From: Spironucleus salmonicida
Lineage: Eukaryota; Fornicata; Diplomonadida; Hexamitidae
Direction: 5' to 3'
NCBI GenBank assembly: GCA_000497125.2
Contig: CM035320.1
Coordinates: 70,001-134,000, forward strand
DNA: 64,000 nucleotides
Part shown: positions 1 to 64,000 of the stretch, one piece after another
Numbering within the stretch: the stretch's first letter is position 1
Layout: the number at the start of each line of letters is the position of its first letter
Notes under the pieces: generated by a model
Seen by the model: only the letters and a program-made list of their open reading frames with translations
Told to the model about the DNA's origin: nothing
The model's database searches: none
Program-made: the position numbers and the translations under genes

Positions 1-73
1 TAGATCAATTTAGGAAAGTGTATTATAAGATTATATTATAATATTGAAATAATAGAATAAAAGTATAAGAAAA

Positions 74-259
74 ATGGGTAGTTGTTTAGATAAGAAATAA
101 ACTTTATTTGTCAATTAAAAAATAGATGACTAATAACAAATTGAAAGAGAACTCACTAAAAATAATGGTCTAACAAGTTCAATTAATACAATACCTACAT
201 TATAAATTTTAGACTTTTTAGTATTAGATGACACTATTGTACATTCAAATGAATAATGA
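74..259 (+). CDS. Small MGSC protein, putatively myristoylated and palmitoylated
   Basis: 61 aa when TAA/TAG are read as Gln; start ATG follows an A-run, stop TGA. The N-terminus MGSCLDKK has Gly2 (N-myristoylation consensus), Cys4 (possible palmitoylation) and a KK pair, the usual arrangement of a dually acylated membrane-attached peptide. The rest is Gln-rich and mildly acidic with no domain I recognise and no membrane helix. It is one of four MGxC proteins in the window (others start at 2267, 5580 and 15840). Function unknown; flagellar or plasma membrane attachment is inference. Short length keeps confidence moderate. Confidence 0.55.
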
Positions 260-410
260 CTAGTGAGATATAGTTTTTGGATACTGAAGCATCATAAGTA
301 TACTAAATTTGGTTTTGATTTTTTATTTAACGAATAATTTACCAGTAAAAGTAAGTAGATATTATATAGTAATATTATTAATTATTTTCTTCTCAATCTA
401 ATCTCAAGAA

Positions 411-941
411 ATGCTTCTTGTCGTTCTGGCTACCTTTTATCGTGAACATGCTGTTATTGGTCGACCAAACTATATAGCCTGCAACTCATCAAGTTAAACA
501 AATAAATAATATTTAGCTTATCAGGGTACAATTGCCGAACTTAATACAAAAATTATATCTGAAAGTTCGCTGACTCTTACTTCAGCTGTGGCGCCTAATG
601 TATTTGATCTAAGACCTGCTTTAGGTAATTTTGAAATCTCCAAAGTAGCTGGAATGCAGTAGTGTAGTAGTTCAATAAAGACTGATTGCTATGTTTTAGT
701 AGATAGCTCTAATATTAGTAATGCTAAGAATACTGCTTGCGCTGAGGCCAATGTACTCATTACTGTAGCTTCGCTTATAAAAGAACCATTATCAGCTGCG
801 CCAAACATGTTTGCCACTGCAGAGATTTCATCAGGAGTATTCTCAGGTTTAATTCTGATTTTCTACTTCTTCGTTGCTTTCTACCCAGCAGTAACTATTT
901 AGGAGCCTATTTCGATGCCCAAGGGAGAACATGATCAGTGA
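411..941 (+). CDS. Type I membrane protein, uncharacterised
   Basis: 176 aa. A short hydrophobic N-terminus (MLLVVLATFY) could be a signal peptide. A lumenal/extracellular region of about 125 residues contains several Cys (CSSS, DCYV, TACAEA) that could form disulfides. One strong membrane helix lies near residues 143-160 (SGLILIFYFFVAFY), followed by a short polar tail ending in GEHDQ. The layout recalls V-ATPase accessory subunits of the Ac45/VOA1 type, but I cannot show homology. It ends 10 bp from the convergent gene at 952-1305. Its stop is in AGTGA context. Confidence 0.75.
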
Positions 942-951
942 GGATTGTAAT

Positions 952-1305
952 TCACTACAGAGTCAATAGGCGGAGAGTATTAGCCTACATTATTGAGTCT
1001 CTTGAGGTTTTGTAATTATTTTAAGATTTTTAAACTTCCGGCCTTTATACGCTAGAATTGATAGGAGCATTAGAATGCGATACAAGATGTTCTACTGTTT
1101 CGGCATAACATTGCATCTCCCTTTCATGACGGCTCCAAAGCTCTTCATGAGATTTCTAGATTGCTTTTCTTTAAATTTGTTCTCTTTCTAACATAATTTA
1201 AAGCTTCTCAACTTAAAATTTAAGCACTTCGTTTTCTTTTTCAAGTTTTTTATTGCTTTCACCCGCTGCTTAAACCATGTCTTTCAAAAATGCAACATCC
1301 TGCAT
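952..1305 (-). CDS. Short coiled-coil protein
   Basis: 117 aa. Residues about 10-65 are a heptad-like coiled coil rich in Glu, Lys and Gln (KKLEKENEVLKFQVEKLQ is typical); the C-terminus is Ser/Asn/Gln-rich. There is no signal peptide or membrane segment. It lies just downstream of the MGCG gene (1356-2267) on the same strand, and its 3' end is 10 bp from the convergent membrane protein gene. Start chosen at the first ATG of the open frame. Function unknown. Confidence 0.7.
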
Positions 1306-1355
1306 TAAAATAAATTAAAGCGGAATTAATTAAATCTATATTAAATAAAATAAAA

Positions 1356-2267
1356 TCACGCATTAACAAAAAATATTTCTAGCATTATCTCTTTAAATCT
1401 TTTCAATATAACAAATCCGTTTCCAAAATCCACAGTTCGTCCAGTAAATTGCTAGATAATCTTTTAAACTTTTTCTGAGGGGATTTTATTAGCAGCATGA
1501 ATATCTATTAAATTCCAAAATAGCTAAATTTGGTCTTTATCTTCTAATTCTACACAAATACCACTAGAACTCATATCTACTCTAGCAATCGGCTTTTTAC
1601 ACAATATTTCATAAACCCACTCAGGTGCTTCGTTGATAGCAAGTAAATTTTTTTCAGGTCCTTGTTACCCACCTGGAAGCATAGCCACTAACTCTTTAAT
1701 TCGAATATCTCCTGCCCTCATATTTTAAATTCCTTTATTTATAGCGAAGAAGCAAAACAAAAATGCATTACGAAATTGTTAAAGCTGCTTCAAAAGTTCA
1801 AAAATAGTTTACTGCTAAATCTAAGGAAAAATAGCACACAGAATTCTTGAACTAGATGTTTCTGGAGAAAACGAATAAATCAGCGCTAACAAAGCATCAC
1901 TTAGCATATTAGCCTATGATTCCGTTTAAATTATGGAATATGTTGAAGAAATATCAAGGATAGTTGATTTTGTAAAAAAGTTGTTAGTTTACTGGGCTTT
2001 ATCAGTCGATTAGTTTTCAAGTGTCTTAATAGATTATAATATCTTTTAAGGTTTAGAGCAGTTTAGTGGGTCTATATTTTGAACGAAAATCTCATCAAAA
2101 TTATTTTCAGAAAATGAACTCATTGGTGAGATTTAAGCTGATGCTTGGGTTTCCACAGGAGGTTATTAAATTGGCTCTTATGGTAGTAATTTTGATTATT
2201 TCCTGCTTAATTATCTAGGTTTTTTATCTGAGTGTGTTATTTCGACTGAAGTAGCCCCACATCCCAT
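1356..2267 (-). CDS. MGCG-type acylated protein, about 300 aa, uncharacterised
   Basis: 303 aa. The N-terminus MGCGATSVEIT fits dual acylation (Gly2 myristate, Cys3 palmitate). Residues about 15-95 are basic, then Ser/Gln-rich and probably disordered; residues about 100-303 look globular and include an internal Met (residue 183, MRAGDIRIKE) that could be mistaken for the start. I chose the upstream start because the frame is open with normal amino-acid composition and gives the MGC signature shared with three other genes here. The opposite strand has long open frames over this gene, but their translations are broken by shifts or poor in acidic residues. Function unknown. Confidence 0.65.
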
Positions 2268-2938
2268 ATTTGCGGAGAAACGTTTTCATGAAATATTAAT
2301 ATGGTATTGCTATTTACAAAATAAAAATACAAATTATAATTATTAATATATAGTAATAGATTATTTAAATAAAATTAAAGATATACACGTTCAAGTATTT
2401 TGGGTTTACAAACTTTTAAAAATTATAAAAATATTTGATATATTAGATAATAATAAGTTCTGTGTATATATCTAATAGTTAAGTTATAGTTTTTAGAGGT
2501 TGTATTATTAACGATATTTCCTATTAAGCAACGATTATATAAAAATTATATATACTGTTGATTATAATATAATATTTAATTGTTATTATTAAATCTAGAT
2601 ATTCTTTTACGTTTATAAAGATAATATAATTCTTATCATAAATAAACTAAATTAGGAAATATATTTAATTTAACTGACTTAATTATTTATTAACATTATG
2701 ATATATAAACTAATATTAGAAAGTTTGGGAAATAATCAATGTTGATATTAGCATTTTTATTATAACAGATATTAAATCTAATAGACATTTAAATGGCAAA
2801 TGCTAATTAAATATTTTTACTAGCGTTGATAGATTATCTTACTCAAGAAAAACAAATTTCTGAATTCTACAAGAAAATTTAATAATTTAGCGAATTATAT
2901 ATCAATTAAGATATTGTATACAAGTTAAAAAAATTAAA
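2268..2938. other. Intergenic, AT-rich; possible gene fragment at its right end
   Basis: About 670 bp, very AT-rich. From ATG at 2793 a plus-strand frame gives about 50 protein-like residues (MANANQIFLLALIDYLTQEK and on), but it runs into the antisense of the CRMP gene at 2939 without a stop of its own. It may be a truncated gene 5' end or chance. Otherwise I see nothing. Confidence 0.3.
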
Positions 2939-3832
2939 TCAGATAAGATCTCTTTTAACCCCAGATATAGGTTAAGTCTTTTTATTTTTTCTCAACAACA
3001 AGATTATTAAGCCTATGACAGCTCCTATGACAACTAATACTGCGATAATAATACCTGCAATTGCCCCTCCACTCATATTATTGGTACTTGGACTAGATCC
3101 ATCTGGAGAGCAGAACCTTCCTACTTTCACATACCCTTAAGCACAATCCAAGCATTAACCAGCATTATTTAATACTAAATTTTACATACAACTTGCACAT
3201 CTGCTATTATCATTTGAACAAGAGGCACAATTTTAAAATCCATTACACAAACATTCAGAGATAAGTCCATCAACGCATTTTTCAGCAACTCCATTATTAC
3301 AATATTAACCATTATTCAAAATACTACACTAAGGCATACATCTTCCATCAATACTAGTTACAAACTCAAACGGGTCACAAGCATTACAGAATTTATTAGA
3401 GGAGCAAACATAACATGCAGAGTCACACTCCTCACACCTACTTGTTTCAATATTGCAATATCCTTTACTGTTATCTTAACATTACTTATTATTGGTGCAA
3501 TTAACAATACATTCTTTTGATGCTTCATCCATTATAAAACCATCCGCACATTTTATACATGAATTCAAATCAGTGCATTAGCCACATCCAAACTAGCAAT
3601 TTGGACAAAAAGGTCCAGTTTTAAACGACCCAGGTAAGCATTTACTGCAAAATCCGTTAATACATTCCTAACAATTTCTAACTGGTCTATTATCCTTACA
3701 ATAACAGCCTTACCCTAGCTTAATATCTTCAGAACATGGTAAGCACGGCACAACATTACGAGATTCAGTTGGGCAATAATATCCTACTTTACAATTTAGT
3801 TAAGTCATACTACATGTACCAGAATCGGTCAT
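2939..3832 (-). CDS. Cysteine-rich membrane protein (CRMP, VSP-like)
   Basis: 297 aa. It begins MTDSGTCSMTQLNCKVGYYC and continues with many CXXC and CXC pairs (CLPC, CYC, CQEC, CSKC, CNAC, CASC) to about residue 245. It then has a Gly/Ile/Val membrane helix (GAIAGIIIAVLVVIGAVIGL) and a Lys/Arg-rich tail of about 20 residues, longer than in the 20-25 kb copies. This layout matches diplomonad variant-surface/cysteine-rich membrane proteins, whose ectodomain is thought to form the surface coat. No N-terminal signal peptide is visible in front of the first Cys pair. It is on the opposite strand from the main array. Confidence 0.85.
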
Positions 3833-4340
3833 TCTTAAAAATAATTTTATTCTTAATATATCTAATTACTAATAAATTCAGTTATTTATAAATATAAAAC
3901 TACAACTCTAAATAATATTATAATTTATTACGAAAATTAAAAATCTTACTACAATTTACTTATTATCTTCGTTGAATGTATTTAATAATAAAAATAGTTA
4001 GTATCAATACTAGAGTACTAATAATTAAGTCATAAACATTTAGAGAAGTCTAATTTTAATATATGCTATTATTATTCACAATTATGAAATTTTTAATATA
4101 GTTAATCGTTAATAATTTGTATATCATTTATTCATTAATATTATTATTCACTGTTAATCCGGATATATCTATTAAAAGATTAGTCAGTGGAATCTGAATA
4201 ATATTATTATTAAATAGCATTTATATAACGTCTCATATAACCTCTTCTGGTTACATCATTATAAGCTATCATATTTTTATCTAAACTCTATTTTTTAATA
4301 TGATATTGTTATTATATCATATATACTAGCTTTGACGTAA
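3833..4340. other. Intergenic, AT-rich
   Basis: About 500 bp between two divergent genes, so it must hold both promoters. An open plus-strand frame crosses it, but the translation is Asn/Ile/Leu-rich with almost no acidic residues, so I read it as non-coding. No repeat or RNA recognised. Confidence 0.4.
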
Positions 4341-5480
4341 ATGAGCATTAATCTAGAAATTCACACAATTATTAACGGAGACCCAGAAGTAATGCAATCC
4401 TTTCATGCATTATAAACTGAGTAACTAGCATCTCTTTAAACCAATTCCTAATCATTAGAATCAGATATTTATCTTCTGAAGGCGCGCAAAAATGTTTATA
4501 ATTATATACGTTAGAAGAAGATATTTATTGCTACTCGCAAATCCAGAGCAATAGAGTTATGTGAATTCCGAGATCCAGCACTCGAAGAAACTGTTAATTT
4601 TGCTTTAGAATTCGATGACGATGACGTTTTTGACGAAAACTTTTTTAGCTAGCAGATGAAACATACAAATTTTAATATTGATGATCTGCTCAAAAATGCA
4701 ATGGATAAGAAGAAAAATTTTATGGCTTAAAAGTAAGCCTAAAAGTCAGATACAGAACTGAACGCAGAATTAAATGTGGTTAAGACAGTTTCTGACACAT
4801 TCTTAGAAGGCATATAACAAAAGCTTAATAATTAAGATGTTTTTAATGCTTGTGTATCTCAATTTGTAGAAATAGCCAACGAAAATAAGCTTTTCTGCCC
4901 TCTAAAAGCTCTTCAAGAAGAAGATGCAGAAATGAATAAATAAATGACCAAGTTGCATCAAGAAATTAATTAACTTCGGTTGGATTTGGTGATGGCTAAA
5001 AATGATGTAGAGATATCAGTTCATAACGCAGATAGAAGTGATACTGTAATGTAACAAATTAACAATCAAATTGATATAATAACGAGGAAAAATGATAAGA
5101 TGAAACTTGAGAAATAATAATATTTTAACGAAACTGTTAAGGATAAAGTAGTTTATAATCGTCCTTGGCGGTGCGATAGTAGGAGAAATTCAGCAGAGTT
5201 AAAAATGTAACATGAATACAAAAGACTATAATTTGTTCTAGGCGATTTTAAGTATAATGTTGGAGAGATAAAATTAAGTATTTAGTAAGTTCTTAGCGAT
5301 AGTGTTTTTAAACTGCACTTCAATTTTAAAGGTGATAGGATGATTAGGTATTTGATAGACAAAACATAATTTTTAGAGTATATATAAAAAATTATTAGGC
5401 TGGATGAAGTAGTGGATAAAATTTTCGACAAATACGCGGATAATGAATAATCACTTAACGTCTTTATAACTGAGAAATGA
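4341..5480 (+). CDS. Coiled-coil protein, 379 aa
   Basis: Starts MSINLEIHTI, stop TGA. An acidic cluster (FDDDDVFDEN, about residues 91-100) precedes long coiled-coil stretches at about residues 120-150 and 190-260 (KQMTKLHQEINQLRLDL). The last 90 residues look helical and globular. No membrane segment or catalytic motif. This pattern is common among diplomonad flagellar and cytoskeletal structural proteins, but that role is inference. Its frame is continuous with an open frame from 2793 that runs antisense to the CRMP; the ATG at 4341, after an A-rich TAA context, is the likely true start. Confidence 0.8.
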
Positions 5481-5579
5481 TTATTATGTTTAATTTTATT
5501 ATATATATAATTGCAAACTTTACAGTAGAACATGTTTTATAATAATAAGTATATAAAAATAAATAACTATTTATATTAA

Positions 5580-5777
5580 ATGGGGTGTAATGCATAGATA
5601 TTATAATAGACAAAGTTGGATGGTTAGACACCGTTTACTAAATGTGAACTTAGTTTTAGTAGTTAACAGTAAATACTAGACGAATTAAGTCCATGTTATT
5701 TGTCTTAGTAAATACGAAGTCTATGTTCTTAATAAAAAAATGTAGAAGATGAAAGTGAATCCGAATTTAAGGACTGA
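5580..5777 (+). CDS. Small MGC protein, putatively acylated
   Basis: 65 aa. N-terminus MGCNAQILQQ carries Gly2 and Cys3 for possible myristoylation and palmitoylation. The protein has five Cys in all, is Gln/Ser-rich, and ends in an acidic tail (DESESEFKD). Most Gln codons are TAA/TAG, so standard-code searches cannot see it. It belongs to the MGxC group in this window. It lies 100 bp downstream of the coiled-coil gene on the same strand. An open antisense frame also covers it but has no stop and reads into the antisense of the neighbouring gene. Confidence 0.55.
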
Positions 5778-6235
5778 TAGGTAAATGTCGTGGAATATTA
5801 GTGAATATATTCTAGCCTTCTTATGTTCGAATATATATTTTCATTTTATTATTTATACTAAAAACTGTAATGATAATATAATTATAGTATCATTTTATAC
5901 ATAACTAATTCAAAATATTTTCGTTATTTCCATTTCTTTAACGTCATGTACCAGAGTCGGAAACATATTTTCCAATATGAATCTGCTATAGAGTACTAAA
6001 ATCGAACGATGTACCGCTTTATATTTTCTAGACCGGGCATTATACTTCCTAATTATGTATCTATGTGTATATTTTATTTTGTCTTCATCTTATTATAATG
6101 GATTAATTACTCTTACAGAACCTCTTAACCTCTATAGGTTTAATATTTCTCTTTTAATAGTCGCATTTTTTCTCCAATTTAAAAATAATTATTATTATAT
6201 AATTTTAATTATTATTTCTACTTCACTTCCAAATC
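5778..6235. other. Intergenic, AT-rich
   Basis: About 460 bp. Open frames exist on both strands (plus from 6055, minus from 6163). The plus one ends early and overlaps the start of the thioredoxin-fold gene in another frame; the minus one has no stop before it runs antisense to two genes. I do not call either. Confidence 0.35.
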
Positions 6236-7027
6236 ATGATCCTACTTCTCTAACTAGCTGAGATCTCACCATAAGATCTTGATCCCAAGTTCCCGCTTGT
6301 TATATTATTTGCACCAACTCCGTCTGAGTTTCCACTTTTTGCCTCTCTTTAAATTGATTTCCCTTCCTTCAATTTCACATTTTTAAACACAACGCTTCAC
6401 TCAAATTTCACTACAGATGCATCTATTACTATCCCATCAATTGCTATACATTCTGCTATTGGCGTTCAGTTTTTGCATGACTTTAGCCTCCTGGAAACTG
6501 CATTGAATCTCGCTTAAATTGACCCCAATTTTGATTCTTCTTTCCTCGTTACTGATGAAACTGACCTTTTATTAGCAGTAGACTAGGCGAAAAACACACT
6601 TGTTTTCTATGCTGGAAACAAATGCGAGAAGTGTAGTTACTTCCTCTTAATGGCAGTCTAGGCTGCCAATTTGCTTAATCGCACCATTATTTATATAAAC
6701 TGCGATGAGTCACGCGATTTGACACTTCTTTGTAGCCGCTAGTCTGTTAGAAGCTACCCTTGGATATAGGTTACTCATAGTTAAAAATTGATTAGCTTAA
6801 GCAAGGAGATTAGCTTTGATTCGGTCGTTGGGGTGATTAAGAAGATTTAGGAGAATACTCTCGAAACGGATTAGGTTTTCGAAGAGTTTACGATTGAGTG
6901 GATGGAAGGTAATAAAACGAAGTTTGGAAAAGACGGCAGACCATTGGAGTATCCTGTTAAACCGTGCGTTTCTGAATTAATTAAAAAAATTGAAAGTTTA
7001 GAGAAAACGATTTAAAAATTGAATTGA
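6236..7027 (+). CDS. Thioredoxin-fold ER protein (protein disulfide isomerase-like)
   Basis: 263 aa. MILLLQLAE can serve as the end of a signal peptide; the frame is open upstream with more hydrophobic residues but no earlier ATG that I trust. Residues about 18-33 (KFPLVILFAPTPSEF) look like a thioredoxin beta strand and active-site turn without cysteines. A second thioredoxin-like unit has NTLVFYAGNKCEKCSYF, with a CEKC redox motif at residues 130-133. The C-terminus is charged and coiled (ELIKKIESLEKTIQKLN) and lacks KDEL. Likely a thiol oxidoreductase helping disulfide formation, relevant to the many CXXC surface proteins nearby. Exact subfamily not assigned. Confidence 0.75.
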
Positions 7028-7077
7028 TATTATTATATGTTATAAAAATACAAATTGGTAATTCCACTTTAAAATAA

Positions 7078-8193
7078 ATGAGTACGCCAATTCATCCGTT
7101 AGCAGTTTAAAAGCGTTGGCCTTGGTATGTACGGGAACCTTTAACCTTTATAGCATTCTGCACATATGTGCCTTTAAAAGCATGTTTAATGTTTTTTGTT
7201 TTGTTCATAGCTGGCATTACTGCCAAAATTTACTAGAACTATACGAATCCATCAAGACCAATGACTAAAAAAATTTATAAATAATTTGTTCCTAGAACTA
7301 AATTTGTCGGTAGACTATTGCTTCTGTGTCATGGTTTATTGTATAAAGAATACGGAACTCAAGATCCTAAGGCTCATGTAGTCGTGGCGAATCATTAAAA
7401 CTATCTTGATGCTGCAATAATCGCAGCTTCAGGTGGTGGTTCTGCTGTTGCTTCATAAGGTATGGCAAACATGTGGTGTTTGAAGCAAATAATGCAACTT
7501 TCTAGAGTTTTAGTTGTTTCTAGGCCGGTTCCTAAAGATGCCTCATAATCTGATAAAATTAAGCAAGCACTACTTTATAGAGATTTTGCTATAACCCCTG
7601 GGAGATCTATTAGAGAATAAATGCAAATCCGAGTTAATGAAAATAACAATTATGATAGAGATAATGGTTTTAAGAATAAAAAAGAAGCAAAGTGGCCTAA
7701 AATAATCATGTTCCCAGAAGGTACGATTTCTAGCTCTGACACCTTACTTTAATTTAGAACAAGTGTATTCACTCTAGATCAATGTATTATTTAACCATAT
7801 TATATTAAGTATAAAACTTTCATGTCGTTAGAATGGTTAACAAATTCAGGTTATGATGCAATGTGTAGGTCACTACTTAATCCTTTTGGAAAAGTAGAAC
7901 TTCATTGGCTACCATCAGTTTAAAGACATAAGAATGAAACCCCTTAAGAATTTGCTTTAAGAGTTTAGTAAACTATTTGTGAAGCAGCTGGGATATAATT
8001 AACCAAATATACCAATGATGATATGTTTTATTATTTAGGATTTAAGGATATAAGTGTTTGTTCCTAAGACTATTTAAACGATTTTGAAAAATTAGGAACA
8101 ATAAAAGATGCTCGTAAATTATATGGTAAAAATTATGAGCTGAAATAATAGGATATTCCTAAAATAGTGGCAGCACTAGCGAAAAATAAATGA
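7078..8193 (+). CDS. Glycerolipid/lysophospholipid acyltransferase (PlsC/LPLAT family)
   Basis: 371 aa. An N-terminal hydrophobic segment at about residues 40-55 (LMFFVLFIAGI) anchors the protein. The acyltransferase motif I NHQNYLD (NHX4D form, His106) and motif III FPEGT (about residues 212-216) are both present with normal spacing. The family transfers acyl groups from acyl-CoA to lysophosphatidic acid or lysophospholipids at ER membranes. The C-terminal third (TPQEFALRVQ, YYLGFKDIS) resembles the LPCAT branch, but substrate cannot be fixed. Its 3' end is 10 bp from the convergent multipass protein gene. Confidence 0.88.
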
Positions 8194-8203
8194 GCTAAAA
8201 TAT

Positions 8204-9523
8204 TCACTGAATTACTGTTTTTATATCAAAGTCAAATAATATCATTTCAGATATTTCAATTTATGAGAATGATGTTAAATTATCGTTTATCACTTAATAA
8301 CTTTATAATCCACGTTATTAAAGAGAATAATCGAAGTTATTTTCTGATTAAGACCATGCTAAACCTCTAACACTTACATTTAACTGTTAGTTACTATTTA
8401 GAACAGAATTAAGCTATTTTATTAAAACATTCATATTTACTTAGTAATAGTCGTCTAATTACTATGGCAGTTCATATTAGCTTTCAAAGCACATATTCCT
8501 AAATAATGTAGATTATTTATTATGAGCTTATTCTGATTTATTTTCGATCCGTTTTAATATTATTTATTTAACAATACAACTAAATGCAATATGTCCAACA
8601 GCATTTCCAAAGCAATTAATAGGCATATAGTTAAAATTGTACTAAATTATTGCTATAAATGATCCAATAGATATCAAAATTACAATAAAATCTATAATTT
8701 TATACAATTAACGAGTTTTTGGTAAAATTTATGCATAATTTAGTTTATAATATTTTACAAAAAAATAGTTTAACGTATAATATAAAATCCCCGCATGTAT
8801 AATCTATGATTACTACAATGCATATCGCTGTATTAATGTAAAAACTATTAAATTACTTATATATACTTATGTAGTATGGACAACTATACCTTTATTTTCT
8901 GATGCAAATAAACAACTAATATTAAATATTAACCATAAAACCAGATTATAACCAATAGCATATGATACAATAATTAAAAGTAAATCAAGATCGACCGTAT
9001 TAGATCCATTTCTCCATGTTTATTCTATTGAGAATATACCGAAATAACTTTTAAAATTGTCATAAATATTATTAACATCTAATTCTAACAACTCAGAAAA
9101 CCTTCGATAATAAAGAATTGATAATTTATTAAGTATAGTAAATATGTAGTATTTAATAATTCTTGGCTTCTAAAATTACGAATATGATACATGTTATTCT
9201 ATTTTAACCAATAGATTAATAACAGGTCTAAAAAATGTAGGAATTTATACAATCGAAAAAATAGTCAATATATAAACTGATTCGTAAAAACGTATTCTAC
9301 TATCTAAAAATAAAAATAGCCTATTTATCTCTAGCATATCTAATTATTACAAAACATATTGCAGAAATAATAACAAGGAATGAATAAGTAAAAAATTGTT
9401 ATCTATATCTAAAGCTGTCTAAGGTTGATATATTTTGATAAATAATATAACCTAGACTAAACGTATTTAATATATAATTTTTTTAATGTTTTAAGTTTAA
9501 GTTTTTGGTTAAGTCTTAAACAT
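8204..9523 (-). CDS. Multipass (about seven-helix) membrane protein, uncharacterised
   Basis: 439 aa, open for 440 codons only with TAA/TAG as Gln. Starts MFKTQPKTQTQNIKK. I count about seven hydrophobic segments: FLLIHSLLLFLQYVLQ, SVYILTIFSIVQI, LLLIIVSYAIGYNLVLWLIF, VYISNLIVFTLIQ, IIHAGILYYTLNYFF, IIDFIVILISIGSFIAII and PINCFGNAVGHIAFSCIV. Between the second and third is a charged loop with a likely N-glycosylation site (NGS). The last 120 residues form a Gln/Asn-rich, probably cytosolic tail. The layout recalls a 7TM receptor, but I recognise no signature. Stop in AGTGA context. Confidence 0.7.
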
Positions 9524-9791
9524 TATTTCTTTTTCAAAATTGTATTGAAGATAACAATAAGACCTTCCGGTTCTTTCTAGTTTTTATAATTTTTTCTATA
9601 TCATTTTAGCTTGTTTAATTTCATATCATAGTAAAATATATCTTTGCTTAAACGTATATACTTAAATTTTAAAAAAAATCGGTTCGAAGATGTTAGTTTA
9701 TCTAAATATAATTAAAGTTTTGAGCACTAAACAAGAGATTATGGATTCTTCTATAATATTTCATAAAAATCTCTCTGTATTTAAATAAATT
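9524..9791. other. Intergenic between two same-strand membrane protein genes
   Basis: About 270 bp, AT-rich. Nothing recognised beyond A/T tracts. Confidence 0.3.
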
Positions 9792-10253
9792 TCAATCTTT
9801 ATCGTAAAATCGATGGATCTTCTATCCGTAAATACTCTTGATACATGTATCATGGAGTGCTTCCTATAATACTTATATAACACTTTATGACGCTTATTAT
9901 TTACTAATATTATACACAATAGTAACGTAGTCTTATATTTAAGATTTTTCAGTCTCCTCATGCAGTACTTTGTCATGCATTTAACGTAAATATATGAAAA
10001 AAATCATATTTGCAAATAATAAAAATGACCAGCATGCACTTGAAAAAATACCAGTAGCTACAGTATCTATTATCATATATTAATTTTAATCTTATTAAAA
10101 GCTAAAATTAGCATTATCATAACTGCTATAAACAATAAAAATTGGTATCATACATGCTAACTAAATATCAAGTATCACTACGAATGCTACGTAATAATTA
10201 AAAAAAATTGTATTATCAGTGCCAAATATCTTCTATATACTTACAAAAGACAT
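9792..10253 (-). CDS. Small membrane protein with charged C-terminal tail
   Basis: 153 aa from MSFVSIQK; an in-frame ATG about ten codons upstream could extend it. Hydrophobic segments: NTIFFNYYVAFVVILDIQL, CMIPIFIVYSS and DTVATGIFSSACWSFLLFAN with a following MIFFIYL, so three to four helices. The tail (about 60 residues, EETEKSQIQDYVTIVYNISK) is polar and could be cytosolic. I checked the frame codon by codon. A shorter overlapping frame (9761-9976, no Gln codons) looks like its shadow. It is followed on the same strand by the multipass gene at 8204-9523. Function unknown. Confidence 0.6.
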
Positions 10254-10351
10254 ATTTAGTTTTAAATTCCTTATCTTTTTCATATTATAAAATACTTTAA
10301 GTATATAGAATAATAATAAATAAACAAAAGTCGATAAACTGAAAAAATGAG

Positions 10352-11563
10352 TCACTTCTCACTTAAAAAATCAAGCAAATAGGAGATAGCACTAACACTT
10401 TCTCTTACATTTACAACTTCTTTTACACTATGATAGTTAAATGCACCGTCCCAGATATTTGGGGTAGGCAGACCCATTTCACTCAGTCTTGAACCATCAG
10501 TTCCTCCTCTAATTTATGAAATTTTAGACTCGTATTTTTCTCCCAATTTAAATAATTTATCAATCAGGGACTAAGGCAAGTAAGTTCTCATATTCATATA
10601 TTATTTAGTAGTTGTGATAGAAATTTTCGCACTTTCATGTTATTTGGCAAAATTATTAACTAAGTCAATAAGGTCTTTATCAAACCTCATAAGTTCATCA
10701 TTTTAAAACGATCTAATTATTCCACTTATCTTTGTATTCGATATTTCTCCTGTAGTATGCATTATATTAATGTAGCCTTCTTCATCTTTTGTTTATTCCG
10801 CAGATTTGAACGTTTACGTAATCAATTCTGTAAGTTTTGCTCCTATAATAATAGAATTAACCATCTTTTTATATGCGTAACCTGGATGAATATTATAACC
10901 TTCAATCTTTATTTCAAATCCTCTTGCTGAAAATGTAGATATATTTAACTCTTAGAAAACACTACCATCAACTGTTAAGGCGACTGTATTATCATCTTTT
11001 TTGAGATATTTGAAATCAATATTGTTTACACCCTCACCAATTTCTTCATCAGGAGTGAAACAAATTACAATTTCTGGTAAATTTTCATACAAATGTTAAT
11101 TCTCTTATAGATATTAAATGAGTGTCATTACAATGGCAATTCCTGCCTTATCATCACCACCAATTAATGTTGTACCATCAGAAGTAATGAGTGTGTCTCC
11201 AATCTTACAATTATGGTTAAATAAGTCATCCTAAGTTAAAACTACATCATTGTTAAGTATAATGTTGCCTCCTTTATATTCATGAATTTGGGGATGCACA
11301 TTGCTATTAGGAGCGTCCTCATTTGTATCCATATGACAAACTAAGCATACTCTATCCTTTTTACCTTTGTTAATAGTACAGTAGACATAACAGAATTCAG
11401 ATAAAATAGCTTCAAATCCTAAGTCTTCTAGCTCCTTCTTTAATATTTTAGCTACATCAAATTGACACTAGGTACTAGGATGATTTCCAGTAGTAGATGA
11501 AGATCCAGATGCGATTTACGCATATCTCATAAATTTTTCAATGAAGCTTGCTTTAAAGTCCAT
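10352..11563 (-). CDS. pepT: Peptidase T (tripeptide aminopeptidase, M20 family)
   Basis: 403 aa, the normal length for PepT. Zinc-site motifs are in place: CHMDT (His77, Asp79), GGDDKAG, TPDEEIG with the catalytic Glu pair, and the dimerisation-domain segment [26 protein letters not shown] near the C-terminus completes the family signature. The enzyme removes N-terminal residues from tripeptides and acts in the cytosol in late peptide breakdown. This family is mainly bacterial, so transfer into the protist lineage is plausible. Stop in AGTGA context. Its start is 105 bp from the end of the DEAH helicase gene on the same strand. Confidence 0.95.
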
Positions 11564-11668
11564 TTTTAAGAAAAAGTATCTAGAGGATTTTGTATATTTC
11601 CTATTAATATACATTGTAACAATCACAAACTTTATAAACATTAAATTAATACGTTTTAACATATATTA

Positions 11669-14600
11669 TCACTTAAAACTATACATTTCATACTCCATAA
11701 GTGCCTTAATAAAACAGTATCCCTAATTGTACTTTTTTACATATTTTATGTATTCCGTCAATATTACAGCATTTATAGCTGTAATTTAAAACTCAATGCC
11801 ATGCATTTTTAAACTTCCAGTTCTGAAACAAACTTCTGGTTTTTCACAACTAAAAGCTAACGCCACTAAACTACCGACAGAGCAAGTCGTAATAAAATTT
11901 TACGACGTTGTTAATTATTCATTATATAATATGATACTACAAACTTTATTTTTGAGTATAGAAGAGGGATGAATTACCAATTCATTCTTTGGATTTGTCA
12001 GCTACCACCCTTTTCTACCGTTTATAAATGCAACAGATGGCCATAATGAAACTTATAATAACGGTATTATTAAATTGATGTCAGAAACATCATACTTTAC
12101 CTCCCCATACTCGAAAAGTTGATTTAAAGTATCTTTAGCACTCTCTAAAGCCTGAATACTAACATCGTATTTCTTCATATTTTATCCTTTCAAAAAAAGC
12201 TAAAAAAGTTTGAAATTCAGAAGAAAATCAGATTTTCGTTCTAAATTCAACAAGTTATCATTCACCTTTTTAACGATCCCAGAACTGCTTAAAACTCCAA
12301 CTAATTATTTAGCTAAATTTACATCAATTCCAAGCTTTTTAGCATAAAAAATGATTTTTCCTAAAAATGGTTCAATTGGGAGAAATGCTATTTCTGCTCC
12401 AAATTCTGATAAATATATTTCAGTTTCTTCGCTCAAAAGCACGTTTTCCACTCCATCATTAATTTTTCCGCCGCTATAAAGTATGAAATTGCTGGTATAT
12501 AATTCTTTTAAATTTGAAGAAATCGCTGATTCTTTTGGCGGCGAAATAACGTTTTTCATGAAGATCTGGGGTTGCGAAACACGCGCCAAATGGGCTGAAA
12601 AGCTAGAAATTTTAGCACTGAAAACCATAAGTTGCATCATCGAGTTCATAAGCGAAGATGTGCAGATTTCTGGAGTTCGTTGCGCCTCGAAATCATCGAA
12701 AGTAGAACGAAGATAACAGCAATAGATAGTACCTTTACAAACACGACCTGCACGACCTGCGCGTTGCTATGCCGACTCTTTTGATATAAAACGAGTTTAA
12801 AATACATTTTTTCGCTATTTGGGAAAGAATTTAACTTTTCGTTCCAATCCGGTGTCAATGACCGAAATAATATTTGGGAGGGTTATTGATGCCTCTGCAA
12901 TATTTGTAGCACATATAACACGAGGAAGATTTGATTTTTAGAATAGTTTCTACTGATCTTGGAGTGAAATTTGAGAGTGACATGGCAAAATTTCAAGAGA
13001 TTTGATATCTTAGAGATAATTAACTGTTTTTTGAATCTCTGCTTGGCCAGGCAAGAAGATTAATGTGTTTCCTGATTTCGTTGGTGTGTTGTAGATCAAA
13101 TTAGTGACAATTTGCTTAATTGCTGGTAGGTTTAACGAGAAGTCATCTATTGGAGTGTTTGGTATATAATTGAAGTTTTCAATATCATTTTACTCGTAAT
13201 CAAAGTCGTCTAACAAATCATAGTCATCATGATTACGTTATTAAGCTGTTTCTCTTTTATAGATTGGTTTGATGCCTTATTGTATCAAGTCATCCAAATA
13301 AAAGAATTTCGTCTCGAAAAGTCGACCTTTAAGGGAATAATAAGCTGGACTAAGAAATGAAAAGTAATTACCAAACTTTGCACCATCTATCGTAGCAGAC
13401 ATTATTATAATTTTTGGTAATTATTGTGAAGGCGAGCAAAATTAATAATATTATTTTAATAGGCCTAAAAACAAATCGGTATTAATATCACGTTCGTGAA
13501 CTTCGTCAATGATTATATGTGTGTATTGAGATAATTCCTCATGATTATTTATAAATTATCTTAATAATACACCGATCGTGCAATATTATATAAGAGTATC
13601 CTAAGAGATTTCAGACTTTCCCTTAACATTATAACCTATAGTTTTATTTTATATAAGACCACTCTCTTATCTCACACGCATTCCTAACGAAATTGCAGCC
13701 ATTCTTCGTGGCTAAGTAATAACTATCTTAACTGGAGCTCCTTATTCTAATATTAACTAAGGCAAATTGGTTGACTTACCAGAACCAGTTTCAGCTGTCA
13801 CAATAACACATTAATTTTCATTTATCTTTGATAATAATAGATCTTTATCAATATAAATTGGTAGCTACTTACGGCCTGGTAAATATTAATTATATAAACT
13901 CATATCTCGCGATGTTAAGATTTTTTAGAATTATGATTAAGTTATATGTTATATCTTTTTATGCAATTATTAACTATTCATCTCAGTATAAATATCTAGA
14001 TGTTGCTAACAAGTAGTAGGCTTATATATAAATTTTTCTGATAGAAGCTTTTTATTTGTTTCTAATAATATACTATATTTATCTTCTACCATAAGAAATT
14101 CGCCAGTTTCTTATTACACTGTTGATTAAATAACTTATACACTATTTAAACCTTCTTTATAAACAAAAAGTAGCGGAGAAAGTGAAACGATCTTTTATTT
14201 ATGTGTTAAGTTCCCACTAGAGATTTTATGCTTAACTTTCATAACGAAAGAGTTCTTAAGTTCCATGTTATCAATATGCTTTAAATTTATGCAAGATTTT
14301 TATAGTGAGATTTATATGATCTCCTCATATTGAAGAAGAAATTTTTCGTATTCAGAATCTTGTAAAGCTAAAATGCAACCAAAGATTGGTTACTCGTTAT
14401 ACAACCCTCTCTGCATTTTTTAATAAAGATATTTAAGTGTAGCTGCTTTGCCAAAGTTTGTCAAGTATTTACTCTTCAGATCAATATAGCAAGGTGTAAA
14501 TGGATATGTACCTTTAAACTGTTAGTTAAATTTCCATAACTTACCATCTGCAATTAAAGGAGGATCTTATACACTTTTAACACCGTCTTTCATTAGTTAA

Positions 14601-15511
14601 ACGTCTCCAGTATCTTACAAATGAAAATATAAAGTTATTTACATATTTTAAAATATATATATAGGAACTTTTACTGTCCATACTTCTAAATCAATATAAA
14701 CTGATGGCTGTTTTTCTTTACAACCAAAGGTATATTATGTAATATCGTATCCTGAAGATTTAATCATTTATATTTCACCTTGTCGAATAGAATTTATATA
14801 AGTTTCAATCTTAGCATCATTTTTTAACTATGATGGTAATTTAGGAAATCCTCTTTTATATTGCATGCAAGATGTTATTACTGTTAAATAAGAAATATAT
14901 GGATCTCCTCCGCAAATTTAAACTATTTCTCTTATTAATGGTTCTGATACTATACCTGTCTTTTCAACAATATCTACAGCTTTCTCAAACTCCTATTATA
15001 CATTTGCAGCATCTTCAATAGTATGACCATTATCTCCTTGTCTACGTTTTCCTTTCGGCTTTCTCTCTCCCATTTTTGCCATAGGTAGAAACGTATTAGA
15101 TGAACTTGAAGCAGATGCAGTGGAAAATAATTACTGATCGACTAATGAACCTCCTAAGATCTAAGGAATCTAGCACGGCTATAACATAAGTAGCAAAGAC
15201 TTTAAAGCTTATTATCTTAGCTAATTATTTCTATTTATATATGAAGATTTATCCTTATCTTTAGGTTCAGTATTTGTCATCAAATATTTATCATAAAATT
15301 ATGTATTTAATATTTTAGCAACATTTTCAGGTTAAAACCCAAAACCACAAATTTCGTTAAAAAGAGTTGAAGATGAAGTACCTTACTGGTGAGTTATAGG
15401 TTCCTAAAGCACTAGATTATTTTTCACTAAAACTTAATGCATTTAATTTATAATATCTGTATTAATTGGAAATTACTAACAGGATGATTACTTAAAGAAT
15501 TGAAAACTCAT
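11669..15511 (-). CDS. DEAH-box RNA helicase with UBA/RWD-like N-terminal extension (DHX57/DHX29 type)
   Basis: 1,280 aa in one frame; an in-frame TGA two codons upstream confirms the start. Residues about 55-75 resemble a UBA helix pair (NEICGFGFQPENVAKILN), and about 370-440 resemble an RWD domain (DSEYEKFLLQYEEIIQ). The helicase core starts near residue 537: motif I TAETGSGKST (Lys579), Ia TQPRRMA, II DEVH, III MSAT, V ATNIAEASIT, VI QRAGRAGR (about residue 920). HA2 and OB-fold (LWPSVAFINGRKGW) domains follow. Motif II is DEVH where DEAH is usual. Relatives remodel RNA or translation initiation complexes. Shadow frames of this gene make short apparent ORFs. Confidence 0.92.
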
Positions 15512-15666
15512 TTGTCAAAGCTACAATTATAAATAATGATAGTATAATATATTATATTATGTAATAAAATTCATAAAAACTAAGAGAGTGATAAGTAAAT
15601 GACTATAAGGAAATTTACTATTAAATAACAGCATAAAATAAAATAATATATTCACCAATAGCGTAA

Positions 15667-15840
15667 TCAGAATGTCTCAATATCATGATCGTCCGAATTT
15701 TCAAATAGTTTTTATTGTTAGACTAATTCTTGCTGATCAATATCATCGCTGCCTTCATCTGTATGTACAGGGTGAGATTTTGCATAATCCATGGTTTCTT
15801 ATCCTTTTTGAAAGCTATTTTCAGCAATTCCGCATCCCAT
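15667..15840 (-). CDS. Small MGC protein, putatively acylated
   Basis: 57 aa, MGCGIAENSFQKG at the N-terminus (Gly2, Cys3), then a strongly acidic, Gln-rich body (EGSDDIDQQELVQQQ, NSDDHDIETF). No membrane helix. It matches the other MGxC proteins in size and in having an acylation-type N-terminus with an acidic C-terminal part. The layout recalls LAMTOR1/p18-like or BBSome/trafficking adaptors, but this is only a resemblance of design. It lies upstream of the DEAH helicase gene on the same strand. A plus-strand frame at 15672-15878 is its shadow. Confidence 0.6.
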
Positions 15841-15951
15841 TTAAGTCAAATTGTTATATTAATTTATTATATATATAATTAATTATCTAATTTTGTTATT
15901 TTGAAATATAAAGATATTCGTTTATTCATAAGGTACAATTGTTATTTAAAA

Positions 15952-16410
15952 ATGAAATCTCAATATTTGCAAGATCAGTCATCAATGTTTATCAGACGTT
16001 CTAATTCATGTTAGAACACACAAATTAACTATGTATCCTTTAAAACCAACTATATGAAGTCAAACTTGATTGAAAATCCGCATCAGATATCACCAGTTTT
16101 CTTAAATTAATTTTAACGCAAAACACCTATTACAGTTGCCAAGACGCCACGCTTATAAAATATTATTAAAAGCGTATTTGAGGACGAAACGTTTCAACCA
16201 ATGTGTATTTCTACAATCAATAATTTATCTCAAGTGAATCTTAGTTATAAACTACCATATCCCCCAAGTACCCCGCAGGTAGAGTTGGCAATCAGAACAC
16301 GCATACCATTTTGTCCCACGGCAAGCTAACTATCCCTGTCCTAGATACCTCGTACCTGCCCTAAATCGCCTAGCTCGGCGCGAAGATTTAAAGCAAAATA
16401 TTACTTCTGA
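15952..16410 (+). CDS. Basic protein, 152 aa, uncharacterised
   Basis: Starts MKSQYLQDQSSMFIRRSNSC, stop TGA. Rich in Ser, Pro, Asn and basic residues; the last 45 residues (PYPPSTPQVE, SPSSARRFKAKYYF) are Pro/Ser/Arg-rich and probably disordered. No membrane helix or signal peptide. GC content rises sharply in the last 150 bp. It ends 6 bp before the convergent Na+/H+ exchanger gene. Function unknown. Confidence 0.65.
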
Positions 16411-16416
16411 ACTCTC

Positions 16417-18138
16417 TCACTGCAAAAGACCCTCGCCCTTTCTAGCCATCTCAATTCGTCTCTATATCTCATACGCCCTTTACTGTGCTTTGATATCCGT
16501 CTCTCTGGCGGCGATTCCAACCGTCTGCACGTACCTTTTCTGTGCTACGTTCTCCTCGATTTTTAATCTCCCTTGTGCATCCATACGCTTCACGTGTTCG
16601 ATGATTCTGATGATATCGCGCTCAACTTTTATGTTCTATTTCAGGAACACTTTCTATAAAAGCATGTCAGCTTTGTGCGCAAATTATGCCATTTTGGAGC
16701 TCTGTCCAAGTAGTGTCTTGACAAATTTGACTTGCTCTTCAATTGGTCTCGCGAGCGCTGTTTATGCCATCTTTTACTATGCCTAGTAATAGCTGAGATC
16801 ATGCAGCTCTGGGTCATGGTGTTGCTTTTTAATTTTCAAAACGTAAATTAGAGGTTTCATACTCAGCCCGTAAACCAAGATTGTAAAAATTATCAGCATA
16901 CATGTAGCAAAAAGTAACTCCTCATTAACACTGATTACTCCGGTAGAAATTGAACTGGCTAATGCGAACGCTATCGCTCCTCTTAGGCCTGCCCATACTA
17001 GTATAATTTGTTCATTAAAAGGAATATATTTGCCGAACTTTTTACGTCTCAAATTCAGTAGTGCAGTCTAACCAAAAACACCAATAAAGCGTGCCAAAAA
17101 CGTATATATAATAAGAAGGCCAACTAACGCCCAATCAATACCATTTTTGACTACCGAAATGAAGGCAATTTGAAAACCCATGTCTAAAAACAGCATATTC
17201 TCGAAAGTTTATGCCAGCATGTGGATAACTGTACGGAATGTATTTATTGACTCTGGATGCAGGTTTGGCTCTGCGTAACGCGAGAGAATGACTGCTGAAA
17301 TCATGACAGCCATGATACCAGAAAATAGGAGCGCATCTGCTAGAATATATGAGAAAAATCCACAAATGATAAGCAAAATTGGTTCAATATTATATAATTT
17401 ATACGTATATTTCGTGAAAAAACAAAATAAAAACGTTATGATAGTAGCAATTAGAAGACCCCCAGATACAGAAACAATAAATTTTGCTATTCCTAAGCCA
17501 ATAATTTCCGAAATCGTTTTATTATCGTTAAAAAGTGAAGACATCCCTTTAAATAGCGAGAATAAGACTATAGATACACCATCGTTCAACGTTGATTCTC
17601 CAAAACCTAAATTATATAAATCAGCATTTACATGCATTTATTCCATTATAGCCATGACAGAAACTGGGTCTACGGCTGAGCAAAGAGAAGAAAACGTAAA
17701 AACATCAGCGAACGACATTGGGGTGTTCATAATCGGAAGTGAGTAATAAATTGCTATTCCAATAAATGCAGAGTTAAAAATTGTACCGAACACTGCATAT
17801 ACAATAATTTCAAGAAAATTATTAAAGAAAACTTGTTTATCCATAAAATAAGCTGCATCGAAGATAATAACTGGAATAAAAATGAATAGGAAATAATCTG
17901 GATCAAATGTGAGTAATTCTTTTAAAGTATTTGCACCATCTGTTGGGATGTAGCCAATTATAAGACCGATTAGCAACCCAATAATAATAAGCATGGTAGA
18001 CTCAGGTAAATACTGTTCGGGTTTTGACTTAGCGTAAACTAGTCTCAAGATAGACAATATACCAAATAATACTAACATACCCAAAAGAAGTCCAGTAATT
18101 GGATTAAGATGAAAACCTATTAAGGCAAAATCACTCAT
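16417..18138 (-). CDS. Na+/H+ exchanger (CPA1 family, NHE type)
   Basis: 573 aa. About 12 membrane segments between residues 10 and 450. Family motifs: IIFDAAYFMD, SAVDPVSVMAIME, FGESTLNDGVSIVLF (ion-binding helix) and WAGLRGAIAFALA. The protein exchanges Na+ for H+ across the plasma membrane or endomembranes and controls pH and volume. A soluble tail of about 120 residues (from QHHDPELHD) is helical, charged and Gln/Arg-rich, and could be regulatory; the DNA for this tail (16417-16790) is much more GC-rich than the membrane part. No calmodulin or PDZ motif recognised. Stop in AGTGA context. Confidence 0.95.
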
Positions 18139-18297
18139 TTTATGGTCGTGGTATGATTTAATGATAATAGCACATAATATAGATATTTATTGATTAATGA
18201 TAAATCAAAGATATTATTATCACTATCTATTAAAGTTACTAAACATAACAATGATATTAAAATATAATTATTATATAATTATTAAAAGCAACCTAAA

Positions 18298-18933
18298 ATG
18301 GATTATATGGAGTAACTAAAATAATTTAAAGCATAAAAATAGCTAGAAAAGCTAGCGCAATCAAATACATAAACTTAGCCTTATTTTACAGCAATTAAAT
18401 CAAACTCAGCTACATAAAATGCAATTAAATCAGCTCAAAATAGTCTTATTTCGTCCTAATAATAACAATAAAATTCAAATTTTTACTAAGAGCAAATCAA
18501 GTAATTGCAATAATAAAATTAGAAACTTTCTATCGAAAAGTCTAGCTTAGTAAACGAAAATGATTAACTTCGCTAGCTTCTAAAATATTCAAATTCACAA
18601 TTTAAACTTACTAAGGTAGAAGAAATTTAAGCAGTATAAGATATCTAATTATTTGACACTTAGTCTTAAACAAACTAATCTATTTTATAGGATATTTAAA
18701 CTTAAACTTTGGATCTATTAATCTTATTGCCAGAAGCTCCTCAGATACATGAACAAGACTATGTTAAAGAAACTGACTAATTAGATTCGACTGATAAATT
18801 TGTGAATTTGAACATTACAGAAGAAATGTAGAAACCAAATGCGTTGTTATATCCATCCATTTAAAATGATCTTCCTCCTGCTAAATTTAGTACTGAAGGT
18901 GTAATAAATGATAGTGTAAATATAGAAGAGTGA
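18298..18933 (+). CDS. Gln-rich coiled-coil protein
   Basis: 211 aa. Gln makes up a large share, nearly all as TAA/TAG. Residues about 65-95 form a coiled coil (IEKSSLVNENDQLRQLL) that resembles a short leucine-zipper segment. The C-terminal half is acidic and disordered in composition (DSTDKFVNLNITEEMQ). No basic DNA-binding region precedes the zipper, so a transcription factor role is not supported. Start follows CCTAAA. Divergent from the NHE gene with 159 bp between starts. Confidence 0.7.
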
Positions 18934-19367
18934 GTATGGTATTTATTGAATATTTATTTGTTTTAAATATATACTTCTGATGATAACATATTTTTGTGTT
19001 TAAGTTTGTCTAACATGTAATAAAGTCTTGTTTTCTTAATAATATTCTAAATTAGAGTAGAAATAAGATAATACTTCTGAATTTGGTATTCCATAGTGAA
19101 TATCTTCAATTTATCTATTATATACTATAGTATATACTTTATACTCTATAGTAGGAGATATAATATAAAAGTTTATATTTAATAACTTGCAATAAGTTTT
19201 TCATACATACAACTTGTTAATAAAATTTAATAAATATATATTATTTGGATTAAAATTTATTACACAAGTATAAAAGCTGTAATATACTATTGACTTAAAT
19301 TATTCAGAATATTTTTATTTCTATAATATATGTATTATCTTCAAATAATATTTACAATATTTTTAGA
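18934..19367. other. Intergenic, AT-rich
   Basis: About 430 bp with a short TATACTATAGTATATA-like palindromic tract near 19120-19140. No gene recognised. Confidence 0.3.
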
Positions 19368-20258
19368 ATGACCGATTTCGGTATGTGTACGAAGCACGAA
19401 GACACTTGTAAGGCAGGTAGCTACTGCCCTGCTACTGATTTTGAAATTGTGAGATGCTTGCCATGCACTGAACATATGACGATTGGGCACGGATGCTATT
19501 GTAATGACAATAAACTAAATTAAAACTGTTAAGAATGTACAGGAACAATTTGTACTAAGTGCATACTTGGTTCTTATATTGATAACAATGTTTGCAAATT
19601 TTGTTAAGATGGTTGTGGAAAATGCAGCAATGGAAATACATGTGAATAATGTTCAGAAGGTTTCGTTTTAGATGAGGTTACTAGTAAATGTACGCTTATA
19701 TGCATCTCCAACAAAGAGTGCTAACACAGATTAGAAGGATATTGTGATACAAAAACTAGTAGGTGTGTTGCTTGTGATTTATCGTGTAATGTGTGTTCCT
19801 CAGCAACCTTTTGCAACGCATGTGATGATAATGATTTTGTTACGACAATCAATGGTACTTGTGTTAAAGACTGTTTTATACTTAAGAATGGCTAATATTG
19901 TGACGATGGAACACCAAAAGAATGCATTTAAGGCGTCACCTCTGCGTGCTAATGTAATAACAAAATGAATTGTGCTACATGTAAAGAAGATTTTAGTGGG
20001 TGCGCTACTTGCATGCCGTTTTTAAAGATGGACAGCGATGGTAAATGTATTTAATGTGTGGATGGATATGAAAAAATAGGAATCTACTGCTAGCCAAGCG
20101 AATAACCTCCTAGTGCTATCCTGAGTACAGGAATCATAGTTACTATTGTGGTTATAGTTATGATAGCTGCAGGTTTGATAGGATGTGGGATATTTATTTT
20201 AATTTGGAAAAATAAATAAACTGCAACAGCTACTGGTGTTGTAAAAGATCATGTCTGA
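19368..20258 (+). CDS. Cysteine-rich membrane protein (CRMP, VSP-like)
   Basis: 296 aa. Starts MTDFGMCTKHEDTCKAGSYC, then CXXC units through about residue 250 (CLPC, CYC, CQEC, CTKC, CNAC, CATC). The membrane helix IVTIVVIVMIAAGLIGCGIF and the tail WKNKQTATATGVVKDHV differ from those of its neighbours: the tail is longer and not Lys-terminal. No signal peptide. First member of the five-gene array; its 3' end does not share the repeated TM cassette found in the next three genes. Confidence 0.85.
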
Positions 20259-20939
20259 CTTGTATATTATTATCTACAACATTAATTATTACTAAGATTA
20301 TAATTTAAATTATCCAAAAATAGATAGATTAATAACTATGTTCTGATTAATACTATTAATTTTCAGCTGCATATTTTTAACCACAAAATAATATTTTACT
20401 ACTAATAATTATCTCTTAATCCAATTCAAATTTTTATAAAGAGCAATACAAAGCTAGATACCATTTCTCGGAAATATTAAAATAAAATAACAACTAGAAT
20501 AAGAAATAGTAAATTATTCTTATCCATAGAATAGCATTATAAATAAGTGAAAATCAGAATTCTTTTATCATACTTAAATCTATCCCCTTTTGGAATATAC
20601 TGTACAGACGAAGTAAATATTTGCTAACTATACAAGAAAGTATTATATTATTCAGCTTAATTTACTAACCATAATAATTAACTTCTTTCAGTATGACTGA
20701 TTTCTAATGGTTCAGAACACTAAGCTAGAAATAATAATTATATATTTCGATTATAATTAAGAATAAGTAATTTTGTGAAACCAAGAAACTGAATATTATA
20801 CATTTTAATACTATTAATACCATTCTTTACATTTCTCGTAACTCATTGTGCTATTAATAATTTCCTAAACAAATTTTTGAAAATGGAAAATTAAAGTATA
20901 TTATAATTATATTAATCATGCAAAAATACACTTTTAAAA
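20259..20939. other. Intergenic, AT-rich
   Basis: About 680 bp between CRMP genes. Only A/T tracts; no gene or repeat of the array unit recognised. Confidence 0.3.
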
Positions 20940-21809
20940 ATGGATACCGACAACACTTGCACAAACTCCGTTAACACATGTGACACGAACAATTTTTGCC
21001 CGGCAAATGGATCTAGTAAAGAGAAATGTAAGCCATGCATCGCAAACATGCTTCAAGGCAAGGGATGCACATGTGTTACCGGTACCACAGTCGTAAATTG
21101 CACACAGTGTCAGGACGGATCTTGCATAACATGCATTCCTGGGGCATATCTGCAGAATTCTAGATGCAATTTCTGCATGTAGGACTGCGGGAACTGCACG
21201 GCGGTAGATTTTTGCATTAAATGCAATGAGGGATTCGTATTCAATACCGTTTCTAAAACCTGCGTCAAGCAGGTTGTGCAGTCTTGCTCCACGAATTAAG
21301 ACTGCTAAAAAGTCGGTACCGGCTTCTGCGACCCTTCTAAGCATGTGTGTGTTGCATGTGCTGCTGGTTGCGATTTGTGCTCCTCAGCCACTTTTTGCAA
21401 TAAGTGTAAAGAAGCTGATTTTATGACAACAATTGAGGGGAAATGCACTAATAAATGTAACACAAACGTCAGTGGCAAATTTTGCAATAATGGCACGTAG
21501 ACTGATTGTGCAGAGGGCCTTACATCTGCTTGTTATTGTAGCGGATTTGTGAATTGTGCGTCATGTACTTCTGACAAAACCTCTTGTGAAACTTGCTTGC
21601 CTGGTGTAATAATGAATAGTGCTAAATAGTGCAATATTTGCGCAGACGGGTACGACAAAATAGGAGAAATGTGTTGGGCCAATTTTAATAGTTCTTAGAA
21701 TAAGATCGGCGGTGGAGCGATTGCGGGCATCGTTATCGCAGTTTTGGTCGTAGTTGGTGTTGTTGGTGGCGGTCTTGCCTTCTACTTTATCAAGAAGGCG
21801 AAGAAGTGA
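20940..21809 (+). CDS. Cysteine-rich membrane protein (CRMP, VSP-like), GC-richer copy
   Basis: 289 aa. Starts [24 protein letters not shown] units through about residue 250. The membrane helix begins [20 protein letters not shown] and the tail is short and basic (KKAKK). The DNA of its ectodomain is clearly more GC-rich than that of the neighbouring CRMPs, and Gln is often TAG or CAG. From position 21710 on, its 3' end (membrane helix, tail, downstream spacer) is identical to the same part of the next two genes, so it looks like the donor or recipient of that cassette. No signal peptide. Confidence 0.87.
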
Positions 21810-22885
21810 AACTTGATAATTTTGAATCCTTAAATTGATAAGGTACCATTTAATTTAAAATATTCTTCAGATGGATAAGTAAATATGGAAAATTATTACC
21901 AAGAAACATCAAAAACTCAATTCATTTTATGTGCTAATACCACTATTACTAAATTTATTATTTACGCGAATTTTAAGAAACTTCTAGAATATTATAATAT
22001 GTCATAATTCTTTAGAATCTAAAGTAAATCGAATCTTGAATACGTACGTTACCAATTATATTACCAATTATTGAAAACACTCGATTTTAATAACTAGCAA
22101 TATTAGGGAATAGATGGTTGTTATTTGTTAAAAATGGACGAAACTGGCATTTGCTCGATTGATAAAAAGACATGTAAAGCAGGAAATTTTTGCCCAGCTA
22201 CTGCAGAAAATAGTGTGAGTTGTATGCCTTGCTCTGATAAAATTCCATTTGGTCAAGGATGCTATTGCAAAGATAACACCTTAGAACCATATTGTCAAGA
22301 ATGCAAAGATGGAAAGTGTGTCAAGTGTGTAGCTCGAACATTCTTTGTGGGTAATGAGTGCAGGAGGTGTTCACGTGGATGCAGTGAATGTACAAATGGG
22401 CGAACCTGTCAAAAATGTTTAGAAAACAATATCCTCGACACTGTAAAAAATAAGTGCATATTAATTTGCTAAAACGATAAAGAATGTTAGGATATACATG
22501 AAGGTTATTGTGATAATGAAACAAACCGATGTGTTGCCTGTCCATAAAATTGTAGTCTTTGCTCGTAAAATAATTACTGTTTTTCTTGCGATTCAAATTG
22601 GGAAATAACTACTATTTTGGGAACTTGCATCCCAAAATGTTTTGTTATTGAGAATGGTTTTTATTGTAAGGACGGATTACCCGCACCCTGTGTATCAGGT
22701 CTCACATCAGAGTGTAAGTGTGGCAATAGTATGAATTGTAGTTCATGTAGTAGGAATCAGAATAACTGCGATAGTTGTTTGCCAAATTGGGAGTTAGATG
22801 GCTAAGGTAATTGCACAAACTGTGCAAAGGGTTATGAAAAAATAGGTCTTTTATGTGTACGGGACGAAAATTATATTAACACTAC
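21710..22885 (+). repeat. 1,176-bp tandem repeat, unit 1
   Basis: Unit 1 runs from the membrane-helix codons of the CRMP at 20940 through the spacer and the whole ectodomain of the next CRMP. Unit 2 (22886-24061) reads the same base for base where I compared, and both encode the same protein. The junction lies in the CGGTGGAGCGATTGCGGGCA helix-coding sequence, as expected for unequal crossing-over there. Confidence 0.9.
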
Positions 22886-22985
22886 CGGTGGAGCGATTGC
22901 GGGCATCGTTATCGCAGTTTTGGTCGTAGTTGGTGTTGTTGGTGGCGGTCTTGCCTTCTACTTTATCAAGAAGGCGAAGAAGTGA
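22134..22985 (+). CDS. Cysteine-rich membrane protein, tandem copy A
   Basis: 283 aa from [20 protein letters not shown] (an in-frame TTG three codons upstream is not needed). CXXC units include [27 protein letters not shown] and CASC-like pairs. Membrane helix and KKAKK tail identical to the gene at 20940. The predicted protein equals copy B at 23310. No signal peptide. Ectodomain is AT-rich, unlike its own GC-richer 3' cassette, so the gene looks like a chimera of an AT-rich ectodomain and a transferred TM end. Confidence 0.87.
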
Positions 22986-24061
22986 AACTTGATAATTTTG
23001 AATCCTTAAATTGATAAGGTACCATTTAATTTAAAATATTCTTCAGATGGATAAGTAAATATGGAAAATTATTACCAAGAAACATCAAAAACTCAATTCA
23101 TTTTATGTGCTAATACCACTATTACTAAATTTATTATTTACGCGAATTTTAAGAAACTTCTAGAATATTATAATATGTCATAATTCTTTAGAATCTAAAG
23201 TAAATCGAATCTTGAATACGTACGTTACCAATTATATTACCAATTATTGAAAACACTCGATTTTAATAACTAGCAATATTAGGGAATAGATGGTTGTTAT
23301 TTGTTAAAAATGGACGAAACTGGCATTTGCTCGATTGATAAAAAGACATGTAAAGCAGGAAATTTTTGCCCAGCTACTGCAGAAAATAGTGTGAGTTGTA
23401 TGCCTTGCTCTGATAAAATTCCATTTGGTCAAGGATGCTATTGCAAAGATAACACCTTAGAACCATATTGTCAAGAATGCAAAGATGGAAAGTGTGTCAA
23501 GTGTGTAGCTCGAACATTCTTTGTGGGTAATGAGTGCAGGAGGTGTTCACGTGGATGCAGTGAATGTACAAATGGGCGAACCTGTCAAAAATGTTTAGAA
23601 AACAATATCCTCGACACTGTAAAAAATAAGTGCATATTAATTTGCTAAAACGATAAAGAATGTTAGGATATACATGAAGGTTATTGTGATAATGAAACAA
23701 ACCGATGTGTTGCCTGTCCATAAAATTGTAGTCTTTGCTCGTAAAATAATTACTGTTTTTCTTGCGATTCAAATTGGGAAATAACTACTATTTTGGGAAC
23801 TTGCATCCCAAAATGTTTTGTTATTGAGAATGGTTTTTATTGTAAGGACGGATTACCCGCACCCTGTGTATCAGGTCTCACATCAGAGTGTAAGTGTGGC
23901 AATAGTATGAATTGTAGTTCATGTAGTAGGAATCAGAATAACTGCGATAGTTGTTTGCCAAATTGGGAGTTAGATGGCTAAGGTAATTGCACAAACTGTG
24001 CAAAGGGTTATGAAAAAATAGGTCTTTTATGTGTACGGGACGAAAATTATATTAACACTAC
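22886..24061 (+). repeat. 1,176-bp tandem repeat, unit 2
   Basis: Second full copy of the unit starting at 21710. I saw no difference from unit 1. An assembly duplication cannot be excluded from sequence alone. Confidence 0.88.
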
Positions 24062-24161
24062 CGGTGGAGCGATTGCGGGCATCGTTATCGCAGTTTTGGT
24101 CGTAGTTGGTGTTGTTGGTGGCGGTCTTGCCTTCTACTTTATCAAGAAGGCGAAGAAGTGA
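23310..24161 (+). CDS. Cysteine-rich membrane protein, tandem copy B
   Basis: 283 aa, predicted protein identical to copy A (offset exactly 1,176 bp). The same start MDETGIC, the same CXXC units, TM helix and KKAKK tail. Identity extends through the spacer, so the duplication is very recent or kept uniform by gene conversion. Under mutually exclusive expression as known for Giardia VSPs the two copies would be antigenically the same; expression mode here is unknown. Confidence 0.87.
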
Positions 24162-24441
24162 AACTTGATAATTTTGAATCCTTAAATTGATAAGGTACCA
24201 TTTAATTTAAAATATTCTTCAGATGGATAAGTAAATATGGAAAATTATTACCAAGAAACATCAAAAACTCAATTCATTTTATGTGCTAATACCACTATTA
24301 CTAAATTTATTATTTACGTGAATTTTAAGAAACTTCTAGAATATTATAATATGTCATAATTCTTTAGAATCTAAAGTAAATCGAATCTTGAATACGTACG
24401 TTACCAATTATATTACCAATTATTGAAAACACTCGATTTTA
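24062..24441 (+). repeat. Partial third repeat unit
   Basis: The TM cassette end and spacer repeat again downstream of copy B with one change seen (C to T at 24319), until the match ends near 24441. The following CRMP then diverges. Confidence 0.85.
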
Positions 24442-24484
24442 CTAACTGTGCATACCATGAAATATACATGTATGCTATTTTAAA

Positions 24485-25357
24485 ATGGATGAAACTGGCA
24501 TTTGCTCGATTGATAAAAAGACATGTAAAGCAGGAAATTTTTACCCAGCTACTGCAGCAAATAGTGTGAGTTGTATGCCTTGCTCTGATAAAATTCCATT
24601 TGGTCAAGGATGTTATTGCAAAGATAACACCTTAGAGCCATATTGTCAAGAATGCAAAGATGGAAATTGTGTCAAATGTGTAGCTAGAACATTTCTTTTT
24701 GTTGATGAATGCAGGACATGTTCGTATGGATGCAGTGAATGTACAAATGGGCGAACCTGTCAAAAATGTTTAGAAAACAATATCCTCGACACTGTAAAAA
24801 ATAAGTGCATATTAATTTGCTAAAACGATAAAGAATGTTAGGATATACATGAAGGTTATTGTGATAATGAAACAAACCGATGTGTTGCATGTAAAAGAAA
24901 TGGTAACCTTTGTTCGTCAAACAATGAGTGTTTTTCATGTGATACGAATATATTAATAACTACTATTTTAGGAACTTGCACTGCAAAATGTGCCAATATG
25001 GAGAATAATAATTATTGTAAGGATGGAGTTCCCACACCCTGTGTATCAGGTCTCACATCAGAATGTAAGTGTGGTTATAGTGTGAACTGTAGTTTATGTA
25101 CTAGGAATCAGAATAAATGCTATAGTTGTTTACCAAATTGGGAGTTAAATAGCTAAGGTAATTGCACAATCTGTGCAAAGGGTTATTAAAAAATAGGTCT
25201 TTTATGTCTAGGTAACGGAAGTAATTCTTATAATAAAATAGGAGGCGGGACTATTGCTGGCATTGTGATAGCCATTTTCGTAGTAGTTGGAGCAATTAGT
25301 GATGGTCTAGCTTTTTATTTCATTAAGAAGTCTAAAACAAATGGAATGACAGAATGA
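24485..25357 (+). CDS. Cysteine-rich membrane protein, diverged third copy
   Basis: 290 aa. The first 200 residues closely match copies A and B, with scattered changes (for example FYPATA for FCPATA, losing a Cys, and FLFVDECRTCSYG). Later parts diverge, and the membrane helix differs (GTIAGIVIAIFVVVGAISDG) with the tail KKSKTNGMTE. So it shares the ectodomain but not the TM cassette, the reverse of the situation at 20940. Such mosaics point to recombination between family members. No signal peptide. Confidence 0.86.
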
Positions 25358-25838
25358 ATGATATTATATGCGTATCTATTTAGATACAGTATGATAAATA
25401 TGTATTACGTTTAACTCCAGGTTAGTAAACTATTCAACTGAAATCATATATCTAATACTCATAGAAACAAAAACAATGAATTATCAAAGTTTGGACAAAT
25501 TCAGTTTACTCATTCTGAAACTGAGAAATATATTAATAATTATTATATATTATTTGAAGATTTGATATAAAACCTACTATACTGAATATGAATACTGGAT
25601 TAACTGTCCATATATGGAATTCACGTCTCCAATTTATAATTAATACTTAAATATTTAGTGAGTATTTCTCAATATTATAATACCAAACCAAATAACTATG
25701 TTATAGTATATTTTTTAGTTCACAAGCTTTTATATTTTATATTTAGATGTTTAAAAAATAATATACTATTTAAGTAAAATCATAATTTTCTCATTTTAGT
25801 TCCTCTAACTTGAATGCTAGCTATGATTAGTGAAACTT
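25358..25838. other. Intergenic, AT-rich
   Basis: About 480 bp between the last array gene and the opposing CRMP pseudogene. Nothing recognised. Confidence 0.3.
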
Positions 25839-26757
25839 TTACCATTTTAGAGATATCCAGTAAAAATACTTGAAAATTGAATACCAACTCCGCTCCTGTA
25901 ATAAAGCCTTCTTATCTGTTTTTAAGAAATAATAGGGTAATCCGCCTGCTACAACGCCAATTACTAAAACTACACCTATAATTATTCTAGCTATTGCATC
26001 GCCGCCAATCTTATTAGCCGAACCATTGTTTATTTCAGGTTCGCCCACAATAGGAATACACAAAAATCCTATCTAACTATAACCTTCCAGATTTGTAACG
26101 CAAAAATCATCTTCAAAACTTTGTGCACCACCTGGTATGCAGGTTTTGTATTTAAAGTAGTTAGATCATAAGTCTCACAGTTACCTTACCAAAACACTCG
26201 CAATCAAAAATAGTAGCATTGTCACAAGAAGTCGGCATCCAATTTTTGCAATATTACCCATCTTTTAGATTAAGGCATTTATTTTCGCATTTACCATCGA
26301 TGCGGGTTACCTTACTCTAGTTATATTTATAGCAGAAAGTAAATGATTAACAAAGTTAACAATTGTTTTAGCAAGAATAGAATAGTTTTGTTAATAGATA
26401 CCAATATACTGCATATTTATCCTGAGATTCTTTAATACTTTTGCAAGTTCTACAACATTAACCAGATACTTCATCTTGTTAAAAAATTCCATATAGTTTG
26501 AGCATGAATTCGCTATATTAATTTTGTTACATAACTTAAATTCTCTGTAATATAGGAATGATCCCGGAAGATATTGTTAGAAATTCCATAACTGAAAATT
26601 TTACAGTTTATATTTACCTGTGATCTTCACAAAAGCATCCCTATCTTAATATCATCTATTCGGTTCATGAATTACAACTTCCTTCTGTAAGACTTTGCAA
26701 TCCACAGTAGTTACTGGTTAACAGTGCCAAACATGTGCCCCTTTATCCATTCTAAAA
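25839..26757 (-). pseudogene. Decayed CRMP pseudogene
   Basis: Minus-strand remains of a CRMP facing the array. Recognisable pieces in different frames include CCRTCK, RIDGKCENKCLNLKDGQYC, a DCECFG piece and the 3' end with GGDAIARIIIGVVLVIGVVA, a membrane helix like the array ones, then an over-long tail. Frameshifts and TGA codons break it several times, and many Cys codons are lost. It still has an ATG (near 26757) followed by a GAHVWHCQP-type start. It could act as a template for gene conversion, but that is inference. Confidence 0.75.
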
Positions 26758-27191
26758 CTAATTTGATTCTATGATTTACCGATTATTTGTAATTATGAAC
26801 ACTGAAAAACAACTATCAATATTACCATTTACTTTCGAATTTACTTTAGCCAACAATTTGTAAAACTTAGGTATACACAGGTATCACAACATTAATTATC
26901 TATTAAAATCTTTTTCCCACATTTTAACTTCTGTACTATTAATCAATTAATAAACTTATTTTTGGATCACCAACTTACCTCCATTAACTCACACGAATAA
27001 TAACTCATTTTAAACTCTAAATCACACTCAATTTTTACCAAATCAACACAATACGTAATTTTCTCTGCTCAAACCAGCCTTATCAAAAAATATATTATAT
27101 AACCCGCCCTTGCTCTCGCATTTTACTTTGCCACAACCAAACTACATCCAGACTAACGCACCCATCAATATCACTAACCCACTCTTAAAAA
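26758..27191. other. Intergenic
   Basis: About 430 bp. GC content rises towards the right end near the GC-rich gene. No gene recognised. Confidence 0.3.
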
Positions 27192-27866
27192 TCAAATTCC
27201 GTCACTCCCCACGACACGCGCAACCTCCCTGTCAACCCGCTGCGCTAGCAGCATCTGCACCTCCTTCTAGCTCCGCTCCAGTTTCTACCGCAGATTTTCG
27301 TTCTCAGAAACCAATATTCTTACCCTTTCATTCTAAGGCATTTGATGATTTTTCTACAGTGTTTTCCGCTCCTTTTCCATTCCTTTTAGCGCGGTTTTCA
27401 GTCCCAAATTTTCGTTTCTGAGCAGCTGAAGCTCGGCCAAATTGACTGCCAGGAGGTCATTTTTTGCCGTTTTTTCTCGCAGGCTAGCTATCTGATTTTC
27501 GTAAATTTCGCATTTGTCAGTGATTTCGAGCGAAAAGTCTCGTTTTTAGACGCTGTTTTCGGCCGCTTTTAGCGCACTTTCGAGGCTTAAAATTCGGCTG
27601 AAAAGCTGCCGATTTAGGACGTGCAAATCGGACGAATTGAGAGCCTCAAAGTGCTGGATTTGGGCAGATAGAAGCGCGATTTTTCGACTTTGCTGAGCGA
27701 TTTGTAGGGCCTATTCGGTCGTTTTTTGCTTCAAGATGGCGAGCGAACTTGGCGTTTCTATTGCAGTTTTTTGCGTCTTCAGGAGCTAATTGGCAGTTAA
27801 TGTCTCGTGTAGGAGTTTCCGCTGCTCGTGAAAGACTTGCATAGAGGGGCCGCCGAAATCTTGCAT
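27192..27866 (-). CDS. GC-rich coiled-coil protein, 224 aa
   Basis: Starts MQDFGGPSMQVFHEQRK. Nearly the whole length is coiled coil (LAELQLLRNENLGLKTALKG, ENENLRQKLERSQKEVQ). The gene is close to half GC, against about 28 percent in its flanks, and uses C/G-ending codons throughout, so it stands out compositionally. No homology recognised beyond generic coiled coil. Divergent from the Gln-rich gene at 27930 with 63 bp between the starts. A plus-strand frame at 27110-27421 is its shadow. Confidence 0.75.
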
Positions 27867-27929
27867 TTTATAAGTAGTAATTATATATAATAACAATAAT
27901 ATTAATATTTTTTAATTCCGTTCCACTTA

Positions 27930-28313
27930 ATGCAGTATCCTCAAATGACTCCTGAGCAGTATGCTGAATACCAGAAGACCTACTAGGACCAGTATTAGTA
28001 ATATATCAAGCAATTGTAACCTTAATGCGAGATTGTCCAGGAAGAATGCAAGTGTGTTTAGAATAAGTGTTCTAGTGATTCTATAAAGGGTTAGTCTCTT
28101 AAAATGTTAGAAGAAATGTTAAAATAATAATATGCTTCTATTTCTGCATCACCTTTTAGCTCCACGGGGTCAGTACAGGGTTAATAGGTTGTAGCTGGTA
28201 AAGAAATACCTAAAGAATATCAACCTCGTCAATAAAATACAACTAGGCCTAATAATAGCAAAAAACAACAATAATAATCTTCTAGAACCGTTGATATTCA
28301 TATCGTAGAATGA
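27930..28313 (+). CDS. Small Gln-rich protein
   Basis: 127 aa. Starts MQYPQMTPEQYAEYQK; Gln, Tyr and Ser dominate, mostly with TAA/TAG codons. A Cys cluster (CEIVQEECKCVQNKC, about residues 36-50) could be redox-active or metal-binding. The C-terminus is disordered (RPNNSKKQQQQSSRTVDIH). It sits 65 bp upstream of DRC1 on the same strand. Function unknown. Confidence 0.65.
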
Positions 28314-28378
28314 TTTTTAATTGATAAATCTTTATTTAAATATAATATAATATTATCATTATTTTAACTTCCGCCAAA

Positions 28379-30403
28379 ATGTCAGATCAACCAGCATTCA
28401 ACTCTGAACGTGCATAGCGCATGGAAGATCGTAGAAAACGTCTGCAAACACTTTTAACTGAAATTTAAGCAAATGCTAATAACCCTGTTACGGATAATAC
28501 CACAGAAAATACAATTCAAATTCAATAAGCAGTCGCGCCTTCTGATATTTAAGTCACTAAGTCACTAACACATATCATGACATAAAAGTAATAGTATGCA
28601 TCCCATTTATCTGAATTATCTAAAAAATAATTCTCTGAGGCGGCATAAATCTTTAGTAATGATGATACTGCACGTAATACACGCAGAAAAACTTTAGAAG
28701 ACGAAAAAGCTAATTCATAATAACAAGATAATGCATTTTAAATGAGATTTGCATCCCTTTTAGATAAAGATGTACAGAGTATGGCTGCTGGTATAGTTGA
28801 ATTACGTCAAATTACCATAAAATCTCTAACTGATAGAGATGTTGTAATAAAAGCTTTTGAAGATTATTTAAATTAGGTAGATGATGACTTTTTAAGGCTG
28901 ATTAGGGAGAACACTTTAGAAGTAGATGATGTTATTGGGTATAGCAGAAAGGTTATTAAACAGTTATAAGCAGATTGCACACAATAAATTTAGCAGGTAG
29001 AGACTGCGTTTGATGCTGAGAGAGGTGAATTTATAAAAAGTGCTGAAAAAGAATTGGATGATTTGAGAGAATCAGTTTGGACAACTGAAAACACTGCTAT
29101 GGAAGGCAGAATTACAATGGCTGAATAATACCATTCAGATATAAATTAATAGATTCTAAAAGATTATGATGAATATACATCATTGAAACGCCGTTTAGAA
29201 TCTGAAGGAGTGGCATTGCGTCATTAATTGGAAGAAATGCGTTCAGTATATCACTTAAATACTGATAAATTAGAATATAATTATAAGTTATTAGCTTCTA
29301 GAGATATTGAATGTCAGAACCTTATAGTACAACAAAAGAAGAAAATCTCAAAACTGCAAGATCAGCTCACTCAGCTAATCTCAAAATATCAGCAAATAGA
29401 TGAACAGTTACGATCTGAAAATCTTGAACTTTCTACTTCTTATCGTAGGTTAGCTAATATTTTCTGTGAGCTGTAAATAAAATTCAAACTTTTTGAAGCA
29501 TAGGATACAAAAAAATTTAGAGAATTATGGACATATCACGAACATAAAATAGCCAATCATTTAAAAGATCTCTTACTTGCCGAATAGGTTATTAACGAGT
29601 CAGTTGTCTGCTCAGCACCAAAACGTGAAATCGATGAACAGTCAATGCTGCAACAAATACACTCTATGCTTAAACGCCTTTAAGCCTCAGCAGGTGTGGT
29701 AGAGGATGCAGGAAAGATTGAGATTGACCAAAATTAATAGAACCTAGTTGATATAACGCGTTCCATTAATCCAATTGCTGCATGCACTGTAGGTCAAGCC
29801 AATGCAACGCGTTTGCTTATTGAATTAGCTAGAAAAGTTAGTTTTATGGCATCTGAGGACCTTCTAAAAACGCTTAACCCGGGAGAAAAGCTTACAGAGT
29901 AAATGCGTACAGATGCATTACTTGCTACGTTGGGTATCAGAAATGCTTCAGAATTAGATCTACTGTTCTAACATGCAACTTAAGGTGGCTCATGCTAAAA
30001 GCTAAAGGAAAGAGGTGAAATTGTTTAAGCGCTCATTGAATTCGCATCTGAACTTGAAAAAAGGCGTGACTTAGGAGGAAACTAAACTGCAAAACCTGAG
30101 AATAAACGAGGTGGTATATGGGACCGTAAAGCCGTGGCGCAATTTTGGAAGGAAATAGGTCAAATTGTCTCACCCGAAAAAGCTACAGCCTGGAAGCTTT
30201 TGGAGGAGACTTTAAAGAGGTATTAAGAAGTTTTATTAGCTAGAGTGGATTTGGTAGAAAGGAATGATTTGTTAGCAGCCTAAAATGAGGAATTAAGAGG
30301 GCTACTGCAACAATACGTGGACGGTGAGAGAAGAGGTCTATAGGTAACAGGACAGAGCCAATATGAAAACCAAGACCAAATAGGCCAAATGGGGCGGATG
30401 TGA
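28379..30403 (+). CDS. DRC1: Dynein regulatory complex subunit 1 (DRC1/CCDC164-like)
   Basis: 674 aa of mostly coiled coil. The conserved DRC1 centre is recognisable: YNYKLLASRDIECQNL, QKKKISKLQDQLTQLISKY and the following YRRLANIF segment (about residues 300-365). The C-terminal region (ATAWKLLEETLKRYQEVL, ELRGLLQQYV) matches the conserved DRC1 tail. DRC1 scaffolds the nexin link between outer doublets of the axoneme and is needed for controlled beating. It fits a multi-flagellated cell. Convergent with the gene at 30421 (17 bp between stops). Confidence 0.88.
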
Positions 30404-30420
30404 GCATTTAATGGTTTTTT

Positions 30421-31338
30421 TCACTCACATAGATAAATGTACTCTCCATATAGTCCCATAAATAAACTCAAAACACAACTAAATTCTTAATTAACTAGAA
30501 CTTTATTCAAATACATCCCTACTTCATTATTATCATTATATATTGATTTGGATATATTAAAATCTAATCCTTTCCCTGCGCCAATAACGCCTCCGATTGC
30601 CTCATAATTACGATTTCGTGAAACCTCGAAATTACACTTTCGTGCAGCAATGAGACAATCACTACATATACCAGAAACACCACCTAAAGCAACTTTACTA
30701 GCAAGATCACTTCTTACCGCCCAAGAGTTTAATCTTAAAATCGTCGGATCAAGATACGTGAAGTTGTAATCTCGAAGGGTAAAATTGGCTTCAAAAGCAA
30801 GCGCTGCTACACCACCAACTATTAGTCCAGAAGCATTAATAGTAGTGAGTTGAAATGTACTATTAACCACGTTCGCACTACCTGTTAAATTTGATACTAA
30901 ACCTGAAATGAGGTTCTAGTGACTCATATTTGCAGAAAAGTTTAACGTTGCATTAGTAAGAATAAAGTTCCGGGATCCTTATAGTAATGTTAGAGATGTA
31001 TGCTTAAAGCTTTAAATAGTTATGGTAAAGCTAACATGCACGTTTGAAATATGTGCAGTTTCAGCAGAAGAGTGTAAAAAAGAGATCTACAGTTAGTTAC
31101 ATGGAAATGAATTTATCTGATTAAGGGTAATTTCTATGACGATATTTGCGATGTTATTCACCGCTTTGAAAATACTTACTTAGTGATAGTTATCATCAGA
31201 AAACATAATATCTTAGTAGATTATGGTATCAGTTATGTCTGGATTTAGATAATGTAAATAGAAGATATAGTCATTAAAGGTATACTACTCAGTTATAAAT
31301 TACTGATTAAGAAGAATTAACATTATGTGTGATAACAT
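30421..31338 (-). CDS. Secreted or surface repeat-like protein, uncharacterised
   Basis: 305 aa from the upstream ATG (MLSHIMLILLNQ); a second ATG is five codons in (31323). The N-terminus is weakly hydrophobic. The body is rich in Asn, Ser, Thr, Ile and Val with many NXT/S sites (NATLNFSANMS, NFTLRDYNFTYL) and alternating hydrophobic residues, which suggests a beta-helix or adhesin-like fold. Gly-rich turns (LIVGGVAALAF, LGGVSGICS, GGVIGAGKG) recur at roughly regular intervals. I see no membrane helix or catalytic motif. It shares a 42-bp divergent promoter region with the TPR gene. Confidence 0.65.
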
Positions 31339-31380
31339 AATTATATATAGAAATATTTATACATAGTAAAAATTTATCAA

Positions 31381-32832
31381 ATGATTCCAAAAGAATTAGC
31401 TGATTAATACTATACATAAGCCTAAAATCACTATCGGTTAGGTGATAATGAAAAGGCTATAAAGTAGGTGACATAAGCTATAGAGCTTTTCCCATCTCAA
31501 AGTTACTTTATTTTTAGATCAAAATGTCATACTACTGCTGCACATGTAAAATAATCTCTAGAAGATGCATATCACGCTATTAAACTAAATAAATTATAAG
31601 CTGAAGCATATTATGTATGTGCCGAGGCTAATTTTTATGCTGGTGAGTTTGAACTAGCGTTGGTTGAATTTTATACAGCAGTTGCTATGCGAAACCATGA
31701 TAAGCGGGATCAAAAAGGCCTTAGTAAAAGTATAGAAGGAATTAAAAACGCGTTTAATATTTCTGAACAAAAAGTCAATAAGTATATTGATTTCTTGGAT
31801 AAAGGTATAATAGTTGAAGAATCTCTCGGTAGCAAAAATACTTGTGAATTTAAATTTGCTTAATATGCTTCTCATGATATTAATCCATTAGACTAATTTT
31901 ATGAGGCTGAGCTTATTACAGCTACTGAATATGCTCCCATTGATTAACATTTGAGCGAAAGTGAAGATCCAGAAGATATTATTTAAAACTATTGTCATGT
32001 AACAGATGATAGATTATTTCTATAAGACATTAATATGACAATTATTAAAAATGCTGTAGATAATGGAGTTAACTATATTCAAAATCGAGAAATTTTTTGG
32101 AAAAATTAATCTAAAACTACCATCAAAAAAATATAATAAAAAGAAAAGAAGATTAAATCTAAAATAGATACTGGCAAACCATCTTCTCCATCTAAAGAGA
32201 TAATTTTGTAACATTAAGAAAGATAAAACTAAATAAAAACCAACGTGAATAGAAAAATTTAAAAAATTCCAGCAACCTCTGCATTATAAGCGGTTATATA
32301 GAATAAAGTGTTAATTATGTTATCAAAAGTTAAATACTATGAAAATTTAAAGGATTATGAGAAAGCTGAGATTATCCTAACAAGTATATTATTATTATCT
32401 TAAAATAATAATTATTTGTATAAATTATGTAAGTTGTAATATAAATAAAACAAAAACTCAGAAAGTTTAACTAATCTCAATAAACTAATTTAAAACCTTA
32501 TATGTGCAGAATTTATTGATAAAAATAAAGCTTATTTACTGATAGATAGTTTATGTATTAAAAGTTAAATAATGCAGCAATACAATCAATTTCAAGAGTC
32601 ATAATAAGATTTAAAAGAGGCAGAACGAATTGCATTAACTTTTAAAGATACTACTGCTATTAAATACATAAATATGCAATATAAATTATTAAATAAAGCT
32701 ATTTCTACTTAGTAGAAAACTTAATATAGGGAATCTATAAATGTCACTCAACTAAACTCTACTTAGTAGTAAATTTCTGATGAATTACCTTTGAACTTAA
32801 GTGATATTGAAAATAGTGAGAATACTTGTTGA
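31381..32832 (+). CDS. ODAD4: TPR protein, TTC25/ODAD4-like outer dynein arm docking factor
   Basis: 483 aa. N-terminal TPR repeats over about residues 1-125 (YYTQAQNHYRLGDNEKAIKQ, AEANFYAGEFELALVEFYTA) followed by GLSKSIEGIKNAF, an order very close to TTC25, whose third TPR is followed by a similar helix. The middle is basic and low in complexity. The C-terminal helical repeats (YENLKDYEKAEIILTSILL) could be further TPRs. TTC25 docks outer dynein arms on doublet microtubules. The neighbour DRC1 supports an axonemal setting. Ends 7 bp before the convergent coiled-coil gene. Confidence 0.75.
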
Positions 32833-32839
32833 TATTTTA

Positions 32840-33715
32840 TCAATACTCATCGCTGCTAGACTGTATTTAATAAACTTTTTCGAATTTGATAATATCTTCT
32901 TTTACTGAATTGATAATTTCAACTTAACTTGTATTTTTTCTTATATTAAGCTTACTCCCATAGCTAGTTTAACTTTTAAGATTTGCCATAGTAGCATGAT
33001 ATTTGCTATTTTGTAGTTGACTGCTTCCTACTAAAAATTAACCTATAAATGATGTAATTGACTCCGGTATTAAAAATTTTGTCGGAAAATTAACTCTTAT
33101 TTTAGTAATTTATGATTTAAGAGTTTTTATTTCTTTAACTAGAGATCTGATTTCATATACATTATACTTTAAATTATTTAGTTAGGATTTTGAGTAGATT
33201 ATACGATTTTTTAGTTCTACTATTTCTTGTTGTTAAGTTTTGATTTGTTCTTAAAAACAATTTATCGTCTATGTATACTATTGTTCAAATTATTATTTAA
33301 GGTTTTTATATTGATTTTATAACTAATTTTCATAAGTATCAATCTTCTAAGTCATTTCATCTAATTATTTTTATTGTTCTTAGATTATAAGATCCTTTGA
33401 TAATGATTCTTGTTTTTCTATTTTTATTATAGAGGTGAGGAGATCGTTTTTCTATTTTTATGATATTGTAATATCAAAATTACGTTCTTCTTATGGTGGT
33501 AAATTATATTTTCTAACTATCATTCTGCCTTTTCTGATAGTTTATAATGGATATTTCGATGAACTATCTCTTTATTAATCGCTAATAGAATTAGATATTT
33601 ATGTTTTATCTTTTATTATTGATGATACCATATTTATACCTGATTTATAAAACATCTAATTACGGTAAATTTCATCTTTATAAGATTAAATGAACGAATC
33701 AAAGTTATCATCCAT
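32840..33715 (-). CDS. Coiled-coil protein, 291 aa
   Basis: Starts MDDNFDSFIQSYKDEIYRNQ. The centre (about residues 95-190) is coiled coil (QKIDTYENQLQNQYKNLKQQ). Gln codons are nearly all TAA/TAG, so no long ORF shows with the standard code. No signal peptide or membrane segment. The C-terminus is polar (QIQSSSDEY). Cytoskeletal role possible from context (DRC1, TTC25 nearby) but not shown. Tail to tail with the TPR gene. Confidence 0.68.
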
Positions 33716-33859
33716 TTATATTATTGATAATTTTTTTACATCACTGCATTTATATATAAATAATTATGTCTAAATCTAGTTTGATATCTAAGTTTTAATA
33801 TTATTAATATTTATTCTATTTATTTTATTCTCTTATATATTTGGTAATAACTTTAAAAA

Positions 33860-34774
33860 ATGAGACCGTAATTATCCTTACGTGAAGAATAATTAACTAA
33901 ATTAAGTTTTAACGATTTCAACCAATTTATGGATAAATAGAAATAATAAATAATAAACTCATAGAATAATATTCGACTAAAAAGAACGAAATCTGCAAAT
34001 TACGATGTGTAAATCTACCCAGTGACATCTATAAAAACACACCTAACTGAACATTATTTAAGTGATTAAACCACGATAAATACATATTAAAGTAAGGCTA
34101 AATATGCTCTTAGCCGTTACAAAATGCTAAAAGATAGTTCTGATCAAAATTCAAAATCAGTCGAATTTTTAACTAAGCAAAATGACTAACTGAAACTTGA
34201 AATATAAAACCTGAATTCTTAAAATCAACGTTTATCTTAGTAAAGTTAATTACGTTTTGAAAAAATCCTGATTCAGTCAGATGAAATAGCCCTTTTAAAA
34301 TTTGAAAAAGCACACCAAGACGACATTAGTAATTCAATTTCAGATGCTAAGTTGGCGACTGTTACAGTTGATCTGCATAATGAGTAGAAAAAAAATATTT
34401 TCCTTTCTGCAAAAGTTTAAAATTTGGAGTTCTCACTATAAAATATTTCTACATTAAAGTTTGAAATTTGTGATATTAGAAATGGTTTGTAAGAACTAAA
34501 ATAAAATATTAATGGAAACGATAAAAAACTAGTTAACAACATTAGTTTTTGTGGTATGACAGTTAATAATATGAGCGAATAATTACTACATTAAAAAAGT
34601 GTTATTCATATGTTTAATGCAAAAGAAGAAAATATTAAATCTCAAGGGAGGAATATTAGCAAGTTATAAGTTAGCAATAGTGCAAACTTTGCATCCTTAC
34701 TTAATTGCAGCTAACGATCAGATACAAGCTTTGAAATTGATTGCTTATTAGATTCCGCAAGATTTATAGATTGA
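33860..34774 (+). CDS. Coiled-coil protein, 304 aa
   Basis: Starts MRPQLSLREEQLTKLSFNDF after a long A-run. Residues about 105-235 are coiled coil (LTKQNDQLKLEIQNLNSQNQ, ISTLKFEICDIRNGLQEL). The N-terminal 100 residues are basic and Ser/Thr-rich. No recognised domain. Divergent from the gene at 32840-33715 with 144 bp between the starts, so the two coiled-coil genes may be co-regulated. Confidence 0.7.
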
Positions 34775-34857
34775 TGTAAACTAGTTTTAATAGCACCGGA
34801 TGAATATGAAATTAAATATTATATGATATATTATATGATATACGATTCAAATATAAA

Positions 34858-35625
34858 ATGAATATATTAGTTTAACAATCATTCGAGTTGTAGCGAATAA
34901 TTAATTAATGGTATGTAGCTGATTAATAATTTGTTAATTTTATTAAGAATACAAATTAAGACTAAAGAATTTAGATTAAAGATGTATTTAATTATCTGAA
35001 TAAAAAATCACTAGACTTTTATTTACGGAGAAAGTTATCATCCAACCTATATGATAATATATAGTATATATTTATGGGTAGAGAGGACTTTTTAAAGATG
35101 AAATTTCTTTCATTCTATAAAAAGAAATAGTATGATGGAATTTTCATTTTAACATCCATATTGAGTTAGTCAGAACTGGATTCCTTAAAGCCATTTATCA
35201 TCTAAAATATTTTATAATAATGCATGTAAGATAGTTATCTTTTAGACTTAACACTTTAACTTCTTAATGCATAATAGTTTAATTTAATCCCTAATGGTAT
35301 AAATTAACAAATTGATTACATATAATACAAGAATTTTGAAAACAGATAAATAAATACTTTTTTGTTATCTTTATCTACAGAATCTCTCCTAAATTTTGAT
35401 TATTTTGATGTTGAAAAAATATTACAAAATTCATACCAGTAAATTCTATATCATAGAATAATTTCAAAATAAAATTTGGCTATTTATATTATTAAGGAAT
35501 TTTAATACCTATTTTATGACTAAGATTTTTATATACTTTTTGGAAGCTTGGAACTAAATTTCCACGAAAAATCATATATCTGTAGCTAAATTAGTGGTTT
35601 TACTAAAAAAATCTGGAAATGCTGA
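34858..35625 (+). CDS. Helical protein, 255 aa, uncharacterised
   Basis: Starts MNILVQQSFELQRIINQW. Composition is balanced (acidic and basic residues, several Phe/Tyr) and the 256-codon frame is unlikely by chance. Predicted mainly helical; no membrane segment, signal peptide or motif recognised. It lies 83 bp after the coiled-coil gene and 247 bp before the fimbrin-like gene, same strand. Confidence 0.6.
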
Positions 35626-35872
35626 CTGATAGTATTGAATTACGTATGTTTGCTTATTAGTTATATTAAATTTTATTAGTATCTTAAAACTTTAAAGGAT
35701 ACTAAATTTTTTTAACTATTAGCTTATTAAATCTAATTTTATTTTAAATTTCCATTTATAATTTGTAACAACATGAAATTTTCATATTATTTTTGATCAT
35801 AAAATATTATACTAAAATTTATTACATACTACATTATTATACAAAGTATTAAATAATTTTGCAAATCAAAAA

Positions 35873-38554
35873 ATGTCTCATAATATCTCAAAAGAGGAGA
35901 TCTATTCATTTACGCAGTATATTAACATTAACCTTAAGAAATCTAGTTAATGTCGTAAATTTCTCCCAATTAGCCCAGATTCAGACGCCCTTTTCGACGT
36001 ACTCTGGGACTCGAACGGCTTAATTCTGCAACAGCTCATACACATGGCTACGAAAGATCAGTCTTCACTAATTTCGTCATTTAGCACATTTAAGATCCCT
36101 GAAAAGCCAAACCCCTTCCAAACACTCCAAAATCTGAATTGCTGCATCGAGGGCGCGAAAAAAATTGGTTGCAAGATCATGGGGGTCTCTGGCGACGATT
36201 TTAAGGAGAAGAAGCAGTACCTCGTCCTCGCAGTGTTATGGTAGGTGATCCGCAGGTGCCTGGGCGTCAAAATCGGTGCAAAGTCAGCCATCAAGGACGA
36301 CGAAATCGAACCTGTCATAATCCAGTGGGCTAACGGTATTTTGGGCCAGTCACGCGAGCTTAAGGACTACGGTGCGCCTGAGGTCCTGAACGCGCTCATG
36401 CGCGAGGTCGCCAGGCAGAATTTGATCGAATTCGCTAGCGACGAAATGGACGAAACTGCCATGCTAAACCAGTGCTTTTTGATCGCAGATGAGCTCCAAA
36501 TCGAGCGATTTGCGCGTGTCGAGGACTTGAAAAATAGAAACGGAAAGATAGTTTTAGCGTTCCTCGCAGAGGTGTTTTCGTAGGTTATCAGTTAAGAAAT
36601 AGCGATTGGGCAGGACTCTGCAATTGCACAAATGAAGCGCATTTCTGTTGTTAAAAGCATCAAAAACGGGTTTTAAGAATCTGTCGTTTTTATGAGTTTC
36701 AAACAGGGCATGCTGTGGGATTAGAGTCGTGCGAGTGGGTTTTTAGATAGCACCGAGCTTTGCATTTTCATTTTAACCATTTTAGACGATCTGAAGATTC
36801 GAAATTCTGACGAATTCTAGAGTTTGTAATATAGTTTTTTGCTACCAAAATTAACAGAAAAAGAATAACTTTCATTAATGCTTTAGACAGTTAAGCTTTT
36901 GCGAGACTGTTTGGATTAGATTTTATTTTAAAATAAAGTGGATATAGAGCTTTTTAGAATTCTAGTTACCAGTCTGATGGTTTTAGTGTCTGATGAATCA
37001 AATAGAGTGGAACTACTAGGAATAAGCTTTGGGTCGACAATGAATAGATTATTAATGGTAAGCGGTAATTAGAAGCTTATAGCTCCAATATTTTTATTTG
37101 GAAACACTATGGATATGGAATCCAATACAGTTATTTATTTTGATATTTTCAAGAGTTTTTATGATCAATTAGATAAAAATATGTTGTATAAGCTTAATTT
37201 TACAGAATTTAATGCTATAATCTTTAGTCTATAGTAGATATAGCTCGTGGATTAAACTAGTTAAAAATTATTTTTAGATTATTCATTTGAAAACATGTAT
37301 AAAAATATTTCATAGTACACGATATAAGATTTATCCTTATTTTACAATACTTTGAAAAACTCATCATATGGGTTTGATGAAATGTAAAAAATATTAGAAT
37401 CATCTATTAAAAATGTTGTTTTAGTTTAAACTAAAGATTCCAGTCTAGGGTCATTATTAAAATTACAGAATATTAATTTTCTTGTTATTTTATTGGCGAA
37501 GTATCCTGAGTTGTCACTAAAGTATCTTTAAAGCTCAAATATTCATATAGAGGCGATTAAAGTTGTTAATAATATAAATTATGATAATTTGTAAGATTCT
37601 ACCTATTAGCGGGAGATATATTCATCTGCTTATTTACTAAATGCGGTTAGAAAAGCATTATAATTAAACTCTAACGATGTATTTTCTAATATAGATAAAT
37701 AACTTAGGTTTGTATAAGATAAATTTGAGGAATTATATGTTTATTTAGTAGAAAATTAGCTTGGGAATTAGTCTATACGTTCTACCGCTAGATATTTAGT
37801 TTAAGGATTGTTAGAAATAGACGATGTAATAATAAATAAATTTATGGAATATTTAGAAACTTCAGCAAAGTCGTCCTCATTTACAGCCTTCATTCAATCT
37901 ATGAAAGATATGGAAATTACAGCGTAATATATCAACAGTCAATAGCTTGTGAATACATTAAATTGGGTTTTCGCTGGCTTAGCTAAATTTTAAGATATAG
38001 AATTGGTTATGAAGTAGTCTTTATAAACATTAATTTCATTAAGTGTATATAGTCCATAGCTTATTATTACTTCTTTAGGGCTAACCGAAATTACTAATAC
38101 TCTTATTCCATGGATAAATGAATCTAACATATTAAGCTTATATCTTGTTCTAATTTAGACATTATCATCTTCACCAAATGCATCTTTACCAACATTTATA
38201 GTTAGCTTTAAGATTTTATAAAGAATACCCACTTAATTTTCTCATATTTTACCGCAGTATTATAAAACTTTATAATCCTTAGCTAATAGTTCGAAGACTG
38301 CCAAGTATTTTTAAAATTATTTGGGATTCTGGAATAACATTATCGAACATTTATCAAGCGGTATTATAGTTGCTAGAGCAGTATCTGCATGCATTCTAAA
38401 AGTAGTGGAAGCAGGATATATTTTGTTTGAGTAAGCATAATAAATAAACTTATTTGAAAAAATTGAATTGTATGGGAAAGGTTATCATGATGAAGAATTG
38501 AATAATAATATTAGTAAAATTATAGCATTTTACGTTTATTATACAAATGAGTGA
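35873..38554 (+). CDS. Fimbrin/plastin-type actin-binding domain fused to a long helical region
   Basis: 893 aa. Residues about 8-125 match the first calponin-homology (CH) domain of fimbrin: EEIYSFTQYININLKKSSQC, LQNLNCCIEGAKKIGC and KKQYLVLAVLWQVIR. Residues about 140-240 match the second CH domain (IIQWANGIL, a Glu/Asp-rich linker, NGKIVLAFLAEVF). Fimbrin would continue with two more CH domains; here about 640 residues of helical, HEAT/ARM-like sequence follow instead. No EF hands precede the CH pair. The CH part is GC-rich (about half), the rest AT-rich, so the gene may be a fusion. Likely binds actin, perhaps linking it to another structure. Confidence 0.8.
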
Positions 38555-40177
38555 TAAGCTGTATAATTTCCTACTAACCATTAGATTATTATTTTTAATT
38601 AGATATTTAACTCAAATTGAAATGTTGAATAAATTAGTTATCATAAAAAACTAGGTTAAAAATATATAAAATTTAAAATATATGTGTATACAATATTTCA
38701 TGTGTAACTAGATAATCTGATTTATACTATAAATGAATATTTTTCCAAAGCATTATTGTTACTAAATATTTAAATATAGATTAATATTTTATTGTAATTC
38801 TAAACTTAGAAACATAAATTATATGAATGTCTATATTTATTGCTACTAATATTAACGTGATAAAGCCCCTAATAAACTTTGCAACTCCTTGTTTGCTATT
38901 ATTTGTAGATTCTTCTCTACTTTTATATTAAACAAATTTTAAGATATAATTTTGATAATATGAATATTAAATTTTTCTTATTCTATAATTTAACACTGAA
39001 AGTGTCATTTGATAAAATAATTTTTTATCTATAAATTAAAGAGTCTATAGTTATACGTTTGCTAATTAAATATGATCTTTGAGTTAAGAATAGCAGTACG
39101 TAATATTAGATATACAGAATTTTATCAAAATATCTAATTGCTTCTTTATTATAAGTTATGATAAACTTATATTAAGTGTAAACAATCTAAAATAATACAA
39201 ATAGAAAATAGTTCTTCCAAATGAAATATTAAGTATTAACACTTCATATTCATTTTGTTGACCTTAAACTGAGAGAATGCAAAATAATATTGATCATTGA
39301 GTATGGTTAATATAATTTATAATGAAATATATCTTAATAATATATACTAGATTGCTAAATAAATTAAATAGGATGACTAATGTTATTGCATTAGTTCCTT
39401 ATTTTATGATAATGAGGTTTAGCTCTGTGTATTAGCATAACTTAATTTCTTCTACATTAAAGTTACTTAAATGTGATATTTCTATAAGTCAGAATTATTA
39501 TACTTAGATATTAATAACAATTTAAAACTGATTTATAAGTCTTCAACTCAAAATTTGATTATTGAGATATAAATTCGCGAATATAGATGATACTAAGCTT
39601 AAAGTATACTCTATTTATCCTTTATAGTGTAATATATAAATATATAACTTATTAAATTCATCTTATATTAATATAATAGTTATATTAATAGTATTTTTAT
39701 GATAATTCTTCTCTAGAATTAGCTTTTTTAGTAAAAATTGCATAATAATATGTATAGGAATTCTTTCTTTCAAGTAAATTACTTTTATAAATAATGATAT
39801 TTTTACAATTCTAATAATGTTAGAAAAATAAGTACCTCCTATGTGTATTTTATTTGTATTTTCATTATTTCAATCAAAAATATTAGTTCTATTAATCGTA
39901 AAACCATATTAATAAGTTTTATAATTATACAATCATTAGTAAATAACCACTTAACACTAAATGTATAATATCTAAAAACTAATACTACCTGCCTGAAGAA
40001 AATAATATTCTAAATACTAAAATGATTAACATCACTATAATATTTTAGTAGAAGTTATTCTATACTTATAAATGATTTCTCATAATCTATAAAAGTTATT
40101 CCTGGGTTTTAATTGGAATTATATACAATTCATATTAAGCAAAAATTTATTGATTACGAGTTTTAATAATTTTTATA
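38555..40177. other. Long gene-free AT-rich stretch
   Basis: About 1.6 kb. Open frames reach about 100 codons (for example minus strand near 39850-40090), but they lack ATG starts, acidic residues or similarity to anything. I see no RNA gene or repeat. It is the longest stretch without a supported gene here. Confidence 0.4.
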
Positions 40178-42004
40178 ATGTAGTGCACAGAAGGTACATC
40201 GTTGATAGGCAATAAATGTCACGCTAATGAATGCCTCACTGGAAATGTTATTTGTGGCGGTCATGGAAAATGCTCTAAGAAAACTAACTCATGTAGATGC
40301 AAGGTTAATTTTACAAGCTTCTAGTGCACAGAATGTTCCCCAGGAATGATTTTAGTGAACAAAAATAAGCAGTGCGCGCCTAAAGATTGTATTTTTGATG
40401 ACACTATTTGCAGCCAATAAGGAACTTGCACATGAACAGAAACACTGTCTTGCAGTTGTTTACCAGGATTCTCCGGAAACTTTTGTTAATGTGGTCCAGG
40501 CTTCACCTAAATAAGCGAAACCAGCCCCAAATGTGCCGAATATCTCTGTGGATCTCGTGATAATGAATGTATGGGTCTATCCGCGTGCATCCTCACTACA
40601 AATGCTCTAAACGCTGAATTTGTATGTGATGGATGTGGAACCTTATCCTAAGGTGATCCTAGAAAAGGCTGTACCTGCATAGATGGGCTAGCTTTAGTAT
40701 AATTTGAATCTTAAATGACCTGCGTAGATGAATTTTGTGCCACCAATGGAACGGAGTGTCATGGGCACGGAAAATGTGGAGAGTTTGGCACCTGCGAGTG
40801 TTTTGACGACTATGATCAGTATGCTAAATGCAAAGTCTGCAGATAGGGATACAAGTTGGTCGATGCAATTTGCGTTCAGAATTTCTGCACAACAGGTAGA
40901 ACTCAATGCAATAACCGTGGATCCTGTGACTTGGAAACAATAAAATGCAAATGTGAGCCAAATTTTACGGGAGATTCTTGCGAGCTCTGCAAGTATGGCC
41001 TCTAGTTCGTTAAGAACAAGACATAGTGCGCCGATCCAAACTGTGTAATTAACGATACAGTTTGTAGCGATAGTGGCTTTTGTGACACAACTTACAACCC
41101 TATTTGTTCATGTGAGAACGGTGCTAGTGGAGCAGGTTGCCAATGTCCAAAAGGGCAGACTCAGCTTACTTTAGACTTTTTAGAGTGTGGATATAATTTG
41201 TGCTAATCGTTTAGAGGTAAATGCTTCAGACGTGGGAAGTGCATTAAAAATGGAAATGAACTTTTTTGCGAAAACTGTCGTCAATTTATTTTCAATGACC
41301 CACGTTAAGGATGTTAGGGATGTCTTCCAGGTGCTAAACATTTTGGAGAACCTTCCGAATACATTTGTAAGGCTGAAAAATGTATCACTGGTGAAAGTCT
41401 TTGTAGTGGTAGAGGGGAATGTTTGAACTCTGGAATATGCAAATGTAATGATTTAAATGCAGACTCATAAACAGGTTGTAGTACGTGTGATGAACTGTTC
41501 ACAATGGTTGATGATAAGTGTGTAGCAGATTCCTGTTTAGAAAGCAATTAGGAATGTGCCGGAAATGGTAAATGCCAAAATGATAAATGCATTTGTGAAT
41601 CAGAGATGCTAGATGAAACAGTAAATTGTGGTGCTTGTAAATCTGTAAATATAGAATTTGAAAAAATGTGTAAGTCTTGTACATCTGAGTTAGGAATAAT
41701 AAGTGGATAATGTCTTAACATGTAATGTACATAAAATTAGAAATTTAATTTTGAAAATTCAACTTGTGATGATAATATTATCATGAAAGGTAAGATTAAC
41801 AGAAATTTGTTCGCTATGCTAATAGTTATTGCTCTGAGCTTGGTTGCAATTATGTCAATCGGATTCTATTTATTTGCTAGAAAGTATTTGATAAAGCATA
41901 CTTATAGTATTACAGATAACTAAATTGAATCTGAAGACAAATATAATCCAGAATTAATAATATCCCATTAGGTAGCATGCTTAAATTCAGGTGATTCTGT
42001 GTGA
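40178..42004 (+). CDS. EGF-like Cys-rich membrane protein broken by one in-frame TGA
   Basis: 609 codons in one frame, starting MQCTEGTSLIGNKC. Repeats of EGF/laminin type (CHGHGKC-like CXXXGXC, then CXCXXXFXGXXC) run to about residue 530, then a single membrane helix (MLIVIALSLVAIMSIGFYLF) and a cytoplasmic tail of about 50 residues. A TGA lies at 40433-40435 (codon 86) inside an EGF unit, between GTCT and TETLSCSC; the usual residue there would be Gly (GGA) or similar. All other codons are open. So it is a very recent pseudogene, a readthrough gene, or a sequence error. Related to diplomonad high-cysteine membrane and tenascin-like proteins. No signal peptide. Confidence 0.75.
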
Positions 42005-43050
42005 AATTAATTTCTTTTTTAAAATACAAATGAAAAACAAAATAGGGAATAAATAATTTAATTAAAATTATTAATTAGTTGCTTTGGTAATTCTGTAAGT
42101 CAAATTAAGTTGACTATAAATTTTGAGAGCGTACTGATAAAAATATAAAATTTTAAAGGCAATGTAACTAAACGAATACTGAATAGATTCAGGAATCTTA
42201 ATGTATATTGTATTGAGATATTATAATTATATATTATATAGTTATTATAATGAGCTTGTTTAAGTATAAAAATTATGAATATGTGTATGAAGAATATTTT
42301 TATAATATACGAGAATTCTCATTTTTGGCAGCTATTCAGTCAAAATATGAATTAAATTTGAAATTCTAAAAAATTAATTCTCAATATTCATTTGATAATA
42401 ATATTATACTTTTCCTATCGTAAATTAGCTTACAATTTTATAAACCTTGATAATAAGTATTAATATTAACTTATTTTTATAAATACATTTTTTATCTATC
42501 AATATGCTTATATTGATAACTTAATTTCACTAACATTATATAGTCTACAATTCCAATGTAATTTAATTACATTGTCACTAAATTTTTTAATAAGACAATA
42601 CGTCAAACGGCATCCAACTGCACCAGCTAGTACGGAGAGATTGCACCACTTCAGATCGTGATGGTAGAATAATTTTGAGCATTAACAAATTTCTGTAATT
42701 TCAAAAAGTGGTAACAGATTATATTTTTGGAAAAAATTATTTGCAAAATATTTCTTACAAGATTGTAAATAGTAAGATATTAATCAATAAATAAATTATA
42801 TTGAGTACTTGTAATTACAATCATTATAAAAAGATAAGTGACTAAATTTAGGCTGAAATTTATTTATTATTAAACGGTGCTTTGTATTTCAGATTCAAAT
42901 TTCTTATTTTTTTAAGGTTTCTTAATAAAATTAACATTATTAAATCTATATAAATTATAAAAATAATATTAAATTAAACAATTAGTATAATTTAGTCATT
43001 TACAATCACTATGTTATAGTTAACTAAGCCAAAATCAATTCAAATGACAA
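42005..43050. other. Intergenic with a GC-rich island
   Basis: About 1 kb, AT-rich apart from the island at 42600-42672, annotated separately. A plus-strand frame is open through part of it, but the translation right of the island is Ile/Asn/Lys-rich and not protein-like. Confidence 0.35.
42600..42672. ncRNA. Candidate structured RNA in a GC-rich island
   Basis: About 70 bp at about 50 percent GC inside very AT-rich spacer. In AT-rich protist genomes such islands are often RNA genes. It contains AGCTAGTACGGAGAG, which resembles a tRNA D-arm, but no T-loop consensus or closing acceptor stem follows, and it does not fit 5S rRNA or U6 by eye. CATC (42611) and GATG (42658) could pair. Strand not decided. 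It could instead be part of an unrecognised exon. Confidence 0.25.
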
Positions 43051-45546
43051 TCACATCTCGTACACTCCTATCATCCTAACCTAACCTCTTTAAACAGCTA
43101 TTCTTTCTCTATGCTTCTCTAATAGCCTGATTCCATCATTTAAAAGACCCTCACAATTTTGACCATATGCATCTTTAAGTGCTTTTAGTCTACAATATTT
43201 AGTCATGTTATCAAGTAAAAATATACCTTATTATGCTTTTTTTGCCATTCTAAGCCATCTAACACTAGTCACCAGAAGCTACCAAAATTCTGTTAGTTTA
43301 AATTCGCTAAAATCAACATCCTAAACATTCTTCACTAAACACTGAGTGATAGCTTCTAATAGTAACTTATCATCTTTTTAACGAATTGCTAATTGAACAG
43401 CTGCAGCATATTTATCTTCATTTAATGCATTATTGAATAATTATGCATTTAAAATTTCTTATACCTTTTCATTTTCTCTTAGTATATTTTTCTCTTCTGT
43501 ATTATTATACATTTCTAGTATTTTACCATTACTGGTACCTATTAAAACTGCATCACTATCCCAATAGAATGAAAATGTACCAAAATCTGTTCTTTCTTCT
43601 TCAATTTCTTCATTTAACTTAATAGATTTTTTAAGACTTTTCGTTACCAAAATATCTTATGCGAATTCCTATGTTGATAATACAAAATCGACTTCACCAG
43701 TACCAATATTATGAACAGATATAATACCAGAATTTTATAAACAAAGAACTTATTTTTCATTTAGAAATTATGCTCTAACGACAGGAAAATTGAAATTTTC
43801 AATAGTTTTTACGACTTTCAGCTCAGAACTTGCAAACTAAACGATACGTACTCTCTTATCTCCACACGCCACAACTAAATACTTACCAAATTATGATATT
43901 CCCCATATTGTCCGTTTCGATAAATTAGGTATAGAGTGTATCAATTATATATTTGACTAGTCTGAATCAATTGAAATAGAACGTTTTTTATTAACTTTTC
44001 CAGTAAAAATGTCAAAAATACTGATAACCTCCTATTTTTACGTTTTAGTTACATGACCTACATTCCACAGTGACAAAGCTTTATCAGCACTTCCAGAAAC
44101 AAGTAGTTCCGTTGAAATAAAATGAATATCATTTATAAAGTCCATATGTGCAGTTACTTTCTCGAAGGCTGGAGTAAATTTTCCAGAGTTATCTAAAAAT
44201 AGGTACTTTTAAAGCTCTAAAGTGTATATCTGCTTGTCGCAAGAATATGCTAAAATCGCACGTGTCTTAGTATGAGTGAATGCTAATGCGGTAACTTGTT
44301 AGCTTGTTTACAAACTAATTTCCAAAAATGGAACTAACTGCTTCTAGATTGTTTATTCGAAATTTGGTTAAATTTATAAAAATTAACCAATTTCTTAATT
44401 TTCAAAAGTTACCTCTTTTTCACGCCAAAAAATTATTTAATCTGCACTAGCTGACATAACAATTTTTTCATCATCTAAATCAAATGTTTAGATATGAGTA
44501 ACTACCTCCACATGACCTGAAACGGCAATGCAGAAGTTTTGCGATTTTTAATTATCGAAAATGTAAAATGAGCTAGAAGATCCAGAAAATACAAATTTAT
44601 CATTAAATTTTGCGATTGCAAGAATTTCCCCAAACTGTGAGGAAGAAGCTGAAAGTGTTTTAGTAAAAAATTCGTTTTCGATCAATATTGAAGTAGACAG
44701 ATCGATAATGAAAATCGTGAGTTCATAGTCTATAACGAATAGATAATTTTACAAAATTTCTATTTAAATGCAATTTGAAATTCGTTTTCCATTCGAAAAA
44801 ATAGGATAAATTGCGCTGAACACAAGCTCTTTGTTGAACTATATTTAGCTCAAATCGACAATTTGGAGCTGCCCATCATCGTTGATACAAATGAGTTTCG
44901 TTCCGTGCTACTTCATTGAGTAAAATTTAGTGTTTAAAAAGATGTTTCGACTAATGACTTGGTTTTGTTATATCGCTAGAGAGTTATCACGTCCAGATGT
45001 TAATAGTGAATTTTCGTAAAATATACCGGCACAGGGTACATGTTCAGATACTTCGTTTATATCAGTTGCGCTGAGCTAAATTGTCTTTTCTGAATAAATA
45101 ATTACTGCTTAGTCTTAGTTAATTTCTACTGAAACTGCTTTTGAGACATTTTAAAATTGCTATATTTACTTAAAATTATTGTATAACTTAGCAGAATTTC
45201 CATGACATGCTGCGAGGAACTAACCATCTGCAGCGAGTAAATGTGGTGGTGTTTGAAGGGAAATTGAGTGGAGTTTGACCATTTCAGCATCAAATTAGGT
45301 GATAAGCCCAGAATTTTGGTTGATTTTAAGGTCAAAGGCTATGTAAATTGTTGTTTGGGAGGTTGTAATAGCAGTGATTTCGTTATCAAAATCGATAGAT
45401 TTCTCCAGGCTAAGAGATGGAATTTGTAAGAAAAATAATGTATTGCGGTGTACTGAAAGAATTTGATTGTTAAATATAGTAATTGGAATCTTCGAAGTCA
45501 CCTGAGTAAGTAGAGTCTGGGGGTCTGAAAGGGAGGAAATGTTCAT
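43051..45546 (-). CDS. UTP13: U3 snoRNP/SSU processome WD40 protein (UTP13/TBL3-like)
   Basis: 831 aa, close to yeast Utp13 (817) and human TBL3 (808). WD-type repeats through about residue 640 in two propellers (TSGRDNSLAI, MSASADQIIFW, VSGSADKALSLWNV, VACGDKRVRIVQF). The C-terminal helical region (residues about 690-800: LFNNALNEDKYAAAVQLAIR) corresponds to the Utp13 C-terminal domain. The protein is part of the UTP-B complex that assembles on pre-rRNA in the nucleolus. Several short shadow frames overlap it. The 3' end leaves about 1 kb to the EGF-like gene. Confidence 0.8.
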
Positions 45547-45938
45547 TTTAGGAAGTGGAAAATGGAGTGATATTTTATTAATACATATATAGTAATTTCT
45601 AAATATTGAAAAGCTGTGAGAGATTGCATTAATAGAGATTTAAAAAGGCTTATATTTTGTAACATTTGATACTCTATAATTTCTATAAGATTTCACACCT
45701 GGTTAGAGCGATAAGTACATTTTAATGATTATTATCAATATTGTAAATAAAACTATATCGATCAATTAGTGTAAATATTCATGTGAGTTTCTATTTGCAT
45801 AATTTTGATGTTAATTAATAGTTCGCTTTCTTATTTTATAGCATCTTAATAGTATCTATAAATATTAATACATAAAATAAAAACGAAAACTATAAGTATT
45901 ATGTATTTTGTTTTATAATATTATACTATAATTTAAAA
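45547..45938. other. Intergenic, AT-rich
   Basis: About 390 bp between UTP13 (divergent) and the CRMP pseudogene. Nothing recognised. Confidence 0.3.
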
Positions 45939-46790
45939 ATGGTTGAATCAGGAACATGAATATCGACTTTACCTAGTGCAAACATAACTTCTTTAGCTCT
46001 ATAGGGAGTCTAACTTCATAATATTATAAGCCATATAAAAAAGAAATTTTATTTCGATTGGATTGTACCTGAGTAACAGGTACTACTGTATTCAATTGTA
46101 AAACTTGTGTCGTAGGAGCATGCACCTATTGTTTAAAATAGACCTTCCTCAAAAGCTAAAGGTGTATAATCTGTATCAAAAATTATGCATATCGTGTAGC
46201 TATCAATACATGCAATAAGTATAATATTAGTTTTAAATTAGAATCTACAACTTTAACGTGTTACAAAGATTGTCATTCAAGTAACGATTCTTAACGCACC
46301 ACAGATGGTTTTGTGGCTAAAACCCCAAAAGATGTTATTCTTATGATGACAAATGTGCATTATTCTCCTTAAAAACTTGTTGTAATAACTGTAAAGATTT
46401 ATTATAAGTTAAAAATATTGCTTGAACATGTGAAATTAAATGTACTAATAACCTTAATGGTTAATCTAGTAAAAATGGAGTCAATACCGTATGTGCGAAG
46501 ATTAGACTTCTCAATATTTTTGCAACGCCTAATTGAATTATGTTTCTTGTGCCAAGAATTATAATAACTGTAACACATGTATGCTTGGTGTAGGAAAAAA
46601 TTATATTTTTGTTTGTCTTCAATGTGTACATAGATATTAAAAAATGATAGTTTTTACTGGATTACTAAAAGCAGTTCTAATAACACGATTGATAATGATG
46701 CCGTCATAGGTATCGGTACATCATTATGGTAGTAGGTAGTGCAGTTGGTGGGGGTTAAGCTTAATATTTTATCAAAAAGGTAAGAAGTTA
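45939..46790 (+). pseudogene. Decayed CRMP pseudogene
   Basis: Starts MVESGT and is then stopped by TGA exactly where the first conserved Cys (TGT) of intact family members (for example MTDSGTC at 3832) would be. Further pieces lie in different frames: GTTVFNCKTCVVGACTYCL, KTCCNNCKD, TCEIKCTN and, near 46690-46760, a weak membrane-helix remnant (DAVIGIG). Several frameshifts and lost Cys codons show long decay. Length matches an intact CRMP of about 280 codons. Confidence 0.72.
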
Positions 46791-47618
46791 AGACTATTTA
46801 ATAATAATATTTTTCTGATATTAATCCTAACTAGTTAAAACTATATTATCTTGTCATCAGAGTATAAAATCAACATTATCATCGATTTTAGTGTTATTTT
46901 TTCCATACTCATGAATTATACAAACAATTAATTTAGATTATACTACTAAAATAACATTAATCTAGGTCATTATTTATTCCAAATTATCTAAAAATTAACT
47001 ATTTAAACACCTAAAATTTAATCATTCTAATTTTGATTAATACTATTTTTATAAATAATAAAACATAGCGTTATAGCATATTCATGAAGCAATTGTAAGT
47101 TAAAGTATGATATCTGTTCAATAGTTTTATTGAATGACTCTATATCAAATATGATTAAATCTTACAGTTTTACATAAAAATGTATTTGATAAATTCTTTG
47201 AGTAATTTTAATAGTTTTATTTACATATATTTAAACCTTATAATTGCATTATACTAAATTTTTAGTTGCAATAAATGGTAAATATTTACTTCAATATAAA
47301 CAATAATGAATTTTTTGTAATTATAACTTTTAATTTAATCCGGATTTAGTCTGGAAAATAAAATTATTAATATTTACTAATATATTACATAATAGTTATT
47401 ATATAATTAGTGAATAACTAAATTTAACAACTTACTCTCAGTATTACAGCTTTAAGAGCAATTCTTCATTTTTAAGATGATGAGATTTAATAATTTAATA
47501 TTTATTATGAATACTACACCATATATGTTTATATTAGAATTTTAAAATAAACTACTAAAAAATTAATACATTTTATTGCATTAAAGAGTATACCTATAAA
47601 AAACATATTGGTTTAATA
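46791..47618. other. Intergenic, AT-rich
   Basis: About 830 bp without a supported gene, repeat or RNA. Confidence 0.35.
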
Positions 47619-48608
47619 ATGACTGAACACTCAGATCATAAAGACTAAAGAAGTTTTTAATCTATGAACCAGGGGAATAATACAAAAGACAATACTAAAT
47701 AAAATACAGTACAAGCAGCAGCAGATCCTGATAACTGTTATTCATATTATTCAGAAGCCCCATCTGAATGCGCAGAATGTATTCGAGGTTATTTTTTGAA
47801 AGATAAAAATTGCGTTAAATGTACTGATCCATGCCTTACCTGTATGAATGCTATTAATTGTGAAAGTTGTGTAAGAACACATGAAATGAAAAATGACAAA
47901 TGTATAGAAAAGTAAGGATGGTTTAATGAATGTGACCAATAAAATTCATGTAAACTTGGGACATATTGCTAAAAAACTAAAAGCGGTAATAGATGTATTG
48001 GATGCATATCACCTTGTTTAACTTGTAAGAACTAAAATTAATGTTTATCTTGTGCAGATACTCATGAAATGAACACTGATCAAAGTTGTACGTTAAAATG
48101 TAAATCTAAAAAATTGGATAACGCGTGTATAAGCAATCGTTAAGTTATATGTGGAAGTCCAGAATAAAAAACTGCATGTGTATGTGGATATTACAATAAA
48201 AACTGTTTGACTTGTTAATAATATATACCTGTAGTACCAGAACCAGGTATATGCACTGATAAATTGTGTAAATGTGATCCTAATGCAATTGAGATTTGTA
48301 CAGGATGTATTGGTATGGATTACTACCTCTAGAAAAATAAATGTGTGGCAGTCATAGGGCCATACTCTTGCAAAACATGTCTTCCTGGTTATTAATTAAA
48401 TAATGGTTCTTGTAATTTTTGTTTAGATGGATATTAAAACATTGGAGATTTTTGTTTCTTAAACTAAGTCGAGGAGGATGAAGAACAAATTGTACCTAAT
48501 AATATTTCTGTTGGAATTATAACTGGGATTGTCATTACAATAATTATAGTTGTTACAGGAGTTGCAGCCACTATCACATATTAAATTATTAGAAAATTAA
48601 AAAAGTGA
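47619..48608 (+). CDS. Cys-rich membrane protein, distinct subfamily
   Basis: 329 aa. Starts MTEHSDHKDQRSFQSMNQ, a polar Asn/Gln-rich leader of about 45 residues without a signal peptide. CXXC units (CAEC, CLTC, CESC, CIGC, CLTC, CKTC, CNFC) fill about residues 45-280, spaced less regularly than in the 20-25 kb group. A short acidic segment (EEDEEQ) precedes the membrane helix (GIITGIVITIIIVVTGVAA) and the basic tail QIIRKLKK. Stop in AGTGA context. Likely surface protein; not a close copy of the array genes. Confidence 0.82.
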
Positions 48609-48733
48609 TAGATACTAAATATTTATAATAACTATTTAGCTATTTTAAAATTGAAATAGTAAGAATAAAGAACTTAATGCGATATAAGTCTATTTTAAGC
48701 CTTAATATAATATTCAGAAATAAAAATAAGCAA

Positions 48734-50611
48734 TCATTAGTCGGAACCTATAGGCTGAAAAGCCTCTGCACTAACAATTCTTTGCACGGTGGGGGCTGTT
48801 ATAATATTTTCTATTACCTATTACCAAGGAAATACTAGTTACTTCCAACAGCTTCTTTCTTTTGGTTCTGACCAAACTTTTTTTGTTCTATCTAGCAAAT
48901 TTGCAACAGCTCTTGGAGTAGAAGGTGGTAATTTCATATCAGCAAATTCAGACTTAACTTCAGTTTGAATAAACTAAACCTCTTTTACAATATTAGTGAG
49001 ACCTGTAAATGAGAAGGGCTTGAAAAACTCATTATCTATAGAAGTTAAACATTCAAACAATGAAGTTCCTTAAATATGATCTGGATATACTCGAAAGCTA
49101 GATTTTGAATCAGATTCGAAAATATGGCAGTCTAAATCTATCTCATTGAGTCTAAATCCATTTTAATGATCTTTTTTAATCTAATAATAATCTCCTTTAT
49201 TAATTTCTTCAAACAATGCAGGATAAGTACAAAAATCAGTAAATTTACCCATAAATATACAGTCAGGTTTTTATACAACAAATCCACATTATTAGAAAAA
49301 TAAATACTCAAGATAATTTTACCTACTTTCATGATATTATGCTATATATTAATATATTATCTCTTTTTTCTCAGCATCACCAAACCTATAATATAGCTAA
49401 GCCATTAACTTTTAACTGTAACTAAATTTATTACATAGAAATTCAATTCTTTCTTTAGTGAATATTTATTCTAGTATTTATATATTACTGCTTCTAACTA
49501 CTTAAAAACACTTCTCCCAGAACTCACAATTTGAGATCCCCCAACATTACCTAACAATTTCCATACTACTTTAGAATTTACCATGGGCAAGAAACCAACC
49601 TAATAAATAAAGAATAGTTGTTTCACGTTATTGATCAATCTTTTCAATTTAGTCACCTTCAACAATTGTTTTTTCGTCACTAAAAGTATTAAAAACTTCT
49701 CCTGCCATATCGCTTAGAACAATTTCAGCAACGTCACTTCTAAGACTATTTGTTAAAATCTCGCTAAGAACAATTTTTAGTAACTAACTCTCCTTTACCA
49801 TATTTCCTCGCTAAATAACACCAACTGCAATTTCACGCTTGGAACTTTCGTTCAAATTTGTAACCTCAATTTCGAACATTTTTTCGAGACTAGTTCTAGT
49901 AATAATTTATGCCAAATTCCTAATTGGCGTGAACTAAAATGATGCACAACGTAATGCTATATCAGCAGTGAGAATTTCGTTAAAATTTGTACGATATAGC
50001 GAAATTTCAAACTGATATTAAAATCTAGAAGCAATATAACGTTGTGGATATATCTCAGATTTAGCTTATGTTAGTTACTATTCTAAAGCAAAAATTTATT
50101 GAAATATATGAAGTTTTTGGTTCTTATTTGCAGTTTGCAACTAAGCATGTAATGTCTCATATTGACTTGTATATGAATTTGACTCTTCATCAATTTCGAG
50201 AGTTTGATCTCTTATATCAGTAGTGATTGGGCTTGAAAATGGAACAAGTTAATGTACCCTTAAAACAGCTTATTTAGCCTAATCAATTGAATCTTTGACA
50301 CGTGGTGATGCAGCAAATAGAAGAATTGATAGGTAACGCTCCCAGAGCGGTTTAGAAGCTGTAGATACACCATGCCGAGAAATTGCTTGGTTTAACTGAT
50401 TTTAAAATATTAAAAGTGGTTGGAAGAGAGGGTCTTCCTTCTAAAGAGTGTAGTTTGTAGTGGATAGAATTTAACCAGACACTGCACGGTCAAAATCGCG
50501 AGCCAATTCTTCGGGGAGTTCTTTTTGCATCTAAAATTATAGCATATTGAAGTAGTCGAGAACTTCAGATATAGCATCTGGATTGAATGATGGGAACTGC
50601 TTATTCGACAT
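48734..50611 (-). CDS. Large helical protein, 625 aa, uncharacterised
   Basis: Starts MSNKQFPSFNPDAISEVLDY. Predicted almost wholly helical with short coiled-coil stretches (QYETLHAQLQTANKNQKL). No membrane segment. The middle (LYLLGWFLAHGKFQSSMEIV) looks like helical hairpin repeats. The C-terminal end covers a GC-rich island near 48740-48800 that could be mistaken for an RNA gene. I recognise no family; trafficking or flagellar complexes contain proteins of this kind. Divergent from the ARM-like gene, 110 bp between starts. Confidence 0.72.
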
Positions 50612-50721
50612 TTGTGGAATGGTAAACTTAATATTTATATATTTATATAATATTCGAATCATTATAGACGAAAATGGAATGTTATAGAAGATTAAGAATT
50701 GGAAAGAATTTGAATAGAAAA

Positions 50722-51681
50722 ATGTATAAATAGTCATATAGCATATTCAATGTTAAAAATTTAGATATAACATAGTAAATTAATTAATTATTATTATTTA
50801 CTAAAATACTACAAGGTGATAATTTCTTAGATAAACTACTTATAATTGAACATCTCAACACAGAAACAACATCATATTCAATAGAAAATTAGCTTATTTT
50901 CTGTAAAGTGCTATTTGCCCTAACTGTATAATCCGATTTGTCATATACATCAGTAAAAATAACTAAATAAGCAATATAATATTTCAAATTTAGCCCTGAT
51001 ACTACTATATAGTATATAGGAAATATTATTTCAGATGATGCTTCATTTATATTAGAGTTTGAACAGGAAATAGATGAATATTTAAGAAAATTCGATCCAG
51101 ATCTTTAATATTTTTCTATTTATACATGGTTTGCATAAATATTTGCCCGTGTGACCCAAAACAATGTTCTCTAATATCAAATTGAAAAAATTTATTAGGG
51201 ATTGATGTAAAATATTCAATTAGCTGATGATGGGGAGATGTTAAATAATTTAACGTTTTTCTTTATTTATGTTACAAGAGGAAAACAATCGTACAATATA
51301 GATTATTAATTTTTTAAGACCATGACTACTCTATCTGCAAAAGCTAGTATTGAAGAATCGTTGCTCAAGAAGTCGTTCGACAATAATCCAGAATTTGCTT
51401 AAGAATATTTGAACACAGAAGAAAATAAGCCTTATTTAACACTTTGTATTCAATAAGATAATATTGATTATATATATAATCTACTCGATTCTAATTAATA
51501 CTATGATAACTATGATGCTATTCAGTGTATTTTAGCTAATAAATTATAAATAAATGAACTTTATTAAGGAAAATTAATGTTATTTCTTAATACTATAAAA
51601 TTAGAAGACGAAGAGCTTTATTAGGAGTATAAGTAGTAACTAGACTACCTACCTTTAATAAAATTTTTACCTGATATTTGA
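50722..51681 (+). CDS. Helical (ARM-like) protein, 319 aa
   Basis: Starts MYKQSYSIFNVKNLDITQQ after an A-run. Helical hairpin repeats with a hint of armadillo type: ILQGDNFLDKLLIIEHL, NQLIFCKVLFALTVQ, EMLNNLTFFFIYVTRGKQ. The last resembles importin-alpha ARM repeats, but the conserved NLS-binding Trp/Asn array is not clear. The C-terminus is acidic (KLEDEELYQEYKQQ). Role unknown; nuclear import adaptor is one possibility. It lies 65 bp upstream of the Dus gene on the same strand. Confidence 0.6.
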
Positions 51682-51746
51682 TGTGAATGTATACAAAATA
51701 ATATAAATATAAATATAATATTGATAACATAACTACTCAAAATATA

Positions 51747-52952
51747 ATGAAGTGCCTTGCTCCTATGGTTGAAGGGTCAGAATATCCTTTTAGACAGCTG
51801 GTATCACATTTCGGAGTAACACATTTCTGGAGCCCAATGTATAACGTAACCATGCTTAAAAGTAATGAAAAATAAATTTAATAAATTATTAGAACAATTA
51901 AGTAGGAGAATAGAAATATCATAGTTTAGTTAGCTGGAAATAATCCAAATGACTTTGAAGAAATTATTGCCAAGCTGAAGGTGGTAAAGAATATAGAATA
52001 TTTTGATTTAAATTTAGGTTGTGCTTAGGTATGTGCATAAAGAGGGAATTTCGGTTCATATCTTATGGAAGAACGGGATATAATTTAAAAAATACTATAA
52101 GTTTATTCTAATAATCAAGTATAAATTTCAGTTAAAACTCGAATTTTTAGTAGTATAGATAAAACTAAAGATTTTATCGAATTTTTAATAAAAAATAACG
52201 TAACAATGATCACCTTGCATGGAAGACTTAGTAAATTAAAATTAGGATGCTTTTCTGGTGATGCATTAATGTAAGATACGGTAACGCTGTTAAAGGATAT
52301 GTAAAAAAAGTATGTCTACGTCAAATTTATATATAATGGTGGGATTTATTCATATAATCAAGTGGAACATTTAAATTAAATGGGAATTGGAGCTATGAGT
52401 GCATAAATTATATTATAAAATCCAATGCTTATGACTCCTTAGGAAAGTTTTCCTATATTAGATTAATATTGGTATGATAAATTTGAGCAGTTTAATCTAG
52501 ACTAAAATATACTATAAGACATAAAGTATAACGAAATCCAAAGTTTTGACATTACAAATTTATATCTGTCTGTATCAAATGATAAATAAAATCTTGTTAT
52601 AAAAAAACAGGTAGTTCCCATGTTATTTGATACAAAATAGTAACGTATCAATAGAATTAAAGCATGTTACTTATTCTGCCATTATTGTGAATATGCATCG
52701 CAAAATAACTTAGAAGTTACTATTAGTTGTGTCTTATCTATCTCTATGTCATTATTTGGGCGAGATTTTCTTAAATATCAAACAGATTTACGAGATCAAA
52801 TTGTCTAAAAGGACTATTCACATATTACAGACCACGAGAGAATTATGAAAAGATGTTAAATAATTAAAACAATTTGTTAAGAAGCTGTTAAAAGGTTAAT
52901 GGACAATAAAGGGTTTTAAAAACATAATTATTAAAAAATAGATGAAAAGTGA
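51747..52952 (+). CDS. tRNA-dihydrouridine synthase (Dus1-like)
   Basis: 401 aa. TIM-barrel Dus signatures: LAPMVEGSEYPFRQLVSHFG at the N-terminus (FMN-binding strand), FDLNLGCAQVCAQRGNFGSY (family GC motif; the Pro that usually follows is Ala here), ISVKTRIF and MITLHGRL. The C-terminal part is Dus1-like helical, extended and basic. The enzyme reduces uridine to dihydrouridine in the tRNA D-loop using FMN and NADPH. Ends 3 bp before the convergent TTLL gene. Confidence 0.87.
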
Positions 52953-52955
52953 CTG

Positions 52956-54896
52956 TCAATTATCTTATAAAATAATTTATTTGCAGGTTACTTCAATATT
53001 AGTAACAAGTTTACTTTCCTAAACGAACTTTATATCTTTCCATATTAATTTAAAAGATGATGTTCCTTAGGGGAAGTAATACATCATATTTTCAGGATGT
53101 GGAAATAATTCTTATTAAGCTTTTAATAATTTCCCACAATAACCATCACAAATTATCGAAACATAACCCATTGTCATGTCCTTGATGAGGGCGGTAACGA
53201 GATCGGTCGAGTGCTCCATGGTAGGGGAAGTGTTGACCTCTAGACACCACACCTGTAAATCTGCATCTAAAATAAAATCGTAACCGAACATTTCAAAGCC
53301 ATTTTGCTCTCCAAACCGGAAGCGGGCTGCATGGATGGTTGCCAGGACGATACGTGCCATGTCGTACATAATGCGGTCTCCGAGCGAGTCGAATTTTTTT
53401 GCAGAATCATATTTAGATGTCAATAGTTCAGGATGTGATGTAAAGTCGTAAATACCAGCCAGATACTCACACATCTAAGAAAAATGCCACATGTTGCCAT
53501 CGATACTAGCACCAAATGACTCTGCATGCCGTTGGACGGAATTATTGGATAGATGTATAAACGGATTATTTAGATCAGTATTTGAATATTTTGCTGAGCA
53601 GAAGCGCAAGTATGGGCGAGTCCACTACCATATTACCAGAGGGTTTACAGAAGAAACTAACACCCACTACCGGATATCAAACTTGTAGCCATGTATCAAT
53701 AACGGTCGTTCAACGTACTTCTGAATAATATATTTGTCATCCTTGTCGATTAGATCCTCATCTGGAAGGGCCTCTAATTAGTCACAATCTAACGTCAAAA
53801 GCTATCGCAGGTTATCGCTAGCAAAAATACCTCTCCCCCGTGACTTACCGCTTGGCTTGCAGATCCATATATTATTGAAATCGTTCAGCATCGATTATTG
53901 AAAATTTTTTTAAAAGTTAGCAATTAAAAATGTATATTCTCTTTTAATTATGTCTTTTGGTAAAATAATTATTCTACTTAAATATATCTCCTAATTTTCT
54001 ATTTAATTGATAGATAAATCAAGATTCTTATCATAATATGATGGAAACTGAGTCATAGGATAATCCTTAGGTATATTTATAATAACTACTTAAGTAAAAT
54101 CTTTATCACATGTATCAAAATAATCTGATTAAATAGGAAAATCATCAATTAACCTAGGATTTAACCAAGCTCGCAAAATAATAAAGGAACATTAAACCTA
54201 GTAAGTGAAACTTTCTATATTAAATTCTAATTCATTGCAGTTACGAAGAATTTTAATAGCTTCTAGTAATGTATATTAGCGTAAAAACTCAAAACTCTCA
54301 TCATTTTTATCAAAAATCATTGTTTTTTGTAATGGTTATACCTTAAAACTTATTGGAAAAAACTATTACCAATCTATATCCACCTCAGCATTTCTTAATG
54401 TTTTTTGTAATAAACTTTTAACTGTTAACTAGTTATTTGATTTTATATGGTTTGCAAACTAAAATTATGTTAGTAATTAGAAATTTATGTCTATTGCTCT
54501 AACACAAAATCTTAAATTTACATTCATATCATTTATATTTAATGTAAATAAAAATCCACGTCTTTGTAGTTCATATTTAATATCTATAAATTTTTCATCA
54601 ATATAAGCGATATTTTATACCTAAGTCATGAAATTTTCACGAAACTCTTACACAGAATTCTATTTGGCTTATTTTAGCAACTAAATAAATGGAATATTTT
54701 ATGTTTCATATAATAATTTATCACATTACGATTTCATTTTTCTTTCAAATAGGCGAATAGCTTCCATTGAAAAATATCCTAATAATTATATGGCAATTTC
54801 ATTATTTTATGGAATCATAAAAATATCCTATTTGAAAATACGATTTTATTTTGTTGGACTTTAAAGTGTTGCTGATAGCTACGGAAATTTAATCAT
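52956..54896 (-). CDS. TTLL3-type tubulin glycylase, copy A
   Basis: 646 aa. Tubulin tyrosine ligase-like ATP-grasp core at about residues 333-586: [15 protein letters not shown] (ATP-binding), [32 protein letters not shown] and [20 protein letters not shown] with the metal-binding EVN. Order and details (NPLVIW, NNSVQ) match TTLL3/8 monoglycylases, which add glycine to axonemal tubulin; diplomonad tubulin is known to be glycylated. The N-terminal 330 residues and the C-terminal tail differ from copy B, but the core DNA is identical over 763 bp in inverted orientation. The core is GC-rich, the rest AT-rich. Confidence 0.88.
53137..53899 (-). repeat. 763-bp inverted repeat, left arm (TTLL core)
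   Basis: Reverse complement of 56397-57159; no difference seen. It begins at the AATAATCGATG sequence and ends in GATGGTTATTG. Arms are separated by 2,497 bp holding the two divergent TTLL 5' halves and their shared promoter. Confidence 0.9.
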
Positions 54897-55027
54897 TTTA
54901 ATATGTGGTAATTTAATCAATTACTTATTTTAATGCACTAAATCTACTGTTTTATTTAATGTATTTTTTTAGGTCATTACAAATTTTTGTTATAAATTTT
55001 TTATATCTAATAGTATATATTTTTAAA

Positions 55028-57358
55028 ATGAGCATAACACGGATAAAATCATAGGTTAATTTACCTATGATTAAAATAGCTTAGCCTAAGAAAAATTTAC
55101 ATAAATAACCAAAAAGTTGTCGAAGCGAATCTGCATATCCAGTTACATAATTTTCCTCAAATTTTATACCAACTTTTTAAGGATTTCATTATTATCCTCG
55201 TGATACTTCAAAAATAACCTAAAATAAAGATAGAAACCTTTTAGTGACTTAAAAATCCTTTTCTCGTACCTAAAAGCAAAAATTTTAAAATATGCCTGAA
55301 AGTCTAGATTATCGGCAATATGCATAAAATTTTTTTATGATCCCATTAAAAGGATTGAACTTTATTTATCCAAAAGAAGTCTTATTCTTAACAAAGAAAT
55401 TTGAGAGGAAAATAAAAATATCAACCTAATAAATACTTTAACTAAAAGCATTAGAAAATAACTTATATATTTAATTCAAAACAGAAGCTAAAGAAACTTC
55501 TTCATTTTTTACATAATTTTTCAATAAAGTTGTGCCAAATATAGCTATTTTTAATGGAGCCTTTCCAACTTTCCGCGAGGAGTTTGCTAAGCGGGGTTTT
55601 ATAATAAATCCAGATTTAGAATCTGAGTGTTTCAATGTAAAATTCGTAGTTAAAATTGCGGATGCAAAATGGGATAATTTATATCCATTTTAGTATATTA
55701 ACCATATTCAAGGAATGATCTACTTATCTATTAAAGGAATGATTATAGAAACTTTAAAAACAGAGGTTGATATTGAAGCAACGGACTATTTTCCTCTGGC
55801 ATATCGAGTACTTACAGATGCAGGGGGAAAAGGTAGAATTTAACCAGGTAATAATGATGATACGTTAAATTTTTTTGATGATTATATAAATTTGGAGGCA
55901 TGTAAGAAAGTGAAAAGATTTATTGAAATAATTTGCGATTAGTAAATTGTAAAGTAGTAAAAAGAATGGAATGAATATGTTTAAGAAAAAGAGAAAACAA
56001 TCATTTAGGAATATAATGAGGAAAATATTGAAAATAAGCTGGATATAATTAAATATGATTTTTTTAATATAGCTGAAAATTCTGAATAGTAAAAGCAGTT
56101 TTGGATTTCATAAAAATAAATTTTGGAAGCAATGCATATTTTAAGATATTATTTACAAAATCGAATTATTGACAATTTTCCAGTTTAATGTGATATAATT
56201 GATAATATAACTGAAGGGGAAATTATATAATTAATTCCTAATTATCCTTTATAATACCCAATTACGTATACTAAACATGAATACATAGTAACGTCAGGAA
56301 AAGGATTAAAGTATCTAGATAAACTTTCACTCAGTTCATTATAGTTGATATTTTTTGAATGTGAATTTCTATTACAGTAATTTAAAAGAAATTCGAAATA
56401 ATCGATGCTGAACGATTTCAATAATATATGGATCTGCAAGCCAAGCGGTAAGTCACGGGGGAGAGGTATTTTTGCTAGCGATAACCTGCGATAGCTTTTG
56501 ACGTTAGATTGTGACTAATTAGAGGCCCTTCCAGATGAGGATCTAATCGACAAGGATGACAAATATATTATTCAGAAGTACGTTGAACGACCGTTATTGA
56601 TACATGGCTACAAGTTTGATATCCGGTAGTGGGTGTTAGTTTCTTCTGTAAACCCTCTGGTAATATGGTAGTGGACTCGCCCATACTTGCGCTTCTGCTC
56701 AGCAAAATATTCAAATACTGATCTAAATAATCCGTTTATACATCTATCCAATAATTCCGTCCAACGGCATGCAGAGTCATTTGGTGCTAGTATCGATGGC
56801 AACATGTGGCATTTTTCTTAGATGTGTGAGTATCTGGCTGGTATTTACGACTTTACATCACATCCTGAACTATTGACATCTAAATATGATTCTGCAAAAA
56901 AATTCGACTCGCTCGGAGACCGCATTATGTACGACATGGCACGTATCGTCCTGGCAACCATCCATGCAGCCCGCTTCCGGTTTGGAGAGCAAAATGGCTT
57001 TGAAATGTTCGGTTACGATTTTATTTTAGATGCAGATTTACAGGTGTGGTGTCTAGAGGTCAACACTTCCCCTACCATGGAGCACTCGACCGATCTCGTT
57101 ACCGCCCTCATCAAGGACATGACAATGGGTTATGTTTCGATAATTTGTGATGGTTATTGCGGCTTATTGGTTTAAACTAATGATTTTTAAATGTTTCCAA
57201 AAATTTTAAATGGATAAGAACAATTTCCACAAGGATTAAACAGCTGGGTATTAATTTGGAAAGATGATATTAAATAATAAGAAGAATTTTTATTACCTGG
57301 TTTAGAAGTAAAAGGCGAGTAAATCAAGCTTCCAAAAATAGTTCCATGTAAACAGTGA
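55028..57358 (+). CDS. TTLL3-type tubulin glycylase, copy B
   Basis: 776 aa. Same catalytic core as copy A at about residues 457-710 ([44 protein letters not shown]). The N-terminal 456 residues differ: they contain a [15 protein letters not shown] segment typical of TTLL3 N-termini and an acidic coiled stretch. The C-terminal 66 residues ([20 protein letters not shown] and on) are related in design to copy A but not identical. The start is 131 bp from the divergent start of copy A. The identical core between diverged ends points to gene conversion. Confidence 0.88.
56397..57159 (+). repeat. 763-bp inverted repeat, right arm (TTLL core)
   Basis: Matches 53137-53899 in reverse complement. The GC content changes abruptly at both ends of the arm. 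Recombination between arms would invert the 54-56.4 kb segment and swap the 5' halves of the two genes. Confidence 0.9.
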
Positions 57359-57395
57359 TTGTATTATTATCTAATTATATATATTTAATTATTAA

Positions 57396-57854
57396 ATGTC
57401 TTTCGAACTTTTCACACCTGCAAAGCTGAAAAATAAATCAAATTTATCATTATCATTTGAGTAACATTTATTCTAATCCAAAATCATAATGTTTATAGTA
57501 TAAAATCAGCTTTATTAAAAGATATTTTGTTGTGTTTATCTTAGTTCAATGTTATTATCAATATATCAACTATTAAATGATACACCAATGTAAGTGATGA
57601 TATTAATAGCATCAACCATATTATTAGATTGCACTATGGTAATAAATACATATATTAGAATTAACAACTAAGTTATTATTCTAATGTTCTAGATTCTTTG
57701 TTAATTCATTTCTGCAATAATACGTAATTTTATCATTCATTTTTACAATTCCACTATTAATATATTCTATTTTAAAATTGGATCTTATGTTTCTAGGATT
57801 GCCTATCTGTTAATTTTCATAAAATTTATTGTTTGGATTTAGGAAACAAATTGA
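57396..57854 (+). CDS. Small multipass membrane protein
   Basis: 152 aa. Starts MSFELFTPAKLKNKSNLSLS. Four likely membrane helices: IFCCVYLSSMLLSIYQLL, PMQVMILIASTILLDCTMVI, VIILMFQILCQFISAIIRNF and IAYLLIFIKFIVWI. Few charged residues outside the N-terminus, so a chance frame is possible, but the helices are evenly spaced and the start context fits. No family recognised. It is 37 bp after TTLL copy B. Confidence 0.5.
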
Positions 57855-57994
57855 CCTTAACAATGAATAATTTATAATTTTAAATATTTTTATTTTATTA
57901 TTAAAAATAATTATATTGATGATCCTTACAATTTATATTTATTATAATAGTTCCAATATATATAATAACAAAGTGTCTTTATATTCCGCTAAAA

Positions 57995-58975
57995 ATGACT
58001 AGTACACTAAATCAACTTCAGTCTTAGTTTTTAGATAAAATTAGCAGAACTAATTTCATAATAAATGATGTTAATCAAACTATTACAGAATAATAAGATA
58101 TAAAAGATGATTGCTTACTGTAAATTTAGAACTAAAAATAGAAAAATAATTAATATATTGACACTTTGCTATTACAAGAATAAAAAGATAATATATTATC
58201 TGTATAAAAGTTAGAAGCATCATAAGACGAGGCAGAGAGGTAACTTACAAATACAGTAGATATTGTAAATTAAAACTTTAATAATAAAACAGACTATATT
58301 CATTACTTAGAATTACAACTGTAAAAACATTTTAGGACTGAATCTGAATTAAGAATGCAGTTAGCATTGAAAAATAAATCTGTGTAAGCATTAGTAAATG
58401 ATTCTATTACGTAGTATGAAGAAAAAATTGATACCTTAGTTATTGATAATGAGTTGCTTAAAAAATAAGTATAACATTTATCTGATTAAGTAAAACATTT
58501 AAGTACTTATAATTAAACTTTAGTAAAGGAAAAATAGGAACTAGGGTTTAGCCTTAAAACAGCTGAGCACCATATAATAACATCATCATAAGTAGTACAA
58601 GATTAATCACAATATTTTAATTAATCTATTGTCTAATAAAAAGATGCAACTGAAAAAGAGTTTGGTATGTTTTCTAAAATATATGTTGAGCTAAAGGAAG
58701 AAAAATAAGGACTTGAAAAATCTTTATCTTCAAAAGATTAAATGATCGATGTTTTAAGTTCCCAATTTAAGAATATGAAGGAGTAGAACTCCGCATATAA
58801 GCAATATAATAAACATTTAGAAAGAGAATTTGAGGAGATTAAGAGTAGCTAAGTTTTAGCCAATTAAGAAATAGAAATCTTGAAATCTGGTAGTGGTAAT
58901 GAAATGATATCAAAAATTAATGCTCTTGAAGCAACAATTGCGGAATTACAAATATCAACATCATAATGTCAATGA
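57995..58975 (+). CDS. Coiled-coil protein, 326 aa
   Basis: Starts MTSTLNQLQSQFLDKISRTN. Coiled coil over most of its length (DYIHYLELQLQKHFRTESEL, LEREFEEIKSSQVLANQEIE, INALEATIAELQ). Gln very frequent, nearly all TAA/TAG. No other domain. Same strand as the methyltransferase gene that follows after 48 bp. Structural role likely, not shown. Confidence 0.75.
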
Positions 58976-59023
58976 AATTATTTTACATTATAGTATATTA
59001 TACACTATTTATCAATATTAATA

Positions 59024-59602
59024 ATGTAACCACCAAAAATAAATTCGATCCATACTTGGTAGGAATTTTACAGTGAAATAAAGACAAATAAAGATTGGTA
59101 TCTAAAATTACCATAATTGTAAGAATTGATACAATAACTGGCTGAATCTTAAAGTGAAATTCTTGATATTGGATGTGGGTCGTCAAATTTAGCCAATGAG
59201 CTTAATGAATTAGGATATAAGAATGTCACATGTATAGATTACTTAGAATCAGTGATAAATTAAATGCAACCCTAGGTTTCTGGTAGCTAATATATTTTAA
59301 TGGATGCTAAAGATTTATAGTTTCCGAATAATATATTTGATGTTGCAATCACCAAGGGAACATTAGATTTCATGCAAGAAGATATTACGGAAGTATGTTA
59401 AATTATTACGGAAATTCATCGGACTTTGAAGCTAAATGGTGCATGTATAATTGTAAGCTAGATATTACCAGAAATTATACGAAAATCTTTAAATATCGTT
59501 CAGTGGAATCATATTTATGAGAGTAATTTTGAAGTTAATAATGGATGCATTTGTAATGCATAAGCAAGAGCTGAAGTATCGGTTTTCGTGGCTTTTAAGT
59601 GA
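59024..59602 (+). CDS. SAM-dependent methyltransferase (METTL13/EEF1A-KMT4-like)
   Basis: 192 aa. Motif I LDIGCGSSNLANELNELGY (about residues 55-73), the acidic end of strand 2 CIDYLESVI, and FDVAITKGTLDFM, which fits the DKGTLDA-type motif of the METTL13/EEF1AKMT4 group. N-terminal WQEFYSEIKTNKDWYL matches the conserved W-FY segment of that group. These enzymes methylate lysines, often on elongation factor 1A. The protein is short, lacking C-terminal extensions. Stop in AGTGA context. Confidence 0.85.
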
Positions 59603-59746
59603 AATATTCATGTTTTATAATAAAATAAATATATTGGCAAATCAATAAATTTAAATATGAATTATATAATAACATGAAAATATTTTCAATACATACTGTA
59701 AATTGTCCTCAATTTACAATCAATTTCATTCAACCACTTCCCTGTC

Positions 59747-60127
59747 ATGTCAAAGATTTTTGTACAGTACGGTCGTGTCGTTATGGTTGACGCTGGTGAA
59801 TTCAAGAGCAAAGTAGCTATGATCACTGATATCGTTGATTACAAGACTATATAGATTGAAGGTCCCGAGGTTAAGAGACATATCTGCCCTATCAAGAGAG
59901 TAGTCCTCACTGAATTCGTCCACTCTACTGAGACACCCGTCACTTCTGCCGACTGCAAGAAGGCTTTCAATGCTGAAAAATTCGTTGAAAAGTTCGCCGC
60001 AACCCAGAAAGGTAAGGAAGTCGCTTTAGAGAACAAGTATAACGCTCTCTCTGAAGTTGAAAAGATCAAACTTAACATCATGAAGAAACAGCGTGCTAGA
60101 ATGATCGCCAAGGTTGCCTGCAAGTGA
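59747..60127 (+). CDS. RPL14: Ribosomal protein eL14
   Basis: 126 aa. N-terminal KOW/SH3-like barrel (FVQYGRVVMVDAGEFKSKVA, ITDIVDYKTIQIEG) and basic C-terminal helix (EVEKIKLNIMKKQRARMIAK) match eL14 of the large subunit. Strong codon bias towards C-ending codons in contrast to neighbours, as expected for a highly expressed gene; one internal TAG still encodes Gln (THR-ILE-GLN at the conserved V-x-I-Q-G position), which supports the alternative code. The upstream region CAACCACTTCCCTGTC lacks the A-run seen before other starts. Confidence 0.95.
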
Positions 60128-60273
60128 TTTACTAATCTTGAGCAATGAGTTTTACATTTTATTTTTATGATTTTTTCACTTATTAGCTGTACTACGAAAA
60201 ATCCCACTACTTAAATCGCCATATTTTTATTGTATTAGAACCCCCAGACGCACTACAAACCACAAAACCCCAC

Positions 60274-62232
60274 TCACTGAATTAAGCACGCATCCAAATC
60301 CTCGTCGTGCCCCTCCTCGACTCCCTGCTCCTGGCTACAGGCGATCATTCGTTCGATATTTTCCTTTCCTTTGACGGCCCCGTAGCGCACTCTCGCCTCG
60401 ATAAACGTGTTACCCATGTCCTCCTCGCCCTCATGCTTCTGAAGTTCGTCCCAGGCGTTTTCCATCATATTCTAATTGTCTGAGCTGTTGAAAGTGAGCT
60501 CGCTAGCAGCCGAAACTGCATACTTCGTGCTCAGATTCTATCTCTGCTGGCTCAAAACGCTACCATTTTCGCCCTGCATTGTCACTGCCAAAGTGCGGTT
60601 TGCTACCTCATAGCGCTATCTCAATAGCTACGTCCGCTGCTCAATTTTGTTCTACTGGCGCGCCCATCGCGCCTTCCACGCGAGAGAATTGATCTCGAAA
60701 AGACCACCAGCGACTACTAGGTTATCAGAAAACTAGGCAGCCAGGTCGTATATTTCAAGCTTGGAAACTAGCTCAGCGAGGCGTTTGAAAGCTGGAATCT
60801 TCATGCAATAAATATCGAGATTTTGAGAGGTCTGCGTGGCAGTTTTGAGCAGCGATAATGACTGCAGGACCTGCTAATACGTGCAGAGCATTGTGACCGG
60901 GAGCTCAGGATGGGTGAGCTCGGTGAGCGTTAGTTCGTCGCTTTTCTGATCTTTTCTGATCAATTAGTCGATTTCTTGTAAGAAATCTAATTATACACCG
61001 GACTCCTTTTGTTGAGTAAAGACTTGGCAAGCCAATTAAATCATGTTCATAATCGCAAAAATACGACCGCAATAGACGAATTCTGTGAGCTCTGATAGGT
61101 CACCAACGTTATCACCAAGAAAAACAGCAGTGTTCTCAAGTTCGTCCTAATTCGTTTTTTATATAGTTTTACGATCTTCTAGAAGCGCAAATTCGTTTAA
61201 ATGGACATTCCATTTCGTTGGAATTGACTATTTATCCAAAAGGAGTTTAAATAGTTTTGGGATTTGACTAATTTCGAGGTTTGCAAAAGCTAGATTGTCA
61301 TCTTTTTTGTCTTTATTTAAGTTTACATGATCGTCTTGGAGAATCTACAAATATTCGTTTTTATCTGTTGGGATAAAATGGTCCTAAAATTTACCGCCGA
61401 GAAGAACTTCAATACACTCGCTGCATTTTAAAAATTTCTAGAAAACGACATAACTAGCTTTGTAAAGATTAAACTGATTTAAACTATAGCTGAGACGTAA
61501 GAAACAACCATTTAACAGCAATAAGAATCTTAATTACTAAATTTGACTTAAATCAACATATTCTGCATCAGCTTCATAAACTACGTCCTTATCCATCAAT
61601 TAACATATTTATTCACACTTAAAGCTGCCAATTTCTTTACTTATAAATTCAAATAATACATTTCTTGCTTATAATGCAAAGTGAATAACTACAGGAACAA
61701 ATATTTACTTGTCAAGCTCAATCTTTTTAATCTTGGCAATAGCAGCTACTAAAGGATCCTCACGTTCAATGGTTCTTGTGAACTCTGCCGAATCAATTAA
61801 TTAGAGAATATCGATTGATTTCGTTTATTAAAGTTCTGTTAAAATAGCAAATGGCATAACTAATGGGAGCATTTTAACATGAGAGCGGAGTTTATGGTTA
61901 TCTAAAAACAAGTCTGAGACTTCTGATAGGGATTGAAATTTGTCAAAAAGCTAATTTTATAAACCTGCATTATCCGATGTTTCAAGGAGAATTTAAAGGC
62001 GTTGAAGAGTTTTAATGGGTAATGAAAGTGGATTATCAAATGCAAACTCTGGGAGGAAAAGAGGGGCTTCTGGACCAGCTGTAGCAATGATATCCTCAAA
62101 AGTTTGTGGTTAATTTGATCCTAAAGGCTGTGTCATATGAGTAAGGCGGAATAGATCTATGAATGCATTAATTGCACCAGATCTGATGGTTGAAAGACAA
62201 AGTTTCTAAAGATTAGAATAGTTGTCCGCCAT
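60274..62232 (-). CDS. Large helical protein, 652 aa, uncharacterised
   Basis: Starts MADNYSNLQKLCLSTIRSGA. Helical throughout, with ARM/HEAT-like pairs in the first 450 residues and coiled coil near residues 540-580 (RQQNKIEQRTQLLRQRYEVA). The C-terminus is acidic (EEGHDEDLDACLIQ). The 3' third of the gene (60274-60960) is GC-rich and the 5' two thirds AT-rich. No family recognised. Stop in AGTGA context. Convergent with eL14, 146 bp between stops. Confidence 0.72.
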
Positions 62233-63127
62233 TTTTGAAGTGAAAATAATATAAGTGCTAATATAATATTATATATTTGCATTTAGATTTAATTATGAAA
62301 ATTATTCTTTCATCTTATACTTTACTTCACTCTATTGTTGTTGTACTCAAAATTAATAATAATGTTAACAATAGGTTGAAAACAGTATTACTAAGGGAGT
62401 AAGAATACTGGTAAGCCTATTGAATAAGGAATATAATTTAGAAGTTTCTAGTCGACTATAATAATAATTGATAATACAAATAGATATTAAAATATTGGAT
62501 ATATTTTATTAAATTAAGCTAGAGATATCATTAGTAATACAAGCAAAGAAAAAATATAATTACTTCATTAAATATTTAAAACATACTTAGAGTTATTTAT
62601 AGCAAAGGACATAAATATTATATATTGTTAGAATATATTGTATATTAAACTATATTGTATTTACTTATAATGTAACCGAATTGCTATATTTCTAAGATTT
62701 TTGTAAGCTCTTTATTTTATTATGGCTAAAATATTTACTATTACAAGCTATTAGATTAAATAATATATTACATCCTACATTAAATTAACAATCGTTTATT
62801 GAATATAATTTCATATTGTTTCAACTATCTGAACAACAATACTTTTCTTTGCAACATTAACTCATACTAGTATACTACTACAGTTTGATGATTATAATTT
62901 ATCCTGAAATTGTAGATAATCTAGTACCAGTTTAGTATAAAATTATCATGATTGGAATCAGTATAGATACTAAAATACTAAACATAAGCCTTGATCAATA
63001 AAACTTAACAACTAAATCTATAAAATAAAAATACCTACTATTCAACATATCAAATATTAGTCTAACCAGTTAAAACTCTACCTATTTTTTCATATATTTA
63101 GTAGTGCAACCAGTAATCATAAAACGC
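62233..63127. other. Intergenic, AT-rich
   Basis: About 900 bp. Short open frames (for example from 62298 and 62670, 40-75 codons) look like chance. No repeat or RNA recognised. Confidence 0.35.
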
Positions 63128-64000
63128 TCACTCCAACCACGCCTCCTTAACGCCGCTAACTACCCTTAAATAAACATCTGATGTCTATACGGCCTCGTTA
63201 TATACCACGAGCTCTGAACCTCTAAAACCACCCCCTGGATGTAGTTTCGCAGTAAGACCTCGAGTGGAATATTATTATGTCCCCTCAACACTCATGGCTA
63301 CGTTCTCGACGAATCCCTTCAGTACGCAGCGCAAAACTACCTCATTTTCATCCTCAACGGAGACGCTGCAAATCGTGAAATTGGCCGTTATGATGGCCAT
63401 GATTTGGTCAAAAACACTACGTGCGAACTACATTGACCGATCACTTACACCATATTTCACGCAGAATTCCTTGCGATTTTTGACCGCTTCCCACTCCTCG
63501 AAGACATTTACTAGCGTTATGTGGTCACCTAGAGCGCTCTCGAAATTCGCTCGAAGCTTCTTCGTCTCGCCAGAAAAAATAGACTCCACAACCTATAATA
63601 CAGCGACCAATTTGACAGTTTTGCGGAGGACGTTTTCATTGTACTACAAACTTGAAATTACGCATACGGCCTGATCTACTGCAAGAGGCAGTTTAGCACA
63701 CTATAAACCTAGCGTGCTGAGCTGGAATGCGCCGATTTCAGGTCCAGTTTCCACAATTCCGAGCTTGAAAAGTCGTGCCAGAGCGCGTTTTTTACTAATT
63801 TGCTGCGGTTATTGCGGTACCTAAAACTCTTAAATTTTGCTAATTCCAGCTGCCAGCAACGTCAAAAACACGTCACTGAGGTCACTGCGCAAAATTTCTG
63901 GAATTTGAGCGTTTTTGAGCTCTGAAAATGACTCAAAAGTGTAGAGATGGAACACCTGGCCAGCAGAAATTCGCCCAGCGCGGCCAGCGCGCTATTGGAG
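63128..64000 (-). CDS. DEAH-box helicase, C-terminal part (cut by window edge)
   Basis: 291 codons visible. The edge falls just before motif VI (QRAGRAGR), followed by ISAGQVFHLYTFESFSEL, the winged-helix/HA2 region (EILRSDLSDVFLTLLAAGI, ARLFKLGIVE) and an OB-fold domain (TAKLHPGGGF). This order is that of DEAH/RHA RNA helicases used in splicing, ribosome assembly or RNA decay. GC-rich, unlike the DEAH gene at 11669-15511, and not a copy of it. The N-terminal helicase core lies beyond the window. Stop in AGTGA context. Confidence 0.85.

Follow-up and report, generated by a model that had tools for sequence, protein, structure and literature searches.

An identical G+C-rich core in inverted orientation within two divergent TTLL3-type genes of Spironucleus salmonicida and its probable maintenance by gene conversion

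Two predicted TTLL3-type tubulin glycylase genes of Spironucleus salmonicida, which point away from each other, share a catalytic core of 763 bp in inverted orientation. The two copies are identical, end sharply inside genes that are strongly diverged elsewhere, and differ in base composition from the rest of both genes. Long-running gene conversion between the palindrome arms, probably GC-biased, is the best reading of this arrangement, and we consider it likely. The pair appears to be a small, clear case of a copying process that is present elsewhere in the genome. The window analyzed is a stretch of 64,000 nucleotides (contig CM035320.1, positions 70,001 to 134,000), and positions without a contig name refer to it.

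Gene pair and enzyme family

Two divergent open reading frames (ORFs) were found with genetic code 6 (TAA/TAG = Q). Gene A (52956–55451, minus strand) encodes 831 aa and gene B (54959–57358, plus strand) encodes 799 aa. As drawn, the ORFs overlap by 493 bp (54959–55451), and conserved coding begins near 54821 in gene A and near 55334 in gene B; the real starts therefore probably lie further inside than the drawn ones. The public models start at 54320 for gene A (P0002) and at 55337 for gene B (P0001). Both ORFs match the TTL family PF03133 in Pfam (4.7e-57 for gene A and 8.2e-58 for gene B), in line with the two TTLL3-type genes pointing apart that a first-pass annotation had described.

The best solved chain for gene B was 5vlq_A (2e-37); the best TTL scored 9e-23 and TTLL6 scored 2e-19. 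This chain is labeled LOC100158544 protein in the structure match, and we take it to be Xenopus TTLL3. The names of the gene B matches (120 listed of 317), many of them truncated, were largely tubulin glycylase, TTLL3, TTLL3/8 or TTLL8, and the name polyglutamylase was absent among those 120. By match scores and names, gene B resembles glycylases more closely than it does TTL or polyglutamylases. The ATP-grasp motifs [14 protein letters not shown] and LEVNTSPT, which presumably have a catalytic role, were found in both proteins. A and B are thus predicted, by homology, to be TTLL3-type tubulin (mono)glycylases. A Pfam scan of seven window ORFs at 48734–62313, including the pair, placed TTL and ATP-grasp domains on the pair only and Dus and DHO_dh on one neighboring ORF; the remaining four ORFs had no match. 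A recombinase domain, such as a dedicated invertible switch would have beside it, was not among the matches of these seven ORFs. The papers found on TTLL3, Giardia and glycylation, judged by title and abstract, held nothing on point.

The identical core and its edges

The left arm (53137–53899, minus strand) is the catalytic core of gene A and the right arm (56397–57159, plus strand) is that of gene B. The reverse complement of the left arm equals the right arm at 763/763 positions in the assembled sequence, and the match extends 0 bp past either end, so the identity that the first-pass annotation had pointed out is exact. Between the arms lies a spacer of 2497 bp (53900–56396) with a G+C content of 0.24. 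It takes in the diverged N-terminal part of each gene, along with the stretch that separates the two gene starts. A whole-genome DNA search with the core, which ignores very common words and detects close copies only, found just these two places.

Outside the core the genes are far apart, as had also been noted from the sequence at first. The N-terminal parts are approximately 24–26% identical (23.8% over 492 aligned columns; 25.7% with 94 bits). The C-terminal tails of gene A (52956–53136, minus strand; 59 aa, GC3 0.20) and gene B (57160–57358, plus strand; 65 aa, GC3 0.18) are 43.8% identical over 48 aligned columns. Chance is excluded because 763 identical bases within genes so diverged require a copying process. 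The insertion of a foreign G+C-rich piece is ruled out, since the protein homology of A and B spans both core ends.

Two metagenomic proteins, P0003 and P0004, were used as relatives; they may not be orthologues of A or B. The N-domain of B is 26.6% identical to that of P0003 (97 bits), similar to the value between A and B, while the N-domain of A reaches 23.0% (67 bits). As A is farther than B from P0003, part of the A–B divergence may come from a fast-evolving A. The shared core is 56% identical to the core of P0003 over 166 aligned columns and 42.5% identical to that of P0004 over 247 columns. In these alignments the two paralogues appear more alike than the relatives in the core only. The two C-terminal tails of the pair are homologous, and they can also be aligned with the tails of P0003 and P0004.

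The G+C content of the arms is 0.421. GC3 is 0.458 in the core (116/253) and approximately 0.19–0.20 outside it (116/578 in gene A and 103/546 in gene B). A two-change-point fit of GC3, blind to the repeat, placed the block at 1557–2283 in gene A (true ends 1552–2315; gain 31.0 log units) and at 1434–2169 in gene B (true ends 1438–2201; gain 33.7 log units). The fitted change-points lie 1–11 codons away from the repeat ends, and the repeat edges are composition edges too in both genes.

These edges bear on the possibility of one recent event, a conversion or duplication by which one gene received its core from its neighbor, with no need for a long history. Such an event would equally give zero differences between the arms. 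Its donor gene should, bar coincidence, be free of a composition step, yet both genes have one; approximately 68 third positions above flank level would require a separate cause, and the same pattern recurs at four other palindromes. We regard one recent event as improbable.

The codons gained in the core are largely those that EF-2 avoids. GC-ending codons seldom used by EF-2 make up 36/123 in the core, compared with 41/312 in the flanks (Fisher p 1.4e-4) and 18/480 in EF-2 itself (core vs EF-2, p 7e-15). Codon choice driven by expression is ruled out by this comparison, in which the high-expression reference is one gene, EF-2, named from its sequence.

An artefact of assembly or polishing is very unlikely. 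An assembler could have made the second arm, or short-read polishing could have equalized the two: the published S. salmonicida assembly, presumably the one that contains this window, is described as Illumina-polished (PMC9509377), and a few differences could have been erased if Illumina reads were wrongly placed inside a repeat of 763 bp. Each arm, however, runs in frame into its own diverged but homologous N- and C-terminal parts, an artefact would not produce a G+C step, and the same source gives a read N50 of 14.6 kb, which exceeds the length of the 4.0-kb unit. The in-frame homologous ends and the edge steps together rule out that a palindromic assembly error accounts for the whole arrangement.

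Other palindromes and unpaired G+C-rich blocks

Four further short-range inverted repeats were found in the 266 kb examined, with arms 99.7–100% alike and G+C contents of 0.48–0.69. Across the five local palindromes, the TTLL pair included, the arms are 0.7–3.8 kb long with a G+C content of 0.42–0.69, and the spacers have 0.22–0.35. A G+C step of at least 0.15 was found at 18/20 palindrome edges, compared with 2.6% of random positions; the 20 edges are not independent, because arms are copies of each other, and a C1 block chosen for its TTLL hit contributed three of the five palindromes. The other two edges have almost no step (0.04 and 0.05). In a 224-kb block of C5, ORFs of at least 180 codons were compared for how strong a GC3-rich block they contained internally. 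Such a block was obtained in 107 ORFs, and in the resulting ranking the four genes of the two short-range palindromes there held places 1, 2, 4 and 6. A long inverted duplication on C5 (136102–147075 / 166336–176291) provides a contrast: its copies are 97.9–99.4% alike, with a G+C content of 0.24–0.29 and no edge steps.

For four palindromes (all except C1 734394/737508), a genome-wide search with the arms returned two copies only, or two copies and one paralogue of 70% identity. For these four, the arms being a mobile element or a dispersed repeat is unsupported by such counts (two copies, in one case with the 70% paralogue).

For four G+C-rich coding blocks, this assembly yielded no repeat partner: the TTLL gene L003 (GC3 0.59–0.60), a paralogue on C6 that is 70% identical to the C5:202004 arm (GC3 0.63), a block at 35873–36897 of the window in a calponin-homology ORF (GC3 0.59) and a PA28 gene (GC3 0.54). 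For the calponin-homology ORF and the PA28 gene, a repeat partner had been predicted from the GC3-rich block, and the prediction failed in both (2/2). In the C1 TTLL gene, the part that lies in the spacer is likewise G+C-rich (GC3 0.52). The unpaired blocks count against GC bias as the only cause.

A rival reading is that conversion acted with no GC bias, on a core that was G+C-rich for other causes. Pairing and conversion would then be easier in G+C-rich stretches, the A+T-rich flanks would diverge, and conversion tracts would persist at any place of high G+C. The unpaired blocks speak for this order of cause, and it is preferred in the available text of a Drosophila review because unconverted family members there are not lower in G+C (PMC3924832). 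The C6 paralogue is a similar case: this unpaired member is nearly as G+C-rich, and "G+C-rich DNA favors conversion" fits it equally well. Against this order, domain GC3 is 0.17–0.25 at seven of nine other TTL-family loci, the exceptions being L003, which is high, and the palindrome-linked C1 gene. A core that was independently G+C-rich, with limits matching those of the tract in A and B alike, would be an unexpected start, and change-points fitted blind to the repeat fall near the tract ends. We find conversion without bias doubtful, though less so than a single recent event. The probabilities that we attach to the best explanation and its rivals overlap and do not sum to one.

Probable conversion between the arms and comparable systems

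In the reading that we favor, GC-biased conversion, A and B are old, divergently arranged TTLL3-type paralogues, and their catalytic cores are the 763-bp arms of an interrupted palindrome around the 2.5-kb spacer. Damage in one arm would be repaired with the other as template, at a rate sufficient to hold the arms identical, and this may be ongoing. The tract ends would be sharp because the genes outside it are too far apart to pair. If mismatch repair during conversion favors G or C, the tract would turn G+C-rich over a long time, and the rest of each gene would stay near the A+T-rich base level of the genome. The outcome would be a single common catalytic core under two differing N-domains. 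Homogenization of the arms by conversion, which the first-pass annotation had offered as one option, is well supported by the old paralogues, the sharp-ended identical core, the four similar palindromes and the G+C steps at most arm edges.

The other option in that annotation was an invertible switch: the arms would recombine and invert the 2.5-kb middle, the glycylases would exchange their C-terminal tails, and tubulin modification would be altered. Identical inverted arms permit this geometry: as they match exactly and keep the frame, both products would remain open, and the last 59 and 65 residues would be exchanged between the genes. No sign of the second orientation was seen in the assembled sequence. 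Little would change on exchange, however, because the tails are homologous (44% identical, and alignable with those of P0003 and P0004), and each N-domain would keep the same core sequence. A human Y palindrome had three inversions against 146 conversion events in the portion of PMC3723533 available. A targeting switch is thus unlikely, and we give the switch as a whole very little credence.

Returning to GC-biased conversion, we tentatively propose a wider scope. Many short-range palindromes may be homogenized by strongly GC-biased, non-meiotic conversion; most G+C-rich islands, single-copy ones included, may be footprints of present or lost palindromes, and the TTLL3 pair would be the process caught inside two reading frames. 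To our knowledge, S. salmonicida has no well-established sexual cycle. If the conversion reading is true, clean boundaries inside single genes separate converted from unconverted sequence in this compact protist genome, and the strength of GC bias could be measured there. Codon usage and divergence measures could mislead in such genes. The conversion reading, if true, would further explain why the duplicated regions of S. salmonicida are high in G+C, for which the available text of PMC9509377 offers no cause.

Such conversion is already known in flies and mammals, and it has been published that duplications in S. salmonicida are high in G+C: those of 2 kb or more and at least 95% alike average 44.7% G+C against 30.7% elsewhere, and one sentence suggests gene conversion in surface-protein families (PMC9509377). 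The 763-bp arms are likewise G+C-rich and fall below the size limit of that study; palindromes, edge steps and GC bias are not named in the portion of it available. The terms gene conversion, palindrom and inverted repeat do not occur in the main text of the 2014 genome paper (PMC3916229). In the part of the literature searched, no account was found of palindromes in diplomonads with composition steps at their edges.

Drosophila Hsp70Aa/Ab, Hsp70Ba/Bb and Amy-p/Amy-d are likewise linked mirror-image paralogues with ectopic conversion, and the GC bias of such conversion is called unproven in the review text available (PMC3924832). Whole paralogues are alike in those pairs, whereas only an internal core is alike in the TTLL pair, which is approximately 25% identical elsewhere. 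The mammalian pairs BMP8A/B, DDX19A/B and TUBG1/2 likewise combine concerted and diverged parts in two copies (mosaic concerted evolution). As far as the available text of PMC2720389 goes, their concerted introns are raised in G+C and raised GC3 serves as evidence (not significant in rodent Bmp8a/b); unlike the TTLL pair, they bear introns, and only BMP8A/B is inverted, with copies approximately 235 kb apart. In the A+T-rich nucleomorph genome of Lotharella oceanica, homogenized copies are raised in G+C, consistent with GC-biased conversion; these are sub-telomeric and other multicopy regions, and local divergent gene palindromes with intragenic edges are not described in the available part of PMC4035089. 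Primate X and Y palindromes have arms more than 99% identical, and X arms have a higher G+C than their flanks, 46% against 41% in human (available portions of PMC8981503 and PMC3723533). The Spironucleus arms have 42–69% against 22–35% in the spacers and, unlike primate palindromes, are only 0.7–3.8 kb long in a compact protist genome.

The TTLL gene pair and its inverted core

Gene A (52956-55451, minus strand) and gene B (54959-57358, plus strand) each carry an ORF encoding a TTL-family protein, in agreement with the first-pass annotation of two TTLL3-type genes pointing apart. These ORFs stay open only when TAA and TAG are read as glutamine. The window, C5:70001-134000 of the assembly, has a G+C content of 30%. 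The closest solved structure chain to B is 5vlq_A, and the named relatives of B among the 120 best of 317 matches are mostly tubulin glycylases or TTLL3/TTLL8. Judged from sequence, the predicted A and B proteins are ordinary representatives of a known enzyme family. The public protein model of A, P0002 (454 aa), begins at 54320, within the conserved region of the gene; this start appears too late, because homology to B and to P0003, a metagenomic relative, reaches upstream to approximately 54821.

The reverse complement of 53137-53899 in A matched 56397-57159 in B at 763 of 763 bases, with zero extension past either end. The identical inverted core that had been described was confirmed, and its identity proved exact (0 mismatches). 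The whole-genome DNA search (14,471,397 bases, 37 contigs) found two copies of the core, the A and B arms alone; the published chromosome-scale Spironucleus salmonicida assembly is given as 14.7 Mb including 284 kb of gaps, in 42 scaffolds (PMC9509377). The N- and C-terminal parts were strongly diverged, as had been noted, with 23.8% identity over 492 aligned columns in the N-parts and 43.8% over 48 in the tails. The trimmed N-domains showed 25.7% identity between A and B (94 bits), 26.6% between B and P0003 (97 bits), and 23.0% between A and P0003 (67 bits). The shared core was 56% identical to P0003 across 166 aligned columns and 42.5% identical to P0004, another metagenomic relative, across 247. 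Since the N-domains of A and B are about as far apart as those of B and P0003 while the core is identical, the pair looks old, with the core alone kept alike. Given its lower score to P0003 and P0004, A may be evolving faster than B, and the pair would then seem older than its true age.

The first-pass annotation also proposed that inversion of the spacer could switch tubulin modification by joining N-terminal halves to new tails. The exchange of tails (59 and 65 residues only) holds for such a flip, but the N-domain/core combinations would be unchanged in both genes. The two tails can be aligned with one another and with the tails of P0003 and P0004, and we consider an invertible switch exchanging glycylase tails highly improbable.

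Composition step and codon usage

The core had a GC3 of 116/253, compared with 116/578 and 103/546 for the remainder of A and of B, respectively. A two-change-point fit using GC3 alone, run gene by gene, placed the change-points of A at nucleotides 1557-2283 (repeat, 1552-2315; gain 31.0 log units) and those of B at 1434-2169 (repeat, 1438-2201; gain 33.7), the two fits being independent in the flanks only because the core is common to both. PF03133 had at least 13 matches in the genome, including A and B. Nine other TTL gene loci remained for comparison once L013 and L015 had been merged into one gene and the opposite arms of a C1 palindrome, L009 and L014, had been given a single count. Domain GC3 was 0.17-0.25 at seven of them (L004, L007, L008, L010, L011, L012 and L013/L015) and high at L003 (0.60) and L009 (0.58; 0.79 in the short piece L014).

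The C5 block (C5:10001-234000) contained 176 ORFs picked on length alone, mostly non-overlapping; of the ORFs with 180 codons or more, 107 had an elevated GC3 block. By log-likelihood gain, the four palindrome genes ranked 1 (91.6), 2 (66.5), 4 (33.7) and 6 (31.0), and the next gain was 12.9. Rank 3 (50.5) was a calponin-homology ORF, whose N-terminal block (35873-36897) has a GC3 of 0.59 and its later part approximately 0.23, and rank 5 (33.0) was an ORF crossing a 1%-G+C simple repeat. By whole-ORF GC3, the genes of the C5:202004 palindrome came first (0.78, 0.75), followed by a single-copy PA28 gene (0.54).

A putative EF-2 gene, named from its sequence (C5:177055-179577), has a GC3 of 0.35 and uses T-ending codons at 279/421 positions in the compared families. 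GC-ending codons whose share of their family in EF-2 is 3% or less, with GAG (17%) added, made up 36/123 in the core, 41/312 in the TTLL flanks (core versus flanks, p = 1.4e-4) and 18/480 in EF-2 (core versus EF-2, p = 7e-15); deriving the list from EF-2 favours its low value but leaves the core-flank contrast unaffected. The C5:209417 arm had 53/185 such codons and the portion of the C1 TTLL gene that lies in the arm had 98/125; an IleRS-like gene had 108/577, and the C5 block background was 3589/22953. The share of EF-2-preferred T-ending codons was similar in core (28/113) and flanks (66/257). With EF-2 as the one reference gene, expression was rejected as the cause of the core codon choice, the core being enriched in codons that EF-2 uses little.

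Local palindromes and probable gene conversion

Self-comparison of C5:10001-234000 (224 kb) and C1:733001-775000 (42 kb, picked for its TTLL hit) gave five short-range inverted repeats with near-identical arms: the TTLL pair at C5:123137/126397 (763 bp, 0 mismatches, G+C 0.42), C5:202004/209417 (1099 bp, 1 mismatch, 0.59), C1:750034/755961 (3751 bp, 0 mismatches, 0.69), C1:760578/767312 (1677 bp, 2 mismatches, 0.58) and C1:734394/737508 (710 bp, 2 mismatches, 0.48). Their spacers span 2.2-6.3 kb with G+C of 0.22-0.35. Genome-wide searches also covered the arms of three more of these palindromes: two of the three gave just two copies, and C5:202004 gave two copies plus one 70% paralogue on C6. 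G+C in the 100 bp inside an arm exceeded that in the 100 bp outside by at least 0.15 at 18 of 20 edges, was near equal at two (0.04, 0.05) and was never lower, compared with 2.6% of 20,000 random C5-block positions stepping this far in a given direction; the 20 edges exaggerate the number of independent tests, because edges of one palindrome have common inside sequence.

Ectopic conversion between the arms would produce arm identity, sharp ends and diverged flanks, and we hold it very probable that conversion, as first proposed, homogenised the core. Such conversion is described for linked mirror-image fly genes (PMC3924832), mammalian gene pairs (PMC2720389) and primate palindrome arms (PMC8981503, PMC3723533). 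GC-biased repair would add a composition step at the tract edges, and conversion with this bias is probably its cause. Assuming a flank-level start, approximately 68 of 253 core third positions moved to G/C in both copies alike, which favours a long common history over one recent event.

Composition may instead promote conversion, as argued for Drosophila (PMC3924832), and the unpaired yet G+C-rich C6 paralogue agrees with that argument. Four G+C-rich coding blocks that are unpaired and share this codon usage speak against GC bias, namely L003, the paralogue on C6, the PA28 gene and the block in the calponin-homology ORF, as does the TTLL gene of C1:750034/755961, which stays G+C-rich past the arm (GC3 0.52 in its spacer part). 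Partners were expected for the calponin-homology block and the PA28 gene, and the genome-wide DNA search found none; it detects close copies only and passes over very common words, so diverged or collapsed partners may be missed. Partners of the unpaired blocks have possibly since been lost.

Palindromic paralogues that are homogenised and raised in G+C belong to a known kind. A selective literature survey found no report of a set of local gene palindromes with arm-edge composition steps in a diplomonad.

Features of individual repeats

The C1:750034-753784/755961-759711 arms (L017, L018; also L009, L014; G+C 0.69) lie amid flanks of approximately 25%. Their TTLL gene spans the inner edge, the opposite arm has just its C-terminal piece, and GC3 downstream of the domain is 0.98. 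C5:201869-203242 and 209346-210662, which share a palindrome, and the likewise G+C-rich C6:754561-755418 (L036) form one protein family; it appears membrane-bound to our eye, and Pfam gave zero matches for the two of three members scanned.

A long, A+T-rich inverted duplication, C5:136102-147075/166336-176291 (L020, L021, L023, L024), has 97.9-99.4% identity and a 19-34-kb spacer, and carries a 1%-G+C simple repeat at 139159-139585. Its edges showed no arm-ward G+C steps of at least 0.15, which fits young age or distance. A tandem array with a period of approximately 1176 bp lies at 21695-24778 of the window; three copies match one another at 93-100% in the 300-bp stretches compared, and similarity is 60% for a fourth relative, at 19362.
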